Origin: Gallionella sp. | Lineage (GTDB): Bacteria > Pseudomonadota > Gammaproteobacteria > Burkholderiales > Gallionellaceae | Length of the DNA stretch: 64,000 nt | Direction of reading: 5' to 3' | Assembly: GCA_030645535.1 (NCBI GenBank) | Contig: JAUSNM010000016.1 | Span: forward strand, 1 to 64,000 | In this document: one piece after another, positions 1-64,000 of the stretch | Layout: each line of letters begins with the position of its first letter | Position numbering within the stretch: the first letter of the stretch is position 1 | The notes under the pieces: generated by a model | Database searches by the model: none | The model's input: the letters and a program-made list of their open reading frames with translations, nothing else | What the model was told of the DNA's origin: nothing | Translations under genes and position numbers: made by a program

Positions 1-177
1 TACCGCGGGGTTGTGGGATGTTTGCGTAATGCCACGGAAAATGTAGTCGGTCGTGAAGCCCACGTTTGCAGTAATGGGTGAGGCCGGCGCAGCAGGGGCT
101 GCATCTTCCGCCATTGCCACGCAAGGCACCGCCAAGGCGGCTAGGATCAGGGTGTTCAATAATTTGCTTTTCAACAT
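1..177 (-). CDS. TorF family putative porin (partial, N-terminal 59 residues)
   Basis: Only the N-terminus is inside the window; the gene runs off the left edge. The protein begins with a clear Sec signal peptide (MLKSKLL, a hydrophobic stretch, then AMA before EDAAP), followed by an Ala/Pro-rich linker and the segment VGFTTDYIFRGITQT. That segment is typical of the Gcw_chp / TorF putative porin family, outer-membrane beta-barrel proteins of unknown substrate. An AAGGAACC ribosome site precedes the ATG. It lies downstream of rnfH on the same strand but has its own sigma-54 promoter and an NtrC-like box, so it is probably an independent nitrogen-controlled unit. Family assignment rests on this short stretch only. 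Confidence 0.7.
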   Translation of the reverse strand, partial: MLKSKLLNTLILAALAVPCVAMAEDAAPAAPASPITANVGFTTDYIFRGITQTSHNPAV

Positions 178-230
178 GATGGTTCCTTTTCAGAGATGTA
201 AATAAAATGAATTTCCCGCGCCAAGCTATA

Positions 231-246
231 AGCAGAATGCGTGCCA
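231..246 (-). promoter_or_regulatory. Sigma-54 promoter of the TorF-type porin
   Basis: Read on the minus strand the element is TGGCACG-CATT-CTGCT, with the invariant GG and GC dinucleotides at the correct 10-base spacing and one mismatch in the -12 TTGC box. It lies about 55 bases upstream of the porin ATG. The rest of the gap 178-513 is AT-rich and shows no gene. Confidence 0.75.
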
Positions 247-340
247 CAAATATATAATCGTTATAATTCAAAATAGTACAAATACTATGTGGTAATAAAA
301 TCGGGATATCGCACCAAACTTACGCACTGCAAAAATCATG

Positions 341-357
341 TGCACCGCTTGGGTGCG
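341..357. promoter_or_regulatory. NtrC-type enhancer box
   Basis: TGCACC-GCTTG-GGTGCG matches the 17-base NtrC palindrome TGCACC-N5-GGTGCA except for the last base. It lies about 95-110 bases upstream of the -24 element at 241-246, the usual enhancer distance. A weaker half-site is visible near 310-326. No NifA TGT-N10-ACA site was found here. Confidence 0.6.
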
Positions 358-513
358 ACTCTGCGCATGGCAAAATTTTCTGTAAATCCTCGATGACTTT
401 GAAAGTCTTCTGCCGTTCCATTACGGTTTCAAACAAATCCAAACAATCTGAGCGAAAGCGAATCAACCTGTCCAAATGTAAAAGTGCAGGGAAGATTTGA
501 CACTCACGTTAGA

Positions 514-795
514 TTAGTCATCGTCGTCATCCTCAGCCATTTGCCGACGAGGCACGGTGGCTGGATCTGCGGTGATGCCCCGGTATATCTCCACTCTGTC
601 GCCGGGTTTTAGCAATCCGTCGAGTTGGGTTACTTTGCCAAAGATGCCGACCCGATGGGTTTCCAGATCTATTTCCGGAAACTTGCGCAGAATGCCGGAC
701 TGCTCAATGGCAGTCCGCACAGTGGAATCCTCCTGCACTTCGATGCGCAGCCATAGCTGTTGCGCGGGTTCGGAATAGGCGATGCCGACTTGCAT
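514..795 (-). CDS. rnfH: RnfH family protein
   Basis: A 93-residue protein of the RnfH / UPF0125 ubiquitin-like fold family, found at the end of rnf operons; its biochemical role is unsettled. Visible family features are the start MQVGIAYSEPAQQ, the central segment RKFPEIDLETHRVGIFGK and LKPGDRVEIYRGITADP. The tail ends in an acidic DDDDD run. I chose the ATG at 795 because AAGGAGAG lies just upstream and the residues before it do not fit the family. It starts 10 bases after the rnfE stop and is the last gene of rnfABCDGEH. Confidence 0.9.
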   Translation of the reverse strand: MQVGIAYSEPAQQLWLRIEVQEDSTVRTAIEQSGILRKFPEIDLETHRVGIFGKVTQLDGLLKPGDRVEIYRGITADPATVPRRQMAEDDDDD

Positions 796-805
796 GAGGC
801 TCTCC

Positions 806-1486
806 TTAACTAATGGCGGGCGCTGCGGCCGGCACGGGCTCGGCAACAGAAGCACTGCGGCGGTCAATAATTCGCTTGCCAGCAATCAGGAAACCCACCG
901 CCAGGAACCCGCCGGGTGGCAAAATCATCAGCAGAAAGCCTTTGTAGTCAGGAATAAGTTTCAATTCCATAAAGGAAAATGCAGGTCCCAGCAACAAGTG
1001 CGCATCGGCGAACAAGGTGCCCGTGCCGAGTATTTCACGAACCGCACCAATAATGGTCAGTGCAAAAGTGAATCCCAATCCCATCATCAGCCCATCCATG
1101 CCGGACGGTAATATCGGATTCTTGGCGGCATATGCTTCAGCGCGTCCGAGTACGGCACAGTTGGCCACGATTAGCGCGATGTACAGCCCCAACACTTTGT
1201 ACAGATCATGCGCCCAGGCATTAATACTCACATCCACCAGAGTCACCAGCGTGGCGATAATCACGATATAGACCGGGATGCGCACCTCCTCGCTGACGGC
1301 GTGACGGATCGAAGAAATGAGCATATTGGAGGCGACCAGCACTGCCGTGGTAGCGAGCCCCATGCCCAGGCCGTTGGTGGCGGTACTGGTCACTGCCATC
1401 GTCGGACACAACCCAAGCGTCTGTGCAAAGACGATGTTGTTGTTCCATAGACTGTCGCGGGTGATACGCGAGTAAATATTGCTCAT
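806..1486 (-). CDS. rnfE: Electron transport complex subunit RnfE
   Basis: A 226-residue integral membrane subunit of the Rnf ion-translocating ferredoxin:NAD+ oxidoreductase. In diazotrophs Rnf is thought to use ion-motive force to push electrons from NADH onto ferredoxin or flavodoxin for nitrogenase. The protein has about six hydrophobic segments. It carries the family signatures LWNNNIVFAQTLGLCPTMAV near the N-terminus and IVANCAVLGRAEAYA in the middle, the latter mirrored in RnfA ([11 protein letters not shown]). The start overlaps the rnfG end by 4 bases, indicating translational coupling. The C-terminus has an Ala/Pro-rich extension. Confidence 0.95.
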   Translation of the reverse strand: MSNIYSRITRDSLWNNNIVFAQTLGLCPTMAVTSTATNGLGMGLATTAVLVASNMLISSIRHAVSEEVRIPVYIVIIATLVTLVDVSINAWAHDLYKVLGLYIALIVANCAVLGRAEAYAAKNPILPSGMDGLMMGLGFTFALTIIGAVREILGTGTLFADAHLLLGPAFSFMELKLIPDYKGFLLMILPPGGFLAVGFLIAGKRIIDRRSASVAEPVPAAAPAIS

Positions 1487-2139
1487 GGCTTGCCTCCTTC
1501 GGTTGTCCGGCCAAATGTTTCACGGAGTGGTACTGTGTCATCGAGCATTTGTGCACGCTGCTTATCAAAAAAATCCAGTCCGCCCTTGACGGCCTTGACT
1601 ACACCACGCGGGGTGATTGTGGCTCCTGCGAACTGGTCGAACACGCCGCCGTCTTTTTTCACCCCCCATTTTTCAGCGGGCGGATCACCTAAGCTTTTGC
1701 CTTCAAATTCATATATCCAGTGCCCCTTGGCAGGCTCGATCTTGTCGCCCAAACCCGGCGTCTCCTTGTGTTTAATCACGCGAACGCCGGTAATATGTCC
1801 GTTGCGATCTATGCCCATCATGCAATCGATCGGACCGGCATAGCCGTTGCCGCTGACTTTAAAAACGACCGCTTCGACCCGTCCGGCGCGGCGCGCCCGA
1901 TACACGGTGACTTCGCCGTTCGGCCCATTGAGCACTAGCGTATCTTTAAGCAAATCGTTGTCATATTCGCCGGGCAGAACTTGAGTCAGTGACTGTTGCA
2001 TGTCCCGTGCCTGAGCGGCAGCGATGTCGGATGAAGTCGCCCTGTCGGCAAGGGCTAAGGCTGCGGTCGTAACCAGTGCCACCCCGCCTAAAAGCGCTGC
2101 CTGATAATATAATTCGCCGCGTAATTTCTGAAAGTTCAT
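1483..2139 (-). CDS. rnfG: Electron transport complex subunit RnfG (FMN-binding)
   Basis: A 218-residue subunit with one N-terminal transmembrane helix (about residues 12-32) and a periplasmic FMN-binding domain. FMN is covalently attached through a phosphoester bond to a Thr in an S/A-GAT motif; here FAGATITPRGVV supplies that Thr near residue 175. Other family landmarks are YAGPIDCMMGIDRNGHITGV and HKETPGLGDKI. It lies between rnfD and rnfE with a 1-base gap and a 4-base overlap, so the operon is tightly coupled. An ApbE-type flavin transferase would be required but is not in this window. Confidence 0.94.
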   Translation of the reverse strand: MNFQKLRGELYYQAALLGGVALVTTAALALADRATSSDIAAAQARDMQQSLTQVLPGEYDNDLLKDTLVLNGPNGEVTVYRARRAGRVEAVVFKVSGNGYAGPIDCMMGIDRNGHITGVRVIKHKETPGLGDKIEPAKGHWIYEFEGKSLGDPPAEKWGVKKDGGVFDQFAGATITPRGVVKAVKGGLDFFDKQRAQMLDDTVPLRETFGRTTEGGKP

Positions 2140-2140
2140 C

Positions 2141-3217
2141 TCACGACTCCTTTTTGAGAGGTTCTATGGACATGGACACGCCCTTGCGATTGCGCCCATA
2201 GATACGTGGCTTCACATAATGATCGATGATGGGCGTGGCGGCGTTCATCAACATGACGGCGAATGCCACCCCTTCCGGGTAACCACCCCAGGTTCGGATG
2301 ATCCAGGTCAGCAGGCCGCAACCCAGGCCGAAAATAAATTGCCCGGTGGCCGTATTGGGTGATGTCACAGGATCCGTGATGATGAAGAACGCCCCCAGCA
2401 TCAAACCGCCGGACAACAGGTGATACAGCGGCCCCGCATAATGAGCAGGACTGACGGCACTGAAAATCAGTGCGGGTACAACCACACCAATCAGCATCGC
2501 CACCGGTGCATGCCAGGTAATGATGCGTTTGAACATCAAAAACAGACCGCCTGCCAGCAGGAACAAGGCCGCTGTTTCGCCAAGACTGCCGGCGCGACTG
2601 CCCAATAGTGCGTCCAGTGGCGCGTAGTAGCCTGACAGCGCCTGTTCCAATCCAATTCCGCGCGTGAATTCGGTCTTGACGTGACCTAACAATGACGCGC
2701 TGGCCATGCCGTCCACCTGAGAGCCCGTAAAGGTGACCGCTAATCCTTCAAGCCAGCCCGGTGCATGGATGGAGCCCAGGGGTGCGGGAGCGACCCATGT
2801 GGTCATTTCCATCGGAAATGAAATCAGCAACATCACACGTGCAGCCATCGCCGGATTGAACGGGTTTTGCCCCAGTCCGCCATACAATTGTTTGGAAATG
2901 ATGACTGCGAACAAACTGCCCAGCACAGCAATCCACCACGGAGCCCAGGGCGGCAACGACAAAGCCAACAGCCAGGCGGTCAACAGGCCGGATCCGTCCA
3001 TCAGCACAGGACGTACCGCACGCTGTTGCAACCTCAGCACCAGAGCTTCACCCAGCAAGGCCGCCAGCAGCGACATGACCCAGACATTGATTGCCGGCCA
3101 GCCATACAACCAGAATCCAAACAACGTGGCGGGTGTCAGCGCCAGCATCACCAGAGCCATCACCCGGTTGACAGAAATCGGTGCGTGGGCGTGGGGGGAA
3201 TGTGCAATTGCGTTCAT
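2141..3217 (-). CDS. rnfD: Electron transport complex subunit RnfD
   Basis: A 358-residue polytopic membrane subunit (NqrB/RnfD family) with about nine hydrophobic segments. Conserved stretches include MDGSGLLTAWLLALSLPP, QNPFNPAMAARVMLLISFP and ITDPVTSPNTATGQFIFG. In relatives FMN is attached to Thr in a D-x-x-S-G-A-T motif; the corresponding segment here is DGMASASLL at residues 169-177, giving Ser175 where Thr is usual. Whether Ser is flavinylated cannot be judged by sight. A GGAGGTAGC ribosome site precedes the ATG, and the start overlaps the rnfC end by 4 bases. Confidence 0.95.
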   Translation of the reverse strand: MNAIAHSPHAHAPISVNRVMALVMLALTPATLFGFWLYGWPAINVWVMSLLAALLGEALVLRLQQRAVRPVLMDGSGLLTAWLLALSLPPWAPWWIAVLGSLFAVIISKQLYGGLGQNPFNPAMAARVMLLISFPMEMTTWVAPAPLGSIHAPGWLEGLAVTFTGSQVDGMASASLLGHVKTEFTRGIGLEQALSGYYAPLDALLGSRAGSLGETAALFLLAGGLFLMFKRIITWHAPVAMLIGVVVPALIFSAVSPAHYAGPLYHLLSGGLMLGAFFIITDPVTSPNTATGQFIFGLGCGLLTWIIRTWGGYPEGVAFAVMLMNAATPIIDHYVKPRIYGRNRKGVSMSIEPLKKES

Positions 3218-4698
3218 GCTACCTCCGTTGTAGTTTGCAAAGCCGCCTGTTTCGCAGCAAACTCCCTGGCTTCACGAGCGGCCTTGCGTTTTTCAGCGGC
3301 CTCCTGGCGTTCGCGTTCAATGCGCTGTGTCCGCGCGATGCGTTCATCCGCCAGCTTCCTGGTAGCCTCCTGCTTCAGCTTGCCGCGTTCCTGCTCCATC
3401 AATTCGCCCTTGGCGAAGTTGAAGTAATGCACTAACGGAATATGCGACGGACATACGAATGAACAACAGCCGCAAGCGATACAGTCCTTCAGACCACGTG
3501 ACACAGCCGCATTCGAGTCGCCTGCGCGAATGTGTGCGGCCATCTCCAATGGCAGCAGCCCCACCGGACAGGCGCGCACGCAACTGGAACAACGGATGCA
3601 CGGGGAAGCTTGAGTGCTGCCAATTTCACGGGCGGTCAGCGCCAACACGCCACTAGTGCCTTTTACCACCGGTACAGCAGCCGTAAATAACTCAATTCCC
3701 ATCATCGGCCCGCCCAGCACCATACGCGCCGGTTTCTCGCTGAAACCACCGCAATACTGGAACAAAGTCTCAACCAGTGTCCCTATCGGCACTTCCAGAT
3801 TGCCAGGTTCAGCCACAGCCCCGCCGCTGACCGTCACCAGTCGCGACACCAGCGGCCTGCCGAAACGGACGGCATCCCGCACGGCATAGGCTGTCGCCAC
3901 GTTATGCACCAGCACGCCGATGTCGGCAGAACGACCATCAGCGGGCACTTCACGTCCGGTCAGTGCCCGGATCATCTGTTTGTCCCAGCCCATCGGGTAC
4001 ATCGCCGGAACGGCAATCACCTGAACTTCAGTACCCGCTGCGGCAGCCCGCATGGATGCCAATGCCGCCGGTTTGTTTTCCTCGATGCCCACCATCACAT
4101 CGACTGCGCCCACAGCGTAGCGAATGAGACGAACACCTTCGATAATGTCGCTCGCACGCTCGCGCATAAGCCTGTCATCGCAGGTAATGTAGGGCTCACA
4201 CTCTCCGCCGTTGATAATGAGCGTGCGCACATTATTCTTGCGCGAGAGATTAAGTTTCACCGCCGATGGAAAAGTAGCCCCGCCCAGACCGACGATACCG
4301 GCAGCACCCACAGCTGCCGCGATTTCTTCCGGTAAAAGCGAAAATGGATCGGATGGACTGTCTGTTTCCAGCCAGCGGTCTTCGCCATCAGATTCAATCG
4401 TGACCGTGGGTGCCGCAAGCCCGGATGGATGCGCTGCGGTGTAGTCGCCAATAGCGACAATACGCCCGGAAGTGGACGCATGAACAGGCGCTGAAATAAA
4501 ACCCTGACTGGCACCGATAATCTGCCCCTTCAGCACATGCTCACCCACCTTAATCAGCGGCTGGGCAGGTGCGCCAACGTGTTGTTGTAAAGGCACGAAT
4601 AGTCGCTCGGGCAGCGGCAAAACGCGGATAGCACGTTCTGCTGCCAACCCCTTCCAACCCTCTGGATGAACCCCGCCACGCAATTTAAAAAGTTTCAT
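3214..4698 (-). CDS. rnfC: Electron transport complex subunit RnfC
   Basis: The 494-residue peripheral subunit thought to bind NADH/FMN and carry two 4Fe-4S clusters. N-terminal part: GGVHPEGWKG and GGATFPSAVKL, with the flavin/NAD-binding fold up to about residue 350. Two ferredoxin motifs follow: CIRCSSCVRACP and CIACGCCSFVCP, each Cx2Cx2Cx3C. The C-terminus is a charged, probably coiled-coil tail (EQERGKLKQEATRKLADER), shorter than the long repeats of some gamma-proteobacterial RnfC proteins. I chose MKLFKLRGG at 4698, preceded by GTGAGGTAAAT, rather than the ATG 18 bases upstream. Confidence 0.95.
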   Translation of the reverse strand: MKLFKLRGGVHPEGWKGLAAERAIRVLPLPERLFVPLQQHVGAPAQPLIKVGEHVLKGQIIGASQGFISAPVHASTSGRIVAIGDYTAAHPSGLAAPTVTIESDGEDRWLETDSPSDPFSLLPEEIAAAVGAAGIVGLGGATFPSAVKLNLSRKNNVRTLIINGGECEPYITCDDRLMRERASDIIEGVRLIRYAVGAVDVMVGIEENKPAALASMRAAAAGTEVQVIAVPAMYPMGWDKQMIRALTGREVPADGRSADIGVLVHNVATAYAVRDAVRFGRPLVSRLVTVSGGAVAEPGNLEVPIGTLVETLFQYCGGFSEKPARMVLGGPMMGIELFTAAVPVVKGTSGVLALTAREIGSTQASPCIRCSSCVRACPVGLLPLEMAAHIRAGDSNAAVSRGLKDCIACGCCSFVCPSHIPLVHYFNFAKGELMEQERGKLKQEATRKLADERIARTQRIERERQEAAEKRKAAREAREFAAKQAALQTTTEVA

Positions 4699-4705
4699 AT
4701 TTACC

Positions 4706-5254
4706 TCACGCGGCAACAGTCTGCATAGTCTGAGTCACGGGCTTATTCCAATACCATGCGTGCAGTGTTACCGGAACCGGCTGAAGTTTTACCGACTCGG
4801 TCGGACAGACTTCTTCACACTTTCCACAGGCTGTACACGCCTCACGGAACACCGAATGAATCTGCTGAGCAGCCCCCATGATGGCGTCGGTAGGACAGAC
4901 CTTGAAGCAGCGCGTACAGCCGATGCACAACTCCTCACGTACTTCGGCGATCATGGGCACGGAATCCTGTACCCCGCTGACATCAGCATCGACACCTAAT
5001 TTGGCCGCAAGTGCGATAGCCACAGCGCGACCGCCAGGCGGGCATAACGTGACGGGGGCACGCCCCTCGGCCAGTGCTTGAGCGGCACCGGCACAACCGG
5101 GAAAACCGCACTGACCGCACTGAGAACCGGGCAAGATATCAACCAACTCAGCAACGAGTGCGTTACCTTCCACCCTGAACACGCGCGCGGCTACGCCCAG
5201 AATAAGGCCCAGGATTGCGCCCAAAATAGTCAAACTCGTCAGTGCGGTAATCAT
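4706..5254 (-). CDS. rnfB: Electron transport complex subunit RnfB (iron-sulfur)
   Basis: A 182-residue iron-sulfur subunit and the likely entry/exit point for ferredoxin. It has an N-terminal membrane anchor (about residues 3-24), then a 4Fe-4S motif GSQCGQCGFPGC with a later Cys, then two ferredoxin clusters CIGCTRCFKVCP and CTACGKCEEVCP. The longer reading frame extends 63 codons upstream across the rnfA end. I placed the start at 5254 because GGAGAGGTA precedes this ATG and MITALTSLTILGAI gives the normal anchor. It starts 13 bases after rnfA. Confidence 0.94.
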   Translation of the reverse strand: MITALTSLTILGAILGLILGVAARVFRVEGNALVAELVDILPGSQCGQCGFPGCAGAAQALAEGRAPVTLCPPGGRAVAIALAAKLGVDADVSGVQDSVPMIAEVREELCIGCTRCFKVCPTDAIMGAAQQIHSVFREACTACGKCEEVCPTESVKLQPVPVTLHAWYWNKPVTQTMQTVAA

Positions 5255-5267
5255 TACCTCTCCTCTC

Positions 5268-5849
5268 TTAATGCGGAACCAAACCGGCAAAACCCATGAA
5301 GGCCAGAGCCAACATTCCCGCCGTGATGAAAGCGATAGGCGCGCCGGCAAAAGTTGACGAAACGGAGGCCAATGCGATGCGTTCACGCATGCCGGCGAAC
5401 AACACCAGTACCAGCGTGAAACCGACCGAGGAACCAAAACCACCGATCAAGCTGACCGCAAAGCCACTCTTCTCCTGCACATTGAGAAGCGGAAGTCCCA
5501 GCACAGCACAGTTGGTGGTAATCAGCGGCAAGTAAATGCCCAGCACCTGATACAGCGGCGGGCTCACTTTGCGTATCACCATCTCGGTGAACTGCACCAC
5601 AGCAGCAATGACCAGTATGTAAGTCAGAATGCGCAGATACTCTATACCCAGCGGCATTAACAACCAGTGCTCCAGCAACCATGAACCAGCGGTAGTAAAG
5701 GTAATCACAAAGGTCGTGGCAAGCCCCATGCTCAAGGCCGTATCCATCTTCTTGGAAATACCCATGAACGGGCATAACCCCAAAAATTTCACCAGAACCA
5801 CGTTATTCACCAGTGCGGTGGAAAGCAGCAACAACAGGTATTCACTCAT
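5268..5849 (-). CDS. rnfA: Electron transport complex subunit RnfA
   Basis: A 193-residue membrane subunit with six hydrophobic segments, first gene of the rnf operon. Signatures are [22 protein letters not shown] at the N-terminus and [15 protein letters not shown] in the middle. The latter carries the Cys that, with the RnfE Cys, binds an intramembrane iron-sulfur centre in known Rnf/Nqr structures. Length matches the family. The ATG at 5849 is preceded by GGCAGGAGAC. Its promoter is a sigma-54 element 26 bases upstream with a NifA site about 105 bases beyond, shared with divergent nifL. Confidence 0.96.
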
Positions 5850-5875
5850 ATCGATAAGTCTCCTGCCGTTCTATA

Positions 5876-5891
5876 CGCAAACGTCATGCCA
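5876..5891 (-). promoter_or_regulatory. Sigma-54 promoter of rnfABCDGEH
   Basis: Minus-strand TGGCATG-ACGT-TTGCG matches the -24/-12 consensus with correct GG to GC spacing. It lies 26 bases upstream of the rnfA ATG. Confidence 0.85.
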
Positions 5892-5996
5892 GCAATTCAA
5901 AATAAATCAGACATGCACAAAATCAAGCAATTGCAGCTATTTCGCACCAATCGAGGGCAAAAACCTTTGTCGTTTTCAGGTAATACAGCATGTTTA

Positions 5997-6012
5997 TGTC
6001 GCAAACACGACA
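5997..6012. promoter_or_regulatory. NifA upstream activator site shared by rnfA and nifL
   Basis: TGT-CGCAAACACG-ACA is an exact TGT-N10-ACA NifA site. It lies about 105 bases from the rnfA -24 element and 45 bases from the nifL -24 element, between the divergent promoters, and is the only exact match found in this 257-base gap. Confidence 0.8.
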
Positions 6013-6056
6013 AAAAATCCAATGTTTGTATCGCTGTAACGAAACAACAAAAAATT

Positions 6057-6072
6057 GGGCACGGATATTGCT
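6057..6072 (+). promoter_or_regulatory. Sigma-54 promoter of nifLA
   Basis: GGGCACG-GATA-TTGCT matches the consensus at all positions but the first, with GG/GC in register. The predicted transcript start near 6083 lies before both candidate nifL ATGs (6107, 6134). It implies that nifLA is itself under sigma-54 control, as in Klebsiella. Confidence 0.8.
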
Positions 6073-6106
6073 TACAGTTATTCATCAAATCGCAATCGGA
6101 TGAATC

Positions 6107-7699
6107 ATGGCCAAGTTACCCCCTGAAAAAAACATGAGCACTTCCAATGAAGATATGGATGCTTCCGTGCCACCACACATCTTTCGTCAAGTGGTCGAGC
6201 AGGCAGCCCTGGCGATTTCAATCACGGATGAGCAGTCAAACATTCTGTATGCCAATCCCGCCTTTCTGCGCACCACGGGATATTCCAGGCCCGAAATTCT
6301 GGGGCAGAACCAGTCCCTGCTTTCCTACCGGGTCACGCCAAAACTGGTGTACGAAACCATGTGGGCGCAGATCAAGCGGCAGCGTCCATGGAACGGACTG
6401 CTGGTCAACAAGCGTCAGGATGGCAGTCGATATCTTGCCGACCTGACCATCTCGCCGGTGGTAAATGAAGACGGCAACACCACGCACTATCTCGGTATGC
6501 ACCGCGATGTCACCGAAGTGCACAGGCTGGAGAGGCAGGTACAAAATCAAAAGTCATTGATCGAATCCGTAGTGGATGCAGCGCAGGTCGCCATCGTATT
6601 GCTGGACGAAAATGAACGTGTATTGCTCGACAATCAGGAATACAAAAAACTGATCGGGGATCTTGGCAAAGAGCCTGCTATCAAATTGCTCGGCTCCATT
6701 CGCGCTCAGATGGGCAATGCTTTTGTGCTGGCGCAAAGCCGCCACCACAACATCGCCGCGCGCGAGGTTTTCGTGGAGTTCCCGAATCGCGCCGCGCGTT
6801 GGTTTTCCTGTGCCGTATCCTGGTTCGAGGAACAAGATGTCGGTGCAGATGCTTTCTACGAACCGCAGCAAAGACATTATTTGCTTCTCACCATCGCCGA
6901 CATCAGTGAATTAAAACGCCAGCAAGAAGCACTGCGCATCAACAGCCTGCGGGCGCTTTTATCGGAACAAGAGCGCATCCAAAGCTTGCGTGAAACCCTG
7001 GCGGGCGCAGTTTATCAACTGGAAGGGCCGCTTAATACGCTGTCCGCCGTATCGCTCATGCTCGAACGCCGCCTTTCAACCACACCTTCATCACCTCAGA
7101 TGAGCATGAATGCCTGGGGCGATATATCAGCGACAGCACTGGAAGACGCCATGCAAAAAAGCCGCGAAGCACTGGAAACATTGCGTGCGTGCATTCCTAA
7201 CCAGACCACCGAGTCATCAAAATCCGTCAATCTCAATGAAATACTGTCCGATGTGCTCAAGCTCTCCACCGCCAGCCTGCTCGGTGCGAACATCGTGGTG
7301 GAATGGCAACCCGATGTAAATTCCGGTACCGCGTTCGGACAACCCGTGCAACTCTCCAATTTATTCAAGCAGCTTATTGCCAACGCGGTGGAAGCATTCA
7401 ATGAACAACGCAGCTCACATCGCGAATTGCGCATCAAATGCGCGACCCGCCCCGATTGCATGGAGGTGTTTATTGAAGACAGCGGGCCTGGCATCGCAGA
7501 CGGGTTGCGTTTCAAGGTGTTTCAGCCCTTTTTCACCACCAAAGGTGCCGAGCAACAACATCTGGGCCTGGGGTTAGCCATGGCGCAAGACGTAGTGACA
7601 CGTCACGGCGGAACCATAGACATTGATCCGGACTACCGCAGCGGCTGCCGGGTGCGCGTGCAACTGCCGCGTGTAGCAGGAGATGACCATGTCTGTTGA
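6107..7699 (+). CDS. nifL: Nitrogen fixation negative regulator NifL
   Basis: A 530-residue PAS / histidine-kinase-like anti-activator that holds NifA inactive in oxygen or fixed nitrogen. PAS1 (about residues 25-135) binds FAD in characterised NifL; AISITDEQSNILYANPAF and YLGMHRDVTEVHRLE match it. PAS2 follows (about 145-270), then a central linker and a GHKL ATPase domain with N-box QLIANAVEAF and G-box DSGPGIADGLRFKVFQPFF. The usual phospho-acceptor His position reads VYQLEGPLN, so it is not a true kinase, as expected for NifL. A second ATG at 6134 is an alternative start; neither has a strong ribosome site. It overlaps nifA by 11 bases. Confidence 0.92.
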   Translation: MAKLPPEKNMSTSNEDMDASVPPHIFRQVVEQAALAISITDEQSNILYANPAFLRTTGYSRPEILGQNQSLLSYRVTPKLVYETMWAQIKRQRPWNGLLVNKRQDGSRYLADLTISPVVNEDGNTTHYLGMHRDVTEVHRLERQVQNQKSLIESVVDAAQVAIVLLDENERVLLDNQEYKKLIGDLGKEPAIKLLGSIRAQMGNAFVLAQSRHHNIAAREVFVEFPNRAARWFSCAVSWFEEQDVGADAFYEPQQRHYLLLTIADISELKRQQEALRINSLRALLSEQERIQSLRETLAGAVYQLEGPLNTLSAVSLMLERRLSTTPSSPQMSMNAWGDISATALEDAMQKSREALETLRACIPNQTTESSKSVNLNEILSDVLKLSTASLLGANIVVEWQPDVNSGTAFGQPVQLSNLFKQLIANAVEAFNEQRSSHRELRIKCATRPDCMEVFIEDSGPGIADGLRFKVFQPFFTTKGAEQQHLGLGLAMAQDVVTRHGGTIDIDPDYRSGCRVRVQLPRVAGDDHVC

Positions 7700-9254
7700 A
7701 CTATCCAACGCACAGATGGAAGGCTGGGCGGAACTAGAGCTGGAGATGCTGCGCACCGAACTGGAAACGCTTTATCAGGCCAGCCGTGTACTGTCTCATT
7801 CACTCAATCTGAAAGAAACGCTGGATGGTATGTTGCACGCACTGCATGAAGGCGTAGGCCTGGAGCGCGGCATGGTCAGCTTGATGGATGTAAAAACCGG
7901 AGAGTTACAAGTCTCGCTGGTATATGGCATATCCGATAAAATTACCGAAGAAGTCACTTATCTGCCTGGCGAAGGCATCGTCGGCACTATCCTGAAGTCG
8001 GGCAACAGCATCGTGGTAAAGCGCATCACCGATGAACCGCGCTTCTTAAGTCGCCTCGGCATCTATAACCCGCTGGGCGCGTTCGTCGGCGTGCCAATCA
8101 GGGTCGGCAAAAAGGTAGTCGGCGTGCTGGCCGCTCAACCCGCTCCTGGAGCTGAAATACTGCTGTTTGAATACGAGCGGTTTCTGAAAATGATCGCCAA
8201 CCTGATCGGTCAAAGCGTGCGCCTGTCACAGGATGTTGCGCAGGAAAAAAGTGTACTGACCGAAGAACGCGACGTGCTGCGACGCACGGTGCGCGGACAA
8301 TATGGTTTCGACAACATTATTGGCCATAACCCGGCTATGCGTCGTATTTTTGAACAGGTGCGACTGGTCGCCAAGTGGAATACCACCGTACTGATACGTG
8401 GCGAAACCGGAACCGGCAAAGAATTGATCGCTAACGCCATCCATTACAATTCCCCGCGTGCGCGTGGCAGCTACGTCAAACTCAACTGCGCCGCCCTGCC
8501 GGAAAGCCTGCTGGAATCAGAACTGTTCGGTCACGAAAAAGGATCGTTCACAGGAGCTATCGCGCAACGAAAAGGCCGCTTTGAACAAGCCGCAGGCGGC
8601 ACGGTGTTCCTCGATGAAATCGGCGAAATCTCGGCGCCCTTCCAGGCGAAGCTGCTACGCGTATTGCAGGAAGGCGAACTGGAACGTGTCGGCGGCACAA
8701 GTACCATCAAGGTAGATGTCCGCGTGGTCGCCGCTACCCACCGTGACCTGGAAGCCGAAGTGGAAGCAGGCCGCTTCCGCGAGGATTTGTATTACCGGCT
8801 TAACGTCATGCCGCTGTTCTTGCCACCGTTGCGGGAACGTATGGAAGATATACCGGATATCGCACGCTTTCTGGTCGAAAAAGTCGCTACAAAACAAGGA
8901 CGATCGCTCAGCCTGACCGATACCGCATTGCGCGTGTTGATGCACCATGACTGGCCGGGAAATGTGCGCGAACTGGAAAACTGCCTGGAGCGCGCCGCCG
9001 TGATGACCGAAGGCTGCGTGATCGACCGCGACGCCATCCTGCTCACTGGCATCAACGAAAAGATCTCGGTGAGTCGGGGCGCGATCCAGAACGTGAATCT
9101 CGATGATCCCGACCTCGACGAACGCGAAAAAGTGATTGCAGCACTGGAACAGGCCGGCTGGGTACAAGCCAAAGCCGCGCGCCTGCTCGACATGACCCCG
9201 CGCCAGATCGCCTATCGCATCCAGACCCTCAACATCAAAGTTCGTCAGATTTAA
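7689..9254 (+). CDS. nifA: nif-specific transcriptional activator NifA
   Basis: A 521-residue sigma-54 enhancer-binding protein that activates nif promoters. Order: GAF domain (about 28-175), AAA+ domain with Walker A GETGTGKE near 238-245, loop GSFTGA near 285-290 (GAFTGA in most relatives) and Walker [12 protein letters not shown], then a C-terminal helix-turn-helix ([18 protein letters not shown]) that reads TGT-N10-ACA sites. The Cys-rich interdomain linker of oxygen-sensitive rhizobial NifA is absent, fitting control by NifL. The ATG at 7689 is preceded by AGCAGGAG at good spacing; an ATG 6 bases earlier overlaps that site. A globin-GGDEF-EAL gene follows after 2 bases. Confidence 0.96.
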
Positions 9255-9256
9255 TT

Positions 9257-11458
9257 ATGCGCAATATTCCAGCCCTGCTCACTGAAATTGGTATTGATGA
9301 AACTGAAATTGCACAGCGACAAGCATTTTTGTCGTTTGACGAACGTGATGCCGCACGGCTTAAAGACGTACATGACATGTTGGATGCGCAGCGTGATCAT
9401 TTGACCGAGGTTTTCTATGACCACCTGTTACTCTTTCCCGAGATTCGCCCGCTGTTGGGTGATGAAGCCAAGCTGGCTCGCCTGAAACAGGCTCAGACGG
9501 TGTATTTCAGTCAGCTCACGGCAGGATGTTATGACCTGGCCTATGTAGAAAATCGTTTGCATATCGGCGTCGTGCATCAGCGTGTGGGCCTTACGCCCAA
9601 GTGGTACATGAGCGCGTATTGCAAATACCTGAGCGAAGTCATGCCTCTGGTGTCGGAGCACTATGCCAATGAACCGGAACGTGGACTGGATGCCTTTCGG
9701 GCGTTGCTGAAAGTCATTTTTTTCGACATGGGGCTGGCGCTGGACACCTATTTCCACGCCGAACAGAAAGCACTGCTGCTGGCGCACAGCTATACCGAAC
9801 AGATCGTCAGCAATATGCCGATCGGCTTCATTGTGCTGGACGGATTCGGGAAAATTCGTCTTGCCAACAATGCCGTGTTGCGCATGTTCAACCTGGCCCA
9901 AAGCAAAGTATTGCAGGGCAAGACGTTAGGTGAATTTCTCGATGTCGCAGCGCTGGATGAAGAGATCATCCTGGTGCTGAAAAGCCGTTCGCATTGCAAC
10001 GATTTCGGATTTGATCGTACGAATGAAGATGGCGTCCATTCCTACCTTGCCGATATTTCGCTGGCTCAGATAGGCGAGGAAAACCTCGTGCTGTTCATGG
10101 TGCAGGACATCACCCTGCGCAAACAGTCCGAGGAAGAAATCCACCGTCTGGCCTTTTATGATCCGCTCACAAAACTGCCCAATCGCCGCTTGTTGCACGA
10201 GCGCCTGCTACAAAGCATGTCCCTCAGTTCACGCAGCGGCAAACACAGTGCATTGATGTTCATCGATCTGGATAATTTCAAGACCCTCAACGACACGCAA
10301 GGACATGACGTCGGTGATCTGCTGCTAAAAGAGGTCGCGAACCGCCTGATACGCAATGTGCGCGAAGGTGACACGGTAGCCCGACTGGGTGGCGACGAAT
10401 TCGTTGTGGCCCTCGAATCATTGAGCAGTATGGACCTGGAGGCCGCTAACCAGTCCGAGATGATCGCCGAAAAAATCCGTGCCGAATTAAGCCTGCCCTA
10501 CCAGCTTAACAGCATCGAGCACCACAGCTCGCCCAGTATCGGCGTCACTCTGTTTCGCGGACATCAGAGCAGCCTTGATGAGGTGCTGAAACAGGCCGAT
10601 CTTGCCATGTATCATGCCAAGGCTTCCGGTCGCAACATGGTGTGTTTCTTCGATCCGGAGATGCAATCCAAAATGGAGGAGCGAGCCGAACTGGAAAAAG
10701 ATCTGCGTGCTTCGCTTCGCTTGCATCAGTTGATGCTGTATTACCAGATGCAGGTGGACGACACAGGCCGCATCGTCGCGGCTGAGGCATTGATCCGCTG
10801 GCAACATCCGCTGCGAGGGATGGTATCTCCTGCTCAATTCATCCCGCTGAGTGAGGAGATTGGCATGATTCTTCCCATCGGTGATTGGGTGATCGAACAA
10901 GCTTGTGCCCAGCTAAAAAACTGGGAAATGAATCCGGTAATGAGCAAGATCCGGGTTTCCGTCAATGTCAGCCCAAGGCAATTGAGTCATCCCTATTTTG
11001 TCGAACAAGTTAAGGAGGCTATCGAACAAACCGGAATTCGTCCCTCACAACTCAAACTGGAGTTGACTGAGAGCTTTATTCTGCAGGATATGCAGGATGC
11101 TATCGAAAAAATGCAGGAACTGCGCGGGATCGGCATCTGCTTCGCCATGGATGATTTCGGTACAGGGTATTCTTCGTTGTCCCATCTCAAACGCCTGCCG
11201 CTGGAACAGCTCAAGATCGATCAGTCCTTTGTGCGGGATATCGCCCGCGACAGAAGCAGCAGCGTCATGGTACGCACCATCATCAGCATCGCCAGCAATT
11301 TCGGCCTGGAAGTGGTGGCTGAAGGTGTCGAGACAGATGACCAGTTCGCCTTCCTACGTCAGTATGGATGCAACAAATTCCAGGGCTACCTGTTCGGCAA
11401 ACCGGTTCCCGTGCAAGAGTTTGAGCGGCTATGCAGCCAACAACTGTCGGGGCAGTGA
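9257..11458 (+). CDS. Globin-coupled GGDEF/EAL cyclic-di-GMP enzyme
   Basis: A 733-residue cytoplasmic protein. Residues 1-170 form a globin-coupled sensor (protoglobin-like) domain with GVVHQRVGLTPKWYMSAY, where His is the likely proximal haem ligand. A PAS domain follows (about 180-300), then GGDEF with intact GGDEF and an upstream REGD inhibitory-site pattern, then EAL with EALIRWQHP and MDDFGTGYSS, so both synthase and phosphodiesterase motifs look intact. Known relatives sense O2 through haem. It begins 2 bases after nifA and so is probably co-transcribed with nifLA, suggesting that oxygen signals are turned into c-di-GMP output when nitrogen fixation is on. Direction of regulation is unknown. 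Confidence 0.88.
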   Translation: MRNIPALLTEIGIDETEIAQRQAFLSFDERDAARLKDVHDMLDAQRDHLTEVFYDHLLLFPEIRPLLGDEAKLARLKQAQTVYFSQLTAGCYDLAYVENRLHIGVVHQRVGLTPKWYMSAYCKYLSEVMPLVSEHYANEPERGLDAFRALLKVIFFDMGLALDTYFHAEQKALLLAHSYTEQIVSNMPIGFIVLDGFGKIRLANNAVLRMFNLAQSKVLQGKTLGEFLDVAALDEEIILVLKSRSHCNDFGFDRTNEDGVHSYLADISLAQIGEENLVLFMVQDITLRKQSEEEIHRLAFYDPLTKLPNRRLLHERLLQSMSLSSRSGKHSALMFIDLDNFKTLNDTQGHDVGDLLLKEVANRLIRNVREGDTVARLGGDEFVVALESLSSMDLEAANQSEMIAEKIRAELSLPYQLNSIEHHSSPSIGVTLFRGHQSSLDEVLKQADLAMYHAKASGRNMVCFFDPEMQSKMEERAELEKDLRASLRLHQLMLYYQMQVDDTGRIVAAEALIRWQHPLRGMVSPAQFIPLSEEIGMILPIGDWVIEQACAQLKNWEMNPVMSKIRVSVNVSPRQLSHPYFVEQVKEAIEQTGIRPSQLKLELTESFILQDMQDAIEKMQELRGIGICFAMDDFGTGYSSLSHLKRLPLEQLKIDQSFVRDIARDRSSSVMVRTIISIASNFGLEVVAEGVETDDQFAFLRQYGCNKFQGYLFGKPVPVQEFERLCSQQLSGQ

Positions 11459-11472
11459 GTAGCGTATTTATC

Positions 11473-11488
11473 AGGCATGAAATTTGCT
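11473..11488 (+). promoter_or_regulatory. Sigma-54 promoter of the nif11-like gene
   Basis: AGGCATG-AAAT-TTGCT fits the -24/-12 consensus in 15 of 16 positions. It lies about 90 bases before the nif11-like ATG. No TGT-N10-ACA was found within about 130 bases upstream, so the activator is uncertain. Confidence 0.6.
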
Positions 11489-11576
11489 TTATATCAGACA
11501 AGGATGAAAAAGCGACAATTCATCCGACAGGGATGATGCACTTTTCCTATATCTATAAAACTATTACGAGACCAAC

Positions 11577-11795
11577 ATGGCCATTAAAGACATCAAAGCC
11601 TTTTCAGACAAAGCACGTGCAGAACCTGAACTAAAAGAGAAACTCATCGCCTGCCAAAAGGTACGCGAGTTGCTCACGCTTGCGCGTGAAAACGGATTTC
11701 AATTTGCAGAGGATGAAATGTATCCGCCCAATGAACCGCAGTTCACCGCCGAGCAACTATCCGAAAAACTCGTAAAGGCACTGCTACGCGCCTGA
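11577..11795 (+). CDS. Nif11 family protein
   Basis: A 72-residue protein matching the Nif11 domain pattern: a short helix ending in DIKAFSDKARAEPELKEKL, a second helix and a closing ARENGFQFAEDEM. Nif11 proteins are small cytosolic proteins of unknown role in diazotrophs; the same fold serves as a leader in some peptide natural products. Here there is no GG cleavage motif or Cys-rich core after the domain, and no maturation enzyme nearby, so a peptide precursor is unlikely. The ribosome site is weak. A strong terminator follows, making it a monocistronic unit between nifLA and nifB. Confidence 0.75.
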   Translation: MAIKDIKAFSDKARAEPELKEKLIACQKVRELLTLARENGFQFAEDEMYPPNEPQFTAEQLSEKLVKALLRA

Positions 11796-11812
11796 CCTGA
11801 ATGGCAAACAGG

Positions 11813-11838
11813 AAAACCGGTGAACCTGCCGGTTTTTC
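11813..11838 (+). terminator. Rho-independent terminator after the nif11-like gene
   Basis: AAAACCGG, an 8-base loop, then CCGGTTTT followed by further T residues: an 8-base-pair stem with a U-tract, 18 bases after the stop. The rest of the gap 11796-12202 holds the nifB control region and no gene. Confidence 0.85.
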
Positions 11839-12043
11839 GTAATCTATACCGGCGTCAAACCACCCTTCCGTCTTATCGATAAATTATACGACACCGCAAC
11901 TGCAATACCCGACTTCTACAGGCTATTAGCGCGAAAGTTGGGCACATCACCCCCTTGGATGTGCGCTGACATAGCTTATCGCTGATGCACACCGCGACGT
12001 CCCGGCTCAACCTTCCACCCTGAACCGGCACACCAGATGATTT

Positions 12044-12059
12044 TGTTGTCTTTGCTACA
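12044..12059. promoter_or_regulatory. NifA site 1 upstream of nifB
   Basis: TGT-TGTCTTTGCT-ACA is an exact TGT-N10-ACA match, about 95 bases upstream of the nifB -24 element. Confidence 0.75.
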
Positions 12060-12076
12060 AGTCACCCGGGATGTCA

Positions 12077-12092
12077 TGTGCTGTTTCCAACA
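12077..12092. promoter_or_regulatory. NifA site 2 upstream of nifB
   Basis: TGT-GCTGTTTCCA-ACA, a second exact match 33 bases (about three helical turns) downstream of site 1 and 62 bases from the -24 element. Confidence 0.75.
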
Positions 12093-12153
12093 GCCGGCCA
12101 AAAATATAACAAAATATACTAATAAATCAATGTATTGTAAAATATTTTAGCTC

Positions 12154-12169
12154 AGGCACGCAGTTTGCT
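12154..12169 (+). promoter_or_regulatory. Sigma-54 promoter of nifB
   Basis: AGGCACG-CAGT-TTGCT, one mismatch at the first base; the nifB GTG start lies 34 bases downstream. Confidence 0.85.
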
Positions 12170-12202
12170 TTTAGTTAAGCAACCTATCCAGGAGGATTTA
12201 AC

Positions 12203-13705
12203 GTGGAATTACCTGTCCTTAACAATGTTGCACCCGATGCCGGCGGCTGCTCAGCCGGTTCATGCGGCTCGACTGACGATCAGATGGGCCATCTGCCGGA
12301 GCATATCCGGGAAAAGGTGTTCAACCATCCCTGCTACTCCGAAGAGGCGCATCACTACTTCGCACGCATGCATGTAGCGGTCGCTCCGGCCTGCAACATC
12401 CAGTGCCATTACTGCAACCGAAAATACGATTGCGCCAATGAGTCACGCCCCGGCGTGGTGTCCGAGTTGCATCACCCTGTTCAGGCGGTAAAGAAGGTTC
12501 TGGCTGTCGCCGCGACTATTCCGCAGATGACGGTGCTGGGCATTGCAGGCCCTGGCGACCCTCTTGCGAATCCTGAGCGTACCTTCGAGACGTTCCGCAT
12601 GTTGTCCGAGCAAGCCCCGGACATCAAGCTGTGCGTATCGACCAACGGCCTGTCGCTGCCCGAGCATGTTGACGAGTTGACGAAGTACAACATCGACCAT
12701 GTGACTATCACTATCAACTGTGTTGATCCCGAGGTGGGCGCGAAAATCTATCCGTGGATCTTCTGGAAGAACAAGCGCATCAAGGGTCGTGAAGGCGCTG
12801 CCATCCTGATCGAACAGCAACAAAAAGGTCTGGAAATGCTGGTCGCACGCGGCATTCTGGTCAAGGTGAATTCGGTATTAATTCCCGGCGTAAACGACAA
12901 GCATTTGGCGGAAGTATCCAAAATCGTCAAGGCCAAAGGCGCGTTCCTGCACAACGTGATGCCGCTGATTTCAGAGGCTGAACACGGCACGTTCTACGGC
13001 ATGACCGGCCAGCGCGGACCGACTAACGAAGAACTGCAAATATTGCAGGACGAATGTTCCGGCGACATGAATATGATGCGTCACTGTCGCCAATGTCGCG
13101 CCGATGCGGTGGGTTTGCTGGGCGAAGATCGCGGTGATGAGTTCACCATGGACAAGATAGATGCCATGGACATCAACTACCCTGAAGCGATGAAGATGCG
13201 CGCCGAAGTCCATGCCGCGATCAACGAAGAACTGGAAAGCAAACGCATCGCCCGCGAAAACAAGGTGCAACTGGTCAGCATCGAAGGCCTCAAGGTGAAC
13301 AAGCCAGAAACACGCCCGGTGCTGATGGCGATTGCCACCAAGGGGGGCGGCATCATCAACGAACACTTTGGTCATGCCAGCGAGTTCCTGATTTACGAGG
13401 CTTCATCAATCGGCGTGCGCTTCATCGGTCATCGCAAAACGGTTGCCTACTGTGAAGGCGGCGACACCTGCGGCGATGATGAAAGTGCGCTGGACAAGAG
13501 CCTGAAAGCGCTGTCAGGTTGTGAAGTGGTGCTGTGCAGCAAAATCGGCTTTGAGCCTTGGGGTCCTTTGGAAGCCGCAGGCATCCAACCCAACGGCGAA
13601 TATGCGATGGAGCCGATTGAGGACGCAATACTGGCGGTGTATGAAGAGATGCGCACCAATGGCAAGCTTGACGCCAAACCTGCCGAACAACAAAAAGTTG
13701 CTTGA
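12203..13705 (+). CDS. nifB: Nitrogenase cofactor biosynthesis radical-SAM protein NifB
   Basis: A 500-residue radical-SAM enzyme that fuses two 4Fe-4S units and inserts the central carbide to make NifB-co, the FeMo-co precursor. The radical-SAM motif CNIQCHYC has Cys at 64, 68 and 71, followed by LGIAGPGDPLANPE. Conserved Cys also lie in HCRQCRADAVG. The C-terminal part from about residue 370 (VLMAIATKGGGIINEHFGHASEF) is the NifX-like cofactor-carrier domain, so this is the fused two-domain form. The start codon is GTG, placed by a perfect AGGAGG at 12190. Two NifA sites and a sigma-54 promoter precede it. Confidence 0.97.
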   Translation: MELPVLNNVAPDAGGCSAGSCGSTDDQMGHLPEHIREKVFNHPCYSEEAHHYFARMHVAVAPACNIQCHYCNRKYDCANESRPGVVSELHHPVQAVKKVLAVAATIPQMTVLGIAGPGDPLANPERTFETFRMLSEQAPDIKLCVSTNGLSLPEHVDELTKYNIDHVTITINCVDPEVGAKIYPWIFWKNKRIKGREGAAILIEQQQKGLEMLVARGILVKVNSVLIPGVNDKHLAEVSKIVKAKGAFLHNVMPLISEAEHGTFYGMTGQRGPTNEELQILQDECSGDMNMMRHCRQCRADAVGLLGEDRGDEFTMDKIDAMDINYPEAMKMRAEVHAAINEELESKRIARENKVQLVSIEGLKVNKPETRPVLMAIATKGGGIINEHFGHASEFLIYEASSIGVRFIGHRKTVAYCEGGDTCGDDESALDKSLKALSGCEVVLCSKIGFEPWGPLEAAGIQPNGEYAMEPIEDAILAVYEEMRTNGKLDAKPAEQQKVA

Positions 13706-13740
13706 ACCTGAACGGGAATAGCCACACGTAGCCAAGAGTC

Positions 13741-13832
13741 CGTTCGTGTTGAGCCCTTCGATAAACTCAGGAGAGCCTTGTCGAAACATGAATGGATTCC
13801 AGGCCTTCGACGAACTCAGGCCGAACGGAGTG
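13741..13832. repeat. REP-like intergenic palindromic repeat
   Basis: Two related arms, GCCCTTCGATAAACTCAGG and GGCCTTCGACGAACTCAGG, flank an inverted CCTTGTCGAA segment. The TTCGACAA-type core resembles dispersed repeats common in beta-proteobacterial genomes. It separates nifB from the ferredoxin gene. Confidence 0.6.
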
Positions 13833-13876
13833 TTTTTCGACCTGTAGTGATAGTTAGTTTTTTAAGGGCAAACATC

Positions 13877-14155
13877 ATGGCATTTGAAATCATCGAGTCT
13901 TGCGTCAACTGTTGGGCATGCGAACCGCTGTGCCCGAACAAGGCAATTTACGAGGCAAAGCCGCATTTCCTGATTGACCCGGACAAATGCAATGAATGTG
14001 CGGGCGATTTCGAGGAATCTCAGTGCGTCAGTATTTGCCCGATCGAAGGTGCAATTCTGAATGAACTGGGAGAGGCGTTAAATCCGCCCGGCTCTCTCAC
14101 CGGCATCCCGCCTGCAAAATTTGCCGAGCTTGTCGCCAGGCAAAAAGCGGCATAA
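13877..14155 (+). CDS. 4Fe-4S ferredoxin (nifB-associated, FdxN-like)
   Basis: A 92-residue 2[4Fe-4S] ferredoxin. Cluster motifs are CVNCWACEPLCP near residue 9 and a spaced second motif, CNECAGDFEESQCVSICP, with the insertion typical of nif ferredoxins. It probably supplies low-potential electrons to NifB or nitrogenase. The reading frame opens 33 codons earlier inside the REP-like repeat; I set the start at 13877 (MAFEIIES), where the family begins, with AAGGGC upstream. It is followed 7 bases later by the nifO-like gene in the same direction. Confidence 0.88.
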   Translation: MAFEIIESCVNCWACEPLCPNKAIYEAKPHFLIDPDKCNECAGDFEESQCVSICPIEGAILNELGEALNPPGSLTGIPPAKFAELVARQKAA

Positions 14156-14162
14156 CGGCATC

Positions 14163-14877
<715 letters not shown>

Positions 14878-14883
14878 TTAATC

Positions 14884-15465
14884 ATGCAACCCGTCGTCGG
14901 AATTCCACAAAAATTGCCCGCACCGCCTGACGGCCTGTATGGGAAGCTGATGGCGCATGCGGCGGGCTTGCCTGGCGATGAACTGTTCGCACAGATGATA
15001 GCCGGACAGGTAGCAGGCTTGGGCGCACTGCCGCCCGGACTTGGTCTGAGCAACACGGAATTTTCCGCGTTGCTGGCAAGGCATTATCCAGGCATTAAGC
15101 TGGCTGTGAATTTCGACGAAAGCATTGCTGACCCGCGCGCACTTGAACGCGACGATGTGCTCGCATTGTTGCTGGAGTCTCGCGCAGGTAAAGATACTTC
15201 TGAGCAATGGATGGCAGAGATCGTCACCACTGCCTGCATGGATCGCAATCACCTGTGGCAAGACTTGGGGCTTCATTCACGGGAGTATCTCAGCCGGTTG
15301 ATGACGCAGAACTTCCCTGCCCTCGCAGCAAAGAACATGTACGACATGAAATGGAAAAAGTTCCTCTATAAACAATTATGCGAGCGGGAAGGCATCAACG
15401 CCTGCCGCGCTCCTTCTTGCGAGTATTGTGCAGATTACCTGAAGTGTTTCGGCCCTGAAGATTGA
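14884..15465 (+). CDS. nifQ: Nitrogen fixation protein NifQ
   Basis: A 193-residue molybdenum-donor protein that carries a Mo-Fe-S unit to NifE/NifN and NifH during FeMo-co synthesis. The C-terminal Cys motif CRAPSCEYCADYLKC (C-x5-C-x2-C-x5-C) binds the cluster. The preceding WKKFLYKQLCEREG and MWAEIVTTAC-like block (MAEIVTTACMDRNHLWQDLG) are typical. Length is normal. It ends the nifB-fdx-nifO-fdx-nifQ run; a repeat-containing gap of 91 bases separates it from draG. Confidence 0.93.
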   Translation: MQPVVGIPQKLPAPPDGLYGKLMAHAAGLPGDELFAQMIAGQVAGLGALPPGLGLSNTEFSALLARHYPGIKLAVNFDESIADPRALERDDVLALLLESRAGKDTSEQWMAEIVTTACMDRNHLWQDLGLHSREYLSRLMTQNFPALAAKNMYDMKWKKFLYKQLCEREGINACRAPSCEYCADYLKCFGPED

Positions 15466-15516
15466 TGCACCCCGGCATGGTTACTCATTGTAAATATTGT
15501 GTGTCTTGCGCGTTTA

Positions 15517-15554
15517 CCCCCTCCCTAGTCCTCCCCCTGCAAGGTGGAGGGAGT
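15517..15554. repeat. Short palindromic C-rich/G-rich repeat upstream of draG
   Basis: CCCCTCCCTAGTCCTCCCCC, a short spacer, then GGTGGAGGGAG: an inverted-repeat element. The same element type lies inside nifN (46471-46512). Its right arm GGTGGAGGGAG sits where the draG ribosome-binding site should be. Confidence 0.65.
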
Positions 15555-15556
15555 AG

Positions 15557-16456
15557 ATGACCACCACTGACCGCGCTGTCGCCGCCTATCTGGGTCTTGC
15601 CATCGGTGATGCGATGGGTGCGACGGTGGAATTCATGACGCCGCGTGAAATTGCGGCCAAGTATCGAATTCACGACACGCTGACAGGCGGCGGCTGGCTG
15701 CACCTCAAACCTGGACAAGTCACCGACGACACCACCATGTCGCTGGCGTTAGGCAGCTCGATACTTGCTCATGGCAGCGTGGATGCGCTCGCCGCAGCTC
15801 ATGCTTTCGATGCCTGGATGCGCGCCAAGCCGGTGGACATCGGTAACACCGTGCGGCGCAACCTGCTGCAATTTCGCAACACCGGCAATCCGGAGGCACC
15901 CTGTTCGGAACATGATGCGGGCAATGGCGCTTTGATGCGCGTGCTGCCTGTAGCATTAGCCACGCTCAATCATTCGGAAGATGCGATACGCGCCGCCTGC
16001 CGCGCACAGGGACATGTAACGCATAACAGCTCACTGTCGGACGCCGCCTGCGAAACCCTGGTGTTCATGATTCAGGACGCGCTTCTTGGCAGAGAAAAAA
16101 ATCACCTGCTGCATCAGCACGCCCACCCGCTTGTCACTCGCCATCCCGAATTCAAGTTCCGCGGGATACGCCCAAGCAGCAACCCAAGCGGATACGTGGT
16201 CGATACCGTGCAGGCCGTGTTTCAGGCTTTTTTCGATACTGACGATTTCCGTAGCTGTCTTGTCGACGTGGTCAATCGCGGCGGGGACGCGGATACCACC
16301 GGTGCGATTGCCAGCATGCTGGCCGGTGCGCTATACGGGCTGGAAGCGATACCCGATGTGTGGAGGAATACGCTGAATGCAGACATACGCCACTCGTGTG
16401 AGGCCCAGGCGCGGGCACTCATTCAACTGGCGGATGAATCAGCCAAAACGGCCTGA
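15557..16456 (+). CDS. draG: ADP-ribosyl-[dinitrogen reductase] hydrolase DraG
   Basis: A 299-residue ADP-ribosylglycohydrolase that removes ADP-ribose from an Arg of NifH (Arg101 here) and so reactivates nitrogenase. Metal-binding motifs are GLAIGDAMG at 13-21, VTDDTTMSLALG near 55-66 and NRGGDADTTGAI near 237-248. Length and order match DraG of Rhodospirillum and Azospirillum. The start follows GGAGGGAG, which belongs to the palindromic repeat upstream. The matching transferase draT is not seen in this window. A frameshifted copy of its 3' end lies at 29328-29527. Confidence 0.92.
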   Translation: MTTTDRAVAAYLGLAIGDAMGATVEFMTPREIAAKYRIHDTLTGGGWLHLKPGQVTDDTTMSLALGSSILAHGSVDALAAAHAFDAWMRAKPVDIGNTVRRNLLQFRNTGNPEAPCSEHDAGNGALMRVLPVALATLNHSEDAIRAACRAQGHVTHNSSLSDAACETLVFMIQDALLGREKNHLLHQHAHPLVTRHPEFKFRGIRPSSNPSGYVVDTVQAVFQAFFDTDDFRSCLVDVVNRGGDADTTGAIASMLAGALYGLEAIPDVWRNTLNADIRHSCEAQARALIQLADESAKTA

Positions 16457-16566
16457 GTATCAGAGCCCGCCCGATATTTGAGCAACTAACCGGCTGGTTT
16501 GTGAAGCAGACATGCAACCAGGCGTCCCTGCGTGCCCAAGGTCATTCCGCATATTTCATGCCTGAT

Positions 16567-17349
16567 TTACTCATGAAAGTATGGGAATTGCTTCAGTGAG
16601 CGAAAGAATTCCATGTCATGGTTGGGCCAAAGCTGAGCCTGTTCTTCCTTGGCCAGACGCTTTAGTTTTCGGATACTGTCCAGCGCCAGATCGTCACGGT
16701 CTTGCCAGCATAAACCGGGCGCTATCTCCTGCTGCAGATTCTCGGCAAGATCAGCTGCATCGCCACAAAGCAATATGGGTGAACCGTTGGGTAGCTCTAC
16801 CCACAATGACATGTGACCCGCCGTGTGTCCGGGCGTTGAGATGGCTCGCACCCCCGGCACCAGATCGTATTCGCCCAGTTTTACCTTCCACGGATAATCA
16901 CCGGAAAAATCGGCTGCGAAATAAGCTGCATCATTCCCCGTTCGCGCAGCTGCCAGCTCGTCGTGTTGCACGTGTACCTCCTTGCCGCACACATCACACA
17001 AGCCACCTGCATGATCGAAATGCAGATGACTCAGAAATACCACATCCACATCGGCCGTTGTCAGCCCCAATTTGGCAAGGTGATGCGGCAAGCGCTGCGG
17101 CTCCTGCATCTCGGGCGCGCCGAACGCGAAATTTTCCGGGTCGTAATACTGTGCGCGCCGGACCGGCTCGGCAATCTTGGCATAATCACAACCGACATCA
17201 AACAGTATGCGTCCGTTGGCAGTTTCGATCAGATAGGCCAGTATCGGCGCCTGAATAATCTGCCCTTGACCCCGGTTACGGGTTGAAAGCGATTTATCGT
17301 AACGGTGAGTGGCGGTCAGCAACGGCCATAAACGTAATGCCTGGGTCAT
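16567..17349 (-). CDS. MBL-fold metallo-hydrolase (AHL-lactonase-like family)
   Basis: A 260-residue metallo-beta-lactamase-fold hydrolase. The metal-binding motif HLHFDHAGG (HxHxDH) lies near residue 115, a second His in STPGHTAGHMS, Asp in CGDAAD and His in WPNHD. The overall pattern, including ILFDVGCD near the N-terminus, matches the N-acyl-homoserine-lactonase-like group, but many members act on other lactones or esters, so the substrate is not known. The start overlaps the EamA transporter stop (ATGA), so the two are translationally coupled at the end of the NtrC-type unit that begins at the binding-protein gene. Confidence 0.8.
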   Translation of the reverse strand: MTQALRLWPLLTATHRYDKSLSTRNRGQGQIIQAPILAYLIETANGRILFDVGCDYAKIAEPVRRAQYYDPENFAFGAPEMQEPQRLPHHLAKLGLTTADVDVVFLSHLHFDHAGGLCDVCGKEVHVQHDELAAARTGNDAAYFAADFSGDYPWKVKLGEYDLVPGVRAISTPGHTAGHMSLWVELPNGSPILLCGDAADLAENLQQEIAPGLCWQDRDDLALDSIRKLKRLAKEEQAQLWPNHDMEFFRSLKQFPYFHE

Positions 17350-18260
17350 GTGTTTTTCTCTTCAGCCGGAGATTCGCTACGCGCTTCGATCACGGCTGCC
17401 GACAGAATAAGCGCCCCCCCCACGGCCTCCTGCAAAGACAAGTGTTCTGTGCCGATCAGCACCGCAGAGAACACGCCCACCACCAATTCAGTCAACAGCA
17501 GGATGGCGGCACGTCCTGCATCAAGGCGAGCGACGCCGTAAAATGTGGCGAGCGTACCCGGTAACACCCATGCCAGTCCAAGTACTGCCAATGCCCACAG
17601 GTGCAGGGCATCAAGCGCAGGTATCGATTGCTCGTTCCAGGACATGAAGACTAGCGAAATCAGCGCGCACCCGGCGAATACCGCCACGGCTCTGATCAAT
17701 TCGGGCAGACCATGTCCGGCACGAATGGCGACGTTGTTGAGCGCAAATGCAAGGCCGGAAGAGAGCGCCAGCAAGTCGATGGATGAAAGAGGTGCGGCGA
17801 ATACCGCAGGGCCGCCCAGTGTCGCGAACAACCCGGCGAGTGCCAGCACCAATGCGATCAGGCGCAGCCGGGTAAATGCTTCGGCCAGGAAAATTCGCGC
17901 CGCGATGATGGTCCAGACCGGTGCAAGGTAGAACAGCAACATCACCCGCACCACGCTGCCTTCAGCCAGCGACGTGGCAAAGGATGCATTGGCCCAGCCG
18001 CCCAGCAGCGCGATGAGCAGCAGAAAACCGGTCTGACTGCGCCAACTGGACAGGCTGCGCCAGGCGAACGGCAACAGCACCAGTGCCGACAGACCGTAAG
18101 CGAAGAACTGCACAAAGCCGCTGTGGATACCCGCCGCATCGAGTGCTTTGAGCGGCCACCAGAATAGCCCCCACATCACTGAACCTGCGAGCAGTACCGG
18201 GATGGCTTTGCCTTTTTCAGGCTGGAGGGAAGTGGCGTGAATTGCCATAAAACGACTCAT
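17346..18260 (-). CDS. EamA/DMT family transporter
   Basis: A roughly 304-residue inner-membrane permease with ten hydrophobic segments in two EamA repeats (first from LLAGSVMWGLFWWPLKAL, second from ALSSGLAFALNNVAIRAG). Family members export metabolites such as amino acids; the substrate here cannot be read from sequence. Start is uncertain: ATGs at 18281, 18260 and 18248 are possible, and only a distant GGGAG precedes 18260. It lies 49 bases after the binding-protein gene and overlaps the metallo-hydrolase by 4 bases. Confidence 0.8.
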   Translation of the reverse strand: MSRFMAIHATSLQPEKGKAIPVLLAGSVMWGLFWWPLKALDAAGIHSGFVQFFAYGLSALVLLPFAWRSLSSWRSQTGFLLLIALLGGWANASFATSLAEGSVVRVMLLFYLAPVWTIIAARIFLAEAFTRLRLIALVLALAGLFATLGGPAVFAAPLSSIDLLALSSGLAFALNNVAIRAGHGLPELIRAVAVFAGCALISLVFMSWNEQSIPALDALHLWALAVLGLAWVLPGTLATFYGVARLDAGRAAILLLTELVVGVFSAVLIGTEHLSLQEAVGGALILSAAVIEARSESPAEEKNT

Positions 18261-18309
18261 GGTTAAATCGGTCTCCCGCATCAGATATCAGCAGGGGACC
18301 GATTTACGC

Positions 18310-19287
18310 TTATTTCGACAACGCCTTGACGAAGTGGTCATCTATCGTGGAAGGGATCGCCACGGCTTTCTTGATCTGGCCACTCTTCAGCAGGATTGCG
18401 TTGATGACATCTCCGCTGACGAAATAAGACTTGGTGTCCTTGCCCGGAGCGAATGGTTTTTGCATTTCCTTGAACGGAATGTTGTAAACCCCATTCAGTT
18501 GTTCAAGCACTTCTTTGCCTGACACACCGATGGCCTTGCCGATGATGGCGGCAGCCTCTTCAGGTTTCGCCTGCATGTACGCCAGACCATCCAGATAGGC
18601 CTTGATCAGACTGGTGATTTCTTTGCCATTCTTCTGGATATGCGCTGCATCGAATACCAGCACGTCGGCGATCAGGCCGGGCGCTTCTTTGGACGAATAG
18701 ATCACGTGGAATTTTTTGCCGCCGTCCATCGCCAATATTTGCGACACGTTGGGTTCATAGGTGACACCCACCGGAACCGCGCCGGATGCCATCGCAGAAG
18801 GAATCGCTTCCGGCGTCATATTCACAGGCGTGATGTCTTTATCGGTCATGCCGTTGCTCTTGAGTGCATATGAAATCAGAAAATCAGAAGGCGACAGCGG
18901 TGCGTAGGCCACCTTCTTGCCTTTCAGATCGCTGATTTTTGTAATGCCTTTGCCCGCCAGCACCGCATCGCCGCCGTTGGAATAGTCGATCGGCATCACC
19001 ACCTTGAAATCCTGCCCTTGGGCAACCGCACCGATCACCTGATCATAGGTCATCAATGCACCGTCAACGGCTTTGCTGGCAACGGCCGAAGGCAACATGG
19101 CAGGATCGGCAAAAGTTTGCAACGTTACTTTCAGATCGTATTTCTTGTACATATCCCGGCCTTCCGCCACGTAGAACGGGGCGTACCCGATCCAGGTAGT
19201 CAGACCCAGTTTGACCGGGGTCACAGCACAGGCTGAAAACGAAGCCGACAATAAAGCTACAGATGCGATAAGTTTTTTGATTTGCAT
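18310..19287 (-). CDS. ABC transporter substrate-binding protein, urea-carboxylase-region type
   Basis: A 325-residue periplasmic solute-binding protein of the NMT1/SsuA-like fold, with a Sec signal (MQIKKLIASVALLSASFSAC) and mature start VTPVKLGLTTWIGYAPFYVAEG. It is of the type encoded beside urea-carboxylase / guanidine-carboxylase clusters and is the natural partner of the permease and ATPase at 27220-28904, although here it is at the opposite end of the module. The start is set at 19287 by AAGGAG at good spacing. It has its own sigma-54 promoter and NtrC box, so it may be induced independently of the riboswitch. Confidence 0.85.
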   Translation of the reverse strand: MQIKKLIASVALLSASFSACAVTPVKLGLTTWIGYAPFYVAEGRDMYKKYDLKVTLQTFADPAMLPSAVASKAVDGALMTYDQVIGAVAQGQDFKVVMPIDYSNGGDAVLAGKGITKISDLKGKKVAYAPLSPSDFLISYALKSNGMTDKDITPVNMTPEAIPSAMASGAVPVGVTYEPNVSQILAMDGGKKFHVIYSSKEAPGLIADVLVFDAAHIQKNGKEITSLIKAYLDGLAYMQAKPEEAAAIIGKAIGVSGKEVLEQLNGVYNIPFKEMQKPFAPGKDTKSYFVSGDVINAILLKSGQIKKAVAIPSTIDDHFVKALSK

Positions 19288-19358
19288 TTTGCTACTCCTT
19301 GCTTGGGTTGATGAAAGTTGCATTGAAGCGGATTGCCCTTTACTACATTAAATCTATT

Positions 19359-19374
19359 AGCACATTACATGCCA
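19359..19374 (-). promoter_or_regulatory. Sigma-54 promoter of the binding-protein gene
   Basis: Minus-strand TGGCATG-TAAT-GTGCT has GG and GC in register with one mismatch in the -12 box. It lies about 72 bases upstream of the ATG at 19287. Confidence 0.7.
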
Positions 19375-19423
19375 ACCATATGGCATGCGGCTTTACACGG
19401 TATCCGTACTGTGTGAACCATCG

Positions 19424-19437
19424 TGAAGCTCGCTTCA
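19424..19437. repeat. 14-base inverted repeat next to the NtrC box
   Basis: TGAAGCT-CGCTTCA is a near-perfect palindrome directly abutting the NtrC box at 19438. It could be a second regulator's operator; no regulator is assigned. Confidence 0.45.
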
Positions 19438-19454
19438 TGCACCCGATTGGTGCA
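19438..19454. promoter_or_regulatory. NtrC binding site
   Basis: TGCACC-CGATT-GGTGCA is a perfect 17-base NtrC palindrome. It is 64-80 bases upstream of the -24 element at 19369-19374, a normal enhancer distance. Confidence 0.85.
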
Positions 19455-19492
19455 ACAAATGAACGTGTGCACTGCGTGTCGGTCATCGTGTT

Positions 19493-20338
19493 TCAAGGCG
19501 CGACGCGCCAATCCTGAAAGTGCAATTTTTCGGTTTTGCCCATCCATGAATTGATCTCCCACAAATCGGCGACCGGTTGATTTGTGAACGGCAGGGTATG
19601 CAGATAACCATCCGGGCCGAACTCGGGTGTCATGGTGGTGACTGAATATCCTTTTTTTTGTTGCATCGACCAGATCGCTTCCCAGCAGCGCTGGTGGGAT
19701 GCCAGTGCAGCTGCATATTCGGGGGCTGCGGGATGCGGCACTTGCGGTCCCTGGTCGTAACCGACGCGGGCGTGAATGTGCTGAGCATGTCGTGCCACTT
19801 CGAGCACCACCTCCCAGTCCTCATCCAGTTGCCGCTCCATCACCACCACCCAGTGACTGAAATCACAGGTAAGGCGCAGCTCCGGCAGTCGTTCCAGAAT
19901 TGCGAGCGTCGTCCACGGATTGAACAGCGAACGGCTGCGGTGCGTCTCGAAGCTGCAGGTGATGTTCATGCGTGCCGCAACTTCCTGCGCCTCACTGAAA
20001 AAGCGCACGCTTTGCTCCAGCGACCACGCATCGCAACCGCCGATAATGGTCACCGAGCGTGGTTCAAGGTGCTGTCCCAGCTGCAACTGACGCGCGACAT
20101 CGGCGATATGTTCTTCCACGCTGGCATGACGACGCGGCACATAACCGCCTGCCGTCACGATTTCCTGTATGTATTCCAGCCGCCGTGTCTGCAAGGCTTG
20201 CAACAGTTCATCGCGATACGTCTGGCTGCCGGCGGCCCCTCCTTCCAGCCCGGCAAAACCGGCCCCGACCGCCTGATCTGCCGCCAGGGCGATTGAACCC
20301 GTCCAGCCCCACAGGGTTTTAAAAAGCTTAAGTTTCAT
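19493..20338 (-). CDS. TIM-barrel sugar-phosphate isomerase/epimerase-like protein
   Basis: A 281-residue protein of the xylose-isomerase-like TIM-barrel superfamily. Metal-site features include SFETHRSRSLFNPWT (Glu in the barrel), LTCDFSHWVVV (Asp/His) and HIHARVGYDQGPQVP (His/Arg), with a closing MTPEFGPDGY (Glu). The true substrate is unknown; it is the last gene of the guanidine operon, starting 1 base after the allophanate hydrolase stop. The longer reading frame runs back into that gene; MKLKLFKTLWGW at 20338 is the sensible start. No role in guanidine breakdown is established. Confidence 0.78.
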   Translation of the reverse strand: MKLKLFKTLWGWTGSIALAADQAVGAGFAGLEGGAAGSQTYRDELLQALQTRRLEYIQEIVTAGGYVPRRHASVEEHIADVARQLQLGQHLEPRSVTIIGGCDAWSLEQSVRFFSEAQEVAARMNITCSFETHRSRSLFNPWTTLAILERLPELRLTCDFSHWVVVMERQLDEDWEVVLEVARHAQHIHARVGYDQGPQVPHPAAPEYAAALASHQRCWEAIWSMQQKKGYSVTTMTPEFGPDGYLHTLPFTNQPVADLWEINSWMGKTEKLHFQDWRVAP

Positions 20339-20339
20339 T

Positions 20340-22103
20340 TTATCTGCCGCCTTGTAGATAGGCGCGCCAGCCGCCGAAACAGCTAATATCCACCGCGTCC
20401 TTGACTGCATATGGCTCACAGACGAAGCCCTGAACCTGCGCGCCCTCAGCCAGCGTGAGGGTGCCGATTCCCAGCGGAGCAGGAATGCCCGCAACGAAGG
20501 AGCCGAATTCCCGTGCCGCCATCTCCCATACTTCCACGTCGATGGCGCTGCCACGCTGATCCGCCTGCACTCGCACCATGCCGGGCCGTTGAGGCCGGCC
20601 GCCGGGCAGTGCGTACAGCTTGTAATCCGCAGAGCTTTTGGTACGCGCGACCAGATGTGCGCCCCGATCGGTGAGCTGATGATTGAGCGGCAGTCCTGCC
20701 ATATGGGCACCGCAGACCGCAATGCGAACGCGTCCGGCAAGTAATTCTTGTGCAGAAGAAACTTTCTCGCCGCCCAGCAATCGGTCGGCCAAATGCAGCA
20801 ACGGCAGATCCTGATGCGCAGGTGCTGCCAGCGTGATGCCAAAGGGCAGACCGTCATTCTGAAAGCCAGCCGGCACGGCAACGGCGGCGCAATCGAGCAA
20901 ATTCATGAAATTGGTGTAATAGCCCAGATTCGCGTTCAGCCGGATCGGGTCAGCCAGCATTTCCTCGATGCGATAAATGGTGCCTGCTGTCGGCGTGACC
21001 AGACAATCGATGCTGTCCCAGACCATATCGGCTTCACGGCGCAATGCTTCCAGTTGGTACATGCCATTGAAGGCATCTGCCGCCGAAAATCTTTTTGCAC
21101 CAGAGATGATCTCACGCACTACCGGATGGATCGCTTCAGACCGTGCATCGAAAAAATCCGTAATCGCGGCATAGCGTTCCGCAAGCCACGGTCCTTCGTA
21201 TAACAATCTTGCTGCATTTAGATAAGCGGTGAAATCAATTTCAACGGCAACACCGCCTATCGCACGCAGCGCATCGCAACTGCGCCTGAACAATTCGGCT
21301 GCCTGCTGATTGCCGAAGAACTGAAGCTGTTCGGCTGTCGGCACACCGAATCGAAAAGCTTCGGCACGACCGAAATCAAAGCCGTACGTATGCATCTGGC
21401 GCGAATAGGCATCCTGATTATCCAGAGCTGCTGCCACCGACAATACGCTGGACGCGTCCGCTGTATTCCGGGCAAAGATGGATACGCAATCCAGCGAGCG
21501 GCAGGCGGGCAGCACACCGTGTGTGGAAACCCATCCGCGCGTCGGCTTTACACCGACCAGATTGTTGAATGCGGCCGGCACGCGACCCGATCCTGCGGTA
21601 TCGGTACCCAGACTGAAACTCACTTGCCCCAATGCCACCGCGACCGCCGAGCCGGAACTTGATCCGCCCGAAATGTAGTCCGGATTATAGGCGTTGCGGC
21701 AGGCGCCATATGGCGAGCGTGTACCGTTCAGTCCGGTGGCGAACTGGTCGAGATTGGTCTTGCCGATCGGGATCGCACCTGCATCGATCAGGCGCTGCAC
21801 CACGGTGGCGTGCCGTTCCGGATGATAGGCATACTCCGGACAGCCTGCCGTGGTTGGCGCACCCGCCAGGTCGATGTTGTCCTTAATGGCGAACGGTATA
21901 CCGTACAGCGGCAAGTCGGCCGGGTCTTTGTCCTGTATTGCGAGCACGTACTTTTCTATCTCATCCAGTGGCAGACGATGTATCCAGACACGATGGGGAT
22001 CGTCACCGATACAGCTGAGAATCTCCTCCATCACATCCAGCGGATGCAGTTTGCCCGTCAGGTATTGCTGGCGTAACGAATTGATGTCTAGACTGAAGTT
22101 CAT
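20340..22103 (-). CDS. atzF: Allophanate hydrolase
   Basis: A 587-residue amidase-signature enzyme that splits allophanate to ammonia and CO2. The Ser-Ser-Lys triad is visible: Lys in GIPFAIKDNIDLAG, Ser in SGGSSSGSAVAVA and the nucleophile Ser in TDTAGSGRVPAA. The C-terminal third is the second allophanate-hydrolase domain (VAGIPAPLGIGTLTLAEG). The start at 22103 overlaps nothing upstream, 8 bases after the carboxylase stop. It performs the last step of the guanidine or urea carboxylase route in this operon. Confidence 0.92.
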   Translation of the reverse strand: MNFSLDINSLRQQYLTGKLHPLDVMEEILSCIGDDPHRVWIHRLPLDEIEKYVLAIQDKDPADLPLYGIPFAIKDNIDLAGAPTTAGCPEYAYHPERHATVVQRLIDAGAIPIGKTNLDQFATGLNGTRSPYGACRNAYNPDYISGGSSSGSAVAVALGQVSFSLGTDTAGSGRVPAAFNNLVGVKPTRGWVSTHGVLPACRSLDCVSIFARNTADASSVLSVAAALDNQDAYSRQMHTYGFDFGRAEAFRFGVPTAEQLQFFGNQQAAELFRRSCDALRAIGGVAVEIDFTAYLNAARLLYEGPWLAERYAAITDFFDARSEAIHPVVREIISGAKRFSAADAFNGMYQLEALRREADMVWDSIDCLVTPTAGTIYRIEEMLADPIRLNANLGYYTNFMNLLDCAAVAVPAGFQNDGLPFGITLAAPAHQDLPLLHLADRLLGGEKVSSAQELLAGRVRIAVCGAHMAGLPLNHQLTDRGAHLVARTKSSADYKLYALPGGRPQRPGMVRVQADQRGSAIDVEVWEMAAREFGSFVAGIPAPLGIGTLTLAEGAQVQGFVCEPYAVKDAVDISCFGGWRAYLQGGR

Positions 22104-22110
22104 GTTGTTC

Positions 22111-25100
22111 TCACGCCTCGCTCCGGATGACCAGCAGATCCTGGCCTGCGGCGACCTGTCCGCCCGTGCGGCAATACAACTGCACAATCTCGCCGTCACA
22201 GGGTGACACTACCGCGATTTCCATCTTCATCGATTCAATGATCACCAGCGCATCGCCGGCCTTGACCTTGCTGCCAACCTGCACCGGAATATTCCAAACG
22301 TTCCCTGCGACATGCGCGGCGACGGCACGGCTACCCGGCGGCAGATCAAGCTCGCTGTCGGTACCTGCTTCAGACACGGTGGTGTCCGTCGCGTACTCTG
22401 CCTGACCGTTGGCTTTCCACATCTCGCGTTCTGCCGCGAAGGCGGCGCGCTGATTGCTGCGGAACGCGCTGATCGCTTCGTCGTTGGTTTGCAGGTACTG
22501 GTTATATTCCTTCAGGCTGAACGTCGTCTCTTCGATCTTGAGTTGGAAGCGACCGGCAACAAAGTCTTCGCGCATCTTGAGCAGTTCATGCTCCGACACC
22601 GGGTAGAAACGAATCTGATCGAAGAAGCGCAGCAACCACGGTTTCCCTTGTTGAAAATCAGCCGTCTGTTTGTAACGGTTCCACATCTGTACGGTGCGGC
22701 CGACGAACTGGTAACCGCCGGGGCCTTCCATGCCGTACACGCACATATAGGCCCCGCCGATACCGACGGCATTCTCCGGCGTCCAGGTGCGCGCCGGATT
22801 GTATTTGGTGGTCACCAGACGATGACGCGGATCAAGCGGCGTGGCTACCGGCGCGCCGAGATAGACGTCCCCCAGGCCCATCACCAGATAGCTGGCATCA
22901 AACACGATGTGTTTGACCGTTTCGATGTCGGCTATCCCATTGATGCGCCGGATGAACTCGATGTTGCTCGGACACCACGGTGCATCCTTGCGCACCGATT
23001 GCATGTATTTCTCGATCGCCAGCTTCGTCGACGGGTCATCCCAAGACAGCGGAAGGTGCACGATACGGGTCGGCACCTGCATGTCTTCGATGATCGGCAA
23101 CTGCGCTTCTGCTGCGATCAGTGTTTGCAGCAACCGTTCACGCGACAATACGCGGCCATCGAAATGAACCTGCAATGAACGCATGCCGGGTGTCAGATCG
23201 AGAATACCCGGCAATTTTCCATCGTCTATGGCCTGTTGCACCCATTGCATCAGCGCATGAACCCGGAAGCGCAAGTTCAAATCGAGTACCAGCGGGCCGT
23301 ATTCGATGAGCAGATTGCGGTCGCCGGATTGACGATAGACCACCTGAACCTGATCGCAGCTTTCCGGAATGCTGTGCACGATAGCGCTACCCATCGCATC
23401 AGCAATTGGCGTGTCGGCCACCGGAAAGTGACCGGGATTCTCGGGCAGGCGCAAATGCTCGATTGAAGCATCTTGCATTCGTTCCAGATGATTGGCCTGT
23501 TCCAGTGTCATACAACAAAAACGTATGCTGTCACCGGGCCGAAGTTGTCCCATTTTCCACAACTCGGCATGAACGATGGTCACCGGACAGACGAAGCCGC
23601 CCAGGCTTGGGCCATCAGGCCCCAGAATCACCGGCATGTCGCCGGTGAAATCCACCGCGCCGATCGCATAGGCGTTGTCGTGGATGTTGGACGGATGGAG
23701 TCCCGCCTCGCCGCCATCCTGCCGCGCCCATTCCGGCTTGGGGCCGATCAGGCGCACACCGGTGCGGCTGGAGTTGTAGTGCACTTCCCAGTCGGTGGCA
23801 AAGAACGTCTCGATATCGGCCGGCGTGAAAAAATCCGGTGCGCCATGCGGGCCGTACAGCACGCCGATCTCCCATTGCCTGGAGTAAGTCGGAATCAAAT
23901 CGCCGTGCAGGGTTTGTTCTGCGCCAGACACTGTGACTGCGCCCAGATGCAGCACATCGCCGGTACGCAAGGTACGTCCGCCGTGTCCGCCGAACTGTCC
24001 CAGCGTAAAGGTTGCTTTGCTGCCCAGATAATCCGGCACATCGAAGCCGCCAGATACTGCCAGATAGCTGCGGCAACCTCCGCCATCCACCGATCCCAGA
24101 CGCAGCACGCTGCCTGCCTTGACCGCATGACTATGCCAGAACGACAGAGGTTCGCCATCGAGTTCGGCCGACATCGCAGCCCCGGTCAATGCAATCACCG
24201 TGTCGGTATTGAAAAGCAAAGTCGGGCCTGAGACCGTCAGTTCAAGGCCTGCCGCATCCGCTGCATTACCCAGCAGGCGATTGCCCAGGCGGAAAGCCAG
24301 CGCATCCATCGGGCCTGACGGTGGTACACCGATGTTCCAGTAGCCTGTGCGTCCGGGGAAATCCTGTATTGTGCTTTGTACGCCAGGTTCGATCACATCG
24401 ATAGTGCTCGGATAATAATGAAAACCATTCAGATAGCGCGTGGTCTGCAAGCCATCGGCAAACACATAGTCACAAACGATTTGACGCAGATAGTCCAGAT
24501 TGCTCTCGATGCCGTCGACGCGGGTGTTGGCCAGCGCGTGACGCATCTTCTCCAGCGCCGCTTCCCGATTGTCAGCTTTCACGATAATCTTGGCGATCAT
24601 CGGATCGTAATAGGGCGGGATTTCGCTGCCGCGCTCCACCCAGGTCTCAATCCGCGCTTCTTTGGAGAACTCGACGCCACTCAGCACGCCGCTGGAGGGC
24701 TGGAAATTCTTGTTGGGGTCTTCCGCATACAGGCGCACCTGCATAGCCGCACCCACAGGCTCGACTTTCAATGACGCAAGTGACGGCAATTCTCCGGCCG
24801 CCTGCAGCAACATCCACTCGACCAGATCGACGCCGGTGACTTCTTCGGTGACGCCGTGTTCGACCTGCAATCGCGTATTCACTTCGAGGAAATAAAACTC
24901 GCCGTTGTTTGCATCGAACACGAATTCCACTGTACCCGCCGACTGGTACTGAACGGCTACACCCAAACGCACTGCGGTCGCCAGCAAGTGTTTTCGGACG
25001 GCGGGCGTCAGATTGGGCGCAGGCGTCTCTTCGATCACTTTCTGGTTGCGACGCTGCACTGAGCAATCGCGCTCACCCAGCTCGATCACGCAGCCACGGC

Positions 25101-25746
25101 CGTCACCGAACAGCTGCACCTCGATGTGGCGTGCGTGCTCGACATACTTTTCCAGATAGATGCCGGCATCCTTGAAGTTGGCGCGGGCAAGCCGATCCAC
25201 CGACTGAAAATCCTCGGCCAGTTCATCTGAACTCCAGCACAGACGCATGCCGATGCCGCCGCCGCCCGCCGTGCTTTTGATCATTACCGGATAGCCGATA
25301 CGTGCCGCCTCAGCGTGTGCGTGGCCTACATCGGAGAGCAGGCCGCTGCCCGGCAGCAAGGGTACACCATTTTGTTCAGCCAGCTCGCGTGCGGTGTGCT
25401 TCAGACCGAAACGGCGCATCTGATCCGGGGTCGGGCCGATGAACACCACGCCAGCATCAGCGCACTGCTCTGCAAATGAGGCATTTTCCGAAAGAAATCC
25501 ATAACCCGGATGGATCGCCTGTGCACCGGTTTCGAGCGCAACTTCGAGGATGCGTTCGCCGCGCAGATAACTCTCGGCGGCGGCCGCTGCACCGATGCAC
25601 ACAGCTTCATCCGCCATCTGCACATGCAGCGATTGCGCATCCGCTTCGGAATAAACCGCTACAGATTGAATGCCCATCCGCTTCAAGGTGCGGATGATGC
25701 GGCAGGCGATCACGCCGCGATTTGCTATCAAGACTTTATTAAACAT
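22111..25746 (-). CDS. Biotin-dependent guanidine/urea carboxylase
   Basis: A 1211-residue single-chain enzyme. N-terminal biotin carboxylase (to about residue 450: [17 protein letters not shown]-grasp [26 protein letters not shown]), then the carboxyltransferase pair (AHS2/AHS1-like, about 460-1100) and a C-terminal biotinyl domain with [10 protein letters not shown], biotin on Lys1174. Annotated families are called urea carboxylase. Because a guanidine-I riboswitch and two DUF1989 proteins accompany it, guanidine is the more likely substrate, giving carboxyguanidine. The residues that distinguish the two substrates were not resolved here. It ends 7 bases before atzF. Confidence 0.93.
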
Positions 25747-25810
25747 GGCTCACCCAATTCGCAGGTCGTCCTGCATCGTTGTCATACATCCGGCCGTCCG
25801 GACGCGATGG

Positions 25811-26461
25811 TTAATGGCTGACTGCATCCCAAACCAGCAGACGCACCGGCGTCGGGTTGTAGGCGTTGCACGGATTGTTCAGTTGCGGACAGTTGGAGAT
25901 CAGTACATACACGTCCATCTCCGCGCGCATCTCCACATACTTGCCGGGTGCAGAAATCCCGTCAGCAAAGGTCAATTCGCCCTGCGGAGTTACCGGCACG
26001 TTCATGAAGAAGTTCACATTGGCGGTCAGATCGCGCTTGTCCATGCCGCAATCACAATGTCCCAGCGCGTGCAGAAAACTGTCGCGGCAGCTATGCATAT
26101 ACTTCTTGTCGATGGCATAGCGCACGCTGTTGCTCTCCGCCGCACAGGCGCCACCCAAGGTGTCGTGACGTCCGCAGGTGTCGGCGACGATGGTCATCAG
26201 CACATTGCCTTCACTGGACATCAGACGCGTTCCCGCTGTCAGATACAAATTCGACTGCTCGCGTATGGTGTCCACCGCGCTGTAACGCTCTTCAGGGTTA
26301 CGCGCGTTGTAGAACAGCGTATCCACCGCCTGATTACCTTCCAGATCCAGAATGCGGAACAGCTGCCCGCGTTTCACTTCATGCAGCCAGGACTCACCGG
26401 CAGGCAGAACGAAGTCGTAGCTTGCCAGTTCGGGGGTCAGATTACTTTCAACGATAGCCAT
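25811..26461 (-). CDS. DUF1989 protein, urea-amidolyase-associated type 2 (carboxyguanidine deiminase subunit)
   Basis: A 216-residue DUF1989 protein. Landmarks: [60 protein letters not shown] with likely metal ligands Cys/His, and [16 protein letters not shown]. In guanidine-using bacteria the paired DUF1989 proteins form the carboxyguanidine deiminase that yields allophanate. It is 9 bases downstream of its partner and 64 bases before the carboxylase gene. The ATG is preceded by AAAGAGAG. Subunit naming (A or B) was not assigned. Confidence 0.87.
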
Positions 26462-26470
26462 GTTCTCTCT

Positions 26471-27199
26471 TTAACTGAATAACAACTCGGTATTGTGAAA
26501 ACCGCGCACATTTTCCGGGCGGTGGTTGCGGCAGTGGTCGTACACATCAGGTGTGCCGCACTGCCAGGCCTGAAGCAAAACGGGCTTGGGCGCGTACTGT
26601 GGATTCGGGTCAAGCGGATGCTGGCAGGCCGACACGACGACCAGCACGTTCATCTCGAAGCGCAGCTCGACGAAATTACCCGCCCTTGAATGATGGCTCT
26701 GATAGTGCAGACCGCCCGCTTCGTCCGCACTCACCTTGCTGAAGAAATTCACATTCGGCACGATGTCGCGTCGGCCCATCCCCCACTTGCCGAGCTCAAT
26801 GATCATGCTGTCCGTCGCATTGCGGTGCATGGCATTGCGGGCTTGCTGGTAAGTGGCTGTGCCATATTTTTTCTCCACCATTGCCGCGTTAGTCATGCCG
26901 CAGATCGTATCGTGCCAGCCGCAACTATCCTCGATGACGGAGGCCAGCACGCGCCCCATGTCGGAATAGCACACGAAGCCACGGCTCAGATGCGCGGTAT
27001 GCTGCGCTTTGAGCGTATCCGCCATGTTGTAGCGCTCCAGTTTCTCTTGCCTGTTGTAAAACAACGTGGACAAATTTGCGCCGCCTTCCACATCAGTGAT
27101 GCGCAGTGCAGTCCCGCGCTTCATCGAAAATGACCAGTGTGCGCCGCCGGGGATGGTCTCCTCCCACAGTATGTTCAGTTCAGATAGTTTTTCAGTCAT
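26471..27199 (-). CDS. DUF1989 protein, urea-amidolyase-associated type 1 (carboxyguanidine deiminase subunit)
   Basis: A 242-residue DUF1989 protein, partner of the gene that follows. Visible motifs: IPGGAHWSFSMKRGTALRI, EGGANLSTLFYNRQEKLERY, IEDSCGWHDTICGMTN (Cys/His pair as in its partner) and NVNFFSKVSADEAGGL. The start at 27199 is preceded by GAAAGGAA; a start eight codons earlier has no support. Together the two are expected to deiminate carboxyguanidine to allophanate. It lies 20 bases after the transporter ATPase in the riboswitch-controlled operon. Confidence 0.87.
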   Translation of the reverse strand: MTEKLSELNILWEETIPGGAHWSFSMKRGTALRITDVEGGANLSTLFYNRQEKLERYNMADTLKAQHTAHLSRGFVCYSDMGRVLASVIEDSCGWHDTICGMTNAAMVEKKYGTATYQQARNAMHRNATDSMIIELGKWGMGRRDIVPNVNFFSKVSADEAGGLHYQSHHSRAGNFVELRFEMNVLVVVSACQHPLDPNPQYAPKPVLLQAWQCGTPDVYDHCRNHRPENVRGFHNTELLFS

Positions 27200-27219
27200 G
27201 GCATTCCTTTCATTGCATA

Positions 27220-28059
27220 TCATTGATCGGCTTCAGCCTGTCGGGTCATCCGCTCCAGCAGTTCCAGATCGGTGTGCATACCAGCGGTCTCGCGGATACG
27301 GGTCAGGATGGCTTTTTTCTGTTGCACGAACTCCGGCGAGAGTTTCATGTCCTGATTGCGTTGCGCCGGCAGAACAACCTGACAGATGCTGTCGATACGT
27401 CCGGGGCGCGGCGCCATCACGACCACGCGCTGACCGAGATAGATCGCTTCTTCCACATCATGCGTGACGAACACGATGGTGGTCTTCTCAAGTTTGGATA
27501 CATGCAGGATCATGTCGTGCATCACTTCGCGCGTCTGGGCATCCAGTGCGCCGAATGGTTCGTCCATCAGCAGTATCTGCGGACGGGGCAGCAGCGCACG
27601 TGCAATGGCAACACGCTGCTGCATACCGCCGGATAACTGATTGGGATAGGCATCCCGAACATGGTTCAATCCCATCAGATCAATTAAAGCATCCGCCCGG
27701 CCTGAGGCTGTTTCGACATCCGCAGAGGTGATGTCTTCGCGATTGATTTGCAGCAGACGAGTAAATTTGATGTTGTCTATCACCGACAGCCACGGATACA
27801 GGCTGTAGTGCTGGAACACCATAGCGCGATCGACTCCTGGCCCGCTGACAGGCACCCCGTCCACGTTGATACTGCCGGAGGATAGCGTCTCCAGTCCGCC
27901 GATACAGCGCAACAGCGTGGATTTGCCGCAGCCCGATGCACCGACGAAAGTCACGAATTCATTGCTGCCAATGGCAAGGTTTACATCCTGCAAGGCTATG
28001 ATATTGCCATCGCCGAATGTCTTGCCTGCAGATTCAATACTGATCTTGGTATTCATCAT
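27220..28059 (-). CDS. ABC transporter ATP-binding protein (guanidine/urea-region)
   Basis: A 279-residue nitrate/sulfonate/taurine-type ABC ATPase. Walker A GASGCGKST, Q-loop VFQHYSLYPWL, signature LSGGMQQR, Walker B ILLMDEPFGALD and switch His in FVTHDVEEA are intact. It powers the permease encoded just upstream and would work with the binding protein at 18310-19287. Two adjacent ATGs (28059, 28056) are possible; AGGG lies 8 bases upstream. It starts 5 bases after the permease stop, inside the guanidine operon. Confidence 0.9.
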   Translation of the reverse strand: MMNTKISIESAGKTFGDGNIIALQDVNLAIGSNEFVTFVGASGCGKSTLLRCIGGLETLSSGSINVDGVPVSGPGVDRAMVFQHYSLYPWLSVIDNIKFTRLLQINREDITSADVETASGRADALIDLMGLNHVRDAYPNQLSGGMQQRVAIARALLPRPQILLMDEPFGALDAQTREVMHDMILHVSKLEKTTIVFVTHDVEEAIYLGQRVVVMAPRPGRIDSICQVVLPAQRNQDMKLSPEFVQQKKAILTRIRETAGMHTDLELLERMTRQAEADQ

Positions 28060-28064
28060 GTGCC

Positions 28065-28904
28065 CTATTTTTTGTACAACCAGGGAAAATTCTTGCGATG
28101 CAGCCAGCGGAACAGCTGGTCGATCGCCAATCCGATGAGTCCGATCAGAATGATCCCGGCGAAGATTTTGTCGGTCTGCATGAAGCGTTGTGCCCTGAGA
28201 ATGGCGTAGCCCAACCCTGAATTCGCAGCAACCAGTTCGGCTACCACCAAATAGGTCCAAGCCCAACCCATGGTGACCCGCAGGGTGTCGAGCAAGGCCG
28301 GTTTCGCGGAAGGAATGATGACCAGCGAGACGATTTCGCTGCGAGTCGCACCCATGGTTTGGGCCGCTTCGATTTGCGTGATGGGAACCCGGCGGACATC
28401 TTCGGCGATCATCAAGACCATCTGAAAGAAGGTGCCGATGAAGATGATGGCGATCTTGGAACTTTCATCGATGCCGACCCACAACATGACCAGCGGAATG
28501 AAGGCCACCGCCGGCATATAGCGGATGAAATCGGTCAAGGGTTCGAGCAGCGCCTGCACCGGACGGTATGAGCCGATCATGATGCCCAGCGGAATGGCGA
28601 GTATGGCCGACAAGGAAAACCCGGCTGCGACCCGGTAGGTACTGATCCACATGTCGCCGAGCAGATCGTCATCTTTGAACCAGGTATATAGCCGTAACAG
28701 CACGTCAATCGGGCCGGGCATGAATACCTTGTCCATCAGGCCGCTCGCGGATAACCACCACCATGCAGCAAGCGGCAGCAACATGCCAGTCAGGGCGAAC
28801 AACAGATAGATACGAGGGCTCAGATGTCCGCGTATCACCCAAAAGGCACTCCATCCGCTGATGACACTTTGGTAAAGTGATGGGCGAGTGTTGTCAGTGG
28901 ACAT
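28065..28904 (-). CDS. ABC transporter permease (guanidine/urea-region)
   Basis: A 279-residue inner-membrane permease of the SsuC/TauC type with about six hydrophobic segments and the ATPase-contact loop EAAQTMGATRSEIVSLVIIPSAKP. First coding gene after the riboswitch. The start at 28904 (MSTDNTRP) is preceded by CGAGGTGCC; the open frame continues upstream through the riboswitch but is not coding. It probably imports guanidine, inferred from the riboswitch and downstream enzymes, not from the protein itself. Confidence 0.88.
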   Translation of the reverse strand: MSTDNTRPSLYQSVISGWSAFWVIRGHLSPRIYLLFALTGMLLPLAAWWWLSASGLMDKVFMPGPIDVLLRLYTWFKDDDLLGDMWISTYRVAAGFSLSAILAIPLGIMIGSYRPVQALLEPLTDFIRYMPAVAFIPLVMLWVGIDESSKIAIIFIGTFFQMVLMIAEDVRRVPITQIEAAQTMGATRSEIVSLVIIPSAKPALLDTLRVTMGWAWTYLVVAELVAANSGLGYAILRAQRFMQTDKIFAGIILIGLIGLAIDQLFRWLHRKNFPWLYKK

Positions 28905-28995
28905 TTGGCACCTCGTTAAAGTTTGCCAGGCACATGTCCGTTGTTGGCAGTGCGAGCAATTGTTTTGACGACATAATTCGACTCCTGAAATGAAA

Positions 28996-29135
28996 TAGCC
29001 CGAGAGGGTGCCAATGAACTGGTCACAACCTCCCGGGCTTTTATCCCTCCGTGAAGTCTTGTCATCGACAAGACCGAGAACTCTCGGACCAGACACCACC
29101 AATCTTTAATTGACAGTCGGAACCCTAGTTCTTCT
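28996..29135 (-). promoter_or_regulatory. Guanidine-I (ykkC) riboswitch
   Basis: On the minus strand the hallmark blocks appear in order: CTAGGGTTCCG near 29132, CTGGTCCGAGAGTT, then ACGGAGGGATAAAAGCCCGG, as in the ykkC guanidine-I aptamer. The 3' block AGCCCGGGAGG can also pair with CCTCTCGGGCT at 28997-29007, giving a switchable stem just before the permease gene. Guanidine binding would release expression of the downstream transporter and enzymes. Confidence 0.93.
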
Positions 29136-29177
29136 GCAAGTGGCCAATCAACGGATCGACACCCTCATTGCAATCAA

Positions 29178-29193
29178 AGCATAAAGTATGCCA
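29178..29193 (-). promoter_or_regulatory. Sigma-54 promoter of the guanidine operon
   Basis: Minus-strand TGGCATA-CTTT-ATGCT has GG and GC in register with one mismatch in TTGC. Predicted start is about 35 bases before the riboswitch aptamer. Confidence 0.6.
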
Positions 29194-29256
29194 TGGCTGA
29201 TAAAGCCTTATCTGCCGACTTTATTGGCATGTACTTATCAGCAAATGTTTAACAGA

Positions 29257-29304
29257 TGTCCATAAAAAGTGCAGCGCATCTTGCTGATGCACCAAAATTG
29301 GGCG
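29257..29304. promoter_or_regulatory. Two imperfect NtrC-like sites
   Basis: TGTCCA-TAAAA-AGTGCA (29257-29273) and TGCACC-AAAAT-TGGGCG (29288-29304) each have one good NtrC half-site. They are about 64 to 110 bases upstream of the -24 element, where an enhancer is expected. Weak evidence. Confidence 0.35.
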
Positions 29305-29327
29305 AAGCGAAATGCAAGCGGAGGAGA

Positions 29328-29527
29328 GTCAATCGTGCACAACGTGTTGGCGATGCCGACAACACCGGCACCATTGCAGGCATGCTGTCCGGTGCGCTAT
29401 ACGGGCTGGAAGCGATATCTGATGCGTGGAGGAATACGCTGATGCAGGCATCCGCCGCTCGTGTGAGACCCCGGCGCGGGCATTGATTCAACTGGCGGGC
29501 AAATTACCCAAAAAAGCTGTGACCTGA
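29328..29527 (+). pseudogene. Truncated, frameshifted draG 3' remnant
   Basis: This stretch matches the last 190 or so bases of draG (16270-16456). A run of about 29 identical bases around GTGCGCTATACGGGCTGG lies in the middle, and the same stop context CCTGAGTATC ends both. Encoded residues GDADNTGTIAGMLSGALYG and DAWRNTL parallel the DraG C-terminus. One A is missing near 29441 (CTGATGCAG against CTGAATGCAG); restoring it continues the DraG frame to the stop. The 5' two-thirds of the gene is absent. Confidence 0.85.
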
Positions 29528-29624
29528 GTATCTGTCAACGTACTGAATTAACGTGAAACTCGCGTAGCGTAACCTTGACATGGCAACCCGGCCATATTCA
29601 GCGCCACACCTTTTGGTGAATCGC

Positions 29625-31676
29625 TCAAATCCGGAAATGGCTGACGGATTGATCAAGCGCACTGGAGAGGGTTTCAAGATTTCCCACCGTGCCAAAGACA
29701 TCCCTGATGGCCTCGCTGTTCTCGCCCGACATCCGGGCGACTCTTTCAACATTATCGGCAATCTCGCGGCTCGCCAAACTTTGTTCCCTGATGGACGAAG
29801 AAATATCCTCGACACCGCTTAGCACACGGGACACGCCCTCGTTGATTTTCACAATGGCGCCACCGGCCTGCTCAGCCTGCACAGAACCCGCCTTGACCAT
29901 CTCGACGGTCGCCACCATTTCCGCAATGGCATTACTTGTGCTGCCGCGTATTTCGTCAACCATACCGGCAATCTCCTGGGTCGAACGAGCGGTTTTTTCC
30001 GCAAGCTTGCGTACTTCATCCGCAACCACGGCGAAACCACGCCCCTGCTCTCCTGCGCGCGCCGCCTCAATCGCCGCATTGAGCGCAAGCAGGTTGGTCT
30101 GATCGGCGATTTCCTTGATCACTTTGACCACATTCTGTATCTGATCTGATTGTTCACCCAAATTCCGCATCGTTTGTGCCGTGTTCAACACGGCCTGATT
30201 GGTTTTTGACATATCATCAACGACCTGCCGCACAATCTTGCCCCCCTCGGCGGCCAGCGAAGTCGAGTTGTCCGAAACGCGCCTGACCTCCCCGGCATTC
30301 TCCGCAATCTGGTCTATGCTTGCAGTCATTTTCTCAACGGCAATCGACATGGAATTAGCCGCTGCCGACTGAGATTGCGAGCCTTCCGCCACTTTCGTCA
30401 TCGCCTCCGACAAATGTCTTGCCCGGTTGTCGATATGCCCCGATACCGAAGAAATCTGATCGATGATAGAACCCAGCAACACCTTGGTCGACTGGACGGA
30501 ACAAAGCACCTCCCCCATTTCATCACGACCTGAAATATCAACTTGCCCCGACATCTGACCGTTGATAAGCTCACTCAGGTGTTGCTTGATTTCATCGACA
30601 GGTCTGACGACAAAACGGCGAACGATCAACCTGATAAAAAAGAATAACACCAGCTGAAACGCAAGCTGGATGAGAATCTGCTCGACGATTACCTTATTAA
30701 GATCATCATAAAAACCACCGCTCAAATCGATCTGAATGTCAGATACCCCATTCACACTGCCATCCTCCACCTGATGACAACTCAAACAATCCGTGCCGTG
30801 AAAATCACGACTGACCATATAGGGCGTCACCGCACGGAAGATCGGCTTGCCATCCCGATTCTCAAGCGCGTAATAAGGCTTTTTGCTCGCAATAACACTG
30901 CGTTGCAGCTCATCCTGAATCTGCTCTTCCGGCAGCCCCGGACCAAACTGTTTGACGACATGCTCGGTGCGCATTAAACGCAGCGCGACAATATTTCCCG
31001 AATCGGAAATTTTATTCATCAGCAGTTGTCGCGTATTGACATCGCTGATCTGCCCTGTGACCATCAGCATGTTTGCGCTGTCTATAATCTCGTTGGCGAC
31101 CCCTTGGGCACGTCGTTGCGCCGAATCGAACATACTTGCCTTGTTATCGTTGACGATGGAAAAACTTCCGACGCTCAACATCAACAACAGGGCCGGCTGG
31201 ATTAAAAGTTGCAGCTTGGTTTGCAGTGTGAGATTCCGGAAGCGCCTGAACAGAGGGAGTTTCGCTGAAGGTACTCTGCCTGATTTATACAGTGCTTCCG
31301 CAGCAGCAACCTCAGCACGAGTCGGTTTCTTCCTGAGAGAAATATATCCGGTAACAACACCCCGGTCCGTAATTGGCGACACGGTGGCGCGCACCCAGTA
31401 ATGGTCGCCACTCTTGGCACGGTTCTTTACGATACCGCGCCAGGGATGACCGCTTTCAACTGTCTCCCACAAGCTTTTGAATGCCCACTCAGGCATATCC
31501 GGGTGACGGACAAGATTGTGATTTTTACCCAGCAACTCTTCGCGGGAAAATCCGCTGATCTGCACGAAAGAATCATTCACGTAGGTAATGCCCCCTCTGG
31601 TGTCGGTCTTGGTGACAAAGACCTGGCTTTCTGCATAATCAACTTCATGCTGCGTTATGGGCAAATTATTTTTCAT
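29625..31676 (-). CDS. PAS / c-type-haem methyl-accepting chemotaxis protein (Aer-like)
   Basis: A 683-residue chemoreceptor. Residues 1-120 are an Aer-like PAS domain ([10 protein letters not shown], typical of FAD-binding aerotaxis PAS). A first membrane helix lies near 155-178, then a periplasmic domain of about 150 residues containing CLSCHQ near residue 296, a CxxCH covalent haem site. A second helix lies near 332-352, followed by a cytoplasmic signalling domain with the conserved tip [19 protein letters not shown]. It probably senses redox or oxygen on both sides of the membrane. It starts 13 bases after nifM and so is likely the last gene of the nifU operon. Confidence 0.9.
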
Positions 31677-31689
31677 TTTTTTCTCGCTA

Positions 31690-32547
31690 TTAGCCAGCCA
31701 CTTTCACCGCCAGCAACTGCTTGATCCACGCTTTCTGGCATACGCGCTTGCGACGTTGTTCCAGCAGTTTGCGTATGTGCCCATGCGCCTGTTCCTGTGA
31801 TAGCACGCCCGCTTCCGTGATTGCATCGCAACGCAGGATGTGAAAACCGAGTGGAGATTCAACGATGCCACTGATGCCTTTGACCTCCATGCTGAACAGC
31901 ACTTCATCCAGCTCCGGATACAACTTGCCGCGCGGCAGATCGCCCAACGCACCGCCTTGCAATGCGGTGGGACATTCGGAATGCTTCAAGGCCTGCTCTT
32001 CAAACCGTGCAGGTTCTTTACTTAACCGGGCGGCAATTACCGTAATGCGTTCATAGGAAAGCGCTCGGGTGTTCTCGGCATAGTCCTCGTTGATGGTCAG
32101 CAAGATGTGGCGGGCAGTTCGTGTTTCCGGGCGGCGAAACTGCTCCGGGTGATAGAGATAATACAGTTCAACATCCACGTCGCTGACTTTGACGGCGCGC
32201 GTGCCAACCTTCTCCAGAATCGCTTCGACTTTCAGTTCTCGCTCCATCGCTGCCGCGAAACTGGCTTCGTCCAGTCCATTACGCGCAAGATCTTCGATAA
32301 ACTCATCAATGCCCGGATAGCGGCTGCGGATTTCAGACATCGCGGCATCCAGACTGGCCTCAGGTACTATGGCATCACGCGCCTCAGTCGCCACCAGCAC
32401 GCGCGCTTCCAGTTTATGCTGATGCTGCGCCAGGCTTTGCACATGAGCCAATTCTGCCGGCTGCAACACAACGGGTGCCTTGCCATACAACTTATGTGCG
32501 GCCTTGAGCGCCAGATAGGCGATGCCACTGTCGATCATCTCAGGCAT
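31690..32547 (-). CDS. nifM: Nitrogen fixation protein NifM (peptidyl-prolyl isomerase)
   Basis: A 285-residue parvulin-type cis-trans prolyl isomerase required for maturation of NifH. The C-terminal rotamase domain has [35 protein letters not shown] and [12 protein letters not shown]; the N-terminal half is a helical SurA-like region. The start overlaps the nifZ end by 8 bases. It sits in the usual nifW-nifZ-nifM order, with the chemoreceptor gene following. Confidence 0.92.
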
Positions 32548-33007
32548 TGCTCATCTCCTCATCTGCATAAACTCGCACCGCTTCCAGTGAATTTTCAGGT
32601 ACTTGCAAAACCTGATCGTGAAAAATCACGTGGTACTGCACACCATCGTTTTCATCGCGAAACACTTTCAGTATCTCGCCTTCCATTCCCGGCGTGACCC
32701 TGACCTCGCCACGCACCGTCAGCGTGATGCGGCTCTTCACCTTTTCGCGGCTCTCAAATTTGCTGGGTATCCAGGCATCAACGATGCTGATCAATTCTTC
32801 TTCGCGACAACCGACGATCTTGTTCAGCTCCAGAAAATTCACGGTATAGATCAGTTGATCCTGCAAGAAGGTGCCGACATTCATTACGAAACCCGTGCTG
32901 CCACGCCGTACCAGCAGTGTGCCAGTGCTAAGCCCTGGATACGTGCCATCATTGCGCACGTTACGGATGATGCGAACTTCGTCGCCGAATTCAAATTCAG
33001 GCAGCAT
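32540..33007 (-). CDS. nifZ: Nitrogen fixation protein NifZ
   Basis: A 155-residue accessory protein that assists formation of the second P-cluster of the MoFe protein. The NifZ domain is clear: FEFGDEVRIIRNVRNDGTYPG, GFVMNVGTFLQDQLIYTVNFLE, and a second half with VRVTPGMEGEILKVFRDE and HVIFHDQVLQVPE resembling a tandem SH3-like unit. It overlaps nifW by 11 bases and nifM by 8 bases. Confidence 0.93.
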   Translation of the reverse strand: MLPEFEFGDEVRIIRNVRNDGTYPGLSTGTLLVRRGSTGFVMNVGTFLQDQLIYTVNFLELNKIVGCREEELISIVDAWIPSKFESREKVKSRITLTVRGEVRVTPGMEGEILKVFRDENDGVQYHVIFHDQVLQVPENSLEAVRVYADEEMSNA

Positions 33008-33335
33008 TGGCTTTATTCAGCGTGATTGAGGTCAAAGGCACAAAGTGAGTCTTCGGCTCGTGCATGTGGAACACCTTGAACACTTTTTCGGTCAGCGCAT
33101 CCGACTTTACGAAATCCTGATACGCCTGCTGCAACAGCGTGGCATACACCACGCGACGTGCGGATTCAATCTCGGACAACTCGCCCGCACGGGCGAGATA
33201 ATCGTGAAAACGTTGCAGAATATGCAGGCGATTCACCTGTACCACTGAAGGTTGATACGCAATTCCAAAATATTCCAGAAACTCTTCTGCTGCCACGAGT
33301 TCATCCATTGCCTCATCTAACGTTAATTCGTCCAT
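32997..33335 (-). CDS. nifW: Nitrogenase-stabilizing/protective protein NifW
   Basis: A 112-residue protein that helps protect or mature the MoFe protein. Family landmarks: LVAAEEFLEYFGIAYQPSVVQVNRLHILQRFHDYL, here split for length, then YQDFVKSDALTEKVFKVF and a C-terminal HFVPLTSI. The start overlaps the stop of the upstream TPR-like gene by 1 base (TAATG). Order nifW-nifZ-nifM matches Azotobacter. Confidence 0.93.
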   Translation of the reverse strand: MDELTLDEAMDELVAAEEFLEYFGIAYQPSVVQVNRLHILQRFHDYLARAGELSEIESARRVVYATLLQQAYQDFVKSDALTEKVFKVFHMHEPKTHFVPLTSITLNKANAA

Positions 33336-33853
33336 TACGCACTCCTTTCAATAAGTCCATTTACCGATTCAGTCCTGACCACGTCCAACAAAGCACGACC
33401 ACCTAACCTGTCACAGCTATCCAGTTCGACCAGTTTCTCCAGCATGGCCTGACCTGTGTCATACCTGCACAAGCGCAGATTGATGTATCCGGCCGCCTTG
33501 AGTACCATCAGGTAAAAGCGCACCAATCCCATCGAGCGCATTACCCCGGCGCCCACATTTCCGCTGTGCAGATAAACCCAGGTATCCGGAAACTCAAGGC
33601 GGCGTCCGGCAACGGCCAGCGCACTCTCAGCCACCAGCAGCGCGTCTTCCAGACGATGCTGATAAAAGTAATAGCGATAAAGAGCTACCAATACCATCAG
33701 TTGTTTGGGCGCCATAAAATTGGCACGTAACAACAGAAGCTCTGCCTCATTACTGCCATAACTGGCTGCCGCATCGGCAATTAACTGTTCTACTTCCGGG
33801 CTGATCGGCTCATCGAAATACAACGTGGTCTGCTCAAAATTCATCAAATCCAT
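33335..33853 (-). CDS. Hypothetical nif-cluster protein, TPR-like
   Basis: A 172-residue helical protein of no assigned function. Segments such as LLLLRANFMAPKQLMVLVALYRYYFYQHRLEDALLVAES (residues about 39-78) look like tetratricopeptide-type helix pairs, and a further pair lies near VLKAAGYINLRLCRYDTGQAMLEKLVELD. The start at 33853 lies 5 bases after cysE; the longer frame runs back into cysE. It sits between cysE and nifW, coupled to nifW, so a role in nitrogenase maturation is inferred from position only. Confidence 0.7.
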   Translation of the reverse strand: MDLMNFEQTTLYFDEPISPEVEQLIADAAASYGSNEAELLLLRANFMAPKQLMVLVALYRYYFYQHRLEDALLVAESALAVAGRRLEFPDTWVYLHSGNVGAGVMRSMGLVRFYLMVLKAAGYINLRLCRYDTGQAMLEKLVELDSCDRLGGRALLDVVRTESVNGLIERSA

Positions 33854-33857
33854 AGCT

Positions 33858-34628
33858 TTACTCTCTCTTAATTGTGCGCGCCACTTCCGTGCCGCATAAA
33901 TCGTCTGCCTCACAGGTACGGCACTGACCATCCACTGCATTGCCGTGCTTGCGCAAATTCCCTTCCAATACTTCGATACGTTCCATCAGACAGGCAATGG
34001 CACGCCCGACCGGATCAGGAATCAGGTGATGATCCAGATTGATGCCGTAAATATTGTCGGCACCCGCCTCTTCGGTACGCAGCACTATCCGCCCCGGGAT
34101 GCCAACCACGGTGCGCGCGGCGGGCACATCACTCACCACTACCGAATTAGCCCCGACTCGTACCTGATTGCCCAGCGTGATGGCACCGAGTATCTTTGCC
34201 CCTGCGCCGACCACGACCCCGTCGCCCAGCGTCGGATGACGTTTGCCCTTGTTCCAAGTGGTGCCGCCCAGTGTCACGCCGTGGTACAGCGTCACGTCAT
34301 CGCCGATTTCCGAGGTTTCTCCGATCACCACACAGGCACCGTGATCGATGAAAAAACGCCGCCCGATGCAGGCACCCGGATGAATATCAACGTTCGTAAT
34401 CAAACGAGCCAGATAGGAGACGACGCGCGCCAGATAGCGCAGGCCAAACAGCCACAAACGATGGGCGATGCGATGCAGCAACAGCGCATGTACGCCGGGA
34501 TAAGTGGTCAACACCTCAAAACGCGATCTGGCCGCAGGATCACGATGAAACACGCATTCCACATCTTCACGCAGCAGGGTGAAAAAATTTGGCATTGCAG
34601 CTTTGTTCATCACCAGAGTGTCTTCCAT
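33858..34628 (-). CDS. cysE: Serine O-acetyltransferase (nif-type CysE)
   Basis: A 256-residue serine acetyltransferase making O-acetylserine, the precursor for cysteine used by NifS as sulfur source. Left-handed beta-helix hexapeptide repeats run through [23 protein letters not shown] and [15 protein letters not shown]; catalytic Asp/His lie in FIDHGACVV and [11 protein letters not shown]. The C-terminal [14 protein letters not shown] extension has extra Cys residues absent from housekeeping CysE. It is placed between nifV and the TPR-like gene, as cysE1 is in Azotobacter. Confidence 0.92.
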
Positions 34629-34638
34629 TGCGCCCCCC

Positions 34639-35799
34639 TTAGTGCATCATGTTGGGCAGACTGCGCCCGATGAAACGTTGATACAGGAACAACAATTCCT
34701 GATCGGCAGGAGAGCGTTTTGCGCGTTCGGCAAAAGCGCGGATGTCTGGTAACAGTGCACGGGCTTCAACGGGACTTAACGTCAATCCCATGCTGGCATA
34801 CGCGGCCATCACGCCATGTGTACCGGAATGCTTGCCGACCACCAGCTTGTGACTGCGTCCCACTTCACCAGGATCGAAACCTTGATAGTTGTCCGGATCC
34901 TTGAGCAAACCATCGACATGAATACCGGCTTCATGCGTGAACACGCCTTCGCCCACCACGCTCTTCTGCCAGGGCACCGGACGACCTGAAGCAGCAGCAA
35001 CGCAGGCGGACAACGCGGTGAAATGCGTTAAATCGATGCCGGTTGCCATGCCGTATAATTTTTTAAGTCCGAGGGCCACTTCCTCCAGCGGCGCATTCCC
35101 GGCTCGCTCACCAAGCCCGTTGACCGTCGTATTGAGATGCGTCGCCCCCGCTAATGCCGCTGCCAGACTATTGGCCGTCGCCAGTCCCAGATCGTCATGG
35201 GCGTGCATCTCGATCTCCAGATCAACGGATGCGCGCAATGCCGATATAGCCTTGTGCACACCGAACGGCTCCATCACGCCAAGTGTGTCGGCATAACGGA
35301 TGCGCTGCGCACCTGCGGCCTGAGCCGCTTCCGCCACCTGCAACATGAACTCGGGATCGGCGCGCGAGGCATCTTCACAACCGACGATGACCTCCAGCCC
35401 AAATCCCCGTGCGCGCGGCACCAGCTCCCGGATGGTGTCGAGTACCCAGGCGCGATCGCGATTCAGCTTTTTGGCCAGATGAATATCGGAGACCGGAATC
35501 GATACGTCGATTGTGTGCACATTCAAATTGCGACACGCTTTAATATCATCCAGATGCATTCTGCTCCACACGATGAGCCTCGCATTCAGACCGAGCGCGG
35601 CGACAGCGTTGATACTATCGCGCTCTTCCTCGCCCATTGCCGGCACGCCGATTTCCAGCTCGGGTACACCGAGTGCATCAAGACGGCAGGCGATGTCCAG
35701 CTTCTCTTCCAGCGTGAACGCCACGCCCGCCGACTGTTCACCATCCCTTAGCGTAGTGTCGTCGATGACGATGGTGCGATTTTGGCTTTGGGCTGACAT
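34639..35799 (-). CDS. nifV: Homocitrate synthase NifV
   Basis: A 386-residue enzyme condensing acetyl-CoA with 2-oxoglutarate to homocitrate, the organic ligand of FeMo-co. Features: [17 protein letters not shown] (metal-binding Asp and catalytic Arg), [47 protein letters not shown] (HxH metal ligands) and ETHEAG-equivalent [12 protein letters not shown]. Normal length for the family. It follows nifS by 11 bases and precedes cysE by 10 bases. Confidence 0.95.
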
Positions 35800-35810
35800 G
35801 ATTTTCTCGC

Positions 35811-37019
35811 TCAGGCGTACACGGGTGCGAAGGCTTTTTCAGGCTCAGCCGCAGGTCCGTCGCCATCCCAGTAAGGCGACAGCTTGCGCAACTGCGCGAT
35901 GATTTCCGGCACCACCTGTATCACGCGATCCACTTCCGCTTCGGTGCTGTAACGCGACAGCGAGAAACGCACCGTGCCGTGCGCAGCGGTATAGGGAATA
36001 CCCATTGCACGCATCACGTGAGAAGGTTCCAGCGATCCTGAAGTACAGGCTGAACCGCTCGACGCCGCGATACCGAATTTATTCAGCAACAATAAAATCG
36101 CTTCGCCCTCAATAAATTCAAACGCGATATTGCTGGTATTCGGCAAACGATTATCAGGATCTCCGGTCACAAATGAGCGCGGCACTTTTGCCAGAATGCC
36201 GGCCTCCAGCTTGTCGCGCAAGCGAGCCACTTCGGTGTTTTCATAGTCCATCGCTTCTAGCGCCATCTCGGCCGCCTTGCCCAGCCCCACGATGGAGGTG
36301 GAGTTTTCGGTACCTGCACGCCTGCCGCGTTCCTGATGGCCGCCGCGCAACATCGGGCGGAATCGTGTGCCGCGCTTGAGATACAACACGCCGATGCCCT
36401 TGGGTGCATGCAGCTTGTGGCCGGACACGGAGAGCATGTCGATCTTGGTGTCTTTCAGATTCAACGGCACCTTGCCGACCGCCTGCACCGCATCGGTGTG
36501 AAACATCGCACCTACAGCATTTGCCAGTTCAGCCATCTCGACTACAGGGAAGAAGGTGCCGGTCTCGTTATTCGCCCACATCACCGACACCACCGCCACC
36601 TGATCACTTAAAAGCTGCCGGTATTCCGCCATATCCAGCCGTCCCTTGTGATCCACCTGGAGCAAATGCACCTTGTAACCTTCTTTTTCCAGATAGGTAC
36701 ACAGCGTGAGAATGGCAGGATGCTCCACGGTGGTAGTGATTATTTCCCGGCGTTCAGGCTGAGCTTTCAGTGCAGAGAGCAACGCGGTGGAATCAGACTC
36801 GGTGCCGCAGGACGTAAAGATGATTTCTGAATCATATTCAGCGCCAAGTAACTCCTGCACCTGCATGCGCGCCTTCTTGATCGCCAGCCCGACCTTGTTG
36901 CCGAAGCTGTGCATCGAAGAAGGATTGCCAAACTGCTCGGTGAAATACGGCAGCATGGCTTCCACCACAGCCGGGTCTACACGCGTGGTTGCGTTGTTGT
37001 CCAGATAAATGCCGTTCAT
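35811..37019 (-). CDS. nifS: Cysteine desulfurase NifS
   Basis: A 402-residue PLP enzyme that releases sulfur from cysteine to NifU. PLP-Lys lies in [15 protein letters not shown], the N-terminal block is [19 protein letters not shown], and the active-site Cys is in [16 protein letters not shown]. The short loop before the Cys is the NifS rather than the SufS type. The start is 2 bases after the nifU stop, so the two are translationally linked. Confidence 0.96.
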
Positions 37020-37021
37020 GA

Positions 37022-37909
37022 TCAGCCTTTCATTGCGCGGGTAAGTGAGCTGACTTTAGTCGGCACGATCTTGATGAATTCTTTCAGCTCTTCCATCAAT
37101 TTCTGCTGAATGCCTTGCAGCGTCAGTGCTTCCATCTGGCAACCGGCACACGCGCCAGTCATGTTCACGTAAATGGTCTTGCCGTCCACATCCACCAGTT
37201 CGATGTCGCCGCCATCACGTTTCAACTGCGGACGGACAGATTCGAGCACCGCCTCAATCTTGCGTATGCGCTGCAAATTGGTCAGCCCGACAGGCGATAC
37301 TTCTTGCTTGGGCGCACTGCCCGGCGTGTAGGTTTCACCGCGCTCCACCATCACACGTGCCAGAATATCTTCGATACCCTCGTGGCAGGACGAACAGCCG
37401 CCGCCCGCCTTGGTATAGTTGGTTACATCTTGCACCGAGCACAGATTATTGGCGCGTATGGTGTCTTCGATCAGCACGGCGTCGATGGCGAAACACTTGC
37501 ACACCAGCGCGCCTTCCTCGTGATCGTCACTCCACACCTCGCCGCGATAGTTGGCCACGGCGGCTTGCAACGCCTCACGCCCCATCACCGAGCAGTGCAT
37601 CTTCTCCGGCGGCAGGCCGTCCAGATAATCCGCAATATCCTGATTGCTGACTTTCAATGCCTCTTCCAGCGTCTTGCCCTTGATCATCTCGGTCAGTGCC
37701 GAGGAAGAAGCAATCGCCGAACCGCACCCGAAGGTCTGAAATTGCGCATCCAGAATGATGTCCGATTCCGGCTCAACCTTGAGCATCAGGCGCAGCGCAT
37801 CACCGCAACTGATCGAGCCGACATCGCCCACGCCATTGGCATCAGCCAGCACCCCGGCATTGCGCGGTTGGAAAAAATGATCTTTAACTTTGTCCGAGTA
37901 ATCCCACAT
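37022..37909 (-). CDS. nifU: Fe-S cluster assembly scaffold NifU
   Basis: A 295-residue three-domain scaffold. N-terminal IscU-like domain with conserved Cys in [25 protein letters not shown] and [10 protein letters not shown]; central 2Fe-2S domain with VCKCF and [11 protein letters not shown]-terminal Nfu domain with [13 protein letters not shown] (CxxC). It assembles clusters for nitrogenase with NifS. The start at 37909 is preceded by AGGAGCG; the longer frame overlaps iscA. Located 10 bases after iscA. Confidence 0.95.
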
Positions 37910-37919
37910 GACGCGCTCC

Positions 37920-38243
37920 TTATGCCGAGAAAGATGAACCGCAAGCACAGCTGGAGCTGGCATTCGGGTTTTCAAATTTGAAACCGCTGCCGCTCAAGCT
38001 GTCCACGAAATCCACTGTGACGCCTTCCAGCAAAGGAGCTGACAATGGATCGACCAGCAGCGTCACCGCACCGTATTCCACCACCACATCGTCTTCGCTC
38101 TTGTTCTCTTCGAGCGTCATACCATACTGAAAACCGGAGCAGCCACCGCCGGAAATGGCGATGCGCAGTCCGGCAACCGGCACGGCTGAGCCTTTGATAA
38201 ATTTTTCTACGGCGGAAATTGCACTGGGTGTCAGGTTAAGCAT
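37920..38243 (-). CDS. iscA: Nif-specific IscA/HesB-type Fe-S assembly protein
   Basis: A 107-residue A-type carrier. Three conserved Cys: [11 protein letters not shown] and, at the C-terminus, SSCACGSSF (CxC). It delivers or stores Fe-S clusters for nitrogenase proteins, as IscA-nif does in Azotobacter. The start [15 protein letters not shown] at 38243 is preceded by GATAGGAGAC. It is the first gene of the nifU-nifS-nifV operon, with a sigma-54 promoter 45-60 bases upstream. Confidence 0.92.
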
Positions 38244-38287
38244 GGTAAGTCTCCTATCAGGGAATTCAGGGTTCGTGCCTGATAGAA

Positions 38288-38303
38288 CGCAAACAGCGTG
38301 CCA
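38288..38303 (-). promoter_or_regulatory. Sigma-54 promoter of the iscA-nifUSV operon
   Basis: Minus-strand TGGCACG-CTGT-TTGCG matches the -24/-12 consensus, about 45 bases upstream of the iscA ATG. Confidence 0.88.
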
Positions 38304-38398
38304 GCTCAATACTATTTATCTAATATATTGTTTTATTGAATATTTTAATATTTAATCCGCTCAACTCGCCTGTCTGAAACAGTACGAGCCGAGAGTGT

Positions 38399-38414
38399 TG
38401 TAGTGTTTGCTACA
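38399..38414. promoter_or_regulatory. NifA site shared by iscA and the nifF unit
   Basis: TGT-AGTGTTTGCT-ACA is an exact TGT-N10-ACA match, about 96 bases from the iscA -24 element and 75 bases from the divergent -24 element at 38489. Confidence 0.8.
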
Positions 38415-38488
38415 AGGAATTTGCATGTCGCCACCAGAAAACTACAACGCACCAGCCATAGATATGTCATTGGCACGCACAAAATTAC

Positions 38489-38504
38489 TGGCATGAGTAT
38501 TGCT
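38489..38504 (+). promoter_or_regulatory. Sigma-54 promoter of the nifF unit
   Basis: TGGCATG-AGTA-TTGCT is a full consensus match. Predicted start near 38515 rules out upstream ATGs at 38403-38493 as the real start of the next gene. Confidence 0.85.
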
Positions 38505-38543
38505 GAACGTATTGCTCCATTACTCAATACGACAAGGTGCACT

Positions 38544-39101
38544 ATGCTATTCGACGCTTACGAACAAAAAGGTCTGCTGTTCAACATGAATTTCAAGGAA
38601 GCCAATGGCAGCTTTGCGGCTTATCGCGGCGATCTGGTGCTGGAACTGGGCGAGGTCGGCGATGCATTAGGACACCGCAAGCCGCCCACCGCGACCATCA
38701 AGAACACCATCGTTCTGGCGGATAACGACAAGATCAAACTGTATGTCGGCAGTCTGGACGAACTGGCACTGCTACCCAAAGTGCTGGATTATTATCAGGC
38801 GGATTTCGCGCCTGACGTGCGCATCATTCTGTTTGTGGTGAACATCAACAAGCCGCTCATTATCGAAACCGGCGGCCTGACTATCGCCGCCATCGGCATG
38901 CAGGAAGGCTTGATCTGGAACGAGTTGATCGACATCGCAGCGCTGGACAAAGGCGACTTCAAGGGGCAGTCGGCATCGGAGAAGATCGTCACAGTCTACA
39001 AGGCGCTGTCCGACTACAAAGCAAAAGGTGACAAGGTATCGTTTGAAGAGGCGCTGACCCGCACGGTGGAACTGAAGCGCGCCGGACGCGGCCCTGTTTG
39101 A
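38544..39101 (+). CDS. Hypothetical nif-cluster protein upstream of nifF
   Basis: A 185-residue soluble protein I do not recognise. It has no signal peptide, no Cys cluster and no obvious catalytic motif. The pattern of alternating hydrophobic segments (KLYVGSLDELALLPKVLDYY, DVRIILFVVNINKPLIIETGGLTIAAIGM, here quoted in parts) suggests an alpha/beta fold. The reading frame is open from 38403, but earlier ATGs lie inside the sigma-54 promoter, so I start at 38544 with AAGGTG upstream. It shares the NifA-dependent promoter with nifF, 78 bases downstream, so a nitrogen-fixation role is likely but unknown. Confidence 0.75.
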   Translation: MLFDAYEQKGLLFNMNFKEANGSFAAYRGDLVLELGEVGDALGHRKPPTATIKNTIVLADNDKIKLYVGSLDELALLPKVLDYYQADFAPDVRIILFVVNINKPLIIETGGLTIAAIGMQEGLIWNELIDIAALDKGDFKGQSASEKIVTVYKALSDYKAKGDKVSFEEALTRTVELKRAGRGPV

Positions 39102-39722
<621 letters not shown>

Positions 39723-39752
39723 CCCCTAACCGGAATTATTTGCCCCTTTATT

Positions 39753-40088
39753 ATGAGACAACCTCCACTCCTTCAACGCTTGAGAGCTAAAAAACGTAGC
39801 CAGTCACTCCTGATCGGTGTCACCTGGTACACCGAGGAAACCTGGGCACAGGTAAAGGCCACTGCAACTGACCCCGAACGTTTCGAGGCATCATTTCCAA
39901 AATGGAAAGCAATGGCAATCAAGGCTCAGCGAGAGTTTCTGCGTTCCGGCGTTCGCGCAATTGAGTGCCGTATAATCCCTCAAGAGTTTTTTGCATGGTG
40001 CACCCTGAATAATCAGGAAAACAACGCTACATCACGGGCCGAGTTCATATCGGAAAAATTGAGTGCCGCACAGAACTCTCCTGCCTGA
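39753..40088 (+). CDS. Hypothetical nif-cluster protein downstream of nifF
   Basis: A 111-residue basic, soluble protein I do not recognise. The only Cys are in IECRIIPQEFFAWCTLN. Tryptophan-rich helices (VTWYTEETWAQVKA, FPKWKAMAIKAQREFL) dominate. No signal peptide or known motif. It is downstream of nifF on the same strand and is followed by a convergent gene at 40175, so it ends this transcription unit. A function in nitrogen fixation is only suggested by position. Confidence 0.6.
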   Translation: MRQPPLLQRLRAKKRSQSLLIGVTWYTEETWAQVKATATDPERFEASFPKWKAMAIKAQREFLRSGVRAIECRIIPQEFFAWCTLNNQENNATSRAEFISEKLSAAQNSPA

Positions 40089-40174
40089 TCCTGCTCCCAG
40101 GGAGGGCAGCCACTGACTCATGTCAAAACATGCCGGAATTGAGGAGGCGAACGATCCGCTATGCGAGTTTCAAG

Positions 40175-40501
40175 TTAACCTATGGCGGCGGCCAGCGCCT
40201 CGGCCAGAAATCCGACCTTTGTCCAGTCCAGCTTCAGTGCACCTGCGGGGGTAGCGATGCTTACACCCAAATCTCGTACAGACCCAACGAACGCCGCATC
40301 ACTGGCAATAGGGCTCATATAGATTTCACGTTCGCAGCTGATGCCATCGCGCACGGCGACCAGCGCCAATGACAGGCTGGATGCCTCGGTCTGTGTCAGC
40401 TTCAAAACAAAATCATCGGCAAACTGCAATTTCACCTGTTTGCCCAGAATACTGTGCTGACCGCTGCTGATTGTAAAGGGCAAGCCTGATCGCTCATTCA
40501 T
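40175..40501 (-). CDS. Hypothetical nif-cluster protein after the SagB-type gene
   Basis: A 108-residue protein of unknown function, last gene of the nifE operon. It has no Cys cluster and no membrane segment; a beta-rich pattern is visible in VKLQFADDFVLKLTQTEASSL and PAGALKLDWTKVGFL. The start MNERSGLPF at 40501 has AGGAA upstream. It begins 16 bases after the SagB-type gene stop and may work with it. Confidence 0.65.
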   Translation of the reverse strand: MNERSGLPFTISSGQHSILGKQVKLQFADDFVLKLTQTEASSLSLALVAVRDGISCEREIYMSPIASDAAFVGSVRDLGVSIATPAGALKLDWTKVGFLAEALAAAIG

Positions 40502-40517
40502 GTTAATTCCTGTCGAT

Positions 40518-42053
40518 TTAGTCATATGCGGGTAACGTAGAAATGCGCGGATCATCCAGCGCCATTCCTGCTGCGTAGTGGTAGATCACCTGAAAGTGAT
40601 CGTCTTTAAGTCCGAGCACTTCGTGGTCGGCATCATCAAAAAAGCATCCGATGCCGGTGCCGCGCCATCCGGCCGCTTCGGCCACCAACGTGATCACATG
40701 CCCCAACATGCCAGTCTCCCAATGCAGATGGCGGTAGGCGGCAGGATCAGATGAAATAGGTTCAGCGAATTCCGCCACCATCATGAAGGTGACGGCGCAT
40801 TGACTGGCGATGTCCTGATGGCAGGACAGCGTGCGCGCGATCTTGCCGGCACGTGCGCAAACCAGTTGGAACAAGGACAGTTCAGGGGCAGCAGGCTGCC
40901 AGGTAAATGTGTCACGAAATGCAGTTTGCAGCGATGCCCGGGCAGCTTCGGATCGCGGCATCGCATACAGGCCGGGCGCGACACCTTCCACACGATGAAC
41001 CATCAGTACAGGATGCACACGCGCGGTGTGCGGCCACATATTCCACACCGGTGAGCCGCCTGGCAGCAGGCTGGTTAACATTTGCCTGAACACGGCATTA
41101 GGCATCACCGACTGACCATCGAATGCCTGGGCACTGCGCCGTTTGAGGATAACCTGAGCCGCACGGATGCCACCTTCATGCTTGTGAGCACAATCAGCCA
41201 CTGCCATCGAATCAGCCCGCGGCGGTGCACCACGTGTTGCCTGTGCAACTTCCTCGATTACCGGCCATTGGTACAAAGGACGCGCATCGAGCAGATCGGG
41301 CTTGCCTGCCCAGTGCTGCCAGTTCGTCGGCGGCACTTCTGAGCTACCCGCAGCCTCAAGCGCTACGATAACCTCCGGCTCTTCGCCTTCCACCCCGGAA
41401 AAATCAGCCTTGCGATCCAGTCCCAGACAGTTTGCCACTGAGGCCGAATCGATAGTCAGCAAGCGCACTCGCCAGCCATGCAGGGAGGCCGCATAACATA
41501 CAGCGGCCAGCACGTGCCCCAGATCGAGCTGGCAATAGCGAAATGCGCGTTCGCCGTATTTCCACGCTTCGCGCCAGTGGATGGAACTGAAACCCAGCCA
41601 CAGGCCGCTTTCTTGAGCAGCACTTCCCCATGCGCGTCGCTCCAGTGCGTGGTGAAGATTCTGGTAGTGATACAAGCCATCTTCCAGCCCGGCGACACCT
41701 GATGCGATCAGCCATGTCTCAGTGGGATGCAGGTTGCCGGACGAGGGATGCGCGCGCAGTGACCAGCGCGAACCGGCATATTCCTTCCACGCGGTAAGCC
41801 CTGCACACAAACGCAGCAACGAACCCAGATCAGCGATGTTCAATGGAGCGGAGGAACGCGCATCAGAAAGATCGCTCCAGGAAATTTCCGAGACAACGAC
41901 ATCGCGTGGCAGCGCGATTTGCTGTGTGCCTGTCCAGTCGCGAAACGCTTTGGGCTGCGCTTCCCAGTCCAATGTGCCCGGACCTGCGGCATACCTATCC
42001 AGGCTGTGTTTGCTGCGCGTGTGATAAGCCAGCACCGTAGCAACCTTGTTCAT
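40518..42053 (-). CDS. SagB-type nitroreductase/dehydrogenase family protein
   Basis: A 511-residue FMN-dependent oxidoreductase-like protein with two nitroreductase-fold halves. The N-terminal half has SLRAHPSSGNLHPTETWLI, the SagB/ThcOx-type Ser-rich FMN segment; the C-terminal half has LKRRSAQAFDG (the usual flavin-phosphate Arg pair) and ETGMLGHVITLVAEAAGWRGTGIG. Known SagB-type enzymes dehydrogenate azoline rings in peptide natural products, but no precursor peptide or cyclodehydratase is present here. It lies in the nif operon after a NifZ-like gene, with which it abuts. Function in nitrogen fixation is unknown. Confidence 0.8.
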   Translation of the reverse strand: MNKVATVLAYHTRSKHSLDRYAAGPGTLDWEAQPKAFRDWTGTQQIALPRDVVVSEISWSDLSDARSSAPLNIADLGSLLRLCAGLTAWKEYAGSRWSLRAHPSSGNLHPTETWLIASGVAGLEDGLYHYQNLHHALERRAWGSAAQESGLWLGFSSIHWREAWKYGERAFRYCQLDLGHVLAAVCYAASLHGWRVRLLTIDSASVANCLGLDRKADFSGVEGEEPEVIVALEAAGSSEVPPTNWQHWAGKPDLLDARPLYQWPVIEEVAQATRGAPPRADSMAVADCAHKHEGGIRAAQVILKRRSAQAFDGQSVMPNAVFRQMLTSLLPGGSPVWNMWPHTARVHPVLMVHRVEGVAPGLYAMPRSEAARASLQTAFRDTFTWQPAAPELSLFQLVCARAGKIARTLSCHQDIASQCAVTFMMVAEFAEPISSDPAAYRHLHWETGMLGHVITLVAEAAGWRGTGIGCFFDDADHEVLGLKDDHFQVIYHYAAGMALDDPRISTLPAYD

Positions 42054-42328
42054 TACTGTTTCGAGCCGCTCAGTTCTTCAGACAAACAACCTATCGGCTC
42101 TTCCAGCGTGCCATCCGCCCCGGACTCGAAACGCACCAGATAGATTTCCTGACCAGGTGCGGCTTCGGCATGCCCGACATTCACCACCACGCCTCTTGTG
42201 CCGGCAGCAGTCAACAGCTCACCGGGTTCGACGCCCGGAATGCCGCTTTCACCTGTCTCATCTACCGGTTCGTTAAACAAATCTTCCGCTGCAAACACCA
42301 TGTCACCCATTTGAAATTGACACATCAT
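42053..42328 (-). CDS. Small NifZ-domain-like protein
   Basis: A 91-residue protein resembling the N-terminal half of NifZ: FQMGDMVFAAEDL at the start and TRGVVVNVGHAEAAPGQEIYLVRFE, which parallels the GFVMNVGTFLQDQLIYTVNFLE segment of the NifZ at 32540-33007. The tail is acidic. Two tandem ATGs follow AAAGGAATA. It is a second NifZ-type gene in this island; the overlap with the SagB-type gene start is 1 base. Confidence 0.65.
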   Translation of the reverse strand: MMCQFQMGDMVFAAEDLFNEPVDETGESGIPGVEPGELLTAAGTRGVVVNVGHAEAAPGQEIYLVRFESGADGTLEEPIGCLSEELSGSKQ

Positions 42329-42360
42329 TATTCCTTTAAATTAACCTATAAAAATCAGTT

Positions 42361-42492
42361 GTCCACGAAAGGCACGAAAAAACACGAACAAATTAAAATG
42401 CATACCGTAAATTGGCTTGCCACCCAAGTGGTAAATAATTATCAAAACCTATCATATTGATTTATTTAGTGAATTTTGTGTTTTTCGTGGAT
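42361..42492. repeat. Intergenic inverted repeat (CACGAAA type)
   Basis: Left arm GTCCACGAAAGGCACGAAA and right arm TTTTGTGTTTTTCGTGGA are imperfect inverse complements around an AT-rich centre. This is a common style of dispersed proteobacterial repeat. The gap 42329-42510 shows no gene. Confidence 0.6.
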
Positions 42493-42510
42493 GAAAAAAG
42501 GTTTTAAAGA

Positions 42511-42936
42511 TTAAACCAGAACGGGATAAGCATGGCGCAACAAATCCAGCTCCACTTCAGAAAAATTGCGCGCTTCGGTGATGGCAATGAAGCGGGCGCC
42601 AACGGCTTCCGCAGCCGCAAAAGGCGGGTCGATGCTGGTAAAAACAGCCAGGCACACCGCTATCAATTCATCAGGTGTCACAACGTATGCTACAAACTCA
42701 GGTTCATGTTTAAGACTGCCGTCGGGCAAACCCAGACGCTCTTGTGCCGCACGCAAATAGACAGCGGGATGATGCACCACATGCGGGGCAGGCGTAGCTT
42801 CATCAAACGATGACAATGGCGGCAACGGTTCAAAGGCACTGATGCCGTGCGCGAAGCACAGAAAGCGTACCCGCGCGCTGGTGGATTGTTTGTGCGCCAG
42901 AATCAGGCGCATGTCTTTTGGTAATTCAGGCATCAT
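42511..42936 (-). CDS. Hypothetical nif-cluster protein (141 aa)
   Basis: A 141-residue soluble protein I do not recognise. Segments RLILAHKQSTSARVRFLCFAHG and VAYVVTPDELIAVCLAVFTSIDPPFAAAEAVGARFIAITEARNF (quoted in parts) are the most structured. No Cys cluster. The start ATGA overlaps the stop of the next upstream gene, so the two are coupled and may form a complex. It belongs to the nifE-started operon. Confidence 0.65.
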   Translation of the reverse strand: MMPELPKDMRLILAHKQSTSARVRFLCFAHGISAFEPLPPLSSFDEATPAPHVVHHPAVYLRAAQERLGLPDGSLKHEPEFVAYVVTPDELIAVCLAVFTSIDPPFAAAEAVGARFIAITEARNFSEVELDLLRHAYPVLV

Positions 42937-43295
42937 TCTAAACCCGGAATCATCTGAACCTCGACGCGCAGTGAATCTGCCCGCCCCCATGCCGTGACCA
43001 TCTCGACGAACCAGCGTGCGTCTGTCGGATGCGGAAAAAACAAATCGTATTCGGCATAGAAACTGCCGTCGCTATTGAAGGTCAGACTGCCGCAACGCTC
43101 AGCAGCCGCGTTGCGCCAAATGCCCTCGAAGCCGGGCAATTGATTGCCGGGATCAATGACCCTGGTAAATTCCAGCGCGGTCCGCGCAATCTGCGGCGAC
43201 TTCCCATCCGCAGTAAAACGCGCGGCTTCATCATTCAGGGCCGCCACGACACGCAAGACCTGCGCTTCAAGCTCAGCGGGAAGTGCTGCTACCAT
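42933..43295 (-). CDS. Hypothetical nif-cluster protein (120 aa)
   Basis: A 120-residue soluble protein of unknown function. N-terminal helix (AELEAQVLRVVAALNDEAARF), then a beta-rich part with RCGSLTFNSDGSFYAEYDLFFPHP and RWFVEMVTAWGRADSLRVEVQMIPGLE. The start overlaps the 2Fe-2S ferredoxin gene by 7 bases and its end overlaps the following gene by 4 bases, so it lies in a tightly coupled trio. No motif identifies an activity. Confidence 0.65.
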   Translation of the reverse strand: MVAALPAELEAQVLRVVAALNDEAARFTADGKSPQIARTALEFTRVIDPGNQLPGFEGIWRNAAAERCGSLTFNSDGSFYAEYDLFFPHPTDARWFVEMVTAWGRADSLRVEVQMIPGLE

Positions 43296-43612
43296 ATTGC
43301 GGATGGCACGATCAGCCGCTCGACTGGACGTCCGCCCAGCAGATGTTCTTCAAATATCTCACTCACATCCGCCACGGTGACGTTGCCGTACATGATGCCC
43401 TCCGGATAGACCAGCACGCTGGGCCCCATGCCGCACGGGCCCAGACAGGCGGTCGCCGTCACAGCCACCTGAGTGAAGCATTGTCGCTGCTGCCACTGTT
43501 TCATAAACTCGTCGACCACTTCGCGGCAGCCTCGCTGCCCGCAGGAGCCACGCGGATGTCCGGCCGGACGGGATTGCGAACAGACGAAGACATGTCTCTG
43601 TGGTTTAGGCAT
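43289..43612 (-). CDS. Thioredoxin-like 2Fe-2S ferredoxin (Shethna I type)
   Basis: A 107-residue ferredoxin of the thioredoxin-like 2Fe-2S group (Azotobacter FeSI / Aquifex Fd type). Ligand Cys are visible as HVFVCSQSRP with a Cys 13 residues later (GSCGQRGC), and TACLGPCGMGPSVLVYPEG. This differs from the plant-type ferredoxin at 14590-14877. It follows fdxB by 17 bases within the nifE operon and may serve cofactor assembly or electron supply. Confidence 0.87.
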   Translation of the reverse strand: MPKPQRHVFVCSQSRPAGHPRGSCGQRGCREVVDEFMKQWQQRQCFTQVAVTATACLGPCGMGPSVLVYPEGIMYGNVTVADVSEIFEEHLLGGRPVERLIVPSAIW

Positions 43613-43629
43613 GAATATTCTCCTTTAGA

Positions 43630-43920
43630 TCAAACGGCCAGTGGCAACGCTTCATGAGTGTGGCACTGCTTGGGGCAGACTCGCCCGCAGGAACCACAAC
43701 CGATACAATCAAGCGCGTTGGCCAGCAACATCACCATGCTGTTGTCTTCATCCTCGTCATAAGCCTCGTCATCCTCGCTGCGTTCGATCAGTTCAAATAC
43801 ATTACGCGGGCAGACCTTGTAGCAACGACCGCAGCCGATGCAATTCGCCTGATTTAATGCGGTGACAAACGCTGGCGTGTAAGGAGTACCGCCGCGTGTG
43901 ATTCCGGTAATAAGTTCCAT
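43630..43920 (-). CDS. fdxB: nif-specific ferredoxin III (FdxB)
   Basis: A 96-residue 2[4Fe-4S] ferredoxin with CIGCGRCYKVCP near residue 27 and CIGCGSCGRVCP near residue 72, separated by an acidic linker (EDDEAYDEDEDN). The opening MELITGITRGGTPYTP is characteristic of FdxB near nifENX. It probably supplies electrons for cofactor biosynthesis. It starts 9 bases after the CCE_0567-like gene. Confidence 0.92.
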   Translation of the reverse strand: MELITGITRGGTPYTPAFVTALNQANCIGCGRCYKVCPRNVFELIERSEDDEAYDEDEDNSMVMLLANALDCIGCGSCGRVCPKQCHTHEALPLAV

Positions 43921-43929
43921 CGTAATTCC

Positions 43930-44148
43930 TTATCCTTGTGAATCTTTCTGTGCAGCGGCCAGTTTCGCGTTCGCCTCCGCCCAGGCTTTACATGCGTCAT
44001 AGGTTGACTGTGCAATCCCGTGGATTTCTTCATATCCGGCCGGTAGCCTGTCCTCGACCAGATCATGTAATTGCGCAGCCCATTCGCTGGAAATACGCTT
44101 GAGCTTCTTTACTTCCTTATCGAGTGCTTTCAATTCTTCTGCTGTCAT
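43930..44148 (-). CDS. CCE_0567 family nif-associated protein
   Basis: A 72-residue helical-hairpin protein (MTAEELKALDKEVKKLKRISSEWAAQLHDLVEDRL, quoted as a single helix region near 1-35, then YEEIHGIAQSTYDACKAWAE). This matches the small DUF683 / CCE_0567 family found next to nifX and fdxB; family members are reported as small metal-binding helical proteins. It precedes fdxB and follows a 105-base repeat-rich gap after the NifX-associated gene. Confidence 0.82.
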   Translation of the reverse strand: MTAEELKALDKEVKKLKRISSEWAAQLHDLVEDRLPAGYEEIHGIAQSTYDACKAWAEANAKLAAAQKDSQG

Positions 44149-44163
44149 GTTGTTCCTTTCAGT

Positions 44164-44250
44164 AGGATTCAGGATTCGGGATTCGGGATTCAGCTAAAAA
44201 CGGAGCAATTTGTTTTCCTTGATCCTGCATCCTTGATCCTGCATCCTGAG
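44164..44250. repeat. Short tandem/inverted repeats between nif genes
   Basis: GGATTC-AGGATTCGGGATTCGGGATTC at the left and two copies of TTGATCCTGCATCC at the right. The arms are loosely inverse complementary (GGATTC... and ...GATCC). The gap has no gene. Confidence 0.55.
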
Positions 44251-44253
44251 TTT

Positions 44254-44715
44254 CTACATTCCAGCCACTTCGGGATACTTGCCGATGATCTCCAGTGCCA
44301 CGGACAGCAGCTTGTCTCCTTCATCCTTCATCTTGGACAGGCTCTCATAACCATAGCGATGCACATCGCGCAGGGTACGATCCATCACCACCAGTTTGCC
44401 GACGGTAATCACGGCACGGCCAAATCCTTCGTGCGAAATATTCATGATGGGAACCGCCATCAGGCCGCATTCTTTTTCGATCAGTGAGGAAATCGCGTTG
44501 TAAAAAGCCTTGATGCGCGACAGCATGATGTCATCGGGATCACCGATCACAGGTATTGAGCGACGTTGTTCTTTGGTGACAATGAAAGGAGCCAAAACAC
44601 GGTCAGATGGCCAACCATCGTAAGTGCCGTAACTGTCTACCGCACGCATCTGTTTGACCATTTCCTTGATGAAATCGGTGGACAACAATGCATCCTGCTC
44701 TACTGCTTGATTCAT
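44254..44715 (-). CDS. NifX-associated nitrogen fixation protein
   Basis: A 153-residue protein of the DUF269 family, encoded next to nifX in most diazotrophs. Landmarks: FIKEMVKQMRAVDSYGTYDGW, DPDDIMLSRIKAFYNA, MNISHEGFGRAVITVGKLVVMDRTLRDVHRYGY (in parts). Its biochemical role is not established; it is presumed to help cofactor assembly. Overlap of 4 bases with the rseC-like gene upstream supports co-translation. Confidence 0.9.
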   Translation of the reverse strand: MNQAVEQDALLSTDFIKEMVKQMRAVDSYGTYDGWPSDRVLAPFIVTKEQRRSIPVIGDPDDIMLSRIKAFYNAISSLIEKECGLMAVPIMNISHEGFGRAVITVGKLVVMDRTLRDVHRYGYESLSKMKDEGDKLLSVALEIIGKYPEVAGM

Positions 44716-45143
44716 GGTGTATCTCCTTCGTTGAACGTTACCTGGCTGACTGTCATGCGCGGCACCCAGGCGATTAATCGAACTAATAACAAACCGCTGG
44801 CAAAACCCAATGCGGCTCCCACAACAGCACCTGCATCTTTGTATCCGAGCGTGGCGGCAAGGCCTGCACCCGCAATGGTGAACAAACTGGGCAGCAAATA
44901 CGCCAACACCCCCGCCTTGAGAAAATCAGCCTCGCTCATCGTCATATGCAACTCATCACCGGCGCGAACCGATGCATCGCACGACACGGCAATCGCCTTG
45001 CGGTTGTTTGAAAAATATTTTCCAAGACCGGAAACCGCACACGAACTGCTGGTCTTGCAACCGCCACATCCGAACTGTGCGGTCGGCTCGACCTGTGCGA
45101 TTCCGTTTGTGCTGGTGATCACGCGGGCAGAAGTCGCTATCAT
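44712..45143 (-). CDS. RseC/MucC family protein
   Basis: A 143-residue membrane protein of the RseC / SoxR-reducing family. N-terminal Cys-rich motif FGCGGCKTSSSCAVSGLGKYF, a small beta domain (SVRAGDELHMTM), then two membrane helices around LKAGVLAYLLPSLFTIAGAGL and VVGAALGFASGLLLVRLIAWV. In Escherichia coli RseC works with the Rnf-like Rsx complex to reduce SoxR, so a partner for the Rnf encoded here is plausible. The start at 45143 forms an ATGA overlap with nifX. Confidence 0.83.
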   Translation of the reverse strand: MIATSARVITSTNGIAQVEPTAQFGCGGCKTSSSCAVSGLGKYFSNNRKAIAVSCDASVRAGDELHMTMSEADFLKAGVLAYLLPSLFTIAGAGLAATLGYKDAGAVVGAALGFASGLLLVRLIAWVPRMTVSQVTFNEGDTP

Positions 45144-45553
45144 TCCTGCCACTCCTCATCTTCGGCAAAACGATCTGCGACGGACTGCGTCTTCAAATGT
45201 TTCGTTAACCACAGCGGTGGCTCACTTTGCATACTTTTTTGCAGGCAACTGAGCAAACCGTCGATGGCAGCACCCTCATCCACACGCATCGGCTGAATAC
45301 CTTTGGCCAACAGCTGTTGTATGGCAGATGCGCCAACCGCATTGCAATACACCGCCGCGCAACCATCCAACAACTCGACCTTGGCAGCCAGTTTTCCTTC
45401 GTGCCCGTCCATGGCGATCTCGATGAATTCAGCCACTTCCACCAGGTGCGAGTCTGTTTCACTCATTGCAAAAATGGCAAAAGCTTCCGCCGCACCAAAG
45501 TGCTGATTGACCTGTCGGCGATCGTTGCTGGCAAATGCTATTTTTACCGTCAT
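45140..45553 (-). CDS. nifX: Nitrogen fixation protein NifX
   Basis: A 137-residue carrier of NifB-co and related intermediates between NifB and NifEN. The NifX/NafY fold is visible: VKIAFASNDRRQVNQHFGAAEAFAIF, DGCAAVYCNAVGASAIQQLLAKGI and a C-terminal helix with PPLWLTKHL. The start at 45553 is preceded by AAAGGAGAG; the longer frame overlaps nifN. It is 16 bases after nifN and overlaps the rseC-like gene by 4 bases. Confidence 0.93.
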   Translation of the reverse strand: MTVKIAFASNDRRQVNQHFGAAEAFAIFAMSETDSHLVEVAEFIEIAMDGHEGKLAAKVELLDGCAAVYCNAVGASAIQQLLAKGIQPMRVDEGAAIDGLLSCLQKSMQSEPPLWLTKHLKTQSVADRFAEDEEWQE

Positions 45554-45569
45554 GGCGCTCTCCTTTGTG

Positions 45570-46994
45570 TTATCCAACAGCCGCAGATGTCTCATCCCTT
45601 CCCCCGTTGCCCTTCACCCTTCTGTATACAGATACATAAGGTTCAATCTCGTGGCAACCATGTTCCACCATCATGTTGGCGAGGTCGAACAAGGTTTGTC
45701 GTGTGCCGCGATAGCCGACCCACAGGCGCTGGTAGCCGCCGATCAGGTCATATTGCGGAAAGCCCGCACGCAGCAGCGGAATCTCAAGTCGGCGTGCAGT
45801 TTCTGCCGCGTGCGAATTGCTGATGATGAGTTGCGCGCCATGAGCCTTCGCCGCAATTTCAAGGTCTTCCAGATCGCCAATCGCAACTTGTGCGGCACAC
45901 ACGCTTTGCAAAATATTGGCACGTGCAGGGGCTACGGCAGCCACTACCTCGCAACCCATCTCCGTCACCAGCCGCGCAAATCCAAACAGCAAATCAGGGT
46001 CAGCCGCAATCGCCACGCGTGCAAAACCCAACATAAAATGACTGTCAACCATCGCGTCCTGCAATTGCGCGCGCTGACGTTCAATCTTCGAAGGCACGGG
46101 TTTGCCGCTGATCTTCGCCAGTTTTGCGACGAAACTATCCACAGCATCCAGCCCCATCATGCAGTCGAAACGGTAGTCAGGCACGCCGGTGAGTTCCTTG
46201 AGCACATCAGCCGCATTGAATAGGGAATTGCCCAGCACCAGGGTGGCAACCGAATCACCCATGCTGCAAATCTCCGACACAGGCGTACCGCCCAGCGTCA
46301 GCGGACTGGTTTCCATTTCGCTCAGATGTCCATCCAGCGAATCGGCGATATCCGGCAATACTAAAGGTCGCAGCCCGAATGCTTCGATCAGCTCCACAAC
46401 ATGCTCAATATCACCCGGTGTAAGGAACGATCCTGCCAGCACATTGACCTGCTTGTGGCGACGGCCTACAGTCCCTCTCCCCAATCCTCCCCCGCTCGCG
46501 GTGGAGGGAGCAGACGCGGAAAGCAATGTTTCAATCACGGCCTTCACAGCCAGTGCGTATCCGCTCTCCAGGCATCCGATAAAATCCGGCGTATTCACAG
46601 GTACGACGTGGATGTGCGCAAATTCCGGATATGCAGCGTAGAACTGTTTGACCAGTCGTTTGATGTCTGTGCCTTGCATTTCGGAAAGACCGGTGGTGGG
46701 CAGACCAATCAACGCGGGGCTACTTTTCTCGGCAACCGCCCTGAGCCCTTCAATCACGTTCTCATCCGCATTCATCACCGTGGATACCTGATCCATTGCA
46801 GTGGTTTGCAACGGAATCGGCTCGCGAAAATGACGCACGAAAAACACTTTGCCGAATGCCGAGCAGCCTTGCGAACCATGCAACATCGGAATGGCGCGGT
46901 TAATACCCAGAAAAGCGAGTGTGGCGCCCATCGGCTGACTGGCTTTAAGCGGATTCACCGCGAGGGCTTTGTTACGTTTGAGAATTTCGGCCAT
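45570..46994 (-). CDS. nifN: Nitrogenase cofactor scaffold subunit NifN
   Basis: A 474-residue NifK-like subunit of the NifEN scaffold on which NifB-co is matured. Landmarks: [52 protein letters not shown] and [17 protein letters not shown]; scaffold Cys44-type ligand is in HGSQGC. An odd insert, [20 protein letters not shown], occurs near residue 170 where a palindromic repeat element (46471-46512) is read in frame. The start at 46994 follows the nifE stop by 1 base. The C-terminal tail is basic and short. Confidence 0.94.
46471..46512. repeat. Palindromic repeat element inside nifN
   Basis: CCCTCTCCCCAATCCTCCCC, a CG-rich spacer, then GGTGGAGGGAG. It has the same architecture as the element at 15517-15554 upstream of draG. 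Here it lies in the nifN coding region and is translated without breaking frame. Confidence 0.75.
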
Positions 46995-46995
46995 G

Positions 46996-48408
46996 TTATT
47001 CGTCTCCTGCCAGTTCAATGCCGGCTGAAACCTGCTTCGCCCACGGTGCGGGACTGCGCACCGCCTGCCACACAGGGCTCTGCAAGGTCAACGCTAATTG
47101 GCGCGCCAGTTCGATCATGCCGCTATAACCTTCATAGCCGAATTCGCGTTCCTGGTTGATGTCAAGGAACGGCACCTTTGCCTTGAGCGCGGTGTACATG
47201 TTTCGACCACCTGCAATGAGAATATCCGCCTGATATTCCTTAACCACGCCGAGCAACGCTTTGGGGCTGCCATCGGTGATCATGCGGGTCTTGTCACCCA
47301 TGATTTCGCGTATGCGCGCTTTGTCTTCTTCGGTGGATTTGTTGGTGCCGGTTGCAACGACGATCAACCCCAGATCCTGCAACGCGGAGACAATCGACCA
47401 GGATTTAACCCCGCCGGTGTAGAGCAGCACGCGCTTACCGCGCAGCTTTTCCCGCCAAGGGTCGAGTGCCAGATTGATCTTCGCTTCTTCGCGGGCTATC
47501 ACCGCCTCGGTACGTTCAGTCAGCGACTCATCATTAAGCAATCGTGCAAAATCGCGGAACGCCATGGAGGTGTCGGTCACACCGTAGAAGCTGCCTTCGA
47601 AGAAGGGAATGCTGTAGCCGGTTTGCAGACGGCGAGCGACGTTGAGCAATGCCTTCGCGCACACCACCATGTTGGCCTGCGCGCGGTGCATGGTCTGCAC
47701 GTCGTGGAAACGCGCGTCCCCTGACAAGGTGCACAGAATACGCAAGCCCAGCTCATCGAACAGCGGCAACACATTCCAAAACTCGCCCGCGATGTTGTAT
47801 TCGCCGATCAGGTTCACGTCATGCACGGTGATACCGGGACACTGCGCCTCAACGGGCACAGGCAGAGGTTCGCCCGTCCCCACCACATACTTGAACATGG
47901 CTTCTCCGGCGATACGGTTGCCGAGATTCTTGGTGCCGTAGAAACCGGCGCAATCGACCGGCACCACCGGCACGCCGCATTTCTCAGCCGCCGCCTTGCA
48001 TACCGCCGAGATATCATCGCCGATCAGCGCGGGCACGCAGGTGTTGTAGACGAATACTGCGGCAGGAGAATAACTGTCCACCGCCTGTTTGATGGCATGG
48101 AACAAGCGCTTTTCGCCGCGCCCCATAATCACATCCTGCTCGGTCAAGTCGGTGGTCATGCCGATGCGATACAAGGTTGGGCCGGAAGAACGCGTGCCAC
48201 GGTTGTCCCACGAACTGCCCGCACAAGCGATCGGGCCGTGCACGATATGCGCCACATCGGCGATCGGCAGCAGCGCGATTTGCGCACCGTCGAACGAACA
48301 GCCGCCTGCTGTCGCTCCCGGCTTGGGACGAGCGCAGCCAGATTTGGACTTGGTGTTATGTGTGCACGCCGGCTCGTTGAGCAGTTCGGCGATGTCTCGG
48401 GCTTGCAT
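46996..48408 (-). CDS. nifE: Nitrogenase cofactor scaffold subunit NifE
   Basis: A 470-residue NifD-like subunit of the NifEN complex for FeMo-co maturation. Conserved: the start [53 protein letters not shown] (in parts; bridging-cluster Cys), [19 protein letters not shown] and [16 protein letters not shown]. The ATG at 48408 is chosen over a GTG three codons upstream because the family starts here. A sigma-54 promoter lies about 35-50 bases upstream with a NifA site beyond. First gene of the long operon ending at 40175. Confidence 0.96.
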
Positions 48409-48442
48409 GATATTCACTCGTGAGTAATGACACTCTCACTGA

Positions 48443-48458
48443 CGCAAATGCCGTGCCA
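48443..48458 (-). promoter_or_regulatory. Sigma-54 promoter of the nifENX operon
   Basis: Minus-strand TGGCACG-GCAT-TTGCG, a full -24/-12 match, 35 bases upstream of the nifE ATG. Confidence 0.88.
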
Positions 48459-48502
48459 GGAATAACCCTATTGATTTATATAGGTTTTATGAGACTCTGT
48501 CT

Positions 48503-48518
48503 TGTAGCAAATCCGACA
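48503..48518. promoter_or_regulatory. NifA site upstream of nifE
   Basis: TGT-AGCAAATCCG-ACA, an exact TGT-N10-ACA match about 45 bases upstream of the -24 element. Confidence 0.75.
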
Positions 48519-48697
48519 AGAAGGCCGAAGTGCAACAATACATTTATGCAAAACTCGCGTAGCGATTCATTTGCCCTCTCCCCCGCTTGCGGGATAACCA
48601 GCGACTTGGCTGGCGTTGTTGGGCAGCCTAGTCGAATGGCTAGCAGTTCCATCAGAGAGTTGGAGAGAGGGGAACGGGCATGGCATGTTTGCAAGTT

Positions 48698-48775
48698 ATT
48701 GCGAGTTGATGCGCACTGCGCATCATCCCTGCCAATCCCAATTGCGAGTTGATGCGCAGTGCGCATCATCCCTGC
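48698..48775. repeat. Two 35-base direct repeats, each with a 17-base palindrome
   Basis: Copies at 48698-48732 and 48741-48775 (43-base period) differ at one base. Each contains GATGCGCA-C/G-TGCGCATC, a palindrome with a single central base. Just left, 48570-48680 holds another C-rich/G-rich inverted element (CCCTCTCCCCC ... GGAGAGAGGGG). No gene is seen between 48519 and 48848. Confidence 0.7.
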
Positions 48776-48784
48776 TAAAACCAC

Positions 48785-48799
48785 TTGCCCGCTGGGCAA
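48785..48799 (-). terminator. Possible terminator hairpin after the LRV-associated gene
   Basis: TTGCCC-GCT-GGGCAA forms a six-base-pair stem about 50 bases past the stop at 48849; on the minus strand it is followed by GTGGTTTTAG, a weak U-tract. Confidence 0.4.
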
Positions 48800-48848
48800 T
48801 ATACCTGCGAACCCCAGTTTGCCCACAGTGCAGTATCAATAATGCCCG

Positions 48849-49814
48849 TTATACCGAATACGGCTCTACCACCCAGCTTCGTAGCAGAGCGACTTCGCTA
48901 TCCGGCAGATAGCTGAATCCGGCATCCAGATCGCACAGCACGGCATAGGCAATTTTCGGCGGCGTAATGGTTCCCGATACCAGATGAAAATACCAGGCCG
49001 ACGTATATCCGGCGGCACGATCGAATGCCTGTAATTGAACGGACATATCTACACCGGAAAGTTCGATATTCCAGTGAAATGACTTGAGTTCGCGGGCATG
49101 ACGCGTGACCAGTGATGCAGAAAGCACCGGGTTGCGATAACGATCCTGATGTTCGCGCAATGCGACTATCCAGTGATCACTGAAGTGGCCTCGCGCCGCT
49201 GCACTGCTGTGAGACCATTCAAGCAGAAAACGCGTAAGTGGCAAATTTTGTCCGTAAGGCGCCGGCAATCGGGCTAACGTCTGGCGCATGTCAATCAAGC
49301 GGCGGAAACGGTAATACGGCGCACCAACCGGCTGCGCTTCAAGCAGAGCAGGCAGAACCGGCTCAATGAGTTCCTGCAAATCGTCCGGCGGATTGTCTGC
49401 ATCAATCAGTTTTCTATCCAGCACTTCTTGCAACTCTTCGATTTCAAGTTGCAAAAAATCCGCAGGTGCCGGACCGTATGGCGCGACAAAATAATGAGTA
49501 CGTCCGGAGTGGCGCGTCACCAGCAGATTGCTGTCAACATAGCGCTCAACCAGTCCTTCCATCGCCCCCTCACAATCGGCCAATTCTTTTCTCGCCCAAG
49601 TTTCCAGATTATTAGCGACCAGCCTGCCATCCGCCGCAATCACACCACCGGGACGGTACCAGCCGCCACGGCTCAAAGCAAAAATAAACGTGCATCCGGG
49701 GCGAATACGGTTGGCAATTTCCAGCAATGCGCTGTGATGCGGACGCGGTGAAGTCGTTTCTATTTCCACAGTCAGGTTGCGCAGGGTTGATTCGTCAGGC
49801 ATGTAATTAGTCAT
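48849..49814 (-). CDS. Hypothetical nif-cluster protein next to the LRV gene
   Basis: A 321-residue soluble protein I do not recognise. No Cys cluster, signal peptide or membrane helix. Features include IRPGCTFIFALSRGGWYRPGG, a charged central helix (LQLEIEELQEVLDRKLIDADNPPDDLQEL, in parts) and a beta-rich C-terminus with SFHWNIELSGVDMSVQLQAF. The ATG at 49814 overlaps the LRV gene stop region by 8 bases, so it is translated with LRV. Position in a NifA-controlled unit suggests an accessory role. Confidence 0.7.
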   Translation of the reverse strand: MTNYMPDESTLRNLTVEIETTSPRPHHSALLEIANRIRPGCTFIFALSRGGWYRPGGVIAADGRLVANNLETWARKELADCEGAMEGLVERYVDSNLLVTRHSGRTHYFVAPYGPAPADFLQLEIEELQEVLDRKLIDADNPPDDLQELIEPVLPALLEAQPVGAPYYRFRRLIDMRQTLARLPAPYGQNLPLTRFLLEWSHSSAAARGHFSDHWIVALREHQDRYRNPVLSASLVTRHARELKSFHWNIELSGVDMSVQLQAFDRAAGYTSAWYFHLVSGTITPPKIAYAVLCDLDAGFSYLPDSEVALLRSWVVEPYSV

Positions 49815-50589
49815 GTTCGTCCTCAAGCAAAAATCCATTCAAACGACGGTGCACCACTGCACACACATCCGGCTCGCAATCATCCACCAAACAGGTGATC
49901 GCTTCCAGCGGGGCATGTTTTGCTGCTTCCAAACGCACCAGCCAATCCGTATCTGTCAGCATGGCTGCCGCATCTTCCGGCAACATGCGCGCGGCTACAA
50001 TGCGGCGCACTTCGACATCTTCATCGTGAGCCATAGGCCGCAATGCGAAAGACGGTAGTTGCCTGGCCACTTCCTTGCGCACTTCCCGGTCAGGATCATG
50101 AGCCATGCGCGGCAACTGACCATGCGGCAGCCGCTTCGCCACTTGCAAACGCACCAGATAATCCAGGTCGCTAATCAGCGCGCTCAATCTCTCCGGCGCA
50201 ATGCGCTCAGCCACTGTCATACGCACCTCGCGGTCGACATCGTGCAGGTAATCGCCTAACTCAGCTATCGGCAAACGGCTCGCCACTACGCGCCGCACCA
50301 CCTCATCTTTATCCCACCCCATTTTTTGAACCGCATCCAGCGGCGCATAGCGCGCCGCTATCGCTCGCCGCTCCCAAAAAGCGTCACGAAGGCAGTCTTG
50401 GGCTAACTCAGGATTGCGGCGCAAAAACCGATCTATCTGTCTTCCGCTTTGCGCAATCAGGCAGATGTCACCTGGCACACAACGCCCGTTAACCAGCAGC
50501 GTATCCCGATGAGGGCACACATTGCAATCGGCCAATTTCACTTCCATCGGGGGTGAGGATGAAAATCGCGAGGTCATAACCCGGTCCAT
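49807..50589 (-). CDS. 4Fe-4S leucine-rich-repeat-variant (LRV) protein
   Basis: A 260-residue protein of the LRV type first described from the Azotobacter vinelandii nif region. The N-terminal Cys set CNVCPHRDTLLVNGRC with a further Cys in GDIC binds a 4Fe-4S cluster in that relative. The rest is a right-handed helical solenoid of 24-residue repeats such as DPDREVRKEVARQLP, DEDVEVRRIVAARML and DTDWLVRLEAAKHAP. Function is unknown. The frame opens at a TTG (50616); I use the ATG at 50589, with 50577 also possible. It follows pntB by 47 bases. Confidence 0.85.
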   Translation of the reverse strand: MDRVMTSRFSSSPPMEVKLADCNVCPHRDTLLVNGRCVPGDICLIAQSGRQIDRFLRRNPELAQDCLRDAFWERRAIAARYAPLDAVQKMGWDKDEVVRRVVASRLPIAELGDYLHDVDREVRMTVAERIAPERLSALISDLDYLVRLQVAKRLPHGQLPRMAHDPDREVRKEVARQLPSFALRPMAHDEDVEVRRIVAARMLPEDAAAMLTDTDWLVRLEAAKHAPLEAITCLVDDCEPDVCAVVHRRLNGFLLEDEHD

Positions 50590-50636
50590 AAAACTCGATT
50601 CGACATTAAAATGCAAATGTAATTATATGATATGTA

Positions 50637-52025
50637 TCATGATAAGCTCTTAATCACATCCTCGACGACCTTCTTCGCGTCGCCAAACACCATCATGGTC
50701 TTGTCCATGTAGAACAGGTCATTGTCCAGCCCCGCATAACCGGTTGCCATGGAACGCTTGACCACCAGCACGGTGCGCGCCTTATAGACATCGAGAATCG
50801 GCATGCCGTAGATCGGACTTGCCTTGTCGTTCTTGGCGGCAGGATTGACCACATCGTTTGCACCGATCACCAGCACCACGTCGGTATCCGCGAACTCGTT
50901 GTTGATCTCATCCATTTCCACGACTTGTTCGTAAGGCACTTCGGCTTCTGCAAGCAACACATTCATGTGGCCGGGCATACGTCCCGCCACCGGATGAATC
51001 GCGTAACGCACCTTGACGCCTTTTTCGGTCAGCACCTTGGACATTTCGTTGATGGCATGCTGCGCGCGCGCCACGGCCAGACCGTAACCCGGCACGATGA
51101 TGACCGAGTCGGCATTGCCCATCAGGAACGCGGCATCATCCGCACTGCCGCTGCGATAGGTCTTCTGCACGCCGCCGTCATCACTTGCTGCCAGCGCTTC
51201 ACCGCCGAAGCCGCCCAGAATCACATTGAAGAACGAACGGTTCATCGCGCGGCCCATGATGTAGGACAGGATCGCGCCTGAGCTACCCACCAGTGAGCCT
51301 GCGATGATCAGCATGTTGTTGTTCAATGTAAAACCGATACCTGCCGCCGCCCAGCCTGAATAGGAGTTCAGCATCGACACCACGACCGGCATGTCAGCGC
51401 CACCGATCGGCATGATCAGCAAGATACCCAGCAGCATGGCAATCGCCGTCATGATCAGGAACGGGGTCCAGGCAGGCGTCATAAAGAAGGCGATGCCGAA
51501 AGCGATCATCGCTACGCCCAGCAACAGATTGAACCAGTGCTGACCTTTGAAGCGCAACGGCTTGCTGCCCAGCTTGCCGGACAGTTTGCCAAACGCGATG
51601 ATCGAACCCGTGAAGGTGATCGCGCCGACAAAGGTGCCGATGAACAACTCGATGCGGTTGCTGCTGTGCAAGGCCTCCCCTGCCAGCGCGATGCCGTAGG
51701 CTACCGGATTATTGAACGCGGCCATTGCGATCAGCACCGCTGCGAGACCCACCAGGGAATGCATCGCCGCGACCAGTTCCGGCATGGCCGTCATCTGGAT
51801 GCGACGTGCGACCACCGCACCGACCGCGCCACCGGCGGCAATCGCCAGCACGATATACAGCCAGTTATGGGTGACGGTGAGCGTGGTCAATACGGCGATC
51901 GCCATACCGATCATGCCGAACATGTTGCCGCGCCGTGCGGATACGGGTGAGCTCAGGCCTTTGAGTGCGAAAATGAACAGGACCGCTGCGGCAAGGTAGG
52001 CGAGTGCGACTGAATTGGCTGACAT
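50637..52025 (-). CDS. pntB: NAD(P) transhydrogenase subunit beta
   Basis: A 462-residue subunit with about nine N-terminal membrane helices forming the proton channel and a C-terminal NADP-binding domain III (VIIVPGYGLAVARAQHAINEM, KVRYAIHPVAGRMPGHMNVLLAEA, ADTDVVLVIGANDVVNPAAKND). Pnt couples proton flow to hydride transfer between NADH and NADP+. The start abuts the pntAB stop. The operon has a NifA-type promoter, so it may tune NAD(P)H supply for nitrogen fixation. Confidence 0.95.
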   Translation of the reverse strand: MSANSVALAYLAAAVLFIFALKGLSSPVSARRGNMFGMIGMAIAVLTTLTVTHNWLYIVLAIAAGGAVGAVVARRIQMTAMPELVAAMHSLVGLAAVLIAMAAFNNPVAYGIALAGEALHSSNRIELFIGTFVGAITFTGSIIAFGKLSGKLGSKPLRFKGQHWFNLLLGVAMIAFGIAFFMTPAWTPFLIMTAIAMLLGILLIMPIGGADMPVVVSMLNSYSGWAAAGIGFTLNNNMLIIAGSLVGSSGAILSYIMGRAMNRSFFNVILGGFGGEALAASDDGGVQKTYRSGSADDAAFLMGNADSVIIVPGYGLAVARAQHAINEMSKVLTEKGVKVRYAIHPVAGRMPGHMNVLLAEAEVPYEQVVEMDEINNEFADTDVVLVIGANDVVNPAAKNDKASPIYGMPILDVYKARTVLVVKRSMATGYAGLDNDLFYMDKTMMVFGDAKKVVEDVIKSLS

Positions 52026-52322
52026 TTACTTACCTTTCTTCTTGAACATACTCAGCATGCGCTGGGTGACGAGGAAACCGCCGAACACGTTCACGGCAGC
52101 CAGGGCTACCGCGACCAGTCCGATCACCGTGCCCAGGTCGAGCTGCTCAGGGCCGGCTGCCAGCATGGCGCCGACGATGATGATGCCGGAAATGGCATTG
52201 GTCACCGCCATCAGCGGCGTGTGCAGCGCGGGGGTGACATTCCAGACCACGTGATAACCGATGACGATCGCCAGCACGAATACGGTCAGATTCAGAACAA
52301 ATGGATCTACAACACCAGTCAT
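52026..52322 (-). CDS. pntAB: NAD(P) transhydrogenase subunit alpha part 2
   Basis: A 98-residue membrane subunit with three hydrophobic helices ([26 protein letters not shown]-type turn [39 protein letters not shown]). It is the split C-terminal membrane part of PntA, forming part of the proton channel with PntB. It ends directly before the pntB ATG and is separated from pntAA by a 203-base repeat-bearing gap. Confidence 0.93.
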
Positions 52323-52399
52323 GATTATTCTCCTTTAATTATGGGAAGGGGGAAGTGAGAAGAGGCAAGAGAAAAACCCCTGAATCCCGCATCCCGTAT

Positions 52400-52491
52400 C
52401 CTTCATTCAGAAACAGGAGCATTAGCTCCGTTGTTTCGTGGGCATCCCCTTCATTCAGGAATAGGCGATTTATCGCCTTATATTCCGTGGG
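52400..52491. repeat. Two tandem hairpin repeat units in the pnt operon
   Basis: Units at 52400-52442 and 52448-52491 share flanks CCTTCATTCAG and CGTGGG, but their inner palindromes differ: GGAGC-ATTA-GCTCC and GGCGAT-TT-ATCGCC. Both keep a pairable outer stem (GAAACA/TGTTTC-like and GGAATA/TATTCC). No gene is seen in the gap 52323-52525. Confidence 0.65.
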
Positions 52492-52525
52492 AAGACCCCT
52501 GCGGTCTTGCGGCATGCATCCTGAT

Positions 52526-53653
52526 TTATTTAGCTGCGGGGACAAAAAGCGCGCCGTCACGGCACAACAGGGTTCCTGCGATGATGTCGTCTTCCAGATC
52601 AACATTCATCACACCGGCCTTGTCGCACAGCAGATTGATAAAGTTCAACAGGTTGCGCGCATAGAATGCGCTGGCATCGGTCGCCACCAGCCCCGGCAAA
52701 TTGGTCTCGCCGACGATAGTCACACCGTACTTGACAACAGTCTTGCCGGCTTCAGACAACGGGCAGTTACCGCCCGCTTCAACGGCCATATCAACCACGA
52801 CAGAGCCGGGTTTCATCAGCTTGACGGTGTCCTCAGTCAGCAACACCGGCGCAGCACGACCCGGAATCAACGCGGTGGTGATGATGATGTCTGCCTGCTT
52901 GGCTCGTTCAGCGACCAGAACCGCCTGACGCTGCATCCAGGAAGCCGGCATAGCACGCGCATAGCCGCCCACACCCTTTGCGATTTCGCGCTCTTCGTCT
53001 GTCTCGAAGGGCACGTCGATGAACTTCGCACCCAGCGACTCGACCTGTTCCTTCGCGGCGGGACGCACGTCAGATGCTTCAACCACAGCCCCCAGGCGCT
53101 TGGCCGTGGCGATTGCCTGCAAACCGGCGACGCCCACGCCCAGAATCAAGACGCGCGCTGCTTTGACGGTACCGGCTGCGGTCATCAGCATCGGCATGAA
53201 ACGCTGGTACAGATTCGCACCGACGATCACCGCCTTGTAGCCTGCGATGTTGGCCTGTGAAGACAACACGTCCATGGCCTGAGCGCGCGAGGTGCGCGGC
53301 AGCTTTTCCATGGAGAAGGCAGTGAGACCTTGTTGCGTAATGGCTGCGACCTGTTCGGTCAGATGCGGTGTGAGCAAGCCGATCAGCACGGTGCCGGCTT
53401 TCATTTGCGCCAGCTCATCCGATGTCGGCGCTTTGACCTTCAGTATGATTTGCGCGTCGTTGTAAAGACTGGCCGCATCGACCAGTGTCGCGCCCGCTGC
53501 CGCAAATTCGGCATCGGGATAATGTGCGCCCGCACCTGCGCCCGTTTGCACCAGCACCGTATGACCGGATGCCAGCATTTTCTTCACCGTTTCCGGTGTC
53601 GCCGCAACACGAGTTTCGCCTGCACGCGTTTCCGCAGGAATGCCTATCCGCAT
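52526..53653 (-). CDS. pntAA: NAD(P) transhydrogenase subunit alpha part 1
   Basis: A 375-residue soluble NAD(H)-binding subunit (domain I) of the proton-translocating transhydrogenase. Two Rossmann-like halves: MRIGIPAETRAGETRVAATPE at the start (split for length) and the nucleotide motif VLILGVGVAGLQAIATAKRLGA with ASDVRPAAKEQVESLGAKF. Close relatives are alanine-dehydrogenase-like; adjacency to pntAB and pntB fixes the assignment. The start at 53653 has GGAGAGAG upstream. A sigma-54 promoter lies about 100 bases upstream. Confidence 0.95.
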   Translation of the reverse strand: MRIGIPAETRAGETRVAATPETVKKMLASGHTVLVQTGAGAGAHYPDAEFAAAGATLVDAASLYNDAQIILKVKAPTSDELAQMKAGTVLIGLLTPHLTEQVAAITQQGLTAFSMEKLPRTSRAQAMDVLSSQANIAGYKAVIVGANLYQRFMPMLMTAAGTVKAARVLILGVGVAGLQAIATAKRLGAVVEASDVRPAAKEQVESLGAKFIDVPFETDEEREIAKGVGGYARAMPASWMQRQAVLVAERAKQADIIITTALIPGRAAPVLLTEDTVKLMKPGSVVVDMAVEAGGNCPLSEAGKTVVKYGVTIVGETNLPGLVATDASAFYARNLLNFINLLCDKAGVMNVDLEDDIIAGTLLCRDGALFVPAAK

Positions 53654-53751
53654 TTCTCTCTCCTCCACTAAAACCGTTAACCACTTCCAAAGCAAATGAT
53701 GACTTCGCATCATTCAATCCGCGCAGCATCTGTAATCTCTCCAACCTATTC

Positions 53752-53767
53752 AGCAACTACCATGCCA
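53752..53767 (-). promoter_or_regulatory. Sigma-54 promoter of the pnt operon
   Basis: Minus-strand TGGCATG-GTAG-TTGCT is a full consensus match about 100 bases upstream of the pntAA ATG. Confidence 0.85.
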
Positions 53768-53859
53768 TCTGCAACAGAAATGCATCATCATGATTTTTTG
53801 GATAAATTTATTGTTATTCAGGCCGCAAGTGATAAACATAACAAGGCGAAGTAAAGAAA

Positions 53860-53875
53860 TGTAGCAAAGGGGACA
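53860..53875. promoter_or_regulatory. NifA site upstream of pntAA
   Basis: TGT-AGCAAAGGGG-ACA, an exact TGT-N10-ACA match 93 bases upstream of the -24 element. Confidence 0.78.
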
Positions 53876-53907
53876 ATCCAAAAATATAAATATTGTGGGG
53901 AAAACGG

Positions 53908-54360
53908 CTAAATTAGCGACTTGCGCAACACCAACATGTTCGAATGCTCGAAGCCGAGCCTGTGGTAAAAACCCAGCGCGGCATGATTGTCGCGGTCAGC
54001 CAGCAAGGTCACGCGAAGCATGTCTTCCACTTTTGCCCAGGCGAAAACATGCTCGACAAGCGCACGCCCCAGCCCCCTGCCCCGATATTCACTATCCACA
54101 ATCACGTCTTCGAGCAACAGCACGCGACCACCTTCCGCTGTGCTGATGGAGATCAGCGCGTTAGCCATGCCTGCAATTTTTGCGCCATCGCGTGCCACGA
54201 ACAATCTGCCCTGTGCCGGGTTATCCAGAATCAGGCGCAGGCCGCGCAACTGCTTGACGCGCTCAGGAGCAAAGTCGTTTTCCAGCGTGAACAGTTCGGC
54301 CAGCAAGCCGGCAAGTTGCGGCAGGTCGTCCGCAGTGGCGAAGTTAATTTCAATGTTCAT
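53908..54360 (-). CDS. GNAT family N-acetyltransferase
   Basis: A 150-residue GNAT acetyltransferase. The acetyl-CoA-binding motif A is VDSEYRGRGLGRALVEHVFAWA (R/Q-x-x-G-x-G), with GFYHRLGFEHSN at the C-terminus. The substrate is unknown. The ATG overlaps the modC stop (ATGA), so it is co-translated with the molybdate transporter genes; the reason for that pairing is not clear. Confidence 0.88.
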   Translation of the reverse strand: MNIEINFATADDLPQLAGLLAELFTLENDFAPERVKQLRGLRLILDNPAQGRLFVARDGAKIAGMANALISISTAEGGRVLLLEDVIVDSEYRGRGLGRALVEHVFAWAKVEDMLRVTLLADRDNHAALGFYHRLGFEHSNMLVLRKSLI

Positions 54361-55430
54361 GACATCAACGCCACGCTCTTCACCTGCGCAAACACCTCCA
54401 TGCCGACCGTGAGACCCAGCAAATCGCGCGAACGGCGCGTGATGCGCGACATCAGCACATACGACTCGCCAACCGTCATGCGCACCATTACTTTATCTGA
54501 GCCTTCATCGCGAATCTCAACAATACGCGCGGCCAGAATATTGGTGATGCTGGTGCCATGCGACTGTCGCAAAGCGATGCTCACATCGCGGGCCAACACG
54601 CGGGCGCGCACCCGACTGCCTAACGGCTGCTTCACTTTCCCCACCCACAGACTGCCGCCTGCAAAATCCAGCCGCGTAAGATGATAGGTTTCGTCTTGCT
54701 GCGCCACTGCCGCTTCAATCACCACACCTGCGTCATCGAAATGCGCGGTGGGCAGGTCAAGCCGTGCGAGCGTCTCGCCCAACGCGCCGCTGGCAATTAC
54801 GCGACCCTGTTGCAGCAACACCAGATGGTCAGCCAGCCTTGCCACTTCGTCCAGCGCATGGCTGACGTAGAGCACCGGAATTTCAAGCTCGCGGTGCAGA
54901 CGTTCCAGATACGGCAGTATCTCCTGTTTGCTCGTTGTGTCGAGTGCGGAAAGCGGCTCATCCATCAGCAGGATGCGTGGACTGGTGAGCAACGCACGAC
55001 CGATCGCGACGCGCTGGCGTTCGCCGCCGGAGAGTTTTGCCGGATCGCCACGCTCGATCAGCCGACTCAAACCCAACCATTCCACGACCTGGTCCAGTTG
55101 CACACGGCGAGAGGCAGGCGGGATGCGCTTGTAACCGTATTCCAGATTGACGCGCACCGACAGGTGCGGAAACAGGCTGGCCTCCTGAAACACGAAACCC
55201 AGCGGGCGTTTATGCGTCGGCACAAAGATCGTATCGTCCTGCCATACTTCGCCGTTCATGCTCAGCATACCTGTGGCGCGTTCCAGTCCTGCAATACAGC
55301 GCAGCAGCGTGGTCTTGCCGGAACCGGACGGACCGAACAATGCGGTGACACCGACAGCCGGCGCGATGAAGGAAGCGTCCAGTTCAAAGCCATCCAGTTG
55401 CAGCGCAAAATGCGCGCGTATCTCACTCAT
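54357..55430 (-). CDS. modC: Molybdate ABC transporter ATP-binding protein ModC
   Basis: A 357-residue ATPase: Walker A FGPSGSGKTT, signature LSGGERQR, Walker B ILLMDEPLSALD, switch His in YVSHALDE, and a C-terminal molybdenum-binding TOBE/Mop domain (about 290-357: SHGTSITNILAARIVEIRDEG, in parts). It energises molybdate import for FeMo-co. The start at 55430 overlaps the modB stop by 4 bases (ATGA); the longer frame runs back through modB. Confidence 0.94.
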   Translation of the reverse strand: MSEIRAHFALQLDGFELDASFIAPAVGVTALFGPSGSGKTTLLRCIAGLERATGMLSMNGEVWQDDTIFVPTHKRPLGFVFQEASLFPHLSVRVNLEYGYKRIPPASRRVQLDQVVEWLGLSRLIERGDPAKLSGGERQRVAIGRALLTSPRILLMDEPLSALDTTSKQEILPYLERLHRELEIPVLYVSHALDEVARLADHLVLLQQGRVIASGALGETLARLDLPTAHFDDAGVVIEAAVAQQDETYHLTRLDFAGGSLWVGKVKQPLGSRVRARVLARDVSIALRQSHGTSITNILAARIVEIRDEGSDKVMVRMTVGESYVLMSRITRRSRDLLGLTVGMEVFAQVKSVALMS

Positions 55431-56116
55431 CGCACGTCCTTCGCCAGTTTCCCGCCCGCGAGGTACAAGGAAAGCAGCACAATAAATGAGAACAACACCA
55501 TGCCGCCGGCCAACAGATGCGCCGCGCCGTATTCCACCGCCTCGACATGGCTGTAGATGGCAACGGATAGCACGCGTGTCTCGCCGGGTATGTTGCCGCC
55601 CAGCATCAACACCACGCCAAACTCGCCGACGGTATGCGCGAAAGCCAGGATGATCGCGGTATAAAAACCGGGGCGCGCCAGCGGCAAGGCCACACTGTAG
55701 AACCTGTCCCATGCTCCGGCACGCAACGTAGCCGCCACTTCCAGCGGACGCCGCCCGATAGACTCGAATGCATTCTGGATCGGCTGCACGGCGAAGGGCA
55801 GCGAGAACAACACCGAGCCTATCACCAGTCCGGCGAAGGTAAAGGGCAAGGCGCCGAGATGCATGGCTTTAGTCAGCTCGCCCACTGGCCCATGCGGCCC
55901 CATCAACAATAACAGATAAAAACCCAGCACCGTGGGCGGCAAAACCAGCGGCAACGCCACCAAAGCGGACACAGGCCCCTTGTACCATTTACGGCTGTGC
56001 GACAACCACCATGCCAGCGGCGTGGCGATCAGCAACAGCAGTATTGTCGTAATGCTGGCTAACCTGAGCGTGAGCCAGACGGCTTGCAGGTCGGCAGAAG
56101 TCAATATGTTTTCCAT
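55427..56116 (-). CDS. modB: Molybdate ABC transporter permease ModB
   Basis: A 229-residue permease with about five membrane helices. The ATPase-contact loop is EVAATLRAGAWDRFYSVALPLARPG, and LPLVLPPTVLGFYLLLLMG is typical of ModB. It partners ModA and ModC. The start is 64 bases after modA, in a small gap with GCTAC-type short repeats. Confidence 0.93.
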   Translation of the reverse strand: MENILTSADLQAVWLTLRLASITTILLLLIATPLAWWLSHSRKWYKGPVSALVALPLVLPPTVLGFYLLLLMGPHGPVGELTKAMHLGALPFTFAGLVIGSVLFSLPFAVQPIQNAFESIGRRPLEVAATLRAGAWDRFYSVALPLARPGFYTAIILAFAHTVGEFGVVLMLGGNIPGETRVLSVAIYSHVEAVEYGAAHLLAGGMVLFSFIVLLSLYLAGGKLAKDVR

Positions 56117-56180
56117 GGGTTCAAAAGCACATACAAAAATCCTCGCTACAGGCTACTCGCTACCAGCTACCCGCCGCCGA

Positions 56181-56936
56181 TTAAGGCAATTCATAACCAA
56201 AACTGCGAATGATCGCCATTGCTTTTTCGCTCTTTAAAAAGGCGAGGAAGGCCTGTGCTGCCGCCTTATCTTTTGCGCCGGATAGCAGCACCGCGCTCTG
56301 ACGTATCGGGTTATACAAATCGTGCGGCACCAGCCACCACGAACCTCCCGTCACCTTGCCATCCCTGGTAATCTGCGACAGCGCAATGAACCCCAGCTCG
56401 GCATTCCCGGTCGCGGCAAACTGCCAGGTCTGCGTGATGTTTTCACCCTGCACCAGTTTCGACTGCACGGCATTCCACAGCCCCATCTTCTCCAGCGTAT
56501 CTTTCGCCGCCATCCCGTAAGGTGCCAACTTCGGCTCGGCAATGGCCAGCTTGTTGTAACCGCCCTTGCGTAGCACCGCACCCTGCGCATCCACAAATCC
56601 TGACTGCGCGCTCCACAGCACCAGTTTTCCCAGTGCATAAACAAAACGCGTACCGCCGATTGTCAGTCCTTCCTGTTCCAGACGCTGCGGAATCGCTTCG
56701 TCTGCGGCGAGAAATACATCGAACGGCGCGCCGCCCGCGATCTGCGCATAGAACTTGCCGCTGGAACCAAGACTGACCTTCAGCGTATGCCCGCTTTCCT
56801 GCTTAAACAATGCAACGATGCGCTCCATTGGTGCGGCGAAATTGGATGCCACAGCAACGTTTACCTCTCCGGCAAACACTGAAAAACTTACCAGCCCCAA
56901 CAACAGCGCGGCCACGCACAATCCGTAAATTCGCAT
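56181..56936 (-). CDS. modA: Molybdate ABC transporter substrate-binding protein ModA
   Basis: A 251-residue periplasmic molybdate-binding protein with a signal peptide (MRIYGLCVAALLLGLVSFSVFA, cleaved before GEVNVAVASNF). Oxyanion-binding features: ASNFAAPMERI, GSSGKFYAQIAGGAPFDVFLAADEAIP (in parts) and GNAELGFIALSQI. The start at 56936 has GTGAGG at good spacing; a GTG four codons earlier is possible. First gene of modABC-gnat. Only a weak sigma-54-like sequence lies upstream. Confidence 0.93.
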   Translation of the reverse strand: MRIYGLCVAALLLGLVSFSVFAGEVNVAVASNFAAPMERIVALFKQESGHTLKVSLGSSGKFYAQIAGGAPFDVFLAADEAIPQRLEQEGLTIGGTRFVYALGKLVLWSAQSGFVDAQGAVLRKGGYNKLAIAEPKLAPYGMAAKDTLEKMGLWNAVQSKLVQGENITQTWQFAATGNAELGFIALSQITRDGKVTGGSWWLVPHDLYNPIRQSAVLLSGAKDKAAAQAFLAFLKSEKAMAIIRSFGYELP

Positions 56937-56971
56937 CTTCAACCTCACATCAGAATAATTGCCTGATAACT

Positions 56972-56987
56972 AGCAAGAATGAGGCCA
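56972..56987 (-). promoter_or_regulatory. Weak sigma-54-like element before modA
   Basis: Minus-strand TGGCCTC-ATTC-TTGCT keeps GG and TTGC in register but lacks the AC of TGGCAC, and no NifA or NtrC site was found. Low-confidence candidate. Confidence 0.3.
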
Positions 56988-57099
56988 GGATGAAACATGC
57001 AGACTGTTTGGCGTATTGATTGACCGGCCACCTTCGAGCGAGTACGGTGCGTGCTGGGTCTGTTTTCTAAATATAATTAAACATTAGGGTACCGAAGCT

Positions 57100-58017
57100 A
57101 TGGGAATAACGGATCTTTTTTCAAAACGCCAGCGTCGCCTTCGCGGCGAAATTCCAGACGTTTATGTTTATGACGCATTCCCTAATCAGCTCAAGGTTCA
57201 AGTTGTGCATGTCATTCGCGATGCACTTGGTGTAGATCGTTATGGAAGCAGCCACGCATCACAGGTGTACGAATATATAAACAATACCCTTTGTCGCGAA
57301 TATGGACTTTTCGAGCTTACTAAGCACCCTCGCTCTCTTGATGAATCTATTTTTAAGTTTTTCTTAGCCGAAGAGTCTGTGGATAAATCTCTCGATGTGG
57401 TAGAACTATGCTTCTGGGCAATCGACACCTATGTCAGGAGCCATTACCCACACAATAGCGGCGCAAAAATTCGACCTGATGACGCAATTTCGGAACTGAA
57501 TGCCAGGTTCAAGGAACATGCAGTCGGATTTCAATTTGAGTCATCAGAGTTAATTCGAGTCGATTCACAATTTATTCATTCAGAAGCTGTCATACCAGCA
57601 CTTGCAATCCTTCGCAATGAACAATACAAAGGGGCAAATGAAGAATTCCTAAAAGCTCATGAGCATTATCGCCATGGTCGGTACAAAGAATGTCTCGTGG
57701 ATTCGCTTAAGGCATTTGAAAGTACAATGAAGACAATATGCACAAATCGGGGTTGGCCAACGCAACCAACTGATACGGCCAAAACTCTGATTAATATTTG
57801 CCTGAGCAATGGGTTATTACCGACCTATCTCGAATCGCAAATGGGCTCGCTCCGGTCACTACTCGAAAGTGGTTTGCCAACAGTTAGAAACAAACTTGGT
57901 GGTCATGGACAAGGCTCTGATCCTGTTGCCGTGCCAGACTACTTCGCACGCTATGCACTGAACCTGACTGCAAGCAGCATACTTCTTATGGCCGAGGCTG
58001 ATGCAGAAAAAAAGTGA
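57100..58017 (+). CDS. STM4504/CBY_0614 family protein
   Basis: A 305-residue protein beginning MGITDLFSKRQRRLRGEIPDVY, the hallmark start of the STM4504/CBY_0614 family. The C-terminal third (HYRHGRYKECLVDSLKAFESTMKTI, in parts, and VRNKLGGHGQG) resembles abortive-infection C-terminal / HEPN-type domains, where R-x4-6-H-type motifs occur; here RNKLGGH. Function is unproven; a defence role is possible from that resemblance. It is AT-richer than its neighbours, the only plus-strand gene between modA and nifH, and has no nif-type promoter. Confidence 0.75.
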   Translation: MGITDLFSKRQRRLRGEIPDVYVYDAFPNQLKVQVVHVIRDALGVDRYGSSHASQVYEYINNTLCREYGLFELTKHPRSLDESIFKFFLAEESVDKSLDVVELCFWAIDTYVRSHYPHNSGAKIRPDDAISELNARFKEHAVGFQFESSELIRVDSQFIHSEAVIPALAILRNEQYKGANEEFLKAHEHYRHGRYKECLVDSLKAFESTMKTICTNRGWPTQPTDTAKTLINICLSNGLLPTYLESQMGSLRSLLESGLPTVRNKLGGHGQGSDPVAVPDYFARYALNLTASSILLMAEADAEKK

Positions 58018-58080
58018 AGCCATCGTTGCCCGGATGTAATCCGGGATTTAACGGAAAATCATCTTGCATAATATGCTGAG

Positions 58081-58356
58081 CTATTCTTCTGCATCCACAC
58101 ATGCCAGCACGACGCCGATGGCTTGCTGCGGGTTATCGGTCAGGCTCAGACAATGTTCGCCCCCGCCTACCAGATAAAGATTAAACCGTTCGCGCCGCAA
58201 CGCAGGCGGCATCCGTGCGGGCATGTCGTCATCGCTGCACAGCGTGAAGCGCAAATCCGGCCAGCTCTGTTTCAAGGTAGCCAGCGAGGCTTCATCCAAC
58301 ACGCCAAGCTGAGCTGCGTTGTTGGCGATGTTTTCCAGCGTTTCAGGGACGATCAT
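58081..58356 (-). CDS. DUF6129 family nif-associated protein
   Basis: A 91-residue acidic protein found next to nifY/nafY in beta- and gamma-proteobacteria. Visible segments: LKQSWPDLRFTLCSDDDMPARMPP and FNLYLVGGGEHCLSLTDNPQQAIGVVLA. No catalytic motif is evident; function unknown. It follows nifY by 9 bases and ends the nifH operon. Confidence 0.75.
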   Translation of the reverse strand: MIVPETLENIANNAAQLGVLDEASLATLKQSWPDLRFTLCSDDDMPARMPPALRRERFNLYLVGGGEHCLSLTDNPQQAIGVVLACVDAEE

Positions 58357-58365
58357 TGGATAACC

Positions 58366-59073
58366 TCAGTCTTCTTCCATTTCGGCAAACCGGCTCAAGG
58401 ATTTCGCTTCCACGCCGAGTATCTTGGCAAGCCAGGGTGGAGGGGCATCGAGTACGGTTTGCAGGCGCTGCAAAGTAGTACGCGCAAGGCCACCTTCCTG
58501 AATTTTCACCGGATGCACGTTGGCGCGCACCGCCTTGGCTGCAGCCGGGCCGCCAATGGATTGCACATAGACAATCTGGCAGTCGTTAATCAGCTCGGCA
58601 CGCGCGACGTTCTTGTCTTCTGCATCATCGGTGATCAGCGTGGAGCGTGCGTCGATCAGTCTGATGTCATCGCGCCCGACTTGATAGATCAGGAAACGCG
58701 GGCAAGAACCGAAGTGTCCGTCCAGATTTTCATCGGTATTGGAGGCGACCGCCACACGCAGACTACCGGGCAGGTCGCCATCGGTATAAGCATCAAGATC
58801 GGGCAAATCGGCTGCGTCTCCGGATTCTCCCCAAAACTGGCGCACCGCCAGCTTGATAGTCGCCTCATCAACATCCGGCTCAACGGTTTCTTCACCGGAC
58901 AGGATGAGTTTAAGATCTGCTACCGTCATCTTGGAGAGTTTCTCTTCGGTGATAGGCAGACCGAAGTGTTCGCCCAATTTCTCGACCAGTCCGGCCATAC
59001 TCACTTCAGGCAAGGAGCGGGCGGCCTGTGCAATTCGCAGGGCAGCGAGTTTGGTGATAATGCCGTTATTCAT
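58366..59073 (-). CDS. nifY: Nitrogenase cofactor carrier NifY/NafY
   Basis: A 235-residue protein with an N-terminal helical domain (LRIAQAARSLPEVSMAGLVEKL, LSKMTVADLKLILSGEE) and a C-terminal NifX-like FeMo-co-binding domain (RVAVASNTDENLDGHFGSCPRFLIYQV and CQIVYVQSIGGPAAAKAV). Relatives stabilise apo-MoFe protein and deliver FeMo-co. NifY and NafY cannot be separated by eye; position after nifT favours NifY. It is 123 bases after the ferredoxin gene. Confidence 0.87.
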   Translation of the reverse strand: MNNGIITKLAALRIAQAARSLPEVSMAGLVEKLGEHFGLPITEEKLSKMTVADLKLILSGEETVEPDVDEATIKLAVRQFWGESGDAADLPDLDAYTDGDLPGSLRVAVASNTDENLDGHFGSCPRFLIYQVGRDDIRLIDARSTLITDDAEDKNVARAELINDCQIVYVQSIGGPAAAKAVRANVHPVKIQEGGLARTTLQRLQTVLDAPPPWLAKILGVEAKSLSRFAEMEED

Positions 59074-59196
59074 ACGGTTACCTCGTCTTTTTCGGTTTGG
59101 TTCATTTACTTGTCATTTCCGCACAGGAATGACGCAGTCGTTACGGCAACCCGGACTCTGCAATGCATCATCCGGGCTCCTTACTAAACAACCTGC

Positions 59197-59397
59197 TTAC
59201 GCCACCAGCAGCGTGATGCAACCCTTGATCGGGCAGAGTTCCACACACTTTGGCTTGGTGTACTCACCCACGCATTCCGTGCAGGAATCCGCAGTGATTT
59301 TAGTGATACCTTTTCTGGTTTTAATCGAATCGGTAGGACATTCCGGTTCGCAATCACCACATGAAGTACACAGATTTGGATCAATTGTCATTGCCAT
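59197..59397 (-). CDS. 4Fe-4S ferredoxin (FdxN-like)
   Basis: A 66-residue 2[4Fe-4S] ferredoxin. First cluster CTSCGDCEPECP; second CTECVGEYTKPKCVELCP, with the same spaced second motif as the nifB-associated ferredoxin at 13877-14155. It probably carries electrons to nitrogenase or its maturation enzymes. It lies between nifT and nifY in the nifH operon, in a gap-rich stretch with short repeats on both sides. Confidence 0.88.
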   Translation of the reverse strand: MAMTIDPNLCTSCGDCEPECPTDSIKTRKGITKITADSCTECVGEYTKPKCVELCPIKGCITLLVA

Positions 59398-59500
59398 GAT
59401 GTTCTCCTATATATATGGGAATGGAGAAGGGTAAAGGGTGAAGAGAGAGAAAGTGCCACTGTTACCCTTCCCTCTTCTCACTTAACTCTTCCCAGTTTTA

Positions 59501-59725
59501 CTATTCCGCCGCATCCAGACGCTTGGCGCGCAGGGAAATCGGCAACTTGGCGGGTGCTGCTTGCGGTTCGATGTAATAACTGCCGCCGTTATTGAGCCTG
59601 ATCTCACCACCCCACTTTTCCGGGGTATCGAACTCCATCGAAACGATGGCGTCTTCAAGGTCGCGCTTGGGCAGGTAGAACACGTAGTCGCTTTTGGCGC
59701 CGCGCTGAATCATGATGTTTGCCAT
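59501..59725 (-). CDS. nifT: Nitrogen fixation protein NifT/FixU
   Basis: A 74-residue beta-rich protein with MIQRGAKSDYVFYLPKRDLED, ISMEFDTPEKWGGEI-like block (SMEFDTPEKWGGEIRLNNGG) and a Pro-rich tail. Small size and position directly after nifK identify NifT. Its role is unknown and mutants in other species show little phenotype. Confidence 0.9.
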   Translation of the reverse strand: MANIMIQRGAKSDYVFYLPKRDLEDAIVSMEFDTPEKWGGEIRLNNGGSYYIEPQAAPAKLPISLRAKRLDAAE

Positions 59726-59734
59726 TTATAACTC

Positions 59735-59812
59735 CTGGATAGTGGTTAGTGGAAAGTAGGAAGTTGGGGAAGCGGTTTTTCCCACTTACCACTCCCCACT
59801 TTCCACTCACCA
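59735..59812. repeat. Short inverted repeats between nifK and nifT
   Basis: TAGTGGTTAGTGGAAAGT on the left and ACTTTCCACTCACCA near the right end are imperfect inverse complements, around a central CACTTACCACTCCCC tract. Similar low-complexity text occupies 59405-59500. No gene. Confidence 0.5.
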
Positions 59813-59816
59813 GTCC

Positions 59817-61385
59817 CTATCTGACCAAATCGTAGTTGTAGTCCGTGGTTCCCATGCCGCGAGTCTCTTCGTCCAGACGTTCCAGCACTGAATTGACCAG
59901 CGTGGTGAGCACTTGCATAGCGCCTTCATAACCCAGCGTCGTTGCACGATGCAGGTGGTGACGGTCGAAGATCGGGAAGCCGATGCGGATCAATGGCACT
60001 TCGAACTCTTTACCCTTGTGCAAGGTATCGCGCTGAATGAACTTGCCGTAGGAGTTACCGATCATGAAGTCCGGCTTCTCGGTGAACATCAGCGAACGGA
60101 AGTGCCACAGGTCGGCACCCGGATACAGCTTGGCGTCCTTGCCGTAGGGCGTTTCGTCCATCACTGCGCGCATCGCCTTATTCCACTTTTTGCTGCCGTT
60201 ATTGCACAGGATGTGAGTCGGTTCGGCGCCCAGTTCGGTGAGGAACTTAGCCATACCCATCACAAAGTCAGGATCGCCATACAGGCCGAACTTCTTGCCG
60301 TGCAGCCAGGTGTGGCTGTCGGTAATCATGTCCACCAGACGACCGCGCTCTTTCACAAGCGAAGCGGGAATCTCTTTGCCTGTCACTTCGGAGACTTTCA
60401 TCAGCCATTCGTCTGTCCATTCCAGACCCATCGGAATATTCAGCTTTGGCACTTCATGCTTCCAGGTACCTTCGACGTACTTCCTGGTCTTGTCCAGTTG
60501 CAGCGGTTGCAACAGAAAAGTGTTGGTCGCATTCGGCGCATCCTTCACTTCATCCTGAGTGGTGCCGCCCGCATACATGCGGAACTGGCCATCAGCCGGG
60601 GTATCAAGCACTTCGGTAGGATCACTCAGCATGGTGTGAGCAACACCCATTTCATCGAGCATGCGGTGCATCACGCGGTAGTTGCCCAGATAGGTTTCGA
60701 AACCGGGAACGATGTTGATCTTGCCATTCTTGCCGGGTTCCTTGCCTTCCATGGTGTTCAGCGTGAAATAGCGCATCACACCTTCGAACATATTGTCCCA
60801 GCCTGTGACATGCGAACCCACAAACGACGGGGTGTGCGCATAGGGTGTCGGGAAATCGTCAGGGATATTGCCGGCCTTTTTGGTATTGGTAATGAAGGCA
60901 TTCAAGTCATCGCCGATCACTTCCGCCATGCAGGTTGTGGAAACTGCGATCATGTCAGGCTTGTAGAGTGCCTTGGCATTTTCCAGACCGTCGATCATGT
61001 TCTTCTGACCGCCGAATACCGCTGCATCTTCCGTCATGGAATCAGAAACGCAGGAAATAGGTTCCTTGAAATGACGGTTGAAGTAGGTACGGAAGTAAGC
61101 CACACAACCTTGAGAGCCGTGCACATAAGGCAGCGTTTTTTCGAAGCCCAAAGCGCACAGCACCGCGCCCAGCGGCTGGCAAGCCTTGGCTGGATTGACG
61201 GTCAATGCTTCGCGCTTAAAGTTCAGATCGCGGTATTCAGCCGTGGTTGTCCAAGTAAAGGTATCCTGAACCTTATCGGCATCATGGCGCTCTTCGAACT
61301 GGTCCTGCTTGTTGCCCAGTGATTCCTTGTATTCGTCCTGACGGAACAGTGGATAACAAGGTTTGATGTCGTCAACTTGTTGCAT
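59817..61385 (-). CDS. nifK: Nitrogenase MoFe protein beta chain NifK
   Basis: A 522-residue subunit of dinitrogenase. P-cluster Cys are at 69 (AKACQPLG), 94 (GSQGCVAYF) and 152 (STTCMAEVIGDD), matching the Azotobacter set shifted by one. The N-terminal extension and C-terminal DYNYDLVR tail are normal for group I Mo nitrogenase. The start at 61385 is preceded by AAGGAGAT; a start nine codons earlier is less likely. It follows nifD by 83 bases. Confidence 0.97.
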   Translation of the reverse strand: MQQVDDIKPCYPLFRQDEYKESLGNKQDQFEERHDADKVQDTFTWTTTAEYRDLNFKREALTVNPAKACQPLGAVLCALGFEKTLPYVHGSQGCVAYFRTYFNRHFKEPISCVSDSMTEDAAVFGGQKNMIDGLENAKALYKPDMIAVSTTCMAEVIGDDLNAFITNTKKAGNIPDDFPTPYAHTPSFVGSHVTGWDNMFEGVMRYFTLNTMEGKEPGKNGKINIVPGFETYLGNYRVMHRMLDEMGVAHTMLSDPTEVLDTPADGQFRMYAGGTTQDEVKDAPNATNTFLLQPLQLDKTRKYVEGTWKHEVPKLNIPMGLEWTDEWLMKVSEVTGKEIPASLVKERGRLVDMITDSHTWLHGKKFGLYGDPDFVMGMAKFLTELGAEPTHILCNNGSKKWNKAMRAVMDETPYGKDAKLYPGADLWHFRSLMFTEKPDFMIGNSYGKFIQRDTLHKGKEFEVPLIRIGFPIFDRHHLHRATTLGYEGAMQVLTTLVNSVLERLDEETRGMGTTDYNYDLVR

Positions 61386-61468
61386 TTTTATCTCCTTAGC
61401 TGCACTGCTCATCTGCAGATGCTTGCATAGATTGATTGATGGGCGACACGAGGTCGCCCTCTTGTTAC

Positions 61469-62944
61469 TTAAGCGGCCGCCTTCAGTGCTTCCGGTTCAG
61501 CCGGTTTTAACCATGGCGCGATCATCTTGCCCCAGCACGGATTGTTGATGGTCATATCCATGTCGCGGGCGAAAATGGCGAAGCCGTCATAGCCGTGGTA
61601 CGGGCCTGAATAATCCCAGGAGTGCATCTGGCGGAACGGCACACCCATTTTCTGGAATATGTACTTTTCCTTGATGCCCGCACCGATCAGATCAGGCTTG
61701 ACGCGCTTGACGAACTCTTCGAACTCGAATCCGGTAACGTCGTCATAAATCAAAGTAGCATTGCCCATGTCCTTGATGGTGCGGTCGTAGTCGTCGTTGT
61801 GGCCGAATTCGTAACCGGTACCGACCACTTCCATACCGAGATCTTCGTAAGCACCGATCACGTGACGCGGACGCAGACCACCGACATACAACATCACGCG
61901 TTTGCCTTGCAAGCGTGGCTTGTACTTGGCAATCACCTCATCCATCATCGCCTGATACTTGGCGATCACGCGCTCCGCACCTTCCTTGATCTTGTCATCG
62001 AAGTGTGCAGCAATAGCACGCAGCGATTCAGCAACCTTGGTAGGGCCGAAGAAGTTGTATTCCATCCAGGGAATGCTGTACTTTTCTTCCATGTGACGCG
62101 CGATGTAGTTCATCGAACGATAGCAATGGATCAGGTTAAGCTTGGCATTGGGCGTCATTTCCATTTCAGCGATGGTGCCATCCCCTGACCACTGCGCGAT
62201 GACGCGCAAACCCATTTCTTCCAGCAGAATCCGGGAAGACCAGGCGTCGCCGCCGATGTTGTAATCGCCGATCACAGCTACATCGTAAGGTGTACCTGCA
62301 AATTCCTGAGTATCGCGGCGAGGTAATACCCAATCGCGAATTGCGTCATTGGCGATATGGTGACCTAACGATTGCGACACGCCACGGAAACCTTCGCAAC
62401 GCACGGGTACTACCGGCTTGTCAATTTCCTTGGCTGCTTTCTTGGAAACCGCTTCGATATCGTCACCGATCAGACCGATAGGGCATTCTGACTGAACAGA
62501 GATACCTTTATTCAGCGGGAATAACAGTTCGATTTCGGTGATCACTTTGGCCAGCTTCTTGTCGCCGCCGAACACGATGTCCTTTTCCTGAAAATCGGAA
62601 GTGAAGTTCATCGTACCGAAGGTATTAACCCCTGTCGTGCCGACGTAATAGTTACGGCGACCGGCGCGGGAATATTGACCACAGCCGACCGGGCCATGGG
62701 AAATATGGATCATGTCCTTGATCGGGCCCCACACCACACCCTTGGAACCTGCGTAGGCACAGCCACGGACGGTCATCACACCAGGCAATGATTTGCGATT
62801 GGAGGTGATGCATTTCTTGGATTGTTCAATGGATTGATCGTTAACCATAAGATGCTTTTCGCGATCTTTTCTGGCTTTTTCCGGATAAACCTCCAGCACT
62901 TCCTGAATCAGCGCTTCAGTTTCTTCGCGTGTTAATGCAGACAT
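61469..62944 (-). CDS. nifD: Nitrogenase MoFe protein alpha chain NifD
   Basis: A 491-residue subunit carrying the FeMo-cofactor. P-cluster Cys lie at 62, 88 and 154 ([28 protein letters not shown]). The cofactor ligands are Cys274 in [11 protein letters not shown] and His441 in [10 protein letters not shown]. The Val/Arg/Gln pocket residues around [10 protein letters not shown] and HGPVG look standard. No AnfD or VnfD traits are seen. The ATG follows GGAGAA; a hairpin lies in the nifH-nifD gap. Confidence 0.98.
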
Positions 62945-63006
62945 TCCGTTCTCCTTTAATGACCCACCAATATGTGGAGTCCATCAGGGTTAGTCTCGGT
63001 AAGAAT

Positions 63007-63039
63007 GACGGGCTGTACCCAATTCCAAAACAGCCCGCC
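63007..63039 (-). promoter_or_regulatory. nifH-nifD intergenic hairpin
   Basis: ACGGGCTGT at 63008-63016 pairs with ACAGCCCGC at 63030-63038 across a 13-base loop. There is no U-tract, so it is more likely an mRNA-processing or stability element that raises nifH mRNA over nifDK than a terminator. Confidence 0.6.
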
Positions 63040-63055
63040 ACCCTTAACTCTTTAA

Positions 63056-63952
<897 letters not shown>

Positions 63953-64000
63953 TCAGAATTTAAGATGCGATTGAAAAACTACCGCTCGCATCTCTACAGT

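Follow-up and report, generated by a model that had tools for sequence, protein, structure and literature searches.

The window, a stretch of 64,000 nucleotides from a contig of Gallionella, an iron-oxidising bacterium, carries a run of genes that, with promoter-like motifs ahead of it, spans 16567-29304 on the reverse strand (Table 1). The sequence-only reading had placed a guanidine-to-ammonia operon at 20340-29135, consisting of a guanidine-I riboswitch, a transporter, two DUF1989 proteins, a carboxylase and allophanate hydrolase; matches above Rfam and curated family cut-offs confirm that this operon is real, and the gene list holds within those coordinates. The run does not end at 20340, however, but goes on to 16567 with genes for a TIM-barrel protein, a substrate-binding protein (SBP), an EamA-family transporter and a metallo-beta-lactamase-fold (MBL) hydrolase, and an internal guanidine-II motif that had gone unmentioned is added here. 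Among 20 stretches representing 19 further genomes of the Gallionellaceae, 9 keep the order from permease to MBL, the MBL gene being truncated by the end of the stretch in three of the nine and a desaturase-like gene being added in seven; the related loci L108 and L110 possess the run minus the MBL alone.

Table 1. Coordinates of the gene run, its control elements and the edges of the inserted block
Feature	Position	Strand	Detail
NtrC-like dyad CGCCCAATTTTGGTGCA	29288..29304	-	8/10 consensus letters
sigma-54-type -24/-12 site TGGCATACTTTATGCT (GG-N10-GC)	29178..29193	-	9/12 letters
Guanidine-I riboswitch aptamer	29028..29139	-	RF00442, 84.9 bits (cut-off 63)
Terminator-like hairpin, overlapping aptamer 3' end, then weak U tract	28997..29039	-	fold; coordinates hand-counted
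Permease (BPD_transp_1), ABC type	28065..28904	-	start ATG 28904
ABC ATPase	27220..28059	-	
CgdB / UAAP1, DUF1989	26471..27223	-	TIGR03425, 360.7 bits (cut-off 206)
CgdA / UAAP2, DUF1989	25811..26461	-	TIGR03424, 343.9 bits (cut-off 285)
Guanidine-II (mini-ykkC), two ACGR-loop hairpins, between cgdA and carboxylase gene	25761..25805	-	31.7 bits (cut-off 32)
Guanidine carboxylase (predicted)	22111..25746	-	TIGR02712, 1929.5 bits (cut-off 1304)
Allophanate hydrolase, amidase and AH_C domains	20340..22103	-	TIGR02713, 813 bits (cut-off 511)
TIM-barrel protein (AP_endonuc_2)	19493..20338	-	first base one past allophanate hydrolase stop
Substrate-binding protein, accessory type	18310..19323	-	49-76% identity with SBPs of accessory loci
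EamA-family transporter	17346..18281	-	
MBL-fold hydrolase, AiiA-like	16567..17349	-	HxHxDH / H / D / H metal site complete
draG, left edge of inserted block	15557..16456	+	
Decayed copy of draG 3' end, right edge of block	29349..29513	+	84% to 16283-16448

The ABC permease and ATPase stand at the head of the operon without an adjacent classical substrate-binding protein, and the single SBP of the run lies near the 3' end and is of a different subtype. The permease and ATPase, with a predicted specificity for guanidine, may pair with this distal SBP, but a second SBP-like protein encoded elsewhere in the genome (G000:C10; 28% to the classical SBP) could be the partner instead.

Guanidine riboswitches and the carboxylase substrate

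The guanidine-I aptamer is the sole Rfam gathering-level match in the window and the only match to RF00442 across the genome assembly; an alignment of 19 such aptamers holds 45 invariant columns. The terminator-like hairpin that overlaps its 3' end is also present, as judged by eye, in L106, L107 and L108. Both ACGR loops are present in the guanidine-II candidate, whose score lies 0.3 bits below the Rfam cut-off. At the equivalent position gathering-level matches to guanidine-II occur in L106, L107, L110, L111 and L113, and visual inspection of the sequences of 15 relatives shows the two hairpins in 13.

Operons in which the carboxylase, CgdA/CgdB and allophanate hydrolase are encoded under guanidine-I or guanidine-II elements have been reported from Raoultella, Klebsiella and Vreelandella boliviensis (PMC12186494, PMC11410670, PMC12508155). 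The present locus shares with the operons described there its enzymes, both riboswitch classes and ABC importer genes at the head, and, as in V. boliviensis, guanidine-II directly precedes the carboxylase gene; unlike them, it has its SBP shifted to the 3' part, carries the added TIM-barrel, EamA and MBL genes, and is inserted in a nif island.

The best PDB sequence matches of the carboxylase are the Kluyveromyces lactis urea carboxylase and urea amidolyase structures (3va7, 5i8i), with which it shares the domain order; it has an ESMKM biotin motif near residue 1173. It differs from the K. lactis enzyme in that its hydrolase is a separate protein, CgdAB is present, and Asp699 aligns with Asn1330, a position that discriminates guanidine from urea (PMC11410670, PMC12186494). 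The rule given for guanidine carboxylase, Asp at 1330 and Asp at 1584 (PMC11410670), is matched at the second position by Asp960, numbered by hand count, and the Asn that marks urea carboxylase at 1330 is lacking. Across 80 related loci the discriminating residue is Asp in 73, Asn in 6 and Cys in 1. Of the 73 loci with Asp, 67 also match CgdA/CgdB, as does none of the 6 with Asn; several of the unmatched loci consist of contigs that are short or cut, although L038, which has Asp and 19.8 kb of DNA, also lacks a match. In the window the two subunits were assigned by the TIGR03424 and TIGR03425 cut-offs rather than by the tree on which the published definition rests.

The family labels favour breakdown of urea, TIGR02712 being named urea carboxylase and CgdA/B urea amidolyase associated proteins. 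Against that reading, which is very improbable, stand the Asp in place of Asn, the presence and distribution of CgdA/CgdB, and two classes of guanidine riboswitch element at one locus, the second just below its cut-off. The preference for guanidine over urea in the sequence-only reading is thus upheld, also by the alignment of the substrate-pocket residue, and the core is, with high confidence from its sequence, an operon for guanidine assimilation through the known carboxylase pathway.

Promoter motifs and the nif neighbourhood

A sigma-54 promoter has the -24/-12 consensus GG-N10-GC, and the NifA upstream activator site the consensus TGT-N10-ACA. The score of the window's sigma-54-type site is reached by 2% of shuffles, and such a site occupies a nearly identical position in Gallionellaceae relatives; the leader of the cultured Pseudoduganella namucuonensis (L053) has one that agrees at 12/12 letters. 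Sites of this type lie upstream of 63 of 70 guanidine-I aptamers, whereas random segments have one in 4.8% of cases and offset segments in 13 of 343, although the 63 do not amount to as many independent events because the 70 leaders are mutually related. In a second, class-wide set, the site is found in 15 of 17 distinct parsed leaders. NtrC-like dyads scoring at least 8/10 occur at 51 of 69 loci, but about 11% of shuffled upstream regions reach the same score, so that the window's own dyad is weak taken alone; at a score of at least 9/10, the count is 23 of 69 loci versus 0.7% of shuffles. No exact match to the NifA-type sequence exists between 25.9 and 30.1 kb, that is, to about 0.9 kb upstream of the promoter-like site, and NifA-type sites are not enriched in related leaders (3 loci versus 4.3 expected). 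Relatives carry the promoter site even where their operon and nif genes are far apart, and NifA-type sites are unenriched; both observations favour NtrC over nif control, and the operon is probably under NtrC/sigma-54 control. The placement of sigma-54-type sites before aptamers suggests a gate on the operon that would require the cell to be nitrogen-starved and guanidine to be present.

The run is flanked on the left by nifB, nifQ and draG, and on the right by nifM, nifV, nifS, nifU, nifN, nifE, nifK and nifD. Among the genomes compared, this embedding is found in this one only. In 6 of 15 relatives checked (one a fragment), draG adjoins nifM without the block, and a decayed copy of the 3' end of draG lies at the block's right edge; the block thus looks like a lineage-specific insertion between draG and nifM. 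It is very doubtful that the junction is instead an assembly chimera and the operon not truly within the nif island. The genome is a draft of 116 contigs with an estimated completeness of 86.6%, and the tetranucleotide distance of the block is highish (0.169, exceeded by 3 of 18 other segments), but two false joins would be required, as nif genes flank both sides on one contig, and the diverged draG end resembles the draG of the window more closely (84%) than it does those of eight relatives (61-75%).

Granted the insertion, the guanidine operon and nif genes might still form a selected, co-regulated nitrogen island, a reading that would fit the physical embedding, the sigma-54-type sites before both, and the co-occurrence of nifD and guanidine-I above expectation within the family (11/20, p 0.006, 158 genomes; 7/14, p 0.12, 94 good genomes). 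Across the 349 genomes of the order the association of carboxylase and nifD is weak, with nifD in 13 of the 50 genomes that encode the carboxylase (odds ratio 2.4, p 0.03, uncorrected for kinship). The two systems are 0.67-1.16 Mb apart on one contig in G011, G123, G154, G313, G335 and G377 and on separate contigs in the remaining genomes that have both; with the block boundaries and draG scar pointing to insertion, and NifA-type sites lacking in the region searched and unenriched in related leaders, a nitrogen island is improbable. The embedding itself, as first read, stands, but because the placement is seen here only, the scar marks an insertion and the systems lie far apart elsewhere, location does not show the combined strategy that had been drawn from it. 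The promoter before the riboswitch is an independent and better ground for a nitrogen-starvation response.

Accessory genes beyond allophanate hydrolase

The TIM-barrel protein has the invariant residues E131, D159, H162, H187 and E239, and the metal ligands of the MBL hydrolase are invariant in 22 aligned proteins, which indicates a metal site and not a substrate. Against the NCBIfam AiiA equivalog (AHL lactonase), the MBL hydrolase scores 141.7 bits, below the cut-off of 375. That the TIM-barrel, SBP, EamA and MBL genes are hitch-hikers unrelated to guanidine, such as a quorum-quenching lactonase or a sugar isomerase, is an appreciable, though somewhat less likely, alternative. Against it stands the co-occurrence with the carboxylase, within the 349 genomes, of the MBL hydrolase (18 of 19) and of the TIM barrel (10 of 10); moreover, 6 of 10 accessory runs lying apart from carboxylase genes have their own guanidine-I at the head, and the L018 module has guanidine-II upstream.

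An arrangement reminiscent of these runs is that of ykkC subtype 2d RNAs, whose ligand is unknown and which lie upstream of EamA/TauE transporters (PMC7266159). Control of EamA transporters by a ykkC-type RNA is common to both, but the accessory aptamers match the guanidine-I model at 70.8-98 bits and keep the 45 invariant columns (that of L145 lies outside the alignment), their placement being by score and invariant columns. Deviations are an A for G in GUCCGAGAG in L142 and L143, and an A for the near-invariant G102 in L131.

The modules of relatives further encode an oxygenase of fatty-acid-desaturase-like type, together with amidohydrolases resembling creatininase and isochorismatase; short-chain dehydrogenases were recognised in them by eye. 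In L040, L042 and L140 a protein resembles, by eye only, a 2-OG/Fe(II) oxygenase. In the cultured Thiomicrorhabdus arctica (L070), MBL, TIM-barrel, EamA and desaturase-like genes all lie close to the carboxylase gene. In V. boliviensis, MgdH and MgdL free guanidine from methylguanidine (PMC12508155). The accessory genes have in common with that module, as described, that extra genes are carried in a guanidine-riboswitch operon, but the protein families differ, and related loci carry the desaturase-like protein. No dioxygenase and lyase genes of MgdH/MgdL type lie between the carboxylase and hydrolase genes, where there is no room (end at 22111, start at 22103).

A tentative suggestion, then, is that the accessory genes constitute a pathway that handles a substituted guanidine or frees guanidine from it. 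On a further tentative reading, they may represent an undescribed second guanidine-riboswitch regulon attached to the carboxylase operon. Its proteins would take up a substituted guanidine (alkyl-, sugar- or cyclitol-guanidine) and break it down by oxidation and hydrolysis, and the guanidine set free would pass to the carboxylase; NtrC/sigma-54 and guanidine would gate the two regulons alike.

Proposed working and significance

Gene order, protein families, residues, riboswitch matches, promoter-like motifs, co-occurrence and the insertion scar were observed here, and from them a working can be proposed in which the activities of all enzymes in the run are predicted. Under nitrogen shortage, NtrC and sigma-54 would start transcription at about 29.17 kb, and the nascent guanidine-I aptamer, when bound to guanidine, would keep its 3' strand from the terminator-like hairpin, such that transcription continues by antitermination. 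The guanidine-II element would then allow the carboxylase to be translated. After import through the ABC permease/ATPase and the distal SBP, guanidine would be carboxylated at the expense of ATP by the biotin-dependent carboxylase, CgdAB would deiminate the product to allophanate and one ammonia, and hydrolysis of allophanate would release two further ammonia and CO2; the three ammonia per guanidine first proposed for the operon agree with the published pathway. The distal TIM-barrel, EamA and MBL proteins would serve as an accessory module that may free guanidine from substituted guanidine or handle the latter.

The core operon thus adds a Gallionellaceae member to an already known pathway. 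In many Proteobacteria a guanidine riboswitch is combined with a sigma-54/NtrC-type promoter, which offers a testable two-input gate and would explain when guanidine serves as a nitrogen source. Where guanidine comes from in nature has yet to be settled (PMC12186494), and the accessory enzymes, a group that occurs recurrently with guanidine riboswitches and in several genomes under them, point to where natural guanidine may originate.

A guanidine operon of known type

The guanidine operon of the window is a known system, as the sequence-only reading had correctly recognized. Judged by its score, the guanidine-I riboswitch at its head is genuine (84.9 bits against a cut-off of 63), and it is the sole guanidine-I match in the source genome. 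It is followed on the minus strand by an ABC permease, an ATPase, the DUF1989 pair CgdB and CgdA (TIGR03425 and TIGR03424 matches respectively, each exceeding the curated cut-off), a TIGR02712 carboxylase with an intact biotin motif (ESMKM), and a two-domain allophanate hydrolase. This gene content stands as first read, but the left edge then placed at 20340 is merely the end of the allophanate hydrolase gene. A TIM-barrel protein begins 1 base past that stop, and beyond it lie a substrate-binding protein (SBP), an EamA transporter and an MBL-fold hydrolase. The start of the last gene overlaps the stop of the EamA gene, and the run ends at 16567.

Between cgdA and the carboxylase gene lies a probable guanidine-II element, scoring 31.7 bits in an Rfam search at relaxed threshold (cut-off 32). 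It is above the cut-off at the equivalent position in the related loci L106, L107, L110, L111 and L113, and by eye both ACGR hairpins were present in 13 of 15 relatives compared, the spacer being missing from L123 and L124. The arrangement equals the published two-riboswitch layout of V. boliviensis (PMC12508155). The gap between riboswitch and permease also holds a 26-codon open reading frame whose stop overlaps the permease start; in L107 and L108 its start and end are kept and its middle is not.

According to two studies (PMC11410670, PMC12186494), Asp at position 1330 of the K. lactis enzyme denotes guanidine and Asn denotes urea, with Asp at 1584 required. The initial claim of guanidine rather than urea is supported by an alignment with PDB 5i8i, in which Asp699 of the window carboxylase stands opposite K. 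lactis Asn1330; by hand count Asp960, in a GLGD motif, stands opposite 1584. Across 80 related loci from named genomes, the 1330 residue is Asp in 73, Asn in six (L058, L068, L074, L080, L081 and the short contig L048) and Cys in one, and CgdA or CgdB matches accompany 67 of the 73 Asp loci and no Asn locus. A match is lacking in six Asp loci: L038, with 19.8 kb of DNA, and L047, L056, L061, L067 and L075, which are short or cut at the carboxylase. Locus L039 has Cys at the specificity position, yet CgdA/CgdB lie downstream.

A probable insertion among nif genes

The operon is flanked left and right by nif and Rnf genes, and an empty draG-nifM site was sought in 15 relatives with nif genes. 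In six (G060, G018, G078, G148, G124, and G068, with a nifM fragment only; stretches L098-L101, L104 and L105) the two genes lie tail to tail, 0.1-3.7 kb apart. Three relatives carry them farther apart on one contig (~19 kb in G123, ~22 kb in G154, ~106 kb in G011), the window distance being 15.2 kb, and the remaining six have them on different contigs or have no clear nifM (G142). The wider spacings indicate that the interval is not fixed and that other DNA also entered or moved there; because of the ~19 and ~22 kb spacings, it may be a recurrent insertion spot. Just past the right edge of the block, whose DNA resembles guanidine locus L107, the draG 3' end recurs as a decayed copy, with 84% identity to draG of the window versus 61-75% to draG of eight relatives. 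The likeliest reading of these comparisons is an insertion by which the end of draG became duplicated.

Features of the window
Feature	Position	Strand	Remarks
Guanidine operon	16567-29304	-	between draG and nifM
DNA similarity to L107	16563-29325		gap 19316-19508
26-codon ORF	~28974-28895	-	
-24/-12 element	29193-29178	-	TGGCATACTTTATGCT; upstream of aptamer
Decayed draG 3' end	29349-29513		
Methyl-accepting chemotaxis protein	29625-31676	-	NifL-like PAS domain; directly upstream of operon
SagB-family peptide dehydrogenase-like protein	40518-42053	-	nifU-nifN gap
Possible phage-defence gene	57100-58017	+	AbiJ N-terminal domain 4 and DUF7014 (Pfam); within the nif region, between a modC-like ABC ATPase (TOBE domain) and nifK
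One-mismatch sigma-54-like sites, nif region	6057, 12154, 38288, 38489, 48443, 53752		several with TGT-N10-ACA nearby upstream

Guanidine-I and nifD lie ~0.67, 0.79 and 0.82 Mb apart on single contigs in three Gallionellaceae (G011, G123, G154), carboxylase and nifD 0.79-1.16 Mb apart in three more genomes of the order (G313, G335, G377), and other genomes with both systems carry them on different contigs. Searched against the 80 named loci and up to 10 kb on each side, the window's nif proteins, regulators NifL and NifA excluded, gave two weak matches only (NifS, 23%, in L041; a NifM fragment in L069). Thus the nif linkage is real, but is found only in the window among everything sampled; the embedding first described holds, with nif genes on both sides, but the emphasis on location was mistaken. 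The association with nifD is weak, and its statistics ignore kinship: guanidine-I occurs in 20, nifD in 43 and both in 11 of 158 family genomes (p 0.006), in 14, 29 and 7 of 94 good family genomes (p 0.12), and carboxylase, nifD and both in 50, 51 and 13 of 349 order genomes (odds ratio 2.4, p 0.03). A relative (50%) of the chemotaxis protein is found close to the G017 guanidine operon (L108), in opposite relative orientation.

The accessory module

In Gallionellaceae the TIM-SBP-EamA-MBL tail stays together with the carboxylase operon. Order from permease to MBL is unchanged in nine of 20 stretches taken from 19 further genomes of the family (in L109, L122 and L124 the stretch ends within MBL); L108 and L110 lack only MBL, and in the rest the transporters are arranged differently or a contig end interrupts the run. 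A fatty-acid-desaturase-like gene in the SBP-EamA gap is found in seven of the nine full-order stretches and an isochorismatase-like gene in five. The window, L106 and L107 have neither, and since no desaturase-like match was found in the window's draft genome, the module is partial here.

Of the 349 order genomes, 19 have close MBL homologues (E 1e-70 or better), and 18 of these also have the carboxylase (p 5e-16; the exception, G433, is 89% complete). TIM homologues (E 1e-40 or better) were found in 10 genomes, each of which has the carboxylase (p 2e-9). Kinship inflates these p values, although the MBL genomes are spread over nine families. Beyond Gallionellaceae the module takes the form of gene runs that include desaturase-like (PF00487), creatininase-like (PF02633) and isochorismatase-like (PF00857) proteins. 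The TIM-barrel gene of G124 (L112, 14914-15739) is split into two frames. Several proteobacterial guanidine operons (L007-L010, L012, L078 and others) carry a creatininase-family protein and a type III glutamine synthetase, often with a NikR-like regulator beside an ABC transporter.

A probable sigma-54-type promoter before the riboswitch

For 70 distinct guanidine-I aptamers from 65 sources, GG-N10-GC sites in the 142 preceding bases were scored against the sigma-54 consensus. Sites matching at least 9 of 12 positions were present in 63 leaders (10 was reached in 56), starting 58-83 bases ahead of the aptamer core in 55 of the 63; among controls, 4.8% of 14,000 random segments of these loci and 13 of 343 fixed-offset segments reached 9. 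The seven leaders without a site represent five loci, the cyanobacterial L029 and L036, L055 of Sulfuricurvum, L050 and L071, with L036 and L055 counted twice each. A second, class-wide draw of 227 genomes gave 17 distinct parsed leaders, 15 of them with a site; the site of one of the 15 (L162) is identical in sequence to that of L073 in the first set. Among cgdB-heading leaders of this draw, L165 has a site and L163 and L151 do not; L163 may be internal, because a second guanidine-I element lies 7 kb upstream in its genome. NtrC-like dyads (at least 9 of 10) were found in 23 of 69 cases versus 0.7% of shuffles, and NifA-type sites were not enriched in related leaders (3 loci versus 4.3 expected).

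NtrC with sigma-54 answers nitrogen starvation, and the placement of such sites before guanidine-I therefore suggests a two-input gate, in which a sigma-54/NtrC promoter would be combined with a guanidine riboswitch. PMC12186494, PMC12508155, PMC8390497 and PMC11410670 mention neither NtrC nor RpoN, and sigma turns up there only in the names of a supplier or of software. The pairing of sigma-54 promoter and riboswitch, together with the accessory regulon, are the parts of this system that deserve specialist attention.
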